In this document: positions 1 through 43,938 of the stretch, piece after piece
Layout: each line of letters opens with the position of its first letter
Numbering within the stretch: the stretch's first letter is position 1
Assembly (NCBI GenBank): GCA_944389545.1
Contig: CALXMT010000021.1
Coordinates: 1-43,938, forward strand
Length of the DNA stretch: 43,938 nt
Direction of reading: 5' to 3'
Source of the DNA: an uncultured Kiritimatiellota bacterium
GTDB lineage: Bacteria > Verrucomicrobiota > Kiritimatiellia > RFP12 > DVOR01
The notes under the pieces: generated by a model
Database searches by the model: none
What the model saw: only the letters and a program-made list of their open reading frames with translations
What the model was told of the DNA's origin: nothing
Program-made: the position numbers and the translations under genes

Positions 1-85
1 CCCCGGGGGACGCGCTTCCTTTGCACACGCAAAGAAAACACCACTAGAATACCATCTCTGAACAGATAAGATTGCGCGGATTGGT

Positions 86-742
86 TGCAGATTAAGGGCG
101 TGCTAGCGCACGCAGGACTGCCAAGGGGTGCTAACGCACCCCGGAGAACGGAGAACAGAGCGTGCAGGCCCGAAGGGCCAAACCTTCCACGGCCACGGAG
201 AACAGAACGCGCGGCAAGCGCGCGACAGATGAAGCGCCGTACAGAGAAACCAAACTTCCAAGCCTCCAAGCCTCCAAGCTTCCAAGCTTCCAAGCTTCCA
301 ATCACCCCTGCACCCCCGGCACGTCTGCGACGTGCCATCACACGACGCGGTAGGACGACTGGGACGACTAGGACCTTTAGGACGGCGGCTACCGCCGCTC
401 TGCAAAATGGTTTGCTTGACGCCCCGCAGGGGCGCTCCTGTATCTCCTGAATCTCCTGCATCTCCTGACCCCGGCCGTGTGCACCTCCGGTGCACCAACT
501 CCCCAAAGCATGGCGTGCGAAGCCCGCCATGCCCCATAGGCCCCCGGGCCGGACGTGCGCCTTGCGCGCACGCACGGCCCGCCCCCTGCGCGCCTTCCTT
601 TGTGTCCTTTGTGTCCTTTGTGATTTCTAAAAACACTCTGGCAGTCCTGCGTGCGGTAGCACGCCGCCCGTCTCTGTGTTCCTCTGTTACCCTCCGTGAA
701 CCTCTGTGTTCTTCCGGAATCTGCGGTTCCCTCCCCGTGTTT
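86..742. repeat. Intergenic repeat mosaic (long composite copy 1)
   Basis: I see no credible gene between 1 and 834; the first 85 bases show nothing recognisable. From 86 the DNA is a chain of hairpins (a GTGCTAGCGCAC-type palindrome near 99, GGCACGTC/GACGTGCC at 319-337, GCCCC/GGGGC near 422) and short tandem repeats. The tandem parts are 8-bp CTTCCAAG units at about 253-300, 9-bp TAGGACNNN units at about 349-390, 9-bp TCCTGNATC units at about 437-470, and 9-bp CCTTTGTGT units at about 596-622. The same modules in the same order recur at 25937-26425. The open frames through this stretch are by-products of 9-bp periodicity. Bases 86-124 also recur, inverted, at about 31117-31155. Confidence 0.85.
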
Positions 743-756
743 TCGTGGAGACGAAA

Positions 757-784
757 GACCCCGGGGGCGATGCCCTCCGGGGTC
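757..784 (-). terminator. Probable terminator of the large surface-protein gene
   Basis: Read on the minus strand, a GACCCCGG-type stem of about 12 bp with one mismatch and a short loop is followed by TTTCGTCT. It lies 50 nt past the stop codon of the 2190-aa gene. The T tract is short, so termination strength is uncertain. A second small palindrome (ATTGGAT/ATCCAAT, 815-834) sits directly after the stop codon. Confidence 0.5.
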
Positions 785-834
785 GAGCTCCCTGGTGTGT
801 TGTGCAAGGAGCCATATTGGATGGAAGAATCCAA

Positions 835-3800
835 TTATTGTGCCGGTGTGGCGGTCTGCTCGGCGGGCGGGAGCGCCCGCACCGTCAGGTGCGTCACCTC
901 GCCCGTGGTGAAATTGGCCTCGTCATAGGGCACCAGGAACCAACGGGAGACCTCGGTGGGATTCTCGATGGGGGTGAAGCCGTGGCCCTGGGCCTCCGCG
1001 GCCGTGATTTCCTTCACGCCCGTGAGCTCGCCGTTGGGGCCGACGATGACCACCGACACGCCGTCCAGGAAGGTGGGCTTGAGGGCACCCGCGCCCTGGA
1101 GCTGCTCATTCGAGTAATTGCAGTCCTTGAGGGCGTTGCGGAGCGTGGCCTCGATCAGGATGTGGTTGCCGTCCTGCGTGAAGGCCATGCGCGAGATGCC
1201 GAACTCATAGGCCATGAGCAGGTCGATGGTGGCATAGTCCTCGCTGGCCTTGTCGTTGCTGCGGCGGGCATAGGTCCACACGCTGCCGAAGCAGGCGTAG
1301 GCGTTGGCGATGTCGGGGGCCATCAGCCACTGGGTGTTGGCCTTGGTGTAACCCTCCGCCTCACCGGCGACATTGCCGCCGTCCTGAATCTGGTCACCTA
1401 GCTCATCACCGGTGTCGGAGCCATCGCCATCCTCATCGGGCCACTCGTTCTCGCCCTCGCCGGGCTGTTCCTCGTCCGGCGGGAAGGTGGGCACATCCAG
1501 ACCGGCCACGTCGACCAGATAGTTTGTGCCCACGGCGGTCGTCTGATCGGGGCGATACTTCAGGAAGACGTCCCACCGCGTGCCGTTGGCCTTCGCCAAG
1601 AGACGTGCGCGGGCATCCCAGTTGAGCGTCGTCTCATTGGAGCGCAGGAAGACGAGGCCCGACTGCGTGCTTTCGGGCAGGGCCACATCGATATCGGCCA
1701 AGGCCGTCGCGCCATCGGTGGTGAGCGTGTCCACCGTGAGAGTGTGGAGCGCATCGCCATCAGCGAAGGCCTCCGTGGCATCGAGGAGGGCACCCTTGTT
1801 CAGGCGCAGCTGACCCGCGATCGAGCCGAGGCCCGAGACGGTCTGCCCGGCGGGGATTTCCGCCACGGCATCGTCCGTCACGGTGGCACCCGTCGGGGCG
1901 AGGGTCGCCCCCTCGTCTACATTCAGGCCACCCTGGCCGATGGCCTCACCCGCGCCGGGAATGCCCGTGGGCACCAGAAGCGTACCCTCCTGGACGTCCA
2001 CCTTGCCGGCGTTCGGCGGCAGGTCGGTGGCGAAATCCACCGTCCCCGGACCGGTCTTCGTGAGGGGCAGGCTGGCGACCTCTTCGGTGTAGAGGCGCCA
2101 AGCGGCGCCCTTCGCCGCGTTCAGCGTCAAGGCCGCGCCATCGCCTTCGCCTCGGATGCCCTGTGCGGGGGTGAGCGCGGCCGCCGTGCCCGTACCTTCC
2201 AGCGTCGCGTTGCCCGTCAAGGTGACGGCCCCATCCACCGAGGCCTCCGAGGAGGCGAAGGTGAAGCGGCTCCCCTTGGCCAACTCCATCGCCCCCGCAT
2301 GGAAGGCGTCCGCCGCGTTCGTCTGCGTGACGGTCGCGCCTTCGGCCGCCGCCAGCGTCGTCGCCGACAGATCCTGCTCCGCCGCGAAGGCAATCGCGTT
2401 CACGCTCTCAATCCGCGCGATCGAGGAACCGTCCAGCGGGTAATTCACCGACGTGTTGCCCGCCGCATAGACGCCGCTCTCCACGCCGTGCAACAGCGTA
2501 CCCGTCTCGATGACGGTCGTCGTGCCGCCGGTCGTGTCGCTGATAATCTCTGTACGGGGTACCAAGCGGATGCCGTCCACGCCGGCGCCGGCCGCGCCGC
2601 CGTTCGCTTCGGGGTCGTAGACCTCCAGGCGGCGCGCGGTCGTCACGCTGTCCGTCACGGTCAGGCGGTCGCCGTTGGAGGAGGGCAGGATACGCAACGA
2701 TTCGTTCGCTCCGTCCTCGTCGCCTTTCGGGGCATCGATGGTCAGGTTCGCGATTTCCTTGTTCGCGCTCACGAGGAGCACGTCGTCCGTGTCCCCATTC
2801 TTCAGGCGGATGTAGAGCGCAGAGGCCGCCTCGAAGGCATCTTCGGTTTTCGGCTTCTCAGGCTTGATGCGCGAAGGCGTCTCCGCCGCCGTGTCGCCGT
2901 TATAACCGAAACTGTACCATTCCTGATCTGCGAGATTACCCACACCATTGGCGAGTTGGTCGACGTTCAGCTCCAGGTACAGCGGACCGGGATATTTCGC
3001 ATAGCGGGCATACAGACCGCCCTTGCCGACGTTGAGGGAGCCACCGGAGCTAGTGAACGAACTGTTATGCTCGTTGGTCTCGGTCGTATCCGTAATCAAC
3101 CATTCGCTCGTCGCGGGAATGAAGTTTTGGACATACACGTGCGTGGAGACCTGCTCATAGGCCGGGTTCAATGAGGTGTCAGGAGTGATCTCAAGATAGC
3201 CCTGCCCGGAGACCTGGCCGGTCAAGTGGCATTCGACGACATCACGCGTCTCGCCGCGCATACGCGCCTCGTCCGCGAACATCTGAAGACGCGCCGTATG
3301 CTCATCAAAGAGACTCTCAGTGTGGAACAGGCGCACCGCGTCTCGCGACAAATCGCAGACCGAGGCATACAGAATCGCGTCGTGCACGAAGCAAGCCGCG
3401 GCGGAGCCGGAACCGCTTTGATTGTGGTCCGTGGCCTCATCACGGGCATGCAATGCCACGGCCTCGCCGGCACCACCGGAGAAGTAGAGACGCCCATACA
3501 GATAGTTGCCGTCCTCGTCAGTAGCCGTCTCCCAGTCCAACGTTTCCGTGGACTCATCATCATAGGGGCGAATCGTCACGCGGGCACCGCCTTCGACGAT
3601 CAATTGGGCGTATGTACGGTCAGCGGAGGGGAAAACGCCGCCCTTCTTGGTGTTCACATAGATTGTCGTGTCGCGCGTACAGTTGAGCACGATAATGGCG
3701 CCCTCGGCAGGCTCGACATAATCATCCTCTTCTGTTACAACTCCCTCGCGGCTCCTATACCACCACCCAGAATCGCCTTTATATTCGCGACGCCAAGGCT

Positions 3801-6800
3801 TCGAATCGTCCACCCAGAGGATCTCGCCGCCATTCAATTCGCGGACATAGCGGATGTCACGAATGACGTCACTGTTACCCGCCTCCTTGTGGATGTAAGG
3901 ATAATCGCAGACCAACGCGTTCAGCGCGGATTCCGAGAGCAAGCCGTTGTACACGCGGATGAAGTCCACCGTGCCGGGATCGGAAGGATTAGTCCCTTTG
4001 GTTTCAATGCCAAGAATCGTATCCTTCAAGTCACCGTCGAGATTCGCGCCGCCCATGAGCGACCCAACCTGAAGGCCGGGGCCGATTTTCGCGCCGGCGG
4101 GCAACTGCGTGCGAATCAGGCGATTGCCGTTCAGCCACACCTCGACGAGCCCACGGTCGAAGAGAATCGAGACCAAGTGTTGCGATTCCGTGATGCAGGG
4201 GACAGTGGCGGTCGCCAACTTGACCATCTCCTCGGTCGAGTTCTTCGGGATATACCACAGGATAAGCTCGTCGCCCTCCGTGTCGTTGTTCCGACGATCT
4301 CCCTTCAGCGCACCGACAGCCAAGGCCAAGACGGAATAGCCGTCCGTTTCGTACGTCGCGCCACTGTCACCCGTGGTGTCGTCATAGTTCGCGCCGATGG
4401 TCAAGACGGACATATTGCTGTATTCCGGCATCATGATACGCGTGACCAAACTCCACTGCTCCTCCGGAAGGCTGAAGGAGGCCGGTGCGATATACGGCTT
4501 ATAGTCGATGTTGATGCCCTTGGATTGAGGGTTATGCGTCGTATCATACGCTTCTGCCGAATCCGGAATCAACTCGCCTTCGCTTCCGGCACCCAAGCTT
4601 CCTGCGGCACCTCTGAGCATACCGTTCTGGTCCTCGTCGCCGAGGCTGAACCAGCCGGTGTTCTTGGAATTGCCGTTGAACTCCATGTCAAGCCAGGCGA
4701 CCTTACCGGAGAGGACGGGCTCCTCCCATGTGAGGTCGACGGTGCCCTGGTTGACGTTGGGGAAGACCTCATAGGGGTCAAAGAGGGCGCCGGGATAGAA
4801 CTCGTCGAGATCTTTGTGGGTGTCGGCGGCGCCGGGGATGCCGTCGGCGGTGTCGTAGCGATGGAACTCAAAGGCGACATCCTCGGGCCAGGCAGGGATG
4901 GTTGCCTCGCCGCCAAAGGGGCCGGCCTCGACAAGGATGAGTTTGACCGCGGAGCAGTCCTCGGGCCAGAGGATCTTGGAATCGGCGTACTGGTCGAGGC
5001 GCATGACGAGGGTCTGCCCGGGCTGGACGGCGAGGGTGTAGGGAAGCCGCGGGACGTCGGTGGCCGCGAAGTCGACCTCCGGGTAGTCCTTCTCCGTGGC
5101 CGCGCCGTCCAGGTTGCCGACGAGGAAGCCGACCGTGCCGGTGAAACCGCCGGCCTCGAGGGAATCGGCGATGCGCTGAACCGTATCGGTGGCGGTGGCG
5201 GAGTCCACCCCGAGGTCGCCGAAAAGTACGGAGCCTTCGCCGGAGACGGCGCCGATGGTGCCGCTCAGCTCACCATAACCGGCACGGGCGGGGTCGCCGT
5301 CGAGGGTGAGGGTGGTGCCGGCCAGGGATTTGACGGTGTCGATGGTGACCGTGCCGCCGATGGTGACCGTGCCGGTACCCTTGAGGGAGTCGATGGCAAG
5401 CGAGGCGCCGGGGTCGGCGGAGAGGGCGGCAGCGTTCTCGACGGAGAGGCCGGGGACGACGATGGCGGCCAAGGGGGCGGCGAGGGTGTCGGGGCTCTCG
5501 AAGGCGACCGTGACGGCGCCGCCGATGGCATTGAGGACGCCGCCGTTGCGGAGGGTCAACGAACGGTGCTCCGCAGGATAGAGGTGATAGTCGGTGCCCT
5601 TCAGCGTGTCGGCGGTCGGGTGGAGGTTGAGGACGCCATCGGCATCGACGAGGATGTCGCCGGCGCCGCGATAATCGGTGCGGAGCGCGTCGCTTCCGCT
5701 TTCACCGTAAGGGATACCATAGATGTTGGCCGTGGCATTGCCGGACGTGCCTTCACCATCGCCGATGAGGAGCGTGGAGTCGCCCTCGCCCACGACGAAC
5801 TTGGTGGGCCAGTCGGAGGAGCCAAGCGTGAGGGTGCCGAGGCGCTGCAACAGCGTGGCATTGCCAACGAACTGCAAATCCTGGAAGGCGACGGTGGGCG
5901 CAGGGGTCATTGTGGTCTGGCGAATCTCCAGTGTGGTTTGGCCGCTCGGGCCGCCCAAGCGGATGCGGTCCCGGGTGGAGAAGTTGTGGCCATCGATCGC
6001 CAGGTTGAAGTTATAGGCTTTATCGCCCTTGTTGCCGATGCGGTAGATGGCGCCCTGGGAATCCTGCTCAGCGCTCGAGCTCGTGCTAGTGAGGGCGAGC
6101 GCCACTTCGCGGGCGAAGACGAGCGTGCCGGAGGTCTCGGTGAAGAAGTACTCGGCATACTTCGAGGGGATGGTGCCGGTCTGGTCGGTGTCGGCGAGGG
6201 TGAGCGTGGCCGAGGGCGCCGTGAGATCGACGGAGGGCAGACGCGCCTCGTTGGCGGCTTTGGATTCCAAACGCAGGGTGCGGCCGGCACGAACGCGCAC
6301 GTCATTCTCTTGGAACCACCCCCTGGGGCGCAGAGGCAGGGGGCTGGTGAAGGCCAGATCGCAATCGATGGCCAGTGAATCGGGTTCCCACAACTGATCG
6401 TTATCGTTTTTGTCGGAGTCCTGCCAAGGGCCGGAGACGGAGATCATGCCATTGGTGACGCCGGAGGCGTTGCGGAAGACGAAGGGGCCGGTCATGCGCG
6501 CGCTCTCGGCAAACACCACGGCGGGGGCCGCATGTTGTTGGGTGGGGTCGCTCGCGCCCGCGCCCCGCGCCTCGATGATGAGCGTGGCATTCTCGAGTGT
6601 CTGATCGAGCGTGAGGGTCTGGTCGGCATCGACCTGAACGATGAGGTGGCAGTTGGCGCTGTCCGAAAGGCCGGACTTCTCCCAGATGGAGGAGAGGGAC
6701 TCATTCCCCGCGAGCGTGTGCGTGTACACCGTGGGCGACGTCTTGCCCAGGAAGGTGATATAGGGCGCCACGCTACCCTCGGTGCCATACATCACCGAGC

Positions 6801-7407
6801 CATCCACCAACGAATTGGAGAAGAGCGGCAATGTAGGCGGCAGAACGGCATTGAGCACCAGGCGGTAATCCCCAGTGTCAGCCGCGATGGGATCGGTGAA
6901 GGTATACGTGACCGGCGTCATCTCCACTTCGGTGCCGTCGGCCTGGCGCACCTTGACGGGTTCACCCGTGGAGGCATAGTTCGCCGTGCCCAGAAACTGG
7001 GAGCCCTGGTCGCCATAGAGCAGGATGGTGGGCAGATTGGCGCGGCCGAGGTTGGCGCTGCCCAGCGCGGTGAAGTCATAGAGCGTCACGCCCGTCAACG
7101 TCAACCCCGTCGGGACGGACCCAAAGGTCGCCCCATCGAGCGTGTACTCCAACAGCCCCGAGGTGAGGTTGAAATCGATTTGACGGTTCGTCGCCGCGTC
7201 ACGCGTGATGAAGTCCGCGGTCTGGCCGATGGTGCCCGCGGTGAAGTCCCCCGTGACCTCTGCCCGCGGGGCGGGAGAGATTAAATCACTGACATGGGGG
7301 GGGGTGAGGGTTGTTGCAGTCTGGGCGACGCCGGCGCCGCAAACGCCGACGATCGTCGTGAGGGCCAAAGCCATCCCGACGCTGCCCCATTGTTGCTGGA
7401 GGGTCAT
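835..7407 (-). CDS. Giant secreted surface protein with LamG-like and autotransporter-type beta-helix regions (2190 aa)
   Basis: It begins with a signal peptide (hydrophobic stretch about residues 11-28, likely cleavage after GVAQ or nearby). Residues about 890-1165 look like a LamG/concanavalin-A-like domain: alternating beta strands, a WSLVTRI-type strand, a VEVWLNGNRL strand and a terminal FIRVYNGLLSE. Much of the rest is Thr/Ala/Gly/Asp-rich beta-strand sequence typical of passenger domains, with a PATR-like LTKTGPGTVDF near 1780. No beta-barrel translocator, LPXTG or PEP-CTERM signal is visible at the C-terminus, so the anchoring mode is unknown. The start is supported by AAGGA eight bases upstream and a promoter at 7487-7514. 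Codons 35-38 contain nine consecutive C residues, where slippage would shift the frame right after the signal peptide. The gene is monocistronic. Family assignment rests on composition and motifs; an adhesin or glycan-binding role is inference. Confidence 0.85.
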   Translation of the reverse strand: MTLQQQWGSVGMALALTTIVGVCGAGVAQTATTLTPPHVSDLISPAPRAEVTGDFTAGTIGQTADFITRDAATNRQIDFNLTSGLLEYTLDGATFGSVPTGLTLTGVTLYDFTALGSANLGRANLPTILLYGDQGSQFLGTANYASTGEPVKVRQADGTEVEMTPVTYTFTDPIAADTGDYRLVLNAVLPPTLPLFSNSLVDGSVMYGTEGSVAPYITFLGKTSPTVYTHTLAGNESLSSIWEKSGLSDSANCHLIVQVDADQTLTLDQTLENATLIIEARGAGASDPTQQHAAPAVVFAESARMTGPFVFRNASGVTNGMISVSGPWQDSDKNDNDQLWEPDSLAIDCDLAFTSPLPLRPRGWFQENDVRVRAGRTLRLESKAANEARLPSVDLTAPSATLTLADTDQTGTIPSKYAEYFFTETSGTLVFAREVALALTSTSSSAEQDSQGAIYRIGNKGDKAYNFNLAIDGHNFSTRDRIRLGGPSGQTTLEIRQTTMTPAPTVAFQDLQFVGNATLLQRLGTLTLGSSDWPTKFVVGEGDSTLLIGDGEGTSGNATANIYGIPYGESGSDALRTDYRGAGDILVDADGVLNLHPTADTLKGTDYHLYPAEHRSLTLRNGGVLNAIGGAVTVAFESPDTLAAPLAAIVVPGLSVENAAALSADPGASLAIDSLKGTGTVTIGGTVTIDTVKSLAGTTLTLDGDPARAGYGELSGTIGAVSGEGSVLFGDLGVDSATATDTVQRIADSLEAGGFTGTVGFLVGNLDGAATEKDYPEVDFAATDVPRLPYTLAVQPGQTLVMRLDQYADSKILWPEDCSAVKLILVEAGPFGGEATIPAWPEDVAFEFHRYDTADGIPGAADTHKDLDEFYPGALFDPYEVFPNVNQGTVDLTWEEPVLSGKVAWLDMEFNGNSKNTGWFSLGDEDQNGMLRGAAGSLGAGSEGELIPDSAEAYDTTHNPQSKGINIDYKPYIAPASFSLPEEQWSLVTRIMMPEYSNMSVLTIGANYDDTTGDSGATYETDGYSVLALAVGALKGDRRNNDTEGDELILWYIPKNSTEEMVKLATATVPCITESQHLVSILFDRGLVEVWLNGNRLIRTQLPAGAKIGPGLQVGSLMGGANLDGDLKDTILGIETKGTNPSDPGTVDFIRVYNGLLSESALNALVCDYPYIHKEAGNSDVIRDIRYVRELNGGEILWVDDSKPWRREYKGDSGWWYRSREGVVTEEDDYVEPAEGAIIVLNCTRDTTIYVNTKKGGVFPSADRTYAQLIVEGGARVTIRPYDDESTETLDWETATDEDGNYLYGRLYFSGGAGEAVALHARDEATDHNQSGSGSAAACFVHDAILYASVCDLSRDAVRLFHTESLFDEHTARLQMFADEARMRGETRDVVECHLTGQVSGQGYLEITPDTSLNPAYEQVSTHVYVQNFIPATSEWLITDTTETNEHNSSFTSSGGSLNVGKGGLYARYAKYPGPLYLELNVDQLANGVGNLADQEWYSFGYNGDTAAETPSRIKPEKPKTEDAFEAASALYIRLKNGDTDDVLLVSANKEIANLTIDAPKGDEDGANESLRILPSSNGDRLTVTDSVTTARRLEVYDPEANGGAAGAGVDGIRLVPRTEIISDTTGGTTTVIETGTLLHGVESGVYAAGNTSVNYPLDGSSIARIESVNAIAFAAEQDLSATTLAAAEGATVTQTNAADAFHAGAMELAKGSRFTFASSEASVDGAVTLTGNATLEGTGTAAALTPAQGIRGEGDGAALTLNAAKGAAWRLYTEEVASLPLTKTGPGTVDFATDLPPNAGKVDVQEGTLLVPTGIPGAGEAIGQGGLNVDEGATLAPTGATVTDDAVAEIPAGQTVSGLGSIAGQLRLNKGALLDATEAFADGDALHTLTVDTLTTDGATALADIDVALPESTQSGLVFLRSNETTLNWDARARLLAKANGTRWDVFLKYRPDQTTAVGTNYLVDVAGLDVPTFPPDEEQPGEGENEWPDEDGDGSDTGDELGDQIQDGGNVAGEAEGYTKANTQWLMAPDIANAYACFGSVWTYARRSNDKASEDYATIDLLMAYEFGISRMAFTQDGNHILIEATLRNALKDCNYSNEQLQGAGALKPTFLDGVSVVIVGPNGELTGVKEITAAEAQGHGFTPIENPTEVSRWFLVPYDEANFTTGEVTHLTVRALPPAEQTATPAQ

Positions 7408-7486
7408 GGTATTCCTTACTTCTTTTCGCTGTTTCCCGCCGAACCAGAGGTGGCGCGGACGGACTTCCTCGAAAAAACAGGGGCGT

Positions 7487-7514
7487 ATCTTACCAAGATA
7501 TTCTAGGAAGTCAA
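7487..7514 (-). promoter_or_regulatory. Promoter of the large surface-protein gene
   Basis: On the minus strand TTGACT (7514-7509) is separated by 16 bases from TAAGAT (7492-7487). This predicts a 5' leader of roughly 75 nt ending in the AAGGA ribosome site before the ATG at 7407. The match is moderate (4 of 6 at -10). Confidence 0.5.
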
Positions 7515-7635
7515 ACGATAAAAAAGTTATGACTGGACGGAAAGTCGGTAAAAGCCTAGGGGGAGTCGGCCTTGGGGGGAATTGTTAAAAATTTCGGACA
7601 GGCTGGGGGGTAGTATCTTTGCTTTTCGCGCTCAA

Positions 7636-8345
7636 AGTGGAAGTTTGGAAGCTTGGAGGTTTGGAGGCTTGGAGGAGCCCCGGAGGTTGAGGCCCGGGCT
7701 GTCGCCTGCGGCGACGATGAAGCCGGACGCTGCGCGGCTATCACGAAGTCCACGAAGAACCACGAATGGACACAAAGACTGCCAGCGTGGGAAACCGCCG
7801 ATTACGGAGAACACAGAGGAACACAGAGAAGACAGAGGGGCACAGAGGCGGGCGGCGTGCTACCGCCGGCAGGACTGCCAGTTTTTAATCACAAAGGACA
7901 CAAAGGACACAAAGGTTTTAGGGTGATTGGCTGATTAGCTGATTGGAGGTGTGGGGCGCTGCCCCACGCCCCGGCAGGGGTGGCAGGGCCACGCCCCTTC
8001 GTTCTCCCTGCACCCCCGGCACGTCTGCGACGTGCCCAACTGACGACACAATAGGACTTATAGGACGTATAGGACCTATAGGACGGGCGCGGAGGGGCTG
8101 CGCTTCTTATATTTATAAGGAGGCTTCGTCGGTCGCGCGCTTGCCGCGCGTTCTGTTCTCTGTTCTCCGTTCTCCGTTCTCCGGGGCGCCAGAGGCGCCC
8201 CATTGTCCTACCGCGGAGCTTTCCGGGAGACGACAGAAACGCAAGGGATGGGCACGGTAGTGAGGCCAGAATGGCCGAACGGCCGCACTTCGCTTTCCAA
8301 TCAGCTAATCAGCCAATCAGCCGGGCGCTCCGACAGAGCGCCTGT
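7636..8345. repeat. Intergenic repeat mosaic
   Basis: There is no credible gene between the promoter at 7514 and the ridA terminator. The modules in order are: 8-bp TTGGAAGN units (about 7638-7675), CACGAAGTC-type units (about 7740-7772), ACACAGAG-type units (about 7800-7850), ACAAAGGAC units (about 7890-7915), CTGATTGG/CTGATTAG units (7922-7945), the hairpin GTGGGGC/GCCCCAC (about 7950), the hairpin GGCACGTC/GACGTGCC (about 8018), 9-bp ATAGGACNN units (8050-8084), 7-bp TTCTCCG/TTCTCTG units (about 8150-8182), the hairpin GGGGCGCC/GGCGCCCC (about 8183), and CCAATCAG units with the GGGCGCTC/GAGCGCC hairpin (8298-8345). The last block matches the right half of the element at 16201-16366. Confidence 0.85.
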
Positions 8346-8359
8346 GTCTTCGTGGAGAC

Positions 8360-8384
8360 AAAAAAGGCCGCGCGGGGCGCGGCC
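8360..8384 (-). terminator. Intrinsic terminator of ridA
   Basis: On the minus strand a perfect 8-bp GC stem (GGCCGCGC/GCGCGGCC) with a 3-nt loop is followed by six Ts. It starts 20 nt past the ridA stop codon, a classical Rho-independent layout. Confidence 0.85.
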
Positions 8385-8404
8385 GGGGAGGGAAGACAAA
8401 GGGA

Positions 8405-8794
8405 TTAGTCGGCGAGGGCGAGGATTTCGATCTCGCAGAGGCAGCCCTTGGGGATGTCGCGGACGGCGACGCAGGAGCGGGCGGGCTTGGAGGTGAAGTA
8501 TTTGGCGTAGACTTCGTTGAAGGCGGCGAAGTCGGCGATGTCGGCGAGGAAGCAGGTGGTCTTGACGACCTTGGAGAAGTCGAGGCCGGCGGCGGCGAGG
8601 AGGGCGCCGCAGTTGCGGCAGGACTGCTCGGCCTGGGCGGCGATGCCTTCGGGGATCTTGCCGGTGGCGGGATCGACGGGGATCTGGCCGGAGGCGAAGA
8701 GGAGGCCGTTGGCGCGGATGGCCTGGCTATAGGGGCCGATGGCGGCGGGAGCGTTTGGAGTGGAGACGGGGGTCATGGAGGAGACGGGGTTCAT
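8405..8794 (-). CDS. ridA: RidA family enamine/imine deaminase (129 aa)
   Basis: RidA (YjgF/YER057c/UK114) proteins hydrolyse reactive 2-aminoacrylate and related enamine/imine intermediates released by PLP enzymes such as threonine dehydratase. The family marks are visible: an N-terminal AIGPYSQAI, then LLFASGQIPVDPATG, and near the C-terminus ARSCVAVRDIPKG with the catalytic arginine, followed by EIEILALA. The length is normal for the family. AAAGGA lies about 11 bases upstream of the chosen ATG; an internal Met at codon 7 is an alternative start. It is a single-gene unit with its own terminator. The ilvA gene in this window encodes the enzyme whose by-products RidA clears, but it lies 6 kb away in another operon, so coupling is metabolic only. 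Confidence 0.93.
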   Translation of the reverse strand: MNPVSSMTPVSTPNAPAAIGPYSQAIRANGLLFASGQIPVDPATGKIPEGIAAQAEQSCRNCGALLAAAGLDFSKVVKTTCFLADIADFAAFNEVYAKYFTSKPARSCVAVRDIPKGCLCEIEILALAD

Positions 8795-8817
8795 TTATGA
8801 GATTTCCTTTCGGTAAG

Positions 8818-8862
8818 TTAGGAGAACGGAAAACGGAGAACGGAGAACGGAGCGCGTACCGC
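8818..8862. repeat. 7-bp tandem repeat block
   Basis: GGAGAAC/GGAAAAC heptamers are repeated head to tail between ridA and the small Cys-motif gene. It is the same module as near 145, 8160, 9500, 29370 and 34740. Confidence 0.8.
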
Positions 8863-8909
8863 GACGGGCCAACTTTGGTCAGAGGGGTGGGGCGTTCTGT
8901 ACTCTGACG

Positions 8910-9224
8910 TTAGGAGTAAGTTTCGACGAGTTGGGCGGCGGTTTCGACGCAGATGGGGCAGGGGGTGTGGGCGACGGTCTTGAGGTCGCGGCAGGTGAGG
9001 GCGCCGGCGCGGCGGGCGAACTCGGACTTGATTTCCTCGGCGTGGTCGGGGCAGAGGGTGATGGCGGCGTGGAGGGCGCCGCAGAGTCCGCCGGGGGCGC
9101 GGCCTCCGCCGCAGGCGGCCATTCCGGCGACCTGCTCGGGGGTGCCTCCGCAGCCGTCCATGACGGCTTGGGCGCAGTTGTGTTTCTTGGGGACGGCGGT
9201 GAAGAGTTGGTGGGCCTTAGTCAT
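8910..9224 (-). CDS. C_GCAxxG_C_C-type small cysteine protein (104 aa)
   Basis: The protein has the cysteine pattern of the C_GCAxxG_C_C family, putative redox or metal-binding proteins of anaerobes with no settled function. NCAQAVMD is followed by MAACGGGRAPGGLCGALHAA, then a downstream CRDLK and a CPICV pair near the C-terminus. The usual start for the family corresponds to MTKAHQLF (ATG at 9224). The frame stays open for another 67 codons upstream, but only through tandem repeat DNA, and those residues look like no protein. No Shine-Dalgarno sequence is visible before 9224, because the repeat array begins three bases upstream. Expression may therefore be leaderless, weak, or driven from inside the repeat. 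Confidence 0.8.
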   Translation of the reverse strand: MTKAHQLFTAVPKKHNCAQAVMDGCGGTPEQVAGMAACGGGRAPGGLCGALHAAITLCPDHAEEIKSEFARRAGALTCRDLKTVAHTPCPICVETAAQLVETYS

Positions 9225-9226
9225 GA

Positions 9227-9616
9227 TTGGAAGTTTGGAAGTTTGGATGCTTGGAAGTTTGGTTTCCTTGGTGGGGCTCTGCCCCACACCCTGTCTTGGA
9301 AGTTTGGAAGTTTGGATGCTTGGAAGTTTGGTTTCCTTGGTGGGGCTCCGCCCCACACCCTGTCTTGGAAGTTTGGAAGTTTGGATGCTTGGAAGTTTGG
9401 TTTCCTTGGTGGGGCTCTGCCCCACACCCTGTCTTGGAAGTTTGGAAGTTTGGAGGCTTGGGGGGCGGCTACGCCGCCAGAGAACGGGGGGCGGCTACGC
9501 CGCCAGAGAACAGAGAACAGAGAACAGAGAACAGAGCGCCCTGGCGGGCGACGGTTGAAGGTGCGGGAGGAGGTGGTAGGACGCCAAGCTTCCAAGCCTC
9601 CAAACCTCCAAGCTTC
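9227..9616. repeat. Three tandem 69-bp repeats plus shorter repeat modules
   Basis: A 69-bp unit is repeated three times almost exactly (9227-9433; the anchor GTTTGGATGC occurs at 9241, 9310 and 9379) and is followed by a partial fourth copy. Each unit holds four 8-bp TTGGAAGT/TTGGATGC steps and a hairpin TGGGGC/GCCCCA whose loop is TCT, TCC, TCT. The array is followed by two copies of a GGCGGCTACGCCGCC palindrome (about 9462-9505), 7-bp AGAGAAC repeats, and a final 8-bp block in inverted orientation (about 9585-9612). It fills the whole gap between kdsB and the small Cys-motif gene. Confidence 0.9.
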
Positions 9617-9617
9617 C

Positions 9618-10349
9618 TCAGAGTCTTTTGAGGAGGAGGGCTTCGACGGTTTGGACGTCGGCGGGGGTGTCGACGCCGACGCCTTCATCGTTGCGGCGGA
9701 TGACGCCGATGCGGCCGCCGAGCCAGAGTGCGCGGAGCTGCTCGAGGGATTCGGTGGTCTCGAGGGGGCAGGGCGGGGTGTGGATGAGGCGGTCGAGGAA
9801 GTCGCCGCGGTAGGCGTAGATGCCGAGGTGGCGCCAGTAGAGGCCGGAGGCGAGGTCGGGCTCGCCGTCGCGGCGGCAGGGGATGGGGAGGCGGGAGAAG
9901 TAGAGGGCGGAGTCGTCGTTGCGGAGGACGACCTTGACGACGGTGCGGGCGTTGAGCTGGTCGAGGGATTGGATGGGGCAGGCGGCGGTGGCCATCTCTT
10001 CGCCGGTGCGGATCATGCGGTCGGCGAGGGCGTCGATGAGGGCGGGGTCCATGAGGGGTTCGTCGCCCTGGATGTTGATGACGATGTCTTGGGGGCCGGC
10101 CTTTGCGGCGACGGCGACGCGGTCGGTGCCGGAGGGGAGGTCGCTGGCGGTCATGACGGCCTGGCAGTGGGGGGAGACGGCGTCGGCGATGCGCCGGTCA
10201 TCGGTGGCGACGATGACTTTGTCGAGGCGCTTGGCGCGCTTGGCGGCCTCGACGACCCAGAGGACGAGGGGCTTGCCGAGGATCGGGGTGAGGGGCTTGC
10301 CGGGGAAACGGGAGCTGCCCCAACGGGAGGGGATGACACCGATGATCAT
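9618..10349 (-). CDS. kdsB: CMP-KDO synthetase (3-deoxy-manno-octulosonate cytidylyltransferase, 243 aa)
   Basis: KdsB activates KDO with CTP for lipid A-core assembly in the cytoplasm, so the organism makes LPS. The nucleotidyltransferase motifs are in place: PSRWGSSRFPGKPL (residues 7-20), SGTDRVAVA (73-81), NIQGDEPL (92-99), YWRHLGIYAYR in the middle and GVDTPADV near the C-terminus. The length fits the family (about 245-255). The ATG is preceded by AAAGGA about 10 bases upstream. It is the last gene of the eight-gene operon, 15 nt after gpsA, and is followed directly by repeat DNA with no clear terminator. Confidence 0.97.
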   Translation of the reverse strand: MIIGVIPSRWGSSRFPGKPLTPILGKPLVLWVVEAAKRAKRLDKVIVATDDRRIADAVSPHCQAVMTASDLPSGTDRVAVAAKAGPQDIVINIQGDEPLMDPALIDALADRMIRTGEEMATAACPIQSLDQLNARTVVKVVLRNDDSALYFSRLPIPCRRDGEPDLASGLYWRHLGIYAYRGDFLDRLIHTPPCPLETTESLEQLRALWLGGRIGVIRRNDEGVGVDTPADVQTVEALLLKRL

Positions 10350-10364
10350 GGTGGGAGTCCTTTC

Positions 10365-11354
10365 TTATTCAGGCTTGGCGGCGCGGTCCATGAGGAGGGC
10401 GACGGCATCCTTGGCGGCGAGGCCTTGGTAGCAAATGCGGTAGACGACGTCGGCGATGGGCATTTCGACGCCGTACTGTTGGGCGAGGTCGTGGAGGAGG
10501 CTGGCGTTGTCGACGCCTTCGGCGACCATCTTCATGGAGGCGAGGATGTCGGCGATGGGCTCGCCCTTGCCGAGGCGCTCGCCGACGGTGTGGTTACGGC
10601 TGTGGCACGAGGTGCAGGTGACGATGAGGTCGCCGACGCCGGCGAGGCCGCTGAGGGTCTGGGGTTTGGCGCCCATGGCCAGGCCCAGGCGCATCATTTC
10701 GGCGAGGCCGCGGGTGATGAGGGCGGCGCGGGTGTTGTCGCCGAAGCCGAAACCGTCGCTGGCGCCGACGGCGATGGCCAGGACGTTCTTGACGACGCCG
10801 CCGATCTCGACACCGAGGACGTCGTCGGTGGTGTAGACGCGGAAGCGGGGGCCGTTGAAGAGGGTCTGGGCCTGGACGGCGAGGGCGTGGTCCCGGCAGG
10901 CGCAGGTGACGGCGGTGGGGACGCCGCGGGCGACCTCCTCTGCGTGGGAGGGGCCGGAGAGGACGACGACGCGGTCGGTGCCGAGGGTGGCCTTGGCGAC
11001 TTCGCTCATGCGCTGGTGGGTCTCGGGGCAGACGCCCTTGGTGAGGGAGACGATGAGGGTGCGCGCGGTGTCGAGGAGGGGGGCGACCTGGGCGCAGACG
11101 GCGCGGTAGAACTTGGAGGGGATGGCCAGGACGAGGACGTCCGCGGCGGGGACGGCCTCGGCGAGGTCGGCGGTCCAGCGGATGGACTCGGGGAAGTCGA
11201 TGCCGGGGAGGTAGCGCGGGTTTTGGCGGGAGGCGCGGACCTCGGCGATGTAGTCCGGGAAGGGGCCCCAGACGGTGACGGTGTGGCCTTTGGCGTCCAG
11301 GAGGCGGGCGACGGCCGAGCCCCAGCCGCCATCGCCGACGATGGCAATGTTCAT
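10365..11354 (-). CDS. gpsA: NAD(P)-dependent glycerol-3-phosphate dehydrogenase (329 aa)
   Basis: GpsA reduces dihydroxyacetone phosphate to sn-glycerol 3-phosphate, the backbone for phospholipids. The Rossmann motif is GDGGWGSA (residues 7-14). SLTKGV, LSGPSHAEEVARG and the GGVVKNVLAIAVG segment with the catalytic lysine are present, as are the later RGLAEMMRLG and GLAGVGDL motifs typical of the family. The start is the ATG at 11354, with AGGAGG eight bases upstream; it overlaps the plsY stop (ATGA). The frame continues upstream into plsY only as a shadow. GpsA and PlsY catalyse consecutive steps, so the overlap makes functional sense. Confidence 0.97.
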   Translation of the reverse strand: MNIAIVGDGGWGSAVARLLDAKGHTVTVWGPFPDYIAEVRASRQNPRYLPGIDFPESIRWTADLAEAVPAADVLVLAIPSKFYRAVCAQVAPLLDTARTLIVSLTKGVCPETHQRMSEVAKATLGTDRVVVLSGPSHAEEVARGVPTAVTCACRDHALAVQAQTLFNGPRFRVYTTDDVLGVEIGGVVKNVLAIAVGASDGFGFGDNTRAALITRGLAEMMRLGLAMGAKPQTLSGLAGVGDLIVTCTSCHSRNHTVGERLGKGEPIADILASMKMVAEGVDNASLLHDLAQQYGVEMPIADVVYRICYQGLAAKDAVALLMDRAAKPE

Positions 11355-12046
11355 GGTGTTTCCTCCTGTTTCTTCTTGGCGTCGCGGGCGGCGCGTTGCT
11401 TGGCGGTGAAGGCGAAGCGGTTTTCGGTGCCCTTCGCAAGGCGGACGAGGTTGGCGCGGTGCTTGAGGATGGCAAGGGCCGCGAGGATCGTCATGAGGAC
11501 GGCGAACCACACGGGGCGGTCGGCGTAGAGCGGGGTCCAGACGAGGGCGCCGATGGCGAGCGCGGCCAGGCAGCTGGAGAGCGAGACGTAGCGCGAGAGA
11601 AGGAAGCAGACCACCCAGAGCGCGAAGCCGATGCCGGCGGCGGCGGGGGCCACGCCAATCAGCAGGCCCAGGGCCGTGGAGACGCCTTTGCCGCCGCGGA
11701 AGCCGAGCCAGACGGGGAAGATGTGGCCCAGCATGGCGGCGGTGCCGCAGAGGACGCGCAGGAGGAGGGCGTTGGCCTCGGGCATCGCCGGCGACCAGAG
11801 GAGCGGAATGGCCGCGCACCAGACGCCGCCGAAGCCCTTGAGCATGTCGCAGAGGAAGGCCAGGATGCCCCACTTCGCGCCGACGCAGCGGAAGACGTTG
11901 GTGGCGCCGATGTTGCGGCTGCCCACCGTGCGGACGTCGATGCCGCGGGCCTTGCCGATGAGCAGGCCGAAGGGGATGGCGCCCAGGAGGTAGGCCGCGA
12001 GGAGGGCGGTCAGGGCGTTGAGGGCGTCGGGCAGGTAGTCCATCAT
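11351..12046 (-). CDS. plsY: Acyl-phosphate:glycerol-3-phosphate acyltransferase PlsY (231 aa)
   Basis: PlsY is an inner-membrane enzyme that acylates glycerol 3-phosphate at position 1 from acyl phosphate. The conserved loops are clear: GSRNIGATNVFR (residues 42-53) and GHIFPVWLGFRGGKGVSTALG-type (107-127). Several hydrophobic segments frame them. The C-terminus carries a Lys/Arg-rich tail ending KKQEETP, slightly longer than usual. Its start overlaps the aroQ stop as ATGA and its stop overlaps gpsA in the same way, giving translational coupling. The start could also be the second of the two adjacent ATGs. Confidence 0.96.
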   Translation of the reverse strand: MMDYLPDALNALTALLAAYLLGAIPFGLLIGKARGIDVRTVGSRNIGATNVFRCVGAKWGILAFLCDMLKGFGGVWCAAIPLLWSPAMPEANALLLRVLCGTAAMLGHIFPVWLGFRGGKGVSTALGLLIGVAPAAAGIGFALWVVCFLLSRYVSLSSCLAALAIGALVWTPLYADRPVWFAVLMTILAALAILKHRANLVRLAKGTENRFAFTAKQRAARDAKKKQEETP

Positions 12047-12486
12047 TGCGCGGTCCCCCGGATGTAGGCGATCAGGCCTTCGACGGCGAGGGCATAGCCC
12101 GTGAGGCCGAAGCCCATGAGCTGGGCCACGCAGACCGGCGCGGTGTAGCTGACGTGGCGGAATTCCTCGCGCTTGTGGGTGTTGGAGATGTGGAGCTCAA
12201 CGGCGGGGAGCTCGGCGGCGGAGAGGGCGTCGCGCAGGGCCACGGAGGTGTGGGTGTAGGCCGCGGGGTTGATGACGATGCCATCGTAGACGCCGCGGGC
12301 GGCGCCGATCTTGGAGACCAACTCGCCCTCGATGTCGCTCTGGAAGCAGTCGAGGGTGGCGCCGAGGCGTTCGGCGGTGGCCTTGGCGAGGGCCTCGGCG
12401 TCGGCCAGGGTGAAGCGGCCATAGATATCCGGCTCGCGCGTGCCGAGGAGGCGCAGGTTGGGACCGTTGAGGAGGAGGAGTTTCAT
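12043..12486 (-). CDS. aroQ: Type II 3-dehydroquinate dehydratase (147 aa)
   Basis: AroQ performs the third step of the shikimate pathway. It has LLLNGPNLRLLGTREPDIYG-like N-terminal sequence (residues 3-22, with the active-site loop Arg and Tyr), INPAAYTHTSVALRDAL in the middle, and VELHISN with the catalytic His, followed by REEFRHVSY. The length matches the dodecameric type II family. The ATG at 12486 has GAAAGG about 8 bases upstream. The frame is open further 5' only through the overlapping holB shadow. It lies 10 nt after holB and overlaps plsY. Confidence 0.97.
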   Translation of the reverse strand: MKLLLLNGPNLRLLGTREPDIYGRFTLADAEALAKATAERLGATLDCFQSDIEGELVSKIGAARGVYDGIVINPAAYTHTSVALRDALSAAELPAVELHISNTHKREEFRHVSYTAPVCVAQLMGFGLTGYALAVEGLIAYIRGTAQ

Positions 12487-12496
12487 GGCGAGCCTT

Positions 12497-13420
12497 TCAG
12501 AGGTAGAAGCGGTCCATCCAGTAGGGGAGGATTTGGGCCGGGGGGATGTTGCGGTCAAGCTGGATGGCGAGGGTCTCCAGCATGGTGAGGTTTTCGTTGA
12601 GCTTGGCGAGGGGGTGCGCCTGGGCGCGGCGCAGGAGGGCGTCGCGGCGCTCGGGGAAGGTGAGGGGCGTCTCGGCACCGTTTGTGGCGCGGAGGCAGAC
12701 GAGGTCGCGCATCCATTGCTCCAGGGTGAGGAGCAGGTCGTTGCGCCAGGCCTTGGCCTTTGCGCCGATGAGCGCCTTGAGCGTGTCGGCATCCTCCTCC
12801 ACGGCGGTGTTGGCCTTGGCCTCGGCGCGGACCTCTTTCTCGGCGCGGTCCGCCATCTCGTCCAGAATCGCGCAGAGGGTCTCGGCGCGGGCGGCGTCCA
12901 GGAGGACGGACTTTTTGTCGATGCCGGCGAGGAGGTCCAGCACCTGCGTGCGCCAGGGCTCGTCGAGCTTGCGTGTGCCGCCGGCGTTGACGACTTGGCA
13001 GCGCGAGATGATGGTGGGCAGGAGCTCGCCCGGGGCGTCGGTCAGCAGGAGGAAGAGGGTCTTCGGCGGGGGCTCTTCGAGGGTCTTGAGGAAGGCGTTG
13101 GCCGCCTCTTGACGCAGGCGGTCGGCCGAGACGATGACGATGACCTTCCAGCCGCCGGCGAGGGCGCTCTGCTGGGCCACGGGCAGGATGCGCTCGCGCA
13201 TCATGTTCACGCTGATGACGCGGCTGACCTTCTCGGGCTCGAACCAGGGCATGTCGGGATTGGCGTGCTCGGCGAGGGTGGGGGAGTCGCCCAAGAGCTG
13301 CGCGCCGATCCACTCGGCCAGCTCGCGCCCTTCGCCGCGGACGGGGCCGACGATGACGTAGCCCTGCGCGGGTCTGCCCGCCTGGAATGCCCGGCTCAGA
13401 TTCTCGCGGATGGCGTCCAT
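12497..13420 (-). CDS. holB: DNA polymerase III delta' subunit-like protein (307 aa)
   Basis: This is an AAA+ clamp-loader subunit of the delta' type. The N-terminus has QGYVIVGPVRGEGRE at the place of the P-loop, lacking the normal Gly-Lys-Thr/Ser, as expected of the non-hydrolysing delta' subunit. The diagnostic stretch EAANAFLKTLEEPP is followed by TLFLLLT and an IISRCQ motif (the SRC arginine finger). No CxxC zinc module is visible, unlike E. coli HolB. The start ATG at 13420 comes 2 nt after the permease stop, with a GGAG-like site inside that gene's end. It acts in replication and has no functional link to its neighbours. Confidence 0.9.
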   Translation of the reverse strand: MDAIRENLSRAFQAGRPAQGYVIVGPVRGEGRELAEWIGAQLLGDSPTLAEHANPDMPWFEPEKVSRVISVNMMRERILPVAQQSALAGGWKVIVIVSADRLRQEAANAFLKTLEEPPPKTLFLLLTDAPGELLPTIISRCQVVNAGGTRKLDEPWRTQVLDLLAGIDKKSVLLDAARAETLCAILDEMADRAEKEVRAEAKANTAVEEDADTLKALIGAKAKAWRNDLLLTLEQWMRDLVCLRATNGAETPLTFPERRDALLRRAQAHPLAKLNENLTMLETLAIQLDRNIPPAQILPYWMDRFYL

Positions 13421-13422
13421 CC

Positions 13423-14175
13423 CTACCGCTCCGTGGCGCAGAGGCGCAAGGCGTCGAAGGCCATGCCGGCGGCGTAGATGACCACCGCCGCACCCATCAG
13501 GCACCCCATCAGCATGCGCACGTCCACCAATCCGCCCGCGTAGTCAAGCACCGACATTTGCAGGGGGAAGAGCGGCCACTGCGTGATGGGTCTTCCAAAG
13601 GCCATGGAGACCGTCAGGCAGAATGCCGGCGGCGCCAAGAGGCAGGAGAGCAACGAAATCAGAAAGGTCGAGGCCGAACTGCGGAAGAAGAGCGAGACCA
13701 ACGTCCCCATGCCGCTCCAGAGCAAGGCCTGCGCCGCCAGGGCCACCGTCGCCAACGCGAAGCCCAGCCACAAGCCCGGCACCTGCGCGTCCGCCGGGAG
13801 CGCCCAGTGCGTCAGCACCCAGCAGGTCACGCCCATGCCGATGACATAAATCATGCAGAGAATCCACGCCGCGAGCACCTTGCCCAGCACCCAATAGCGG
13901 GCCCGCACCGGCGTCGAGAACATCAGCCGCAGCATGCCCACCTCGCGGTCTTGCGTGAAGCCGCGCGAGGCCGCCACCGCCGCCAGGAAGGGCAGACCGA
14001 AGGCCGTCGCCAGACCCCAAATCGCCGGGAGCGACGTCGCCGTCCCTTCCGCGCGGTAGAGGAACCACACCAGGAGTCCGCCGGCGCCGGCCAACGCCAG
14101 GAAGAGGGGCGCCAGACCATGCACCGAGCGCACCAGCTGAAAGGCTTCGCGCCGCAAAATCGTCCAAAAGACCAT
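13423..14175 (-). CDS. ABC-2 type transporter permease (250 aa)
   Basis: A polytopic membrane protein with about six hydrophobic segments. A soluble loop after the second segment carries SRGFTQDREVGMLRLMFSTP, the short helical motif typical of ABC-2 permeases (GldF/NosY-like) that contacts the ATPase. It begins one base after the ATPase stop (TAAG ATG) and ends two bases before holB, so it pairs with that ATPase. The substrate cannot be read from the sequence. Lipid, polysaccharide or envelope export would fit the operon, but this is inference. Confidence 0.88.
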   Translation of the reverse strand: MVFWTILRREAFQLVRSVHGLAPLFLALAGAGGLLVWFLYRAEGTATSLPAIWGLATAFGLPFLAAVAASRGFTQDREVGMLRLMFSTPVRARYWVLGKVLAAWILCMIYVIGMGVTCWVLTHWALPADAQVPGLWLGFALATVALAAQALLWSGMGTLVSLFFRSSASTFLISLLSCLLAPPAFCLTVSMAFGRPITQWPLFPLQMSVLDYAGGLVDVRMLMGCLMGAAVVIYAAGMAFDALRLCATER

Positions 14176-14176
14176 C

Positions 14177-14905
14177 TTACGCCTCCCCCTTCTCTTCCGC
14201 CGGTTTCGGCGTCAGGCGCTCGCGGGCCGTGCGGGCGTCCAGCTCCGTCTCCGTCAGCGCGCCGTTTTCCACCAGCGCAAAGCGCGTGCAGCAGGCCTCC
14301 AGCAACTCCGGGTCGTGTCCGCTGATGAGGACGTGCGCCCGCGCGCCCACCTCGCGGATGACCGTGGCGAACTCCGCGCGCATCATGGCGTCCACCCCCG
14401 CGAAGGGGTCGTCCAGCACCAACACCGAAGGCATTGTCAGCAGGGCCTCGGCCAACGCCACGCGCCGCCGCAACCCCAGGGAGAGCCGCCCCACCGTCTG
14501 CCGCCGCAGGCCCATCAAGCCGCAACGGTCCATCGCCTCCATCACGCGCCGCCGCACCCGCAGGATGCGCTCGCCGCGCAACAGTGTCCGGAACCGCAGA
14601 TACGCCTCCACCCGCATCTCGCCGTAGACCGGCGCCAGTTCCGTCATGTAGCCCACGTGCCGACGATAGCCGATGCCCATGTCCGAGCGGCACTTGCGCG
14701 TCCGCCCCGCCAGGTCGGTCAGCGCCAGCGTCACCGTGCCCGACTGCGGCACCAGGGCCGCCGCCGCCAGCCCCAACAACGTGCTCTTGCCGGCCCCGTT
14801 TGCGCCGACCACGCCGACCGTCTCGCCCGGGGAGACGCGCAGGTTCGCCCCGCGGATGCCCCCGGTCGCGTCGTAGAGGAAGGTCGCGTCGTCCAGCGTC
14901 AGCAT
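14177..14905 (-). CDS. ABC transporter ATP-binding protein with Asp in place of the Walker B glutamate (242 aa)
   Basis: The Walker A is GANGAGKST (residues 34-42), the signature is LSLGLRRR (141-148; SLG rather than SGG), and the Walker B is VLVLDDP (161-167), where the catalytic Glu is replaced by Asp at 166. The switch histidine is present in ISGHDPE (His197). The length is that of a single nucleotide-binding domain. The ATG at 14905 follows the ilvA stop with one base between (TGACATG). It is partnered with the permease immediately downstream. The Glu-to-Asp change usually slows ATP hydrolysis, but whether it does here is unknown. Confidence 0.9.
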   Translation of the reverse strand: MLTLDDATFLYDATGGIRGANLRVSPGETVGVVGANGAGKSTLLGLAAAALVPQSGTVTLALTDLAGRTRKCRSDMGIGYRRHVGYMTELAPVYGEMRVEAYLRFRTLLRGERILRVRRRVMEAMDRCGLMGLRRQTVGRLSLGLRRRVALAEALLTMPSVLVLDDPFAGVDAMMRAEFATVIREVGARAHVLISGHDPELLEACCTRFALVENGALTETELDARTARERLTPKPAEEKGEA

Positions 14906-14906
14906 G

Positions 14907-16115
14907 TCAGTCTCGGATGAGGTGGTAACCCGCGGCCTCCAGCGCCTCATGGATGGCGCCGATTTGCTCGAAGTCGCGCGTCTCGAGTTCCAGGCTCAGC
15001 ACGCACGTCGCGAGCGCCGTGTCCATGCCCGAGGGGCCGTAGTTCACGTTGATCACGTTGCCGCCGCACTTCGAGATGATGTTCGAGACGCTCGCCAGCT
15101 GGCCCGGCTTGTCCGGCAGCGACAGACGGATGCCCGCGCGGCGGCCGCTCGCCAGCAGACCGCGGTAAATCACGCGGCTGAGGATGTTCACGTCGATGTT
15201 GCCGCCGGAAAGCAGGCAGCACACCTTCTTCCCATGCAGCTCCGGGATCTTGTCGTAGATCATCGCCGCCACCGAGACCGCGCCCGCGCCCTCGCAGACC
15301 AGCTTGCGCTGCTCGATCAGGAAGAGCACCGCCGCGGCGATTTCGTCCTCCGTCACCGTCACGATGCCGTCGACGTACTTATTCACCAGCTCAAAGGTCA
15401 AATCGCCCGGGTGTTTCACCGCGATGCCGTCCGCGAAGGTGTTCGCCGTCGAGAGCGTCAGCTTGTCCTGCGCCTCGATGGAGCGTTTCATGCTCGCCGC
15501 CTCCGCCGCCTGCACGCCGTAGACCTTGCAGTCCGGCTTCAGGTGCTTGATGGCATAGGCCACGCCCGAAATCAGCCCGCCGCCGCCGATCGGCACCAAC
15601 ACCGCGTCCACGTCCGGCATCTGCTCCAGGATTTCCAGGCCCACCGTGCCCTGGCCTGCGATCACGTCCGGGTCGTCGAAGGGATGCACAAAGGTCATCC
15701 CCTCCTTCTTGCACAGTTCTTGGGCGTACGCGCTCGCGTCGTCATACGTCCCCGGCACCAGATGGACCTCCGCGCCGTAGCTCTTCGTCGCCTCGATCTT
15801 CGCGATGGGCGCAATGTCCGGCATGCAGATGACCGCCCGGGCCCCGCGCTTTTGCGCGCCCAAGGCCACGCCCTGCGCGTGGTTGCCCGCGCTGCACGCA
15901 ATCACGCCGCGGCTCAGTTCCTCGGGCGACAGCTGCGAAATCTTGTAATACGCCCCGCGCACCTTGAACGAACCCGTCACCTGCAGGTTTTCCGTCTTCA
16001 GCCAGACCGTCGCGTTCGTGGAAAGTTTCGGCGCGTAAATCAAATCTGTCTTGCGCGCGACCTCCTTCAACACTTCGGCCGCGTGGTGAATGTTGTCCAT
16101 CGACAAAGTAGCCAT
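14907..16115 (-). CDS. ilvA: Threonine ammonia-lyase with C-terminal ACT domain (402 aa)
   Basis: This PLP enzyme deaminates threonine to 2-oxobutyrate, the first step of isoleucine synthesis or of threonine catabolism. The PLP lysine is Lys51 in SFKVRGAYY; the glycine loop GGGGLISGVA binds the phosphate. The C-terminal 75 residues (RLSLPDKPGQLASVSNII, then GGNVINVNY) form one ACT domain. The total of 402 aa corresponds to the shorter TdcB/IlvA type with one regulatory domain, not the 510-aa E. coli IlvA. GAGGA lies about 10 bases before the ATG. It heads the eight-gene operon behind an extended -10 promoter at 16148-16156. Confidence 0.95.
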   Translation of the reverse strand: MATLSMDNIHHAAEVLKEVARKTDLIYAPKLSTNATVWLKTENLQVTGSFKVRGAYYKISQLSPEELSRGVIACSAGNHAQGVALGAQKRGARAVICMPDIAPIAKIEATKSYGAEVHLVPGTYDDASAYAQELCKKEGMTFVHPFDDPDVIAGQGTVGLEILEQMPDVDAVLVPIGGGGLISGVAYAIKHLKPDCKVYGVQAAEAASMKRSIEAQDKLTLSTANTFADGIAVKHPGDLTFELVNKYVDGIVTVTEDEIAAAVLFLIEQRKLVCEGAGAVSVAAMIYDKIPELHGKKVCCLLSGGNIDVNILSRVIYRGLLASGRRAGIRLSLPDKPGQLASVSNIISKCGGNVINVNYGPSGMDTALATCVLSLELETRDFEQIGAIHEALEAAGYHLIRD

Positions 16116-16147
16116 AATCGTATCGTCCTCTAAACGCTTTCCTCAAT

Positions 16148-16156
16148 ACTATAGCA
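16148..16156 (-). promoter_or_regulatory. Extended -10 promoter of the ilvA-kdsB operon
   Basis: Minus strand TGCTATAGT: a TATAGT hexamer with an upstream TGN extension and no good -35. It lies 33 bases before the ilvA ATG. The same TGCTATNNT form occurs before the M3 peptidase gene (39334-39342). Confidence 0.6.
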
Positions 16157-16200
16157 CAATCCCGCACTCCCTTTCTGTGTGCCAATCGTTTTCCCAATAG

Positions 16201-16366
16201 TGTCCGGGGAAAAGGGGAACCGCAAAGACGCAACAGGGGGCGCGAACCGCTTCGGGCTCCATCGGTCGCTCTGCGGCGAAGGCGCCGTCCAATCAGCCAA
16301 TCAGCCAATCAGCCGGGCGCTCCACCAGAGCGCCTGCGTCTTCGCGGTCCCTATTTTCCCCGGACA
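16201..16366. mobile_element. MITE-like element with 32-bp terminal inverted repeats
   Basis: The left end (16201-16232) and right end (16335-16366) are imperfect inverted repeats, 28 of 32 positions matching, both beginning TGTCCGGGGAAAA. The 102-bp core has a GAACCGCTTCGGGCTCC block, three CCAATCAG units and a GGGCGCTC/GAGCGCC hairpin. It encodes nothing. Related half-copies lie at 34928-35028 (left half, inverted), 8298-8350 (right half) and 25741-25810 (right half, inverted). It could be a non-autonomous transposable element or a long structured intergenic repeat; no transposase is present in the window. Confidence 0.7.
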
Positions 16367-16544
16367 CCATTGTTTTTCCAAAAGGTGGCCTTTCTTTCAA
16401 AGAGTAAACCAGGATGGTGCACCCCATGGGGAAGCACTGTCATAAAGGGATGGTATGGACTTTAATCTTTTGTTTTGTCATGGGTTGGAAGGGCGCAGAA
16501 CGCGGGTTGTGGGCCCGGCCGGCAAAAACGCCGCAATTTTAATC

Positions 16545-16573
16545 TTGACCTGATGGGGGAGGGTTGGTATAGT
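16545..16573 (+). promoter_or_regulatory. Sigma70-type promoter of the envelope lipoprotein operon
   Basis: TTGACC (16545-16550), exactly 17 bases, then TATAGT (16568-16573). The spacer is G-rich. It gives a leader of about 100 nt before the ATG at 16681. It is the best promoter match in the window together with the pflB promoter. Confidence 0.8.
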
Positions 16574-16680
16574 AGTAATAGAGTTTGGGCCGGTGTGGTA
16601 CCGGCGCGAACGGGAAAGACGGGCTGTGGGTCTGCACGGTGTGTCGGATTTGTGGCCTGTCATGTGAAAGGAAAAGAGAA

Positions 16681-18390
16681 ATGAAGACAGTGATGAAAGT
16701 CGGCACTCTCGCCGTTGCCGGTTGCGCTCTGCTTACGGGGTGCGGCGGGCCGGAACTGACGGATGCTCAGAAGCCCATTGTTCTGCCTTGGCAGGAAGAG
16801 ACCGAGATTCTGATGGAGATTGAAGATCCCGATATGCGCAAGTTGTCGCAGTCCGGGATTCCGGCTGTGGACGTGGTGGCGGATTCCATCACGGCGTTGT
16901 CTCAGTTTACCACGGGGGCGGTCTCGGCTTATATGTTGGAGTCGGATGCCCGCGCGTGCTGGCAGTCGTATTCCAACTGGGCCACCGATGCTGAGGCCGG
17001 CAAGTTCTGGGACGAGCTCGACGAGCTTGACAAGAACGACCCGGCCTACAAGAAGAAACTTGCCGCATACCTGAAGATTGCCCTCATGGAGAGCCGTTAC
17101 CGGTCGTTCCCCACCGTGATGAAGCGTACGGCTGACGCGGAGACGTTCGAGGCCAAGTTCAATGCGATGTGCCAGTACGCCACAGATCGGGATCCCAATG
17201 GGAAGGATGCGGCCTCCAGTGGTGAGCGTGATTGGACGAAGGCAGTCGTTGATGCGAACTATGCCCCTATCATCGTGATGGAGCCTAAGACGGTGACCGT
17301 GACGGTGAAGGACGGCGATAAGACGGTCTCCGAGACGCGCACTGTTTATCGCACCGTTGCCGGTGCTGAGGTCTATGCGGACAACGAGGAAGGCTTGGCG
17401 ACCTTCGCTGTGAAGAGCGCCCTCAATGCCGCGCTCACCCGTACGGATCATGGCGCGTTGGTCAATACCGTGGCGAAGACCAGCGGCGTCGACTTGGCGG
17501 CCGAGACCGAGGAAAAGCCGCTGACCTTCACCTACTTGGATGGCAAGGTGCCGACCCGTCTGCCCAACGTGGCCGCGAAGATCGAAAAGAAGGACTCGAC
17601 CGGCGCCACCGTCAAGGATGAGAAGGGCCAGGTGGTGATGACGACCAACCCTGCCTTCACGGCTTTGGTGGAGCAGTGGACGAAGACCCCCGCGAGCGTC
17701 GTCTTCTACGATGCGGCCGGCAAGAAGATCGCGCCCAAGTCTGCGCAAGAGGCTGCTGCCGCGGCCGGCGCTTACGAGACCTTCGTGGATGCGAATGGCG
17801 CCTTCCTCTATAGCTATGTCTCCCAGAAGGGGCTCTATGACGTCAAGACCAAAACCTTCAAGACCGACAAGGCCTACACCGGCGCCGATGGCTACATCAA
17901 CGCCAAGGATGCGCTGGCCATCGATGAGCTGACCATGCGTCCGGCCAAGATGAAAGTGCCCGTCAAGAAGGATCTGGCCAAGCTTTTGGTCAAGAATTAC
18001 GAGGGGCTGCGTTCGTACCATAAAGCCATCTTGGAGGCCAAGGACGACGAAGCGCGTAAGGCCGCCGAGGAGGCCTTTGAAGCTGCCGCCAAGAAGGCCG
18101 AGGAGAAGTTCCTCTCCGCGATGGCGGTGGAAGAGATCGACTGGGAGGCGCTGACCCGTACCTTGACCGTGAAGATTTCTCAGGCCACCGCGGATGCCGC
18201 TCAGTTGCAGCAGGCCCTGGCGAGCAATGCCAAGGTCATCGCCATGCTGAGCTTCGGCCAGAAGGTCGCCGAGGATATCTCCGTCGACGAGACGAAGGCC
18301 GCGTTGGTGCGCATTGGCAAGCAGTCTGCCCTGAACGTCAAGCTGTTGCCTTACCTGGCCGGTCTGCTTGCCGATCAGCTCACTGAGTAA
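16681..18390 (+). CDS. Predicted lipoprotein of unknown family, first gene of the envelope operon (569 aa)
   Basis: The N-terminus is a lipoprotein signal: Lys-rich start, hydrophobic core and lipobox LLTGC, so Cys22 or so is the anchor after Lgt and signal peptidase II processing. The residue after the Cys is Gly, which does not suggest inner-membrane retention by the E. coli +2 rule. The body is soluble: a helical first third, a central beta-rich part with a TVTVTVKDGDKTVSETRTVYR-like strand pair near residue 200, and a highly helical Lys/Glu/Ala-rich last third (about 440-569). I do not recognise the family. AAAGGAAAAGAGAA precedes the ATG. Its stop overlaps the next start (TAATG). It has an A/T-tolerant codon mix unlike pflB. 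Confidence 0.88.
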   Translation: MKTVMKVGTLAVAGCALLTGCGGPELTDAQKPIVLPWQEETEILMEIEDPDMRKLSQSGIPAVDVVADSITALSQFTTGAVSAYMLESDARACWQSYSNWATDAEAGKFWDELDELDKNDPAYKKKLAAYLKIALMESRYRSFPTVMKRTADAETFEAKFNAMCQYATDRDPNGKDAASSGERDWTKAVVDANYAPIIVMEPKTVTVTVKDGDKTVSETRTVYRTVAGAEVYADNEEGLATFAVKSALNAALTRTDHGALVNTVAKTSGVDLAAETEEKPLTFTYLDGKVPTRLPNVAAKIEKKDSTGATVKDEKGQVVMTTNPAFTALVEQWTKTPASVVFYDAAGKKIAPKSAQEAAAAAGAYETFVDANGAFLYSYVSQKGLYDVKTKTFKTDKAYTGADGYINAKDALAIDELTMRPAKMKVPVKKDLAKLLVKNYEGLRSYHKAILEAKDDEARKAAEEAFEAAAKKAEEKFLSAMAVEEIDWEALTRTLTVKISQATADAAQLQQALASNAKVIAMLSFGQKVAEDISVDETKAALVRIGKQSALNVKLLPYLAGLLADQLTE

Positions 18391-19418
18391 TGAGAGGTCT
18401 CGCCGTGAAGCGTAACGCATTTCTGACGCTGGCGGCACTGTGCCCCGTGGCCCTTTTTGTGGCCGCGGGGTGCACCTCTTCCGGCATCAACCCCAATATC
18501 ACGGTCTATGATCGTGATACCGTGGCCGACCGAGACGTCAGTCTGCCCGGCAACTATGGTACAGAGAACTATCGCCGTCTGACGTTGGCCACGATGCCCG
18601 GCTCGCTGATCTCCAATTCCTTCAGCGACTCGACCATGAAGAGTATGAGCCTGCGTATGCAGTCCGAGCTTGCCAAAATCAAGCGTTTCTCCGTTTATGC
18701 GGTGCATGGCGCCGATGAGACGGAGTTGCGCGAATTGGAGGATATCGGCGAGCTCAAAGTGGTCGACCCCGACAATTTGGCGACGATCGACTTGTTGGCC
18801 TCGTGGAACGTCACGCTGAACGCGGAGGCTAAACACGATGGTCGGGACACGACCATTACGTTCACCTGCACTGTGAACTTGACTTGCAAGGATTTGCGCA
18901 CGGGAGTGGTCAAATTCTCCAAGGACTTGGATTTCAAGGTGTATCGTGAGCAACGGCGCAACCGCTACGGTCACGTGGTGGAAGGGTTCGACTATAGTAA
19001 CAAGAACAATGTCCAGAGCTTCTTGCAGGACATCGCCACGCAGTCTGCCATCCGCATCGCCAACGAGCTTGGCAACGAGTATCCCATCGGTGGCCGCATC
19101 ACCGGCATGCTGGGCATCGATATGATGACGTTGGACAAAGGTTCTGAGCAGGGTATCGACAAGGGTATGCAGATGGTCGTCTATGCCACCGTCGGTGGCG
19201 TGGATGTGCCGCTCGGCAACGCCGAAGCCACGCCCTCGACCAATACCGCGCAACTGGAGGTGTGGCGCCTCAACACCGGCAACAAGTACGCCGCCCGCGT
19301 GCTGAAGCAGATTGAGGAAGACCCGAACTGGCTGAACCACAACAAGCTCTACGCCGTCGGCTACGGCATGGCCATGCCGCCCGAATGGCAGACGAAGTCG
19401 CTTTACTTGCCCAATTGA
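18390..19418 (+). CDS. Lipoprotein with CsgG/FlgT-C-like features (342 aa)
   Basis: A lipoprotein signal ends in VAAGC. The body begins with beta strands and a helix of the form MKSMSLRMQSELAKI (compare the first helix of CsgG/LpoB-like domains). A DLLASWNVTLNAEA strand and TGVVKFSKDLDFKV follow. A C-terminal third reads YPIGGRITGMLGIDMMTLDKGSEQGIDKGMQ with VVYA, the glycine-spaced pattern seen in FlgT C-terminal/CsgG-like domains. It is a paralogue of the lipoprotein at 24723-25670. The ATG overlaps the previous stop (TAATG) without a Shine-Dalgarno; a GTG at 18405 with AGAGG upstream gives an equally good signal peptide and may be the true start. Function is unknown; outer-membrane localisation is inferred. 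Confidence 0.85.
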   Translation: MRGLAVKRNAFLTLAALCPVALFVAAGCTSSGINPNITVYDRDTVADRDVSLPGNYGTENYRRLTLATMPGSLISNSFSDSTMKSMSLRMQSELAKIKRFSVYAVHGADETELRELEDIGELKVVDPDNLATIDLLASWNVTLNAEAKHDGRDTTITFTCTVNLTCKDLRTGVVKFSKDLDFKVYREQRRNRYGHVVEGFDYSNKNNVQSFLQDIATQSAIRIANELGNEYPIGGRITGMLGIDMMTLDKGSEQGIDKGMQMVVYATVGGVDVPLGNAEATPSTNTAQLEVWRLNTGNKYAARVLKQIEEDPNWLNHNKLYAVGYGMAMPPEWQTKSLYLPN

Positions 19419-19439
19419 TGGGCTGTGATTCGACTTTTC

Positions 19440-19472
19440 CTTCCTTTGCCGCGCTTCGGCGCGCGAAGGAAG
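19440..19472 (+). promoter_or_regulatory. Intra-operon hairpin before the LPP20/FlgT-like gene
   Basis: CTTCCTTTGCCGCGC and GCGCGCGAAGGAAG pair around a TTCG tetraloop with a small internal mismatch. There is no U tract, so it is more likely an attenuator, processing site or mRNA stabiliser than a terminator. It occupies the only gap over 100 nt between genes of this operon. Confidence 0.5.
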
Positions 19473-19540
19473 AATTCGCACTTGAAACCGCCGCGGGTCT
19501 CTCGCGGTACTGTCTGTGAAAGGAAGACAAAGGAGATGTC

Positions 19541-20947
19541 ATGAGGAATACGGTTTGTTTCTTGTTTGCGGCTGTGGCCGCGATGTGTTGCATCGCCCCG
19601 GCCTGGGCACTCAATTCCAAGGCCGAGGCTCGGAAGCTGTTGGACGACGTCTCGCTTCAGTCCAGCTCCGGCCGTGACAATACCGCCGGATCATGGATTA
19701 TGGTCAAAGGCTCCGCTCCCATCCAAGCGGGGGATGAAGACCAAGCCCGCCGCATGGCCGAGCTCGAGGCCCGCAAGGCGCTTGGAATCTTCCTGGATGG
19801 TAACATCTCCGGAGAAACGACTGCCAGTCGCAAGCGGGTCGACAAAGAGGTCACGTCTTACTTTTCCACTCTCTCCAAGAGTGAGCTGGACACACGTCTG
19901 GCCGGCGCCCGCATCGTTGCCGCCGAACCTATCGGGGACACCTATTATGCGGTTGTCTTGTTGACCCAGAACGCCGCCGATGCCCGCAAAGCTTTCCAAG
20001 ATGCCGTTGCCGCCAAGGGCGGCCCCAACACCGTCCAAGTCTCCGGCGAGGGGCGCACCTACGAGGAAGCCCTTGCGGCCGCCACCCGCAATGCGTTGGC
20101 CCAAGCCCGCGGCATGAGCATCGTGGCCACTGACGCCGCGACCGACTCCGACCTCACCACCCGCACCTATGCCGACATCCAAGGCGTCGTCGAGGCCTAT
20201 CGCGTGGTCGAGGAAGAGAAGACCGCCGACGGCTGCGTCCGCCTGACCATTGTCGCCACCATCGGCACCGGCCTCAAGGACACCTATGGCGCCGAACTCA
20301 AGTCCGTTGGCGACCCTGTCTTCTGGGTCACCTGCGATGATGTGGAGACCCGCCAGGTAATCTCTGACGCCCTCATGGAGAAGGGGTTCAAGACTAGCCT
20401 TGACCAAGGCACCGCGGATTACCGTGTCGCCATCAAGGCGGATTTCGAGACCATCACCCATCCCGTCAACAAGCGTTCCGGCACGCGTCTGCAGCTCACC
20501 ATTGCATGCTATGACGCGGGCGGCGTCCAGCTCTTCACCCTTCAGAACAATGCCCGCAAGTCCGTCAGCTTCGTCGGAACCGCCGAGCGCCAGCGTCAGC
20601 TGACCCTTGAGAAGGCCGCCAAGCAAATCGCCAAGCCGCTCCATGAACGCATCCAGCGCGCCATCGCCGATGTCACCAACAATGGCCGTAGCGTCCGTGT
20701 CGCCTTCCTCAACGCCACCACCGATGAGCAACTCCGCTTGGTCGAGCGCATCTGCGAGACGGCCAACAATCTCCCCGGCGTCGCCGGCGCCACCATCGGG
20801 CGCGAGGTCGCCAATCCCAACACGGCCATCATCCGCCTGACCCTCCGCGGCAATCCGCAGGACTTCCTCTCCATGCTCCGCCGCCAGGTGCCGGAGTGTC
20901 CCCCCGCCACCGAGGTCAGCCCCAACCTGATTATCCTTCGCTTTTGA
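19541..20947 (+). CDS. Secreted protein with LPP20/FlgT-N-like domains (468 aa)
   Basis: A Sec signal peptide ends in PAWA (about residue 23). Residues about 65-145 and 165-250 each resemble the LPP20/FlgT N-terminal fold. There is an Ala-rich helix (QARRMAELEARKAL; YEEALAAATRNALAQA), then a mixed segment, then a strand with VVEAYRVVEEEK and CVRLTIVATI. The last 200 residues are a separate alpha/beta part with VAIKADF and RLQLTIACYD strands. It has no lipobox and should be periplasmic. GACAAAGGAGATGTC lies before the ATG. FlgT supports the flagellar H-ring in Vibrio, but no flagellar gene is present here, so the domain is probably used in another envelope machine. Confidence 0.85.
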   Translation: MRNTVCFLFAAVAAMCCIAPAWALNSKAEARKLLDDVSLQSSSGRDNTAGSWIMVKGSAPIQAGDEDQARRMAELEARKALGIFLDGNISGETTASRKRVDKEVTSYFSTLSKSELDTRLAGARIVAAEPIGDTYYAVVLLTQNAADARKAFQDAVAAKGGPNTVQVSGEGRTYEEALAAATRNALAQARGMSIVATDAATDSDLTTRTYADIQGVVEAYRVVEEEKTADGCVRLTIVATIGTGLKDTYGAELKSVGDPVFWVTCDDVETRQVISDALMEKGFKTSLDQGTADYRVAIKADFETITHPVNKRSGTRLQLTIACYDAGGVQLFTLQNNARKSVSFVGTAERQRQLTLEKAAKQIAKPLHERIQRAIADVTNNGRSVRVAFLNATTDEQLRLVERICETANNLPGVAGATIGREVANPNTAIIRLTLRGNPQDFLSMLRRQVPECPPATEVSPNLIILRF

Positions 20948-20979
20948 GACTTTCACCCCCCAACAATAGGAGTAACATC

Positions 20980-22512
20980 ATGAAACGTTCGTTCATCTTT
21001 GCCGGGGTCGTCTGCGCTGCCGGCATGGTTATCGCCCAGGCCGAACCTGGTGCTGGCGCGATGCCCCTCTCTATCGCTGCGACGCCGGCCCAGCCCGAGG
21101 CCAAGGTGTCTATCACGGAGACTGACCTCCCCGGGAACACCCCTGGCAAGGTTCTCAAGAGTACGGCCCCCAACGCCATGATGGCCTGTAACCAGTTCAT
21201 TCGTGAGAAGGGGTGGCGTCAAGGCCCGAACCGGAAGGCGGATGGCAGCGTCTTCATCGTTGTCGCCGGCACGGCCTCGATTTCTGTCCCCGTCGGCAGT
21301 GATGACTACACGCTGAATCGTTTGACGGCCTTTGACAGCGCAATGCTCTCCGCCAAGACCTCGGTTGCCAACTTCCTGAACTCCTCCATCGAGACGGCTA
21401 TGTCGCGCCGGGTCTCCAAGCCCGACAAGAACGCTTCCGCCACAGATGCGTTGGCTTGGGAAATCGCCTCCGCACCGAAGGGGTCTCCTATCGCCCGTCT
21501 CTATCAGGATTGCCAAGACGAGCTGGCCGCAGAGTTGGCCAAACAGAATCTTGACTTGGCCGCCGCGCGTGCCGTCGGAGGCGAAGCCGCCGCCGCGGCC
21601 GAAAAGAAGGTCATTCAAATCACGCAGTCCACGGCCTTCCAGAATAGCGTCAAACGAGCCTCCGAGGCGGTCATCTCCGGTCTTCAGGCCTATACTTCTT
21701 TTGAGGTGCTGAACGAGAATGGCAGTGGCTCTGTCGGTGTCGTGGCCATCTGGAGTCCCAAACTGAGCTACTACGCCAGTGCCTTCGTCACCCGTGACGT
21801 CCCCATCGAGTTGGGCAAGGCCAAGCGTCCGCTCCAGGAGCGTGTCGAGATGGATCCCGAAAACCTCCTCTCCATGTACGGAGTCACCGCGATGATTGAC
21901 GAGCGTGGCGAGCAGGTTCTCGTCTCTTACGGACAAGCCGTCCCTCGCGACGATTCCGACATGGACGACGTGATGATGACCTACCAAGAGGCGCAACTCT
22001 ACGCGGAGGCGCAGATTCGCAACTTCGCCGGTGAGTCCATCAAGTCCGTTGAGGCCGGTCAACGCGGCTCTTCCAGCCTCTCTGCCAAGGGCCTGAACAA
22101 GTACGCTCGGACGGAGCAGGGTTATGAGCAGGTCGTCGAAGCCCGTGCCGAGGCGATGACGGTTCGTGGTATCACGCCTTTCTCCCAATGGGAGGCTGTC
22201 CATCCTTACACTGGTCGCATGGTTTGCGGTGCCATCGTCACGTGGTCGCCCTCCGCCGCACAGGTGGCCGATCAGGCGAAGTCCTATCTTGATGCCGTCG
22301 CCGCGCCTGCCGCCGAAGGTGATTCTGAGTATAACGAGGCCCCCTCCGCCGATGCGAATGCCTTCGGTGAACGTCTGAACCCGAAGGCTCAGAAGGCAAA
22401 GAAGGAAAAAGAGCTGCGCATGCTTGACAGCCTGAAGCAGCAGTCTGGTGAACAAGAGCGTGTCAACCAGTTCTTCAATGGCGGTGTCGAGAGCGACGAC
22501 GATGCCTTCTAA
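20980..22512 (+). CDS. Secreted protein with two internal LPP20-like repeats (510 aa)
   Basis: A signal peptide (cleavage near VIAQA, residue 21) precedes two related halves, about residues 110-275 and 320-450. Each has an Ala-rich amphipathic helix, a linker, and a closing strand ending in a WSP motif (VVAIWSPKL; AIVTWSPSA). The last 60 residues are Lys/Glu/Gln-rich and probably coiled coil, ending in an acidic DDDAF. It resembles secreted DUF6844-like proteins, but I cannot confirm the family. TAGGAG precedes the ATG by 7 bases. Its stop codon lies inside the start of the next gene (11-nt overlap), so the two are translationally coupled. Confidence 0.83.
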   Translation: MKRSFIFAGVVCAAGMVIAQAEPGAGAMPLSIAATPAQPEAKVSITETDLPGNTPGKVLKSTAPNAMMACNQFIREKGWRQGPNRKADGSVFIVVAGTASISVPVGSDDYTLNRLTAFDSAMLSAKTSVANFLNSSIETAMSRRVSKPDKNASATDALAWEIASAPKGSPIARLYQDCQDELAAELAKQNLDLAAARAVGGEAAAAAEKKVIQITQSTAFQNSVKRASEAVISGLQAYTSFEVLNENGSGSVGVVAIWSPKLSYYASAFVTRDVPIELGKAKRPLQERVEMDPENLLSMYGVTAMIDERGEQVLVSYGQAVPRDDSDMDDVMMTYQEAQLYAEAQIRNFAGESIKSVEAGQRGSSSLSAKGLNKYARTEQGYEQVVEARAEAMTVRGITPFSQWEAVHPYTGRMVCGAIVTWSPSAAQVADQAKSYLDAVAAPAAEGDSEYNEAPSADANAFGERLNPKAQKAKKEKELRMLDSLKQQSGEQERVNQFFNGGVESDDDAF

Positions 22513-23755
22513 GGCAACAACCGTTGCCCTGATGATGGGCCTCTCCCTGTGTCGCGCCCTTTGCGGCGCGACGCCGGGGGAGGTTTTTGTTGCCAACCGC
22601 GCGGATATCCTTTCCGAGGGAACCTGCACGGTCGGCGGTTATCGTTTTTCTTGCGCCGTTGAGGAAGTCTCTTCTGAAGATGGGGATGAACGCGAAGTCG
22701 CCAAACAGGCCGCGGCCTTTTTGGCCTCGACCGGTTTGGTGTGGGGTGCCGTGACGGAGCGGCTGGAGTGGCCGGACGCCCTTGCGCTGGAGCACCGCCG
22801 GGTGTTGGCGAACGCGCTTCCCGCGCTCTTTCCCGTCTCGGCCAACGTTCGCGGGCTGACCCTCGTCTACGAGGCCTTTGATGGGGAGCGTTGGACGGCT
22901 GTCGCGGCCTTGCCGGAGGAGCAGTTGGCGGCGTTGCCTCGGATCACCTTCGAGTCGGCGCGCGACCGTCTGCTTGCGCCGGAGCTGATTTATGCCCCGG
23001 ATGCCCCGATTGAGGCGTTGGCGGCCCTGCGTGCCTTGGAGGAGACGTTGCCGGCGCCTGTCGATCGAGCGCCCTGGGCGGCGTTGCTGTCCAAGGCCGC
23101 TTTCGCGACGCCTCGACTCTCGGCGCTTCCGCGTTTGGCGGGGCGCTATCCGTCAGGCTCGGCGGGGTTGCCGAAAGATGCCGACTACACCCGGGGGATC
23201 GAAGCCTATGGCAAAGGTGACCTGCAGGCCGCCTATGCCGGATTCCTGGCGAGTGCGGAGCGGGCCTATACCTTTGATGCGCTCAATATGGCCGGTAACG
23301 TGGCCCGGCGCTTGGGGAAGCTGCCCGAAGCCGCCGCGCTCCTGCTCCATGCCGCCTATCTCAAGCCGGCCTCGCCCTATCCATGGGTCCACTTGGCCTT
23401 CGTGGCCCAGGCCGAGGGGGATGCGGCGCTCGCGGAGCGGTGTTGCGAACAGGCGCTTGAGCGGGGCCCGGAGGATGCTTGGGTGGTCGAGCAGGTTGCC
23501 GCGCTTCGCGCCCCCAAAAAAACGCAATCGCCGCCCGAGGCGCCTACGCCCCAGGAACCCGCCGCACCGACTTCGGCGAAGAAATCCGCTTTTATGGATG
23601 CTTTCAAGGCATCCGTCGCACCAGCCCCTGTCACGCCTGAGTCCGCCTCTGCGGCCCCGGCGCAACAACAACCCACCGTCCCGGCCGCGACACCGGCCCC
23701 GGACGAACCGAAAGTGATCATCCAACGGACCGATACGCCGCCGGATGTGTACTGA
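22502..23755 (+). CDS. Secreted TPR protein with Pro/Ala-rich tail (417 aa)
   Basis: A short signal peptide (hydrophobic VALMMGLSLCRALCGA) is followed by about 200 residues of unrecognised sequence. A TPR-type helical block follows (about 228-335; YTRGIEAYGKGDLQAAY, then ASAERAYTFDALN, then SPYPWVHLAFVA), and then a low-complexity Pro/Ala tail (338-417). The TPR block is closely similar to that of the next gene, indicating duplication. I chose the ATG at 22502, which overlaps the previous stop; the frame is open 54 nt further upstream but no signal peptide would start there. It is predicted periplasmic or surface-exposed, and protein-protein scaffolding is the usual TPR role. Confidence 0.82.
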   Translation: MPSKATTVALMMGLSLCRALCGATPGEVFVANRADILSEGTCTVGGYRFSCAVEEVSSEDGDEREVAKQAAAFLASTGLVWGAVTERLEWPDALALEHRRVLANALPALFPVSANVRGLTLVYEAFDGERWTAVAALPEEQLAALPRITFESARDRLLAPELIYAPDAPIEALAALRALEETLPAPVDRAPWAALLSKAAFATPRLSALPRLAGRYPSGSAGLPKDADYTRGIEAYGKGDLQAAYAGFLASAERAYTFDALNMAGNVARRLGKLPEAAALLLHAAYLKPASPYPWVHLAFVAQAEGDAALAERCCEQALERGPEDAWVVEQVAALRAPKKTQSPPEAPTPQEPAAPTSAKKSAFMDAFKASVAPAPVTPESASAAPAQQQPTVPAATPAPDEPKVIIQRTDTPPDVY

Positions 23756-23765
23756 CACCTAAACA

Positions 23766-24593
23766 GTGAGCCTGATTATGTTGATCGATATTCTGCTCTA
23801 TGTCGTGCTGCCCTACCTCATCTGCTACTTGATTGCATCGCGCGTGACGCGTCGCTACAGCTTGCAGAACGTCTCCGCGCGGTCGGCGGGGTTTGGCGGC
23901 TTTTTCATGTCTTCGAGCGAGGTGCTTGGCGGCCGTTTCTTCGCCACGCTCGGCCTGGCCTTGGTCTTTTATGGGATTCTCGCGCTGATTTACTTCGCCG
24001 TGACCCCGACGCCCGCCGAGGAGGAGAAGTCCGAGGAGGAAATCGAGATTGTCGCGGTGGAGGACCTTCCCGACGTTGACTACACCAAGTGGGCCGGCCT
24101 CACCTATCGCGCCGTCTTCTACACGCCCAACCTGAAGGCGCTCGTCAATATCGACAAGCGCCTCCCCGCCAGCGATGCCAAGCCGACCGACGGCAACTAT
24201 CAGCGTGCCACCGAGGCCTTCGCCAAGGGCGACCTCGACACCGCTTATGCCAATGCCCTCGCCAGCGCGGAGCGGGCCTACACCTTTGACGCGCTGAACC
24301 TGGCCGCCAACGCCGGCCGCCGTCTCGGCAAGAATCCCGAGGTCGCGGTCTTGGCGCTCGCCGCCGCCGACCTTGCTCCCGAGTCGCCCTATCCGTGGGT
24401 CCACTTGGCCTTCGTCGCTTTGGCCGAGGACAAGGACGACCTCTGTGCGGTCTGCTGCGACCGTGCCGCGTCGCTCGGCCAGCGCGATGCCTGGGTGATC
24501 GACCAGGTGAAGGAGCTTCGCGGGAAGCTCGCCGAGCGCAAGGCCAAAGCGAGCGAGTCCGTCACGCTTGAAACCCCCACGGAGGCGCCCTGA
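23766..24593 (+). CDS. Membrane-anchored TPR protein (275 aa)
   Basis: Two hydrophobic segments (about residues 5-24 and 56-77) anchor it in the inner membrane. An acidic linker (EEEKSEEEIE) follows, then a TPR block (about 140-255). This block shares ASAERAYTFDALN, a RRLGK.PE step and SPYPWVHLAFVA with the preceding secreted TPR protein. The start is GTG at 23766 or ATG at 23778; no strong ribosome site is visible, and coupling to the gene 10 nt upstream is likely. By position the TPR part should lie on one face of the inner membrane opposite or next to the secreted paralogue. Partners are unknown. Confidence 0.82.
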   Translation: MSLIMLIDILLYVVLPYLICYLIASRVTRRYSLQNVSARSAGFGGFFMSSSEVLGGRFFATLGLALVFYGILALIYFAVTPTPAEEEKSEEEIEIVAVEDLPDVDYTKWAGLTYRAVFYTPNLKALVNIDKRLPASDAKPTDGNYQRATEAFAKGDLDTAYANALASAERAYTFDALNLAANAGRRLGKNPEVAVLALAAADLAPESPYPWVHLAFVALAEDKDDLCAVCCDRAASLGQRDAWVIDQVKELRGKLAERKAKASESVTLETPTEAP

Positions 24594-24595
24594 CC

Positions 24596-24706
24596 ATGCG
24601 TCTGAGTGTCATTTGCTTGTGTGTGCTCGCCGCGCTGTTCGCCTTTGGCGCGGTGGGCTGTTCTTCACTCCCCGGCAACGCCGAGGATGCCAGTTACTGG
24701 CGTTAA
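24596..24706 (+). CDS. Mini-lipoprotein (36 aa)
   Basis: A very short gene: MRLSVICL start, hydrophobic core, and lipobox GAVGC with Cys22, followed by only 14 further residues ending DASYWR. The mature product would be a 15-residue lipopeptide (CSSLPGNAEDASYWR). GGAGG lies about 12 bases before the ATG; the previous stop is 2 nt away and the next gene 16 nt away, so it sits inside the operon. Small lipoproteins of this kind (like EcnA/B or Lpp-like peptides) often act as envelope spacers or secretion pilots; here the role is unknown. It is easily missed because of its length. Confidence 0.75.
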   Translation: MRLSVICLCVLAALFAFGAVGCSSLPGNAEDASYWR

Positions 24707-24722
24707 ACGAAAGGAGTCCCCC

Positions 24723-25670
24723 ATGAACCTGACGAAACTCAGTGTTGTCTGCGGTTTGGCGGCGCTTGCCTTCGGGTGCGCTTCCACCGATCCCGTCGCG
24801 GTTACCGCGCCCGACCCCATCCTCAATCCCTTGGGTGTGCCCGAGGTCGCGCCGGAGGATGCCGAAAGCCTTCTGCCCGCGGATTTCGCCGCGGAGCGCA
24901 CCGCCATCGAGGGCCGTGCCTTCGCCATGCCGGCGAACTACGACTTGGGCGGTGCGGATCGCGTCGTGCTGGGCACCGATCCTGACGCGTGCGTCACCAC
25001 CTCCGCCGGCCCCGTGGAGGAGACGGCCGTTCTGAACAATGCCATCCGTGCCGAGCTGGAGCGCCTCACGGCCTCTTCCATCCGTGAAATCTCGCTGGAC
25101 AATACCGGCCTGTGCACCCACGTGTTGGAATGGAAGGCCGACCTCGCCAAGGCGCAAGAGGGTTACACGTGCAACGTGAACGTTGCGCTGTATGACGTCT
25201 CCGCCAAGACCGCCGTGAGTAAAGAGGCCTTCACTGCCAAGGTGACCGTCCCGGCCGCCGCGAATGGCGTCCCCGTGCAGGCGCTTCGCCGTCTCGGCAC
25301 GCAGGTCGCGCTGAAGATCGCCGATGTCGCCATTGGGACGTTGCCCTTCTCCGGCCAGGTCCTCTCGTGCGAGGACCTGGACCTGCTCGTCATGGAGGGT
25401 GGCACCCTGCAGGGGATTTATGAGGGCCAGCAGATGCTGGTCTATGCCGTGATCGATGGTGCGGCGTTGCCGTTGGCTTATGCCGACGCCAAGCCCGGCA
25501 CCACGCGCACGAATCTCACCCCTTGGAAGCTCAACGAGGAGGACCCGCTCGCCAAGACCGTCATCGATGCGATTGACGACGACCCGGAGACCTTCGCGAA
25601 GTATGGCCTCCGCGCCATCGCCGTGGGCGAACCGCTTTCCCCGCTCCAGCGCCGCCGTCTGGCGCAGTGA
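24723..25670 (+). CDS. Lipoprotein, paralogue of the CsgG/FlgT-C-like lipoprotein (315 aa)
   Basis: A lipoprotein signal ends in LAFGC (Cys about 19). It matches the 18390-19418 product in layout. There is a helix AIRAELERLTASSI, then an LEWKADLAKAQ strand, NVNVALYDV, a TQVALKIADVAIG helix, and a C-terminal FSGQVLSCEDLDLLVMEGG with a YEGQQMLVYA repeat of the glycine-spaced pattern. An IDDDPETFAKYGLRAIAVG tail follows. Both paralogues end with a DDP/EEDP plus AVG segment, implying a gene duplication inside one operon. GAAAGGAG precedes the ATG. It is the last gene; the terminator follows 24 nt later. Function is unknown. Confidence 0.85.
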   Translation: MNLTKLSVVCGLAALAFGCASTDPVAVTAPDPILNPLGVPEVAPEDAESLLPADFAAERTAIEGRAFAMPANYDLGGADRVVLGTDPDACVTTSAGPVEETAVLNNAIRAELERLTASSIREISLDNTGLCTHVLEWKADLAKAQEGYTCNVNVALYDVSAKTAVSKEAFTAKVTVPAAANGVPVQALRRLGTQVALKIADVAIGTLPFSGQVLSCEDLDLLVMEGGTLQGIYEGQQMLVYAVIDGAALPLAYADAKPGTTRTNLTPWKLNEEDPLAKTVIDAIDDDPETFAKYGLRAIAVGEPLSPLQRRRLAQ

Positions 25671-25694
25671 GCGCAGTTGTGATGTTGTGCCTAA

Positions 25695-25731
25695 GGGGCG
25701 TGGCGGTCCGCCGCCACGTCCCTTTTTATTT
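25695..25731 (+). terminator. Intrinsic terminator of the envelope operon
   Basis: GGGGCGTGGCGG pairs with CCGCCACGTCCC (12 bp, one G-T) around a 4-nt loop and is followed by TTTTTATTT. It cleanly closes the operon 24 nt after the last stop codon. Confidence 0.9.
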
Positions 25732-25736
25732 CCAGC

Positions 25737-26510
25737 AGTGGAAATAAAGAACCGCAAAGACGCAGGCGCTCTGTCGGAGCGCCCGGCTGATTGGCTGATT
25801 AGCTGATGGCCGTGGAAGGTTTGGCGCTTTGCGCCTGCACGGACTGATTGGAAAGCGAAGTGTGGCCGCTTGGTCCTGCGGGCCTCTCTGCCGTGCCCAT
25901 CCCTTGTGTTTCTGTCGTTTCCTGGAAACACATTTAAGCGACGCGGTAGGACCTATAGGACATATAGGACCTCTAGGACGGCGGCTGACGCCGCTCTGTA
26001 GAACGGTTGTTTGACGCCCCGCAGGGGCGCTCCTGTATCTCCTGAATCTCCTGCATTTCCTGAGCCAGGTCGTGTGCGCCTCTGGCGCACCAACTCCCAA
26101 AGCGTGGCGTGCGAAGCCCGCCACGCTCCTCAGACTCCGGGCCGGACGTGCGCCTTGCGCGCACGCACGGCCCGCCCCCCCGTGTTGCCTTCTTTGTGCG
26201 TCTTCGTGGTTCTTTGTGGACTTTGTGATAACCGCGCAGCGTCCGGCTTCATCGCCGCCAAGGGCGGCGGCTCGGGCTTCAACCTCCGGTGCTCCTCCAA
26301 GCTTCCCTGGAGCGTCCTGCGTGCGCTAGTACGCCGCCCGCCTCTGTGCCCCTCTGTCTTCTCTGTGTCCTCTGTGTTCGTCGGAATCTGCGGTTTCCCC
26401 ATCCTGGCAGTCTTCGTGTTCCTTCGTGGTTCTTCGTGGACTTCGTGATAGCCGCGCAGCGTGGGGCCGTATCCAAGCCTCCAAACTTCCAAGTTTCCAT
26501 CGCGCGTATC
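25737..26510. repeat. Intergenic repeat mosaic (long composite copy 2)
   Basis: There is no credible gene between the terminator and the pflB promoter. It starts with an inverted right half of the 16201-16366 element (25741-25810). From about 25937 it repeats the module order of 337-742: 9-bp TAGGACNNN (25945-25982), GCCCC/GGGGC hairpin, 9-bp TCCTGNATC (26029-26063), hairpins at 26074-26090 and 26102-26126, then TTTGTG- and CTCTGTG-type repeats. It ends in 8-bp CTTCCAAG units (about 26472-26500). Compared with copy 1, stems differ by compensatory changes. Bases 26510-26600 show nothing recognisable apart from a G-rich run at 26588-26607. Confidence 0.88.
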
Positions 26511-26608
26511 GTTTGTGCAAGCTAACTGCCTTTATGTCTGGCGCTCTGTTATTTTGTGTTTCTAGGTTTATGCCTGCACAAAATATGGTGGGGTGGGGGA
26601 GGGGTGGC

Positions 26609-26637
26609 TTGACAAGGCAATTTGTATTTGGTACAGT
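26609..26637 (+). promoter_or_regulatory. Promoter of pflB
   Basis: Consensus TTGACA (26609-26614), 17-base spacer, TACAGT (26632-26637). A G-rich run (GGGGTGGGGGAGGGG core) lies immediately upstream. The leader is about 73 nt and ends in AAGGAGGAA, a near-perfect ribosome site 7 nt before the ATG, consistent with high expression. Confidence 0.8.
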
Positions 26638-26715
26638 TTGGGGCACTTTCTCGGCTGATTGTGCGCGGGCTTCCGCCAAGGCCGAGAGCAGACTTCAAGA
26701 CAAGGAGGAACGGCA

Positions 26716-28953
26716 ATGGCCCAGTATCCCGAATTCAAACCCGGCAAGTGGCAGGACGCGATTGACGTCCGCGACTTCATCCAGAACAACTACACGCCCT
26801 ATGAAGGGGACGCGTCCTTCCTTGTCGGCCCCACCGCCCGCACCCAGAAGGTGAACGCCGAGTACGAGAAGCTCCACAAGGAGGAGTTTGAGAAGGGCGG
26901 CGTGCTCGATGTGGACGTGGAGAACGCCTCCAGCCTGCTCAACCACAAGCCCGGCTACCTCGACCGCGAGAACGAGATCATCGTCGGCCTGCAGACCGAC
27001 GCCCCGCTGAAGCGCTCCGTCAACCCCTTCGGCGGCATGCGCATGGCCGTCCAGGCCGCCGAGGCCTATGGTTACCACATCAGCGAGAAGCTGAAGACGG
27101 AGTTCACCTACCGCACCACCCACAACGACGGCGTCTTCCGCGCCTACACCAAGGATATGCGCGCCCTCCGCTCCGCGCACGTCCTCACCGGCTTGCCCGA
27201 CGCCTATGGCCGTGGCCGCATCATCGGCGACTACCGCCGCGTGGCGCTCTACGGCGTTGACCGCCTGATCGAGGAGAAGCAGAAGGACCTCGACGGCATC
27301 GGCACCGCCCCCGATGCCGTGATGGACGACGAGACCATCCGCCTGCGCGAGGACGTCTGGCGCCAGATCGATTACCTCGACCGTCTGAAGAAGATGGCCG
27401 AGATGTACGGTTGCGACATCTCCAAGCCCGCGCAGACCGCCAAGGAGGCCGTCCAGGCCACCTACTTCGCCTACCTCGCCGCCATCAAGGAGCAGAACGG
27501 CGCCGCCATGAGCCTCGGCCGCACCGCCACCTTCCTCGACATCTACATCGAGCGCGACATCCAGGCCGGCATCCTCACCGAAGAGACCGCCCAGGAGTTG
27601 ATCGACGACTACGTCCTCCACCTGCGCATGAACCGCCAGCTCCGCACCCCGGAGTACAACGAGCTCTTCGCCGGCGACCCCACCTGGACCACCGAGTCCC
27701 TCGGCGGCATGGGCCTCGATGGCCGCACGCTCGTCACCAAGACCACCTTCCGCGTGCTCCACACGCTCGAGAACCTCGGCCCCGCGCCCGAGCCGAACAT
27801 GACCGTCCTCTGGGCCCAGGGTCTGCCCCAGGGCTGGAAGGACTACTGCGCCCACGTCTCCATCGTCACCGACTCCGTGCAGTACGAGAACGACGACCTC
27901 ATGCGCGAGCGCTTCGGCGACGACTACGCCATCGCCTGCTGCGTCTCCGCCATGACCATCGGCAAGGACATGCAGTTCTTCGGCGCCCGCGCCAACCTCC
28001 CCAAGGCCCTCCTCATGGCCCTCAACGGCGGCCGCGAGGAAATCAAGGGCAAGCAGGTCGGCCCCAAGACTGACCTCCCCCCCGAAGGCCCGCTGGACTA
28101 CGAAGACACCCTCGCCCGCTTCAAGCAGGTCCTCTCCTGGCTCGCGCACCAGTACGTGAACACCATGAACGTGATTCACTACATGCACGACAAGTACGCC
28201 TACGAGAAGATCCAGATGGCCCTGCACGACACCCATCTGGCCCACCGCTGGATGGCCTTCGGCGCCGCCGGCCTCTCCGTCGCCGCCGACTCCCTCTCCG
28301 CCATCAAGTACGCCAAGGTCACCCCCATCCGCAATGAGGACGGCCTCACGGTGGACTTCAAGGTCGAGGGCGACTTCCCCAAGTTCGGCAACGACGACGA
28401 CCGCGTCGACGCCATCGCCAAGGAACTCGCCGAGTTCTTCTACGCCGAGCTCCGCAAGACCCCTTGCTACCGCGGCGCCGAGCACACCCTCAGCCTCCTC
28501 ACCATCACCTCCAACGTGATGTACGGCAAGAACACCGGCGCCACCCCCGATGGCCGCAAGGCCGGCGAGCCCTTCGCCCCCGGCGCCAACCCCATGCACG
28601 GCCGCGACGCCTCCGGCGCCGTCTTCTCCCTCAACTCCGTCGCCAAGCTCAACTACGACGCCTGCCGCGACGGCATCTCCAACACCTTCACCATCAACCC
28701 CTCCGCCCTCGGCAAGAGCGAGCCCGAACAGGTCTCCAACCTCACCCACCTCATGGATGGCTACTTCGTCCAAGGGGCCCACCACCTCAACGTCAACGTC
28801 TTCAACACCGACCTCCTCCGCGACGCCCAGGCCCACCCCGACAAGTACCCCAACCTCACCATCCGCGTCTCCGGCTATGCCGTCCGTTTCATCACCCTCT
28901 CCAAGAAGCACCAGGACGAAGTCATCGCCCGCACCTGCCACAGCTGCCTGTAA
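26716..28953 (+). CDS. pflB: Formate C-acetyltransferase (pyruvate formate-lyase, 745 aa)
   Basis: A glycyl-radical enzyme converting pyruvate and CoA to acetyl-CoA and formate in anaerobic fermentation. The catalytic adjacent cysteines are Cys408-Cys409 in AIACCVSAM. The radical glycine is Gly720 in RVSGYAVRF, near the C-terminus as required. The length equals typical PflB. Other family stretches include [20 protein letters not shown] and [18 protein letters not shown]. Codon choice is extremely C-ending (GCC, ACC, CTC, AAC), stronger than in neighbours, suggesting high expression. The radical-SAM activase PflA that it needs is not in this window. It is flanked by its own promoter and terminator, hence monocistronic. 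Confidence 0.98.
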
Positions 28954-28970
28954 GCCGAGGACAACCTCCC

Positions 28971-29000
28971 AAAAAAGCCCCGCCCGCGCGGGGCTTTTTT
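28971..29000 (+). terminator. Intrinsic terminator of pflB
   Basis: AAAAAAGCCCCGC...GCGGGGCTTTTTT palindrome, about 13 bp stem, 18 nt past the stop. The A- and T-runs make it bidirectional in form. It is nearly identical to the nagA terminator at 30730-30756. Confidence 0.93.
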
Positions 29001-29069
29001 CTTTTTCCCCTCCCCCCGCGGCACCCAACCCCTTCCCCCGCGCCCCCAGACCCCTCCCTCCTCCCTCCC

Positions 29070-29223
29070 AGACCCTATAGTGGTCCAAGGTCAACCACTA
29101 TAGTGGTCGGGGTCGAGACCCTATAGTGGTCCGATGTGAGACCCTATAGTGGTCCGTGGTCGACCCCTATAGTGGTCCACTGCCGACCCCTATAGTGGTC
29201 CATCGCCGACCCCTATAGGGTCT
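29070..29223. repeat. Seven-copy 23-bp repeat array around CTATAG
   Basis: CTATAG occurs at 29075, 29098, 29121, 29144, 29167, 29190 and 29213, always exactly 23 bases apart. Each full unit is CTATAGTGGTCC, six variable bases, then GACCC or a near variant. The first and last units are bounded by AGACCCTATAG and CTATAGGGTCT, which are inverted repeats of each other. The array lies between the pflB terminator and the nagA promoter. Constant phasing with a variable interior suggests a multi-site protein-binding array (iteron- or operator-like). It is not a CRISPR. Confidence 0.9.
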
Positions 29224-29224
29224 C

Positions 29225-29460
29225 TACAAGAAGCTTGGCGGTTTGGCTTGATTGGGAGGGGTTTCATTCCACATCCCTTCAACTCCTCTGTCGCGCTTGA
29301 CGCGCTCCTGTATCTCCTGAACCTCCTGAATCTCCTGAAGCGCTTCACCCGTCGCCCCGCAGGGGCGTTCTGTTCTCTGTTCTCTGTTCTCCGTTCTCCG
29401 TTTTCCGGTCTCTGTTCTCCGTTTTCCGTTCTCCGTTCTCCGGGGCGCTTCAGCGCCCCA
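29225..29460. repeat. Intergenic repeat mosaic
   Basis: It holds 9-bp TCCTGNATC units (29307-29340), a GCCCCGCAGGGGC hairpin (about 29354), 7-bp TTCTCTG/TTCTCCG/TTTTCCG units (about 29370-29440), and the hairpin GGGGCGCT/AGCGCCCC (29442-29459). No gene is seen. Confidence 0.85.
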
Positions 29461-29471
29461 TGGAAAGACAC

Positions 29472-29500
29472 TTGCCGTGGGGGACGAAAAGCGGTATAGT
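29472..29500 (+). promoter_or_regulatory. Promoter of nagA
   Basis: TTGCCG (29472-29477), 17 bases, TATAGT (29495-29500), with five Gs at the start of the spacer. The leader is about 37 nt with AAGGAGAG eight bases before the ATG. Confidence 0.75.
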
Positions 29501-29543
29501 ATTCACAGTACACACCAACCTATCCTATCCAAGGAGAGCAGAC

Positions 29544-30707
29544 ATGGCTAAAGGTTTGATCAAGCACGCGTACATCGTCAGCCCCGGTTATGAGCTCGAC
29601 GACGGCGCCATCGTTATCGAGAACGGCAAAATCGCCCAGGTCCTCGAGCCCGGCACGCCTTATCCCACCGACACCGACTGGGTCTACGACGCCGAGGGCG
29701 AGCTGGTCATGCCCGGCTTCATCGACGTCCACACCCACGGCGCCGCCGGCGTCGACGTCTGCGACGCGGACGACCCCACCGCCATCGAGAAGATCGCCAA
29801 GGCCAAGCTCGAGGAAGGCTGCACCTCCTGGTGCCCCACCACCCTCACCGTCTCCTCGGAAGACCTGGAGAAGGCCCTCGGCCACGTCGCCGAATACCGC
29901 AAGAACGAGAAGTACGCCAAGGTCCTCGGCGTCCACCTCGAAGGCCCCTTCATCAACCCCGCCTGCTGCGGCGCCCAGAACCCCGCCTTCCTGCGCAAGC
30001 CCGACATCGAGGAAGTGAAGCGCCTCAACGCCATCACCCCCGTCTGCCAGATCTCCTTCGCCCCCGAGGCCGAGGTCGGCGAGGGCGCCAAGTTCGCCCG
30101 TGAGTGCCTCGAGATGGGCATCGTCCCCTCCGCCGGCCACACCAAGTGCTCCTACAAGGAGTTCAAGTCCGTCTACGCCGCGGGCCTGCGCCACCTGACC
30201 CACTTCTGCAACCAGATGACGCCCCTCCACCACCGCGACATCGGCCTGGTCGGCGCCGGCCTCCTCCTCGACGATCTCCGCACCGAGATGATCTGCGACA
30301 AGATCCACCTCTGCCCCGAGATGATCGACCTGGCCTTCAACACCAAGGACACCGACGCCATCCTCCTCATCACCGACTCCATGCGCGCCAGCCACATGCC
30401 CGACGGCCCCTCCAGCCTCGGCGGCCTGGACGTCATCGTGAAGGACGGCGCCGCCCGCCTCGCTTCCAACGGCGCCCTCGCCGGCTCCATCCTCCGCATG
30501 AACGTCGCCCTCAAGAACGTCCACGAGGTCACCGGCTTCCGCCTCTGCGAGCTCGTCAAGTGCACCTCCCACAACCAAGCCGTCGAGCACGGCCTCGGCG
30601 ACGTCCTCGGCTGCATCGAGCCCGGCTACATCGCCGACATCACCGTCCTGGACGACGAGGACTTCTCCGTCAAGGCCGTCTTCGTCAACGGCGAAAAGCG
30701 CCTGTAA
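29544..30707 (+). CDS. nagA: N-acetylglucosamine-6-phosphate deacetylase (387 aa)
   Basis: NagA removes acetate from GlcNAc-6-phosphate, the entry step for amino sugars from mucin, chitin or recycled peptidoglycan. The amidohydrolase metal and catalytic residues are visible: GFIDVHTHG (His63, His65), HLEGPF (Glu133), SAGHT (His199), LTHFCNQM (His220) and TDSM (catalytic Asp278). LAGS lies near the end. The length is normal. Codon use is very C-rich as in pflB. It is monocistronic with its own promoter and terminator. No nagB or transporter is adjacent. Confidence 0.97.
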   Translation: MAKGLIKHAYIVSPGYELDDGAIVIENGKIAQVLEPGTPYPTDTDWVYDAEGELVMPGFIDVHTHGAAGVDVCDADDPTAIEKIAKAKLEEGCTSWCPTTLTVSSEDLEKALGHVAEYRKNEKYAKVLGVHLEGPFINPACCGAQNPAFLRKPDIEEVKRLNAITPVCQISFAPEAEVGEGAKFARECLEMGIVPSAGHTKCSYKEFKSVYAAGLRHLTHFCNQMTPLHHRDIGLVGAGLLLDDLRTEMICDKIHLCPEMIDLAFNTKDTDAILLITDSMRASHMPDGPSSLGGLDVIVKDGAARLASNGALAGSILRMNVALKNVHEVTGFRLCELVKCTSHNQAVEHGLGDVLGCIEPGYIADITVLDDEDFSVKAVFVNGEKRL

Positions 30708-30729
30708 GCCTCGCGCTTCCCTCCCCTCC

Positions 30730-30756
30730 AAAAAGCCCCGCCCGCGGGGCTTTTTT
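30730..30756 (+). terminator. Intrinsic terminator of nagA
   Basis: AAAAAGCCCCG/CGGGGCTTTTT stem with a CCCG loop and six Ts, 22 nt past the stop codon. Confidence 0.93.
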
Positions 30757-30774
30757 GTTGTCGTTTTCAGCGAA

Positions 30775-31195
30775 GCCGCGAAGGAACGCAAGGGCTTGGG
30801 CACAAGGGGCGGCTAGCGCCGCCCCGGATAACGGTGCGTGCAACGGCGAAGCAGCAAACCTTCCACGGCCACGGAGCGCCTCTATGGGGCGACGGATAAG
30901 GTCGTGGTTTGTGAGCGGCGAAGCCGCCGTCCTATATGTCCTATACGTCCTATATGTCCTACTGTGTTGTTTGTTTGGCACGTCGCAGACGTGCCGGGGT
31001 GCAGGGAGAACTTCTCCCTGCCGGGGTGTGGGGCAGCGCCCCACATCCTTCCAATCAGCTAATCAGTCCATTCCCTTTGTGTTCTTTGTGTCCTTTGTGA
31101 TTTTTCAATCCACGCTGGCAGTCCTGCGTGCGCTAGCACGCCCTTAATCTGTGTTACCAAAGGTCTTCCTAGCAAAGCGACGGAACAATCTGCGG
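30775..31195. repeat. Intergenic repeat mosaic
   Basis: It has the hairpin GGGGCGGC/GCCGCCCC (about 30804), the GTCCTATAN 9-bp repeats in inverted orientation (30931-30963), and the hairpin GGCACGTC/GACGTGCC (about 30978). Further along come the hairpin GTGGGGC/GCCCCAC (about 31027), CCAATCAG units (about 31050), TTTGTGTCC units (31075-31102) and a final block (about 31117-31155) that is the inverse of window positions 86-124. No gene is seen. Confidence 0.85.
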
Positions 31196-31205
31196 TTCCT
31201 TTGTG

Positions 31206-31233
31206 TTAGGAGGGGCGGGGGATTTGGTACAAT
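31206..31233 (+). promoter_or_regulatory. Promoter of lgt, probably giving a leaderless transcript
   Basis: TACAAT (31228-31233) with a weak TTAGGA -35 16 bases upstream and a G-rich spacer. The -10 ends only 6 bases before the ATG at 31240, so the expected transcription start coincides with the start codon. There is no room for a Shine-Dalgarno sequence inside the transcript. Confidence 0.6.
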
Positions 31234-31239
31234 GGGGCC

Positions 31240-32088
31240 ATGCGATCGGATTTGTTTGCGATAGGCGGCTTTAAGCTGCATACGTATGGGCTGATGATGG
31301 CCATCGGCTTTGTGTTGTGTTATCTCTTGGCGCGGCGTTTGGCGCGGCAGACGGGCCGAAACCCGGCCATGGTGGACACATTGATCATGGTGGCGGCGGT
31401 CTGCGGCATCATCGGGGCGCGATTGGTCTACGTGCTCCAGTTTTGGAATGAGCCGCAGGGGCAGACGGGGCTCTCCTTCGCGGAGGCGCCGATGCAGATC
31501 TTCCAGCTGTGGAAGGGCGGCCTGGTCTACTATGGCGGCTTTATCGCGGCGACGCTGGGCATCTTGGTCTATGGGCTGATGCGGCGGACCGTGGAGCCGG
31601 TGCGGGCGTTGCTGGATTACTGCGTGGTCTTTGTGCCGTTGGGACAGGCCTTTGGGCGCGTGGGGTGTTTCTTCCATGGGTGCTGCTACGGCGGGCGGAC
31701 GGAGTCCGCGCTGGGGGTCAGCTTCCCCATGGGGTCGCCGGCGTGGAGCGCACAGGTACGCGAAGGCCTGCTTTCGCCCTACGCCACGCACGCCCTGCCG
31801 GTGTGGCCGACGCAACTCTTCGAGGCCGCCGGGTGCGCGTTGCTCTTTGGCGCGCTCTGGTGGGTCTACAAGCGGCGGCGGGAGAATCTGGGCCTTTGCT
31901 GCGGACTTTACGCGATGGCCTACGGCGCGCTTCGCTTCATCGGCGAATGCCTGCGCGATGACCCGCGTGGCGATCGGCTTTTTGGTCTGACCTTCAGTCA
32001 GAACGTTTCCTTGGCCCTGATGGTGTTGGGCTTTGGGTTTCTTTGGTTCGCGTTTCGGGAGAGTAAGCATGGAACAGAGCACCGTTGA
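31240..32088 (+). CDS. lgt: Prolipoprotein diacylglyceryl transferase (282 aa)
   Basis: Lgt transfers diacylglycerol from phosphatidylglycerol to the lipobox cysteine of prolipoproteins in the inner membrane. The family stretches are present: HTYGLMMAIGF (residues 14-24), GARLVYVL (59-66), GGLVYYGGF (93-101), GQAFGRVGCFFHGCCYG with the key Arg140, and WPTQLFEA later. About seven hydrophobic segments are seen. It matures the four lipoproteins of the 16.7-25.7 kb operon among others. The ATG lies 6 nt after a -10 element, suggesting leaderless expression. Its 3' end overlaps the LUD gene by 20 nt. Confidence 0.96.
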   Translation: MRSDLFAIGGFKLHTYGLMMAIGFVLCYLLARRLARQTGRNPAMVDTLIMVAAVCGIIGARLVYVLQFWNEPQGQTGLSFAEAPMQIFQLWKGGLVYYGGFIAATLGILVYGLMRRTVEPVRALLDYCVVFVPLGQAFGRVGCFFHGCCYGGRTESALGVSFPMGSPAWSAQVREGLLSPYATHALPVWPTQLFEAAGCALLFGALWWVYKRRRENLGLCCGLYAMAYGALRFIGECLRDDPRGDRLFGLTFSQNVSLALMVLGFGFLWFAFRESKHGTEHR

Positions 32089-32734
32089 TGAGATGTTGGC
32101 CTGGCAGAGCGGCGTGCGCCTGGCGGCCGTGGCCGACAAACTGCGCGCCCGCGGTTTCGAGGCCGAGGTTTGCGACACGCGTGAGGCCGCCCGCGCCCGG
32201 GTCGTCGCCCTGGCGCAGGACGCCAAGAGCGTGGGCTTCGGCGGGTCGCTTTCCGTGGCGTGCCTGAACCTGACGCGCGAACTGCGCGAGGCCGGCAAGG
32301 AAATCCTCAACCACGGCTTCCCGAACCTCTCGTTTGAGGAGAAGATGGAAATCATGCGCCGCCAACTGACGTGCGACCTCTTCCTCTCCTCCATCAACGC
32401 GCTGACCAGCGATGGCGTGATTGTGAACGTGGACGGCAACGGCAACCGCGTGGCCTCGACCATCTTTGGACCCCGCCGCGTGGTCTTCGTGGTCGGCCGC
32501 AACAAGATTGTCACGGGCGGCGTCCATGCCGCGCTCGAGCGCGTCCGCGCCGTGGCCGGCCCCGTGAACGCGCACCGTCTGAACAAGAAGACGCCCTGCG
32601 CCACGACGGGGGCCTGCGCCGATTGCGCGGGGAGTTGCCCCGAGAGCATCTGCCGCGTGGTGACGATCATCCGTCAGCGGCCCTCTTGCACGCCCACCAC
32701 GGTGCTCCTGGTGAACGAGGATCTGGGCCTGTGA
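32069..32734 (+). CDS. LUD domain (LutC/YkgG-like) protein (221 aa)
   Basis: It has the LUD fold marks: VGFGGSLSV (about residues 52-60), a LFLSSINALTSDGVIVNVDG-type core (about 108-127), GNRVA, and VVFVVGRNKIV. A cysteine-rich C-terminal segment, CATTGACADCAGSCPESICR-like, is probably an Fe-S or metal site. LUD proteins take part in lactate utilisation in LutABC systems, but lone LUD proteins like this (annotated lactate utilisation protein or DUF162) have no proven role. The ATG with GGGAGAG upstream lies inside the end of lgt. The stop overlaps the rimO GTG start (GTGA). It is coexpressed with lgt, rimO and rnhB. Confidence 0.9.
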   Translation: MEQSTVDEMLAWQSGVRLAAVADKLRARGFEAEVCDTREAARARVVALAQDAKSVGFGGSLSVACLNLTRELREAGKEILNHGFPNLSFEEKMEIMRRQLTCDLFLSSINALTSDGVIVNVDGNGNRVASTIFGPRRVVFVVGRNKIVTGGVHAALERVRAVAGPVNAHRLNKKTPCATTGACADCAGSCPESICRVVTIIRQRPSCTPTTVLLVNEDLGL

Positions 32735-34071
32735 GCAGCGTCGGCATTGTCTCTCTCGGGTGCTCCAAGAACCTCGCCGACAGCGAGGTCATGGCCGGAC
32801 TCTTGCTCAAGGCCGGGCACACGCTCGCGCCGACGCCCGACCGCGCCGACGTCATCTTGGTGAACACCTGCGCCTTCATCGAGCCCGCGCGCGCCGAGGC
32901 CGCCGAGAACATCTTGGCCGCCTGCGCCCACAAGGCCGACGGCCACTGCCGCGCCGTGGTGGTGACGGGGTGCATGCCCCAGCGCTACCGCGAACAGATG
33001 GCCGAGGCCTTCCCCGACGTCGACGCCTTCCTGGGCGTGGACGAACTCGACCGTCTGCCCGAGGTGCTCAAGGCCCTGACCAAGCGCCGTCGCGCGGCCC
33101 TGCCCGTGACCATCGCGCCCGGTCTGCCCACGCGCACCTTCGATAAGCCCATCCCCGCACTTCGCCTCACCGGCCCCGTCTTCGCCTACATGAAGATCGC
33201 CGAGGGGTGCAACCACGCCTGTGCCTTCTGCGCCATCCCGCTCTTCCGCGGTCGCCTCCGCAGCCGCCCCGTCGACGCCCTGCTCGATGAGGCCCGCGCC
33301 CTGATCGAGACCGGCTGCCGCGAAATCAACCTGGTGGCACAGGACGTCACGGCCTACGGCAAGGACCGCCGCGACGGCTCCTCCCTGGCCTCGCTCCTGC
33401 GTGAACTCGATGCCCTGGACGGCGACTTCTGGGTGCGTTGGCTCTACGGTTTCCACAACCATGTCACCGATGAGCTGTTGGAGGTCATGGCCGGGGCCCG
33501 CCACATCGTGCCCTACTTCGACCTGCCCATCCAGCATTGCGCGCCGGACATCCTCCGCGCCATGCGCCGCGCCGACACCATCAAGGCCATCGAGACTTTC
33601 CCCGCGCGCCTCCGCGCCGCCGTCCCCGGCGCCACCCTCCGCACCACCTGCATGGTCGGCTTCCCTGGCGAGACGGAAGACCACTTCAAGGCCCTCCTCG
33701 ACTACGTCCAGGCCGTCCGCTTCGACCGCCTCGGCGCCTTCATCTTCTCCCCCGAGGAAGGCACCGCGGCCGCCGACCTCCCCGACCTGCCGCCGCCCGA
33801 GGTCGCCCAGCGCCGCCACCGCGAGCTGATGGAGACCCAGGCCCGCATCGCCCACGAACTCGACCGTGCCCGCGTGGGCTCCCGCGGCCGCGCCCTCATC
33901 GTGGACTACCGCGGGGCGGACGGCGCCGTGGCCCGTTTGCCTCACCAGGCCCCCGAGGTCGACGGCCTCACCCGTATCGCCCACGTGCCCGACTCCGTCA
34001 AGCCGGGAGACTTCGTGGACGTGCGTGTCACCGGTCGCCGCGGCTACGACCTCACCGCCACGCTCGTATGA
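32731..34071 (+). CDS. rimO: Ribosomal protein uS12 methylthiotransferase RimO (446 aa)
   Basis: A radical-SAM enzyme that methylthiolates the conserved Asp of ribosomal protein S12. The N-terminal cluster cysteines are Cys11 (GCSKN), Cys47 (NTCAF) and Cys81 (GCMPQ). The radical SAM triad is Cys160, Cys164 and Cys167 (CNHACAFC). A TRAM-like domain forms the last 65 residues, ending DLTATLV. SLGCSKN at the very N-terminus distinguishes RimO from MiaB. The start is GTG at 32731, overlapping the LUD stop; the longer upstream open frame has no family similarity. Its stop overlaps rnhB (ATGA). Confidence 0.95.
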   Translation: MSSVGIVSLGCSKNLADSEVMAGLLLKAGHTLAPTPDRADVILVNTCAFIEPARAEAAENILAACAHKADGHCRAVVVTGCMPQRYREQMAEAFPDVDAFLGVDELDRLPEVLKALTKRRRAALPVTIAPGLPTRTFDKPIPALRLTGPVFAYMKIAEGCNHACAFCAIPLFRGRLRSRPVDALLDEARALIETGCREINLVAQDVTAYGKDRRDGSSLASLLRELDALDGDFWVRWLYGFHNHVTDELLEVMAGARHIVPYFDLPIQHCAPDILRAMRRADTIKAIETFPARLRAAVPGATLRTTCMVGFPGETEDHFKALLDYVQAVRFDRLGAFIFSPEEGTAAADLPDLPPPEVAQRRHRELMETQARIAHELDRARVGSRGRALIVDYRGADGAVARLPHQAPEVDGLTRIAHVPDSVKPGDFVDVRVTGRRGYDLTATLV

Positions 34072-34721
34072 GTCCCGACCTCCGGCCCGAACACGACTTC
34101 TGGGCCGCCCATCCCGGCGCCACGCTCGCCGGGGTGGACGAGGCCGGGCGCGGGTGCCTCGCCGGACCCGTCGTCGCCGGAGCCGTGCAGATTGACGAGG
34201 CCGACCTCGTCCCCCTGCTCGCCGGTCCCCTGGCCCAGGCCAACGACTCCAAACAGCTCACCCCTGCCAAACGCGACGCGCTCTATGAGACGTTGACCCA
34301 CGAACCCCGTGTCCGCTGGGCCGTCGGCCAGGCCTCGCCCGAGGAAATCGATTCCATCAACATCCTTCGCGCCACGCACCTGGCCATGCGCCGTGCCCTC
34401 GAGGGTCTCCCCGCGTTGCCCGACCACGCCCTCGTGGACGGACTCCCCGTCAAAGGCCTGCCCATCCCCCACACCGCCCTCGTCAAAGGCGACGCCCGCA
34501 GCCTTCTCATCGCCTGCGCCTCCATCCTCGCCAAGGTCACACGTGACCGTCTCTGTCTCGAACTCGACGCGCAGTTCCCCGGCTACGGCTTCGCCAAACA
34601 CAAAGGCTACGGTACCGCCGCCCACCTCGCCGCCCTGCGCCGCCTCGGCCCCGCCCCCTGCCACCGCCGCACCTTCGCCCCCGTCGCCGTCCTCCAAGAC
34701 GACCTCCCCTTCCCGGAGTAA
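34068..34721 (+). CDS. rnhB: Ribonuclease HII (217 aa)
   Basis: RNase HII nicks RNA in RNA-DNA hybrids and removes misincorporated ribonucleotides. GVDEAGRGCLAGPVVAGAV (residues 22-40) holds the first acidic residues; NDSKQLTPAKRD, HALVDG and SLLIACASILAKVTRDR with KHKGYGT complete the family pattern. The length is normal. The ATG overlaps the rimO stop, so it is the last gene of the lgt-LUD-rimO-rnhB operon. No clear terminator follows; repeat DNA with a GC-rich hairpin begins directly after the stop. Confidence 0.96.
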   Translation: MSPDLRPEHDFWAAHPGATLAGVDEAGRGCLAGPVVAGAVQIDEADLVPLLAGPLAQANDSKQLTPAKRDALYETLTHEPRVRWAVGQASPEEIDSINILRATHLAMRRALEGLPALPDHALVDGLPVKGLPIPHTALVKGDARSLLIACASILAKVTRDRLCLELDAQFPGYGFAKHKGYGTAAHLAALRRLGPAPCHRRTFAPVAVLQDDLPFPE

Positions 34722-35035
34722 AGGGGCGCTAGCGCGCCCCGGAGAACGGAGAACAGAGAACGGAGCGTGCAGGCCCAAAGGGCCAAACCTTCCACGGCCA
34801 CGGAACGCCCCTGCGGGGCGACGGATGGGCTGTTTCCAAACTTCCAAGCTTGGTTTTCAGGGAGGGGCGCTGCCCCACACTCGACTTCTTATCTCACGGC
34901 GCGAAACGGAGGGCGGCGGGCGCGGTCAGCGGCGAAGCCGCAGAGCGACCGATGGAGCCCGAAGCGGTTCACGCCTCCCCTTGTGTCTTTGCGGTTCCAA
35001 TTTCTCCCGGACTCTATTGGGAGAGGGATTATGCA
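34722..35035. repeat. Intergenic repeat mosaic with inverted half of the TIR element
   Basis: It starts with a GGGGCGCTAGCGCGCCCC hairpin right after the rnhB stop, followed by 7-bp GGAGAAC/AGAGAAC units, a GCCCAAAGGGC motif, 8-bp CTTCCAAG units (about 34845) and a GGGGCGCTGCCCC hairpin. Bases 34928-35028 are an inverted, diverged copy of the left half of the 16201-16366 element, including TCTTTGCGGTTCC and CTATTGGG. No gene is seen. Confidence 0.8.
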
Positions 35036-35087
35036 GAGGATTGTGTGGCGTTGGGGCAATTTCTAAAAACAGAATAACTTTTTGAGA

Positions 35088-35117
35088 TTGACGGGGGGGG
35101 GGGAAGTGTGTTATTGT
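35088..35117 (+). promoter_or_regulatory. Promoter with G11 spacer tract before the PEP-CTERM gene
   Basis: TTGACG (35088-35093) and TATTGT (35112-35117), spacer 18 (or TTATTG with 17). Positions 35093-35103 are eleven consecutive Gs. A slip of one or two bases would change the -35/-10 distance, as in known phase-variable promoters. The leader is about 55 nt. Confidence 0.6.
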
Positions 35118-35177
35118 AAAGACAATCAATGGGAACCCACGGTGGATTCCCATGATGGAATGACAAGGAACGCAGTG

Positions 35178-35873
35178 ATGAAACTGAAATCTTCGATGGC
35201 TTTGATTGCGGCCCTTTGTGTGGCCGGCTTCACCCAGGCGGCGACAGTCGAGTGGGAGGAGGGTCCGTGGACTTCCGATGGCAGTTACAAAGTCTCCTCC
35301 GGTAGTGCGAATGTGATTAGCTTGGGCGAGTCTGTGAACCTGAAGACGCAGTGGAATGTCATCACCGTTGCGTTCTCGGTCACTTCTGTGGACTTGTCCG
35401 GTGGGTGGAAGAGTATCTTGTCTATTTGCTCCTCGCAGGCTGGTGCCGGTAACAACGACAATCTGCGCCTCTCCATTTCTGATGGGTCTGGCTCTGGCTC
35501 GAAGAAGGGTGGGCTTTATCTCAACGGTAACGCGATGACAAGTGACTCTCCGCTCCAGATCACGGAAGCTTCGCTTGAGACCAACAAAAATTACGTCGCG
35601 ACCATCACGTTGGACGGCGCGGGCTCCGTCCGAGTGGTCCTGACTTCGGACGGATCGGTAATCGCGGATGCCTCCAAGACGGTGTCCAATACGTATGAAA
35701 ATCTGGATACGATTGTCCTTGGCACGGGTTCGATGGTTGAGGCCAACGGTAATCGTACGTTCGGAGATGGTGTTCTGACGGTGAGCGAAGTTGCGGTGCT
35801 CCCCGAGCCGACGGCGTTGGCGTTGCTGGCGCTGGGCGTGGCGGGTGTCGCGTTGCGCCGCCGCGTGGCGTGA
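35178..35873 (+). CDS. PEP-CTERM surface protein (231 aa)
   Basis: A Sec signal peptide ends in TQA (about residue 21). The body is beta-rich (Ser/Gly/Thr) with strands such as NYVATITLDGAGSVRVVL, resembling a LamG-like lectin fold. The C-terminus is a textbook PEP-CTERM signal: LPEPTALALL, a hydrophobic helix and RRRVA (residues 208-231). Such proteins are cut and anchored or released by an exosortase (EpsH/XrtA), which is not in this window. AAGGA lies 10 bases before the ATG. The promoter contains an 11-G tract. A hairpin with T-rich tail follows at 35915-35949. Confidence 0.92.
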   Translation: MKLKSSMALIAALCVAGFTQAATVEWEEGPWTSDGSYKVSSGSANVISLGESVNLKTQWNVITVAFSVTSVDLSGGWKSILSICSSQAGAGNNDNLRLSISDGSGSGSKKGGLYLNGNAMTSDSPLQITEASLETNKNYVATITLDGAGSVRVVLTSDGSVIADASKTVSNTYENLDTIVLGTGSMVEANGNRTFGDGVLTVSEVAVLPEPTALALLALGVAGVALRRRVA

Positions 35874-35914
35874 GTGCCGCAAAGGCATTGACCGACAGCT
35901 TGTGTATCACACGG

Positions 35915-35949
35915 CGCGGGGGCGGCAACCGTTCCCGCGTCTTTTCTTT
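35915..35949 (+). terminator. Probable terminator between the PEP-CTERM and sulfatase genes
   Basis: CGCGGG/CCCGCG stem with an inner GCGG/CCG pairing, followed by TCTTTTCTTT. It overlaps the sulfatase leader, so partial read-through may feed the sulfatase gene; no separate good promoter for the sulfatase is visible. Confidence 0.5.
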
Positions 35950-35965
35950 GGAAGGACGGTAAGCG

Positions 35966-37840
35966 ATGGTTTCGAGGCGTGGTTTCTTGGGGATGTTGGG
36001 GCTTGGCGCGGGTGCGTTGGCGGTGCGTCCGCTGATGGGGCAGGAAACGACGCCGGGCGGAGAAGACACCGGCGGGACGTCCGAAAAGAAGTCGAACATC
36101 GTCCTCTTCCTGGTGGACGACATGGGGTGGCAGGACACCTCGGTGCCCTTCTATTACCACAACGGTCAGCCGGTGGTGACGCGCCTGAACCAACGTTACA
36201 AGAACCGTACGCCGAACATGGAGCGCCTGGCGGCGCAGGGAATGGTCTTTACCAATGCCTATGCCTGCGCGGTGTGTTCGCCCACGCGGTGCTCGCTGAT
36301 GAGCGGGATGAACGCGGCCCGCCACCGCGTGACCGATTGGACGCTTGGGGTGAACCAACAGGACCGCTTCACGTCGCACGGCGAGGGGTTGTACCCGCCG
36401 CGCTGGGCGGCGAACGGCCTGCAGCCGCCGGGGACGACGGCGCAGGGTCACTGCCAGCCGCCGTGGTGCCAGGACGCGAGCGGGAAGTATTACCAACCTG
36501 ATATGACGGACGACCCCGCCCAAGGCGCGGTGGCGTACAACATGACGATGCCCTTCATGAACGCGCTCACCTTCCCGCAGGTGTTGAAGAACGCGGGTTA
36601 CCACACCATTCACGTGGGTAAGGCGCACTGGGGCTCCGGCAACGGGCCCTACAACAGTCAGACCAAGAAGGTGACCTCGCCGGGGGCCGACCCGCGCGCC
36701 TTCGGCTTTGACGTGAACATCGCGGGGTGCGAGATCGGCGGCCCAAACAACTATCGTGGCGACGCGGGCTATGGCAACCTCTCGGGCGGCAACCAATTCA
36801 TGACGCCGGGCCTGGACGAGAACAACTACTACGGGGACGGCAACAACGTCTTCCTGACCGACGCGCTGACGACGGAGGCGATCAAGGCCCTCGATCAGGC
36901 GAAAACCGGCGGTAAGCCTTTTTACCTCTATATGGCGCACTACGCCATCCACTCGCCGCTCGACAATCCACGGGCGTGGGACGCGAGCCGCTCGACCAGC
37001 CAGACCCTTGACGCCGACACGATGAACCCCAACCCGAACGACGCGCTGAACTGGAACGCGACCGAGCGCAACTACGGCACGCTCATCAAGGGCATGGACG
37101 ATTCGCTCGGCAAGCTTTTGGATTGGTTGGAGAAGAACGGCGAGTTGGACAACACCCTCTTCGTCTTCATGGCCGACAACGGCGGGCTCTCCGTCTCGGG
37201 GCGCCTGGCGAACGCGAACGCCCCCGCCCGCGCCGGCAAAGGCTCGTGCTACGAGGGCGGCACGCGTGAGCCGCTCATCGTCGCCTGGCCCGGGAAGATT
37301 GCGCCCGGGAGCGTCAGCCACGAGCCCGTCATCATTGAGGACTTCTATCCCACCCTCCTCGCGGCGGCGGGGGTGGCCGTGCCCGGGGAAGGCCAGTTGG
37401 CGACGACGGATTACGAAGGCGAGACGGTGAAGCAGGTCATCGACGGCGAGAGCTTCCTGCCCGTGCTCCTCGGCGAGCGGGCGACCGTGCGCGCGGATGG
37501 CGCGGCGCGCCCCCTGCTCTGGCATTACCCCAACAAGTGGGGCGAGGGGCCCGAGGGCAAGGCCTACAACTTCTATTCCGCCCTGCGCCTGGGCCGCTGG
37601 AAGCTCATCTACCAGCACAACGACCAAAGCTTCGAGCTCTACGATATCGAGAACGACATTTCCGAGCAGGAGAACCTCGCCGCGCGTCTCCCCGCCAAGG
37701 TGGAGGAACTCCGCCGGACGATGGGTGCCTTGCTTCGCGAACGCGGGGCGCAGATGCCGACCCGCGATGCGACCGGCTCGGCTGTCCCCTGGCCGGATGA
37801 GACACCGCTCAACGTCGGCGGCCTGACCCTGCGCAACTGA
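35966..37840 (+). CDS. Tat-exported formylglycine sulfatase (624 aa)
   Basis: The N-terminus is a twin-arginine signal (SRRGFLGMLG, then a hydrophobic stretch), so it is exported folded. The sulfatase core is clear: NIVLFLVDDMGW with metal aspartates (Asp51-Asp52), and CSPTRCSLMSG with Cys104 as the residue converted to formylglycine (CxPxR). Further marks are GKAHWG and FVFMADNGG. It removes sulfate esters from glycans such as mucin, carrageenan or glycosaminoglycans; the substrate cannot be told. It needs an anaerobic maturase (anSME), not seen here. GGAAGGACGG precedes the ATG. The next gene follows after 12 nt, so they form one unit. Confidence 0.95.
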   Translation: MVSRRGFLGMLGLGAGALAVRPLMGQETTPGGEDTGGTSEKKSNIVLFLVDDMGWQDTSVPFYYHNGQPVVTRLNQRYKNRTPNMERLAAQGMVFTNAYACAVCSPTRCSLMSGMNAARHRVTDWTLGVNQQDRFTSHGEGLYPPRWAANGLQPPGTTAQGHCQPPWCQDASGKYYQPDMTDDPAQGAVAYNMTMPFMNALTFPQVLKNAGYHTIHVGKAHWGSGNGPYNSQTKKVTSPGADPRAFGFDVNIAGCEIGGPNNYRGDAGYGNLSGGNQFMTPGLDENNYYGDGNNVFLTDALTTEAIKALDQAKTGGKPFYLYMAHYAIHSPLDNPRAWDASRSTSQTLDADTMNPNPNDALNWNATERNYGTLIKGMDDSLGKLLDWLEKNGELDNTLFVFMADNGGLSVSGRLANANAPARAGKGSCYEGGTREPLIVAWPGKIAPGSVSHEPVIIEDFYPTLLAAAGVAVPGEGQLATTDYEGETVKQVIDGESFLPVLLGERATVRADGAARPLLWHYPNKWGEGPEGKAYNFYSALRLGRWKLIYQHNDQSFELYDIENDISEQENLAARLPAKVEELRRTMGALLRERGAQMPTRDATGSAVPWPDETPLNVGGLTLRN

Positions 37841-37852
37841 AAGGAGCCCGCC

Positions 37853-39160
37853 ATGCGCCACGCCCTCCTGCTCGCGGCCCTCGCCCCCCTCGCCGCCTTC
37901 GCCCAAACCCAGATGGAGGCCTTCTCTCCCGTCTTCGTGACCTTTCGTGACAGCGCCCAGACACTGACGGATCGTTGGTGGAAGGGCGGCGGTTCCTACA
38001 CGTGGAACGCCGTCACCGCGGATGGCTCCACGAACCTGCTCGACGGCGACGGCAACGCCAGCGGACTCTCGCTAACCTGCAACGGCACCATCTGCGGTGC
38101 CCCCGGAAAGTTGACCGCGGAGCAGTACGCCGACCGCGCGAAGGACTTCCCCAAGGGCGTCACCACGGGCGACAACGGCTGGGTGCTGAACGGGAACGGC
38201 AGCTGCTCCTTCACCCTTTCCGGGCTGGACGCGCAGGCCTCCTACACGCTCTACGTCCTCGCCGGGCGCGGAAACGCCTGGGTGAATGCCGGCAGCACTT
38301 ATTCCGTTTCGGGCGCGACGCTCGTCTATGCCGAGAACAAGAGCGGCGAGGCCGGCCTGACGCAGAACACCTCCGGCGGCAACTGGCTCGTCTTCGCCGT
38401 CACCTTCACGGGGCGCACGTCCGTCACCGTGACGGCAACGGGCGGCGATGGCAACCTCAACGCCTTCGCATTGGAAGGCCAAGTGCCCGCGCGGCGGCAG
38501 TGGAACAATCCGGACGGCGGCCGTTGGTCGGAGAAGACCAACTGGGCGAACGCGGAGGTCGGCGGCGACCCCTGGCTCCGGGATTTGGCCGATGCCGCCG
38601 GAACGGTGGAGATTGCGTATGACGCCGACCCCGAGCCGGGGATTATTCGTTACGACGCCGGCTCCACGGCCTATGTGCTCAAGGCGGGCGCGTTCGGCGC
38701 GGCCTTCGTGGACGGTGAGGTCGCCAAGGACGGCTCGGGCACGGTGACGCTGACCTCCGAGAAGACCACGGCGGATTTCTATGTAACGGAAGGGATGTTG
38801 CAGGTGGACGGCACCGCCGGGACGGTGACGGTCGCCGCCGGTGCGGCCATCGCCGGTAAGGGCAAAGTTTCCCGGATTGTCTTCCAAGATGGCGCGATTT
38901 TGGATGCCGCCGCGGGGGCCTTGGCGGTGGAATCTATCGCCGCCGCAGTGCCGACAGTACTGGACAAGTCCCTGCCGGATGGCGTAACGCTCTCTGCCAC
39001 GGCCACGGTGACCGTGCGCAACGCAAAGGAAGGCCTCGTCCTCTCCTGCGCGTCCATCCCGGAAGGACTGACCTTCGTCGCCGAAAGCGGTACGCTGGAG
39101 TTCCGGGACGGAGGCCTCTATTTCCTCCCCGCCCCGGGCTATCGCCTGATGTTGCGCTGA
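37853..39160 (+). CDS. Secreted beta-rich protein with autotransporter-like strands (435 aa)
   Basis: A signal peptide (MRHALLLAALAPLAAFAQ) precedes a first domain (about 20-205) with Gly/Asn-rich beta strands and a SYTLYVLAGRGNAW segment that looks like a carbohydrate-binding jelly roll. A second part (about 205-435) has repeated short strands of the passenger type (FYVTEGMLQVDG, GTVTVAAGAAIAGKGKV). It shares this style with the 2190-aa protein at 835-7407. No PEP-CTERM or barrel is seen; the C-terminus is YRLMLR. AAAGGAG precedes the ATG. It is cotranscribed with the sulfatase, so it may hold sulfated glycan at the surface; this is inference. Confidence 0.83.
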   Translation: MRHALLLAALAPLAAFAQTQMEAFSPVFVTFRDSAQTLTDRWWKGGGSYTWNAVTADGSTNLLDGDGNASGLSLTCNGTICGAPGKLTAEQYADRAKDFPKGVTTGDNGWVLNGNGSCSFTLSGLDAQASYTLYVLAGRGNAWVNAGSTYSVSGATLVYAENKSGEAGLTQNTSGGNWLVFAVTFTGRTSVTVTATGGDGNLNAFALEGQVPARRQWNNPDGGRWSEKTNWANAEVGGDPWLRDLADAAGTVEIAYDADPEPGIIRYDAGSTAYVLKAGAFGAAFVDGEVAKDGSGTVTLTSEKTTADFYVTEGMLQVDGTAGTVTVAAGAAIAGKGKVSRIVFQDGAILDAAAGALAVESIAAAVPTVLDKSLPDGVTLSATATVTVRNAKEGLVLSCASIPEGLTFVAESGTLEFRDGGLYFLPAPGYRLMLR

Positions 39161-39204
39161 CCGCGCTCGCCGCCCTCCGTCGCGTCGTATCATGGGTGTG
39201 TGAA

Positions 39205-39312
39205 TTTCGAGAAAACAAGAGAAACGTAAGGGATGGACACGGTAGTGAGGCCCGCAGGGCCGAACGGTGAAGTATCCTGGCCCTTGCGTTCCTTCGTGTC
39301 TTCGTGGAAAAC
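39205..39312. repeat. Short intergenic repeat fragment
   Basis: It contains fragments of the mosaic modules (GGATGGACACGGTAGTGAGGC, also near 8246-8266, and CCTTCGTGTCTTCGTGG). Otherwise unremarkable. Confidence 0.6.
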
Positions 39313-39333
39313 AGGAATGCGGGGGCGGTATTA

Positions 39334-39342
39334 TGCTATGAT
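39334..39342 (+). promoter_or_regulatory. Extended -10 promoter of the M3 peptidase gene
   Basis: TGCTATGAT just upstream of GGAAAGGAG and the ATG at 39361. An overlapping alternative is TGGAAA (39305-39310) with TATTAT (39329-39334), spacer 18. The leader would be short (12-20 nt). Confidence 0.55.
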
Positions 39343-39360
39343 AATAGGAAAGGAGTCGTT

Positions 39361-41349
39361 ATGAAGCAGAATCCCTTTCTTGATTACAGCTGGATGCCGA
39401 AGTATGACGCGATGACGCCGGAGCTGTGCGACGCGGCGATGGCGGAGGCGTTGCCGGCGGCGGCACGGGCCCTTGAGGGTGTGGAGAAGCGTCTGGACGT
39501 GTCGTGGGAGGGATTGGTGCTTGCGCCGGGGTTGGCGGTGCGCGCGCCCTTTGAGGTTTGGGGCGTTCTCTGCCACCTGACGAGCGTGGTGAACAGTCCG
39601 GAATGGCGCGCGCAGGAGGAGAAGTGGCAGCCGCAAATCATCGCGTTGGCGCAGCGGGCCTCGCAGAGCAAGCCGCTCTATGAGGGGCTGATGGCGTTGC
39701 GCGAGGGGGATGGGTTGGTGCCGTGGCAACGGCACGTGGTGGAGCGTCAGCTCCTCGCGATGCGTCAGTCGGGCGTGGGTCTGCCCGCGCCGCAACGGCG
39801 CAAGTTGAACGCGGTGCAGACGAAGCTGGCCAAGCTCTCGATGGCTTTCTCCAACAACGTGCTGGACGCCGAGCGCGAGGCCAAGGTGGTGGTGGCGCCG
39901 GAAGAGGCGGCGGGTATCCCGGCGGACTTGTTGCAGGGCAAGGGCCCGTGGACGCTGGGCGTGGACTTCGCGACCTATGACGCGGTGATGCGCCACGCGG
40001 AATCCGCGGACGTGCGGGAGCGTTTCTGGCGGGCGCGGTCGACGCGCGGCGCCGTGGCGCCTCACGACAACACGAAGTTGATTGACAAGATTCTGGAGCT
40101 GCGCCGTCAGGAGGCCGAGCTGTTGGGGTACGCCGATTACGCGCACCTCTCCACCGCCGCGAAGATGGCCGGCGACCCGCAGACCGTGCTGGACCTGCTC
40201 GCGCCGATGGCCGAGGTGGGGCGCCCCGCGGCGAAGGCGGAGGACGCCACGCTCGCGGCCTTCGCGAAGGCGCATGGCCACAAGGGCAAGTTGATGCCTT
40301 GGGACAAGGGCTATTGGTCGGAGAAGCTGTCGCAGGAGACCTTCGGTTACGACGAGGAGAGCCTGCGGCAGTACTTCCCCATGGAGCGCGTGCTGGAGGG
40401 CCTGTTCGATCTCATCGAGGACCTCTTCGGCGTGCGCATCGAGCGGCAGAAGGGCGCGTTGCACGCGTGGCACAAGGATGTGCGCTTCTACCGCATCTTC
40501 GAGGGCGAGGCGCTCATCGCGGGCCTCTACGTCGACCCCTATGCCCGCCCGGGCACGAAGAACGGCGGCGCCTGGATGAACGAAATCCGCGGACGCGACT
40601 TCGAGACGCGTGAGCAACTGCCCATCGCGGTGGTCTGCTGCAACCAGAAGCCGCCGCGCGGCAAGGCCTCCGCCACGATGAGTTTCTATGAGATCGCCAC
40701 GCTCTTCCACGAGGTGGGCCACGCCCTGCAGGAGACTCTGACGCGTGTGGATTCGGCCACCTGCGCGGGCATCAGCAACGTGGAGTGGGACGCGGTGGAG
40801 ATCGCCTCGCAGTTCCTGGAACAGTTCCCCTACGAGCCGACCCTCCTGCGCGGACTCTCCTGTCATGTGGAGACGGGCAAGCCCCTGCCGGTGGACCTCG
40901 CCAAGCGGGTCGTCGCCAAGCGCACCTATCGCGCGGGCTCGGCCCTGGTGCGGCAGTTGCTCTTCGCCGAGACGGACCTCGCGCTCCACGCCAAGGGCTT
41001 CCCGCGCAAGGGCGACACGCCTTTGGCGCTCATGCGCCGCCAGGCCAAGCGCCTGTTGCCCACCGCGTTGCACGAGGACGACCGCTTCCTCAACGCCTTC
41101 ACCCACATCTTCGCGGGCGGTTACGCGGCGGGTTACTACTCCTACAAGTGGAGCGAGACCCTCTCCGCGGACATCTATATGCGTTTCCGTGGGGCCACCG
41201 CCGCCCAGCGCCGCAAACTGGGCCGCCGCGTGCGCGAGACGCTCTTCGCCCTGGGCGGGTCCCGTCCCGCCGCGGAGGTCTTCCGCGACCTCATGGGCCG
41301 CGACCCCGATGCCACCGCCATCCTCAAGCTCGAAGGCTTGGTGGAGTGA
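39361..41349 (+). CDS. M3 family oligopeptidase (662 aa)
   Basis: A zinc metallo-oligopeptidase of the thimet/oligopeptidase A family, normally cytosolic and degrading signal peptides and short peptides. The zinc motif is HEVGH (His450, Glu451, His454) in ATLFHEVGHALQ, and the third ligand lies in NVEWDAVEIASQFLE, about 25 residues later. No signal peptide is seen. GGAAAGGAG is placed correctly before the ATG. The length fits the family (about 660-680). It is followed by a G10 tract and a GGGCGCCC hairpin before the next gene. Confidence 0.95.
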   Translation: MKQNPFLDYSWMPKYDAMTPELCDAAMAEALPAAARALEGVEKRLDVSWEGLVLAPGLAVRAPFEVWGVLCHLTSVVNSPEWRAQEEKWQPQIIALAQRASQSKPLYEGLMALREGDGLVPWQRHVVERQLLAMRQSGVGLPAPQRRKLNAVQTKLAKLSMAFSNNVLDAEREAKVVVAPEEAAGIPADLLQGKGPWTLGVDFATYDAVMRHAESADVRERFWRARSTRGAVAPHDNTKLIDKILELRRQEAELLGYADYAHLSTAAKMAGDPQTVLDLLAPMAEVGRPAAKAEDATLAAFAKAHGHKGKLMPWDKGYWSEKLSQETFGYDEESLRQYFPMERVLEGLFDLIEDLFGVRIERQKGALHAWHKDVRFYRIFEGEALIAGLYVDPYARPGTKNGGAWMNEIRGRDFETREQLPIAVVCCNQKPPRGKASATMSFYEIATLFHEVGHALQETLTRVDSATCAGISNVEWDAVEIASQFLEQFPYEPTLLRGLSCHVETGKPLPVDLAKRVVAKRTYRAGSALVRQLLFAETDLALHAKGFPRKGDTPLALMRRQAKRLLPTALHEDDRFLNAFTHIFAGGYAAGYYSYKWSETLSADIYMRFRGATAAQRRKLGRRVRETLFALGGSRPAAEVFRDLMGRDPDATAILKLEGLVE

Positions 41350-41355
41350 GGCAAA

Positions 41356-41384
41356 GGGGGGGGGGCGCCCCGCGTGGGCGCCCA
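41356..41384. promoter_or_regulatory. G10 tract and GGGCGCCC hairpin between two protease genes
   Basis: Ten Gs at 41356-41365 run into a perfect 8-bp stem GGGCGCCC/GGGCGCCC with a 5-nt loop, ending 9 nt before the next ATG. With no U tract it is a poor terminator; it may control translation of the YgjP-like gene or vary in length. Confidence 0.5.
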
Positions 41385-41393
41385 CGTCTCTCA

Positions 41394-42086
41394 ATGTTTA
41401 AGGAAGAGCAATCGCCGGTCGCCGAGTTCCGCGGCTATCGTGTGCGGACCTTTCGGCAGTTGCGCGCCAATCTGGCCGAACGCACCCTGCAGGGACGCGT
41501 CCTCCACTTCGTGCCGTGGAAAGGCGTGGCGGGGGTCTTCATCCCCGCGCAGGAATATCCCGCCGATGCCGCGGCGTTGGAGGAGGCCTGGGCCGCCGCC
41601 GGTTCGCCGCCCGTTCACCTGCCGGGACCCGGTGAGACGTTGCTCTTTGGACGCGTCCTGCCCGTGCGGACGATGCCCTTCGCCGGCTATGACGACCTGG
41701 TGGAGGAGTCGGACGCGCTGTGCGTGGCCTGCAAACGCGCGCCGGACCCCGAGGACGTGGCCGGACGCGTCGAGGCCTACCGCCGCGCGACCCTGCTGGC
41801 ACGCGCCAACGCCCTGTTGGAAGGGTGGGGGGACCGCCTGACGCGCCGCCCCGCGGACCTGGTTGTCTGGGCGCGCCTCAAACATCGGACTCTCGGTCAA
41901 TGTATGCGCTCCGGGGAGATTCGCCTCAACCCCCGCCTCGCCGACTGGCCCGAGACCATCCTCGAAGAGACCCTCGCCCACGAGGTCACCCACCTCACCC
42001 ACTTCAACCACGCCCCCGCCTTCTGGCGCACCCTCTCCACCCTCCTCCCCGACTGGCTCCCCCGCTCCCTCGTCCACTATCTGTGA
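41394..42086 (+). CDS. YgjP-like (DUF45) M48-type metallopeptidase domain protein (230 aa)
   Basis: The C-terminal third shows the YgjP/WLM-like pattern: MRSGEIRLNPRLADWPETILEETLAHEVTHL-type sequence with HEVTH (His196, Glu197, His200), then HFNHAPAFW and LLPDW. The N-terminal part is unrecognised. The ATG at 41394 has no Shine-Dalgarno; a GGGCGCCC hairpin and a G10 tract lie just upstream, and the frame is open further 5' only as a shadow of the M3 gene. It is probably cotranscribed with the M3 peptidase. The biochemical role of this family is unclear. Confidence 0.85.
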   Translation: MFKEEQSPVAEFRGYRVRTFRQLRANLAERTLQGRVLHFVPWKGVAGVFIPAQEYPADAAALEEAWAAAGSPPVHLPGPGETLLFGRVLPVRTMPFAGYDDLVEESDALCVACKRAPDPEDVAGRVEAYRRATLLARANALLEGWGDRLTRRPADLVVWARLKHRTLGQCMRSGEIRLNPRLADWPETILEETLAHEVTHLTHFNHAPAFWRTLSTLLPDWLPRSLVHYL

Positions 42087-42260
42087 TTGTGGAAGTTTGG
42101 AGGCTTGGAAGCTTAGAGGCTTGGTTTATCCATCGCCCACAGGGCGCTCCTGCACCTCCTGTACGGTCACCGTCCCATGCACCTTTACATCCTTTGTACT
42201 GTCCTTGGTGCCACGTTCCCCTGTTCGCCTCTGCGTCCTGTTCCGTCTTCTCCTAACCTC
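42087..42260. repeat. Intergenic repeat fragments
   Basis: 8-bp TTGGAGGC/TTGGAAGC units (42090-42125), a TCCTGCACCTCCTGTAC block, and TGTTCCGTC/CTCTGCGTCC-like tails. The rest up to the promoter at 42325 shows nothing. Confidence 0.75.
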
Positions 42261-42324
42261 CTATCGTAACATCCACGACACTACCCCCGCGCAATTACTT
42301 TTCAATCTGCGAAATAAAATTCTA

Positions 42325-42355
42325 TTGACGGTATGGGGGGGGGCGGTGGTAATCT
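42325..42355 (+). promoter_or_regulatory. Promoter with G9 spacer tract before the AT-rich cassette
   Basis: TTGACG (42325-42330), nine Gs at 42335-42343, then GGTAAT (42348-42353, spacer 17) or TAATCT (42350-42355, spacer 19). It has the same architecture as the PEP-CTERM promoter. The following leader carries CAAAAGGAGACAA, also found before the last gene of the cassette. Confidence 0.5.
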
Positions 42356-42396
42356 ATAAACAAAAGGAGACAACAGAGACAGACAGGAGGTTTACG

Positions 42397-42629
42397 ATGA
42401 GAGAACATGGTAGTGGGCACAAGTGTTATTCGTGTGGGCGGAACGTCGCCTGTGGTTGTTTCGGTGACGTCGATGACGATGGGGTTGAGGTAGTGTATTG
42501 AATTTGTAATTTATGCGCTGAACATTATTTTCTGATAATAGTTATTCAGAGCTTAACGATGCTTTAAGGAAGTGTGACAAGATGATTGACCGCAACACTC
42601 AACAACTACAATTATTATTGGAGAAGTGA
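42397..42629 (+). pseudogene. Broken small zinc-finger gene (34-aa intact N-terminal part)
   Basis: The start is excellent (AGGAGG six bases before the ATG). The intact product ends at TGA 42499-42501 after 34 residues with CYSCGRNVACGC. Reading through the stop continues ICNLCAEHYF, a second CxxC plus His. A one-base change in the TTTT run near 42530 then leads into a helical tail (YSELNDALRKCDKMIDRN, ending LLLEK at 42629). Together they would make a two-CxxC zinc-finger protein of about 77 residues. Either the gene is decayed, or the 34-aa peptide is the functional product, or the assembly has errors. The tail ends 2 nt before the next ATG. Confidence 0.6.
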
Positions 42630-42631
42630 CG

Positions 42632-43177
42632 ATGCACGCATATGGAAAAGGAACTTTGGATGATATGCGCACTACATTGGCAAATACCTTTAGTACTGCC
42701 ATTGCGTCTTGTGATGTGATTATTCCTCCTCTTGGCAAGAACAGAAGTTTGACGCTTGTGGCTCGATTTCTTGCTTGTCCAACTGTGGGTATTTTTGGAG
42801 ATTTGTGGCTTGGTATTGATGTCTTATTGCCAGGCGATACACAAAACGAGGGGTTGTATTCGCCAACACTACTGCGTCCTTCTGTGTCTTTTTATTGTAA
42901 AGACATGAATTACAAGAATAACAAACGAAAGTCAGATAAAATACAGTGGAAGGCAAGCGAGTTGCCTGTACCGTTCCTTGTTGCCAATCTGTTATGGTTT
43001 CAGAAGAATAATTTCGTGGATGTGGCATTCGGATATAAGGAACATAAATACTTGCGTATTTTGGCAAAAGGATCTCCTCAGGCATATTTCCGGCCGACTC
43101 GGTTTTGGAATATCGCGGAGGCGGGGCATATCACGGATTTGATTGTTGAGTTCGTAAGAATGTGGTGCAAGGTTTGA
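42632..43177 (+). CDS. Hypothetical protein in AT-rich cassette (181 aa)
   Basis: Not recognised. There is no signal peptide or clear transmembrane segment; it is a mixed alpha/beta soluble protein with several aromatic stretches (FGDLWLGIDVLLPGD near 55-69, VPFLVANLLWFQKN near 113-126). GGAGAAG lies before the ATG. Codons are A/T-ending (TTT, TTG, AAA), unlike the C-ending use in pflB or nagA, suggesting recent acquisition. It follows the broken zinc-finger gene without a gap and precedes another unknown gene. Confidence 0.75.
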   Translation: MHAYGKGTLDDMRTTLANTFSTAIASCDVIIPPLGKNRSLTLVARFLACPTVGIFGDLWLGIDVLLPGDTQNEGLYSPTLLRPSVSFYCKDMNYKNNKRKSDKIQWKASELPVPFLVANLLWFQKNNFVDVAFGYKEHKYLRILAKGSPQAYFRPTRFWNIAEAGHITDLIVEFVRMWCKV

Positions 43178-43205
43178 GCATTTCGTTTGTACGCAAAAGG
43201 AGACA

Positions 43206-43607
43206 ATGATGAAGCCCTATTACAATTGTAGGTTTGTGCAAAAAAAGAACATGCCCCTTGATGGTCAGACGTTCCAAGAGGCGATACGTTTTCCGCTTTC
43301 GTGGCGCACGCATATGGAGGAGGTGGTGGCGTACGCATATGACTACGATCGCGGGCATGATTGCTTGTCTTGTGTACGTATTGGCATTTCCCTTTCGCGT
43401 GACTCATTCGTCAATCGCCGGGGGGACTTCGCATGGCATGAGTTTCATGCCTTGTTGGAGAAGCTGGAAAATCAATTGGATGGGTATGGATTTAAAGTTG
43501 ATGGGGCGCTCAGTCGCTGGGATACGGATTGCGTAAAACATCCACTTCCGTCTTATCATGATCCTCGCGGATTCTACTATGAGGTGGAAGGGGAGGATGA
43601 GGACTGA
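43206..43607 (+). CDS. Hypothetical acidic-tailed protein in AT-rich cassette (133 aa)
   Basis: Not recognised. It is soluble, aromatic-rich (HMEEVVAYAYDYDRGHD), with a WHEFHALLEKLENQL helix in the middle and a Glu/Asp-rich C-terminus (EVEGEDED). AAAAGGAGACA precedes two adjacent ATGs (43206 and 43209); either could serve. It has the same A/T-leaning codons as the previous gene. The size and acidity would suit an immunity-type or adaptor protein, but nothing in the sequence proves this. Confidence 0.72.
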   Translation: MMKPYYNCRFVQKKNMPLDGQTFQEAIRFPLSWRTHMEEVVAYAYDYDRGHDCLSCVRIGISLSRDSFVNRRGDFAWHEFHALLEKLENQLDGYGFKVDGALSRWDTDCVKHPLPSYHDPRGFYYEVEGEDED

Positions 43608-43689
43608 TTGTCTCGGGGAAGGTTTGAGACGAGGACACCGTGGTTTGGGGCTGTTACGGGAGTCGTGTGCGGTATCAATTGGGGCTAGG

Positions 43690-43740
43690 AAGGCGTTTGG
43701 GGAAGGACGAAAAGGACAGTAAGGACGCAAGGGACTGCTA
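43690..43740. repeat. 9-bp GGAC repeat block in the terminal gene-free region
   Basis: AAGGACGAA/AAGGACAGT/AAGGACGCA steps match the TAGGAC module seen elsewhere. The rest of 43608-43938 has no gene. It ends with GTGTCCGGAAAA (about 43923), resembling the end of the 16201-16366 element, cut by the window edge. Confidence 0.55.
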
Positions 43741-43938
43741 CGACGTATTGGGCGTGGTCGTGGGGGGCTGTGTTTGGATGCTTTTCCGTTAAAGTGGGTG
43801 GGGCAGTGGGGGCCCCGCAGCCCCTCTCAGGGTGCGCGAAAACATTATGCACTATCCACTATGGTCAAATCTAGAAGTAATTGCAACAAAAGACGGGTAA
43901 ATACGCGGGGGTGCGCGATTAGGTGTCCGGAAAATGCT

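Follow-up and report, generated by a model that had tools for sequence, protein, structure and literature searches.

FlgO-, FlgP- and FlgT-type domains are known chiefly from flagellar motors. The operon described here, which lies in a 43,938-nucleotide stretch of DNA (the window) from an uncultured Kiritimatiellota bacterium, resembles the Vibrio H-ring (FlgO, FlgP, FlgT) in combining a lipoprotein, LPP20/SHS2 domains and FlgT-type middle and C-terminal domains, and one of its products, g2, corresponds to FlgT over ~300 residues. In contrast to the H-ring system, the source genome has no detectable flagellum (no FliF/YscJ), and the operon adds DUF6844 and a further protein, g5. Moreover, FlgT is a single protein with N, M and C domains, whereas here M and C are found in g2 and an LPP20-type N together with M in g3. 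In the Campylobacter basal disk (FlgP/FlgQ), FlgQ resembles a two-protomer FlgP repeat (PMC12222027). Similarly, the operon contains LPP20/SHS2 domains, and g4 is a two-unit repeat; however, the FlgP profile match is limited to one domain of g3, the first repeat of g4 carries a long insert, and there is no motor.

In Francisella, FTT1537c-FTT1540c form a four-gene operon, and a transposon insertion in it causes mild attenuation of virulence, with a possible polar effect (PMC4696196). FTT_1540c is annotated as LpoB (PMC8149597), and FTT_1539c is an immunoreactive protein found with outer-membrane vesicles (PMC10963506). The present operon shares a full-length DUF6844 homologue with this group and its proteobacterial relatives, and DUF6844 genes in the relatives have FlgT-like and LpoB-like neighbours. 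Unlike in the Francisella-type operon, the gene order differs and the LpoB and COG3014-like genes lie outside the operon; profiles of g1 and g5 found no match in the proteobacterial DUF6844 loci searched. Finally, lipoproteins of the CsgG/PelC/LptE/TolB-N type share the fold of the g2 and g3 middle domains, but here there is no CsgG family score and the operon includes no curli, Pel or Lpt partner genes.

Layout and conservation of the operon

The genome to which the window belongs, as contig 21, measures 2.53 Mb and is 95.8% complete; its relatives bear the names Kiritimatiellota/Kiritimatiellae or uncultured Verrucomicrobiota/Lentisphaerae. The operon consists of eight co-directional genes on the + strand (16681-25670), listed here with their predicted signals.

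16545..16573, +: candidate promoter, TTGACC-17-TATAGT with TG before the -10 (10/12 with extended -10)
16681..18390, +: g1, lipoprotein of 569 aa, signal peptide ending in LLTGC
18405..19418 (or from an ATG at 18390), +: g2, lipoprotein (signal ending in VAAGC); TolB-N/CsgG/PelC/LptE-type domain at ~56-230, FlgT-C-like barrel at ~230-290
19419..19540, +: g2-g3 spacer with the GC-rich hairpin CTTCCTTTGCCGCGCTTCGGCGCGCGAAGGAAG (-47.3 kcal/mol, z -2.0, weak)
19541..20947, +: g3, secreted (signal peptide); LPP20-type domains at 41-142 and 164-241, PelC/LptE/CsgG-type domain at 245-381, ferredoxin-like C-terminus at 383-467
20980..22512, +: g4, secreted DUF6844 protein (signal peptide); tandem repeat of LPP20-type domains and a conserved acidic C-terminal tail (GxxxDxDA-like)
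22502..23755, +: g5, secreted (signal peptide); conserved N-terminal LPP20-related domain and TPR region
23766..24593, +: g6, inner-membrane protein with two transmembrane segments, carrying a fused copy of the TPR region found in g5
24596..24706, +: mini-lipoprotein of 36 aa, MRLSVICLCVLAALFAFGAVGCSSLPGNAEDASYWR, directly before g7
24723..25670, +: g7, lipoprotein, paralogue of g2 (blastp)
25693..25724, +: intrinsic terminator, 14-pair stem (10 GC) followed by the T-rich tail TTTTTATTT

A first-pass annotation of the letters alone had described eight genes with overlaps or short gaps between one promoter and one terminator. All eight are present on the + strand, spaced from an 11-bp overlap (g5 starting within g4) up to 32 bp, with g2-g3 (122 bp) as the sole exception, and all operon frames used have a coding-type third-position GC of 0.68-0.84. 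The three large lipoproteins (g1, g2, g7) and the mini-lipoprotein do carry the lipoprotein signal peptides ascribed to them. As for the enclosing signals, the predicted terminator is convincing as the operon end, but the promoter is only a plausible candidate, since such sites are about as frequent by chance (3 found in the region vs 1.9 expected). The spacer hairpin, in the operon's only long spacer, is possibly an mRNA processing or stability element. The flanking genes are ordinary metabolic genes unrelated to the operon, of serine/threonine dehydratase type upstream and pyruvate formate-lyase type downstream, as judged by eye from their translations.

Homologues of g3 were found in 24/162 genomes of the order (drafts, searched with a single-sequence query) and homologues of g4 in 20/388 genomes sampled from the phylum. 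Fifteen loci (L035, L036, L039-L047, L050, L073, L100, L101) retain g1-g2-g3-g4-g5 in this order on a single strand, and they come from families f1, f3, f5, f6 and f42 and from a Lentisphaeria MAG; most of the remaining loci are broken by contig ends or are without one end gene. Profiles of g2-g4 were built from L035-L054, and L073, L098, L100 and L101, which lie outside them, have the same order. Because 15 loci, from at least five families, share the five-gene order, it represents a conserved operon, and the gene-order comparison that had been proposed thus finds synteny across the order and beyond. Furthermore, three of the parts (g6, the mini-lipoprotein and g7) are present only in close relatives, as additions at the genus level, and no constant cargo or transporter gene adjoins the core in the relatives. 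The annotated trans-envelope machine therefore stands as a list of inner-membrane, periplasmic and outer-membrane components, but the conserved unit is five genes for secreted proteins and lipoproteins, not eight.

Elsewhere in the window, dispersed arrays of a TTGGAAGT/CCAAGCTT-type 8-mer occupy 9227-9461, 250-301, 7638-7675 and 42090-42124; they include a 69-bp unit repeated 3.4 times, and similar strings occur in several intergenic regions of the same genome. An intergenic 23/69-bp tandem array with the palindrome-like CCACTATAGTGG lies at 29069-29222. Additionally, a secreted passenger-like protein of 2190 aa is encoded at 835-7407 (- strand), and a PEP-CTERM-type protein at 35082-35873 (+ strand) adjoins a sulfatase gene.

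Domains of the encoded proteins

Single-sequence Pfam and NCBIfam views of the window proteins give almost nothing, and their relations become visible only through family alignments. g1 matches no Pfam or NCBIfam family, and its profile finds no credible match in the PDB; a match to PgaB (0.0084) was distrusted, as it falls in the helical part of a poorly conserved alignment. The relatives of g1 are 230-290 aa long and keep its operon position.

For g2, the AlphaFold2 model (pLDDT 81.7) has FlgT as its top two Foldseek matches, within the Vibrio LPHT ring (8z5n_0, 1.1e-12) and as a crystal structure (3w1e, 1.0e-11). Both matches span ~300 columns, with low TM-scores (~0.3) that reflect a different placement of the two domains; the match therefore holds per domain, with the domain order kept. 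The middle domain also resembles HpaA, CsgG, PelC and LptE (Foldseek, VIA-align), and the model has no evident extra CsgG-type membrane hairpins, its strands being as in HpaA/LptE. Moreover, this domain matches LpoB-family profiles (84%, 8e-6), a likeness seen only between profiles, as PF13036 (LpoB) has 0 matches among 20 g2/g7 homologues. The annotated pair of paralogous lipoproteins is g2 and g7 (blastp 1.6e-21, 24% identity).

The middle-domain fold of both g2 and g3 is that of CsgG/PelC/LptE/TolB-N (Z 8-11). The second domain of g3 matches the N-domain of FlgT-like proteins (98%, 2e-14, profile match), with Pfam FlgT_N remaining sub-threshold on g3 (17.8 vs 28.8 bits), and in the PDB the g3 profile finds, with this domain, the FlgP-type 9hmf (1.3e-5) and FlgP 9yds (0.028). 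Pfam LPP20 (PF02169) matches 12/19 g3 homologues at E <= 0.1 (best 2.6e-6); the assignment for g3 of the window rests on alignment to FlgP and to FlgT-like N-domains, not on Pfam itself. In the LPP20/FlgP family, ring formation accompanies an insertion that comes after the SHS2 helix and before the second strand (PMC12222027). The second domain of g3 aligns to FlgP without gaps through the post-helix segment, the site of the ring-forming hairpin of FlgP, and the hairpin is unresolved in the g3 model, in which the hairpin segments have a pLDDT of ~32-46 and the inter-domain arrangement is unsure (pTM 0.40). The earlier view that the CsgG/FlgT likeness was one of motif only was thus an understatement: profile searches and structure predictions, the checks suggested at the time, give g2 and g3 folds of FlgT/LPP20/CsgG type.

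All 20 g4 homologues match DUF6844 (PF20891, best 2.3e-14); g4 of the window alone scores 19.7 bits, under the 27-bit cut-off. The g4 profile matches Francisella FTT_1539c (PDB 4QVR) nearly end to end (8.6e-31). In profile comparisons, the N- and C-terminal halves of g4 resemble one another (95%, 3.4e-8), and the first domain of g3 is matched by the first half of g4 (93%, 3.3e-7) and by the N-terminus of g5 (79%, 1.5e-5). Because of these matches, g3, g4 and g5 can be counted as jointly holding ~5 LPP20-type domains. At the level of profiles, DUF6844 is a tandem repeat of LPP20-type domains, and the N-terminal fold of g5 is LPP20-related. The acidic tail GxxxDxDA ends the DUF6844 homologues of the phylum, even where the preceding linker varies. 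To our knowledge, DUF6844 has a solved structure and no assigned function, and a literature search found no paper on it.

The g5 profile has no credible match in the PDB, and its TPR region occurs only in the window and in genomes G008, G016 and G147. g5 and g6 have a TPR region of ~150 aa in common (56%), in agreement with the annotated duplication between one secreted and one inner-membrane TPR protein. A positively charged loop separates the two transmembrane segments of g6; because the positive-inside rule puts this loop inside, the TPR part is probably periplasmic. In L035 and L036, two close relatives, a TPR-less version of g6 (113-117 aa) comes after g5, and g6 of the window is therefore taken to be that protein joined to a duplicate of the TPR region from g5. 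The mini-lipoprotein is considered a real gene because its mature peptide is conserved, CSSLPGNAEDASYWR in the window vs CSSLPGNAENVSYWQ in L035, with the motif also in L036. In both relatives the mini-lipoprotein and g7 are placed between g2 and g3, which indicates that this pair has moved within the operon.

Sister operon and absent systems

In L102 and L105 (other members of the phylum) and in L111-L114 (four genomes from the phylum to which an alphaproteobacterial MAG belongs), DUF6844 is flanked by an LpoB gene on one side and a FlgT-like gene on the other. The LpoB genes of this sister operon match PF13036 at 4e-13 to 1.7e-38 in the four tested, and the FlgT-like gene has a CsgG/LpoB-type middle domain. 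Usually, the sister operon also includes a large lipoprotein gene, presumably COG3014-like as judged by eye; no Pfam family matches it. In the genome studied here, contig 25 (L117, 4211-7330) carries COG3014-like and DUF1425-like lipoproteins and two adjacent LpoB genes, the only two found by a PF13036 search of the genome. Because the two modules form one operon in some bacteria and two loci here, this arrangement suggests that g1-g5 and the LpoB/COG3014-like module may act together. A literature search gave no paper joining FlgT with LpoB among the results listed.

FliF/YscJ (PF01514) and CsgG (PF03783) are both absent from the 95.8%-complete genome, in searches that matched in four control genomes, and the lack of a CsgG family score rules out a curli/CsgG identity. 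In a Pfam LPP20 search of the same genome, the control genomes were themselves unmatched. The first-pass annotation had noted no flagellar, curli or known secretion genes beside the operon. The operon nonetheless has relatives among known systems, as a branch of a DUF6844/FlgT-like group that includes Francisella FTT1537c-1540c.

Proposed role and alternatives

The reading that we favour, with a probability of about 0.5, is that the operon encodes a non-flagellar, outer-membrane-anchored oligomeric periplasmic scaffold, built from protein domains also found in the flagellar H-ring and basal disk. g2, with FlgT middle- and C-terminal-type domains, and g1 would tether it to the outer membrane at the inner leaflet, a location predicted because the cysteine of each is not followed by Asp. 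The LPP20-type domains of g3, g4 and the g5 N-terminus would associate side by side to give an oligomer, probably ring- or disk-shaped, beneath the outer membrane. Within the genus, the scaffold might be linked towards the inner membrane by g6 and the TPR region of g5, and g7 and the mini-lipoprotein might be extra outer-membrane subunits. The scaffold would act alongside the LpoB/COG3014-like lipoproteins, and its most likely role would be to stabilise or organise the connection between outer membrane and peptidoglycan.

Collectively, the gene content, the conserved order, the folds of g2/g3 by model and of g4/g5 by profile, the homology of g4 to DUF6844/FTT_1539c, the LpoB linkage in sister operons and the absence of FliF/YscJ and CsgG are established. 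From here we infer a scaffold that is probably oligomeric or ring-forming, together with its location, its interaction with LpoB proteins and its physiological role. A single complex is not a given, as conserved lipoprotein operons need not form one. Additionally, many lipoproteins with unrelated functions have the LptE/TolB-N/PelC fold, which is thus a poor guide to action. A further point against the reading is that the inner-membrane link (g6) is confined to the genus, and the patchy presence of g3 in the drafts of the order argues against a core housekeeping role.

Regulation of peptidoglycan synthesis, with an LpoB-like g2 that extends across the sacculus to contact a penicillin-binding protein and g3-g5 as modulators, is an unlikely alternative that nonetheless draws on the LpoB-family match of the g2 middle domain, the true LpoB genes of the sister operons and the annotation of FTT_1540c. 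However, g2 has no PF13036 score and a C-terminal barrel that is FlgT-like, not LpoB-like, two LpoB genes already lie elsewhere in the genome, and Pfam and NCBIfam recognise no PBP, hydrolase or LysM gene in the operon. Somewhat less probable is an outer-membrane apparatus, a collar of CsgG/PelC-like type, by which a surface protein or polysaccharide would be exported or assembled. PelC and CsgG form outer-membrane rings, domains of their type occur in g2 and g3, and FTT_1539c accompanies outer-membrane vesicles, but the operon has no beta-barrel gene, the g2 model no evident CsgG-type membrane hairpins, and the core no constant cargo or transporter neighbour in relatives.

More doubtful again is a loose set of surface lipoproteins or antigens without a joint machine. 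The related proteins Lpp20, HpaA and FTT_1539c are best known as antigens, and the pair of mini-lipoprotein and g7 has moved within the operon; against this, the five-gene order is kept across distant families with frames overlapping or abutting. Finally, the YscJ/FliF family occurs in 79/162 genomes of the order, mostly as frames of ~200-250 aa, the size of injectisome proteins, which suggests that type III injectisomes are widespread in Kiritimatiellota-type bacteria; a literature search found no paper joining Kiritimatiellota with type III secretion. An injectisome accessory, with the role that H-ring proteins have for the flagellum, is nevertheless very improbable, as YscJ is absent from this genome and from G005, G008 and G016, and g3 carriers are not enriched in it (14/24 vs 65/138 non-carriers; Fisher p 0.38), leaving no co-occurrence support.

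The five-gene operon and its DUF6844/LpoB sister operon are both uncharacterised so far. DUF6844 gains a domain-level reading from the profiles, as a tandem LPP20-type repeat. Furthermore, an operon in a genome without FliF/YscJ offers a gene set for asking what ring-forming domains do alone, and the same set bears on the origin of flagellar accessory rings. Taking the scaffold reading further, we tentatively suggest, as a possibility that is itself open to considerable doubt, an independent outer-membrane ring machine without a role in motility. It would occur in Kiritimatiellota and other lineages of the phylum and, in a sister form with LpoB, in Proteobacteria including Francisella. If this is true, the H-ring and basal-disk proteins of flagella would represent one case in which members of an older envelope-scaffold family were recruited.
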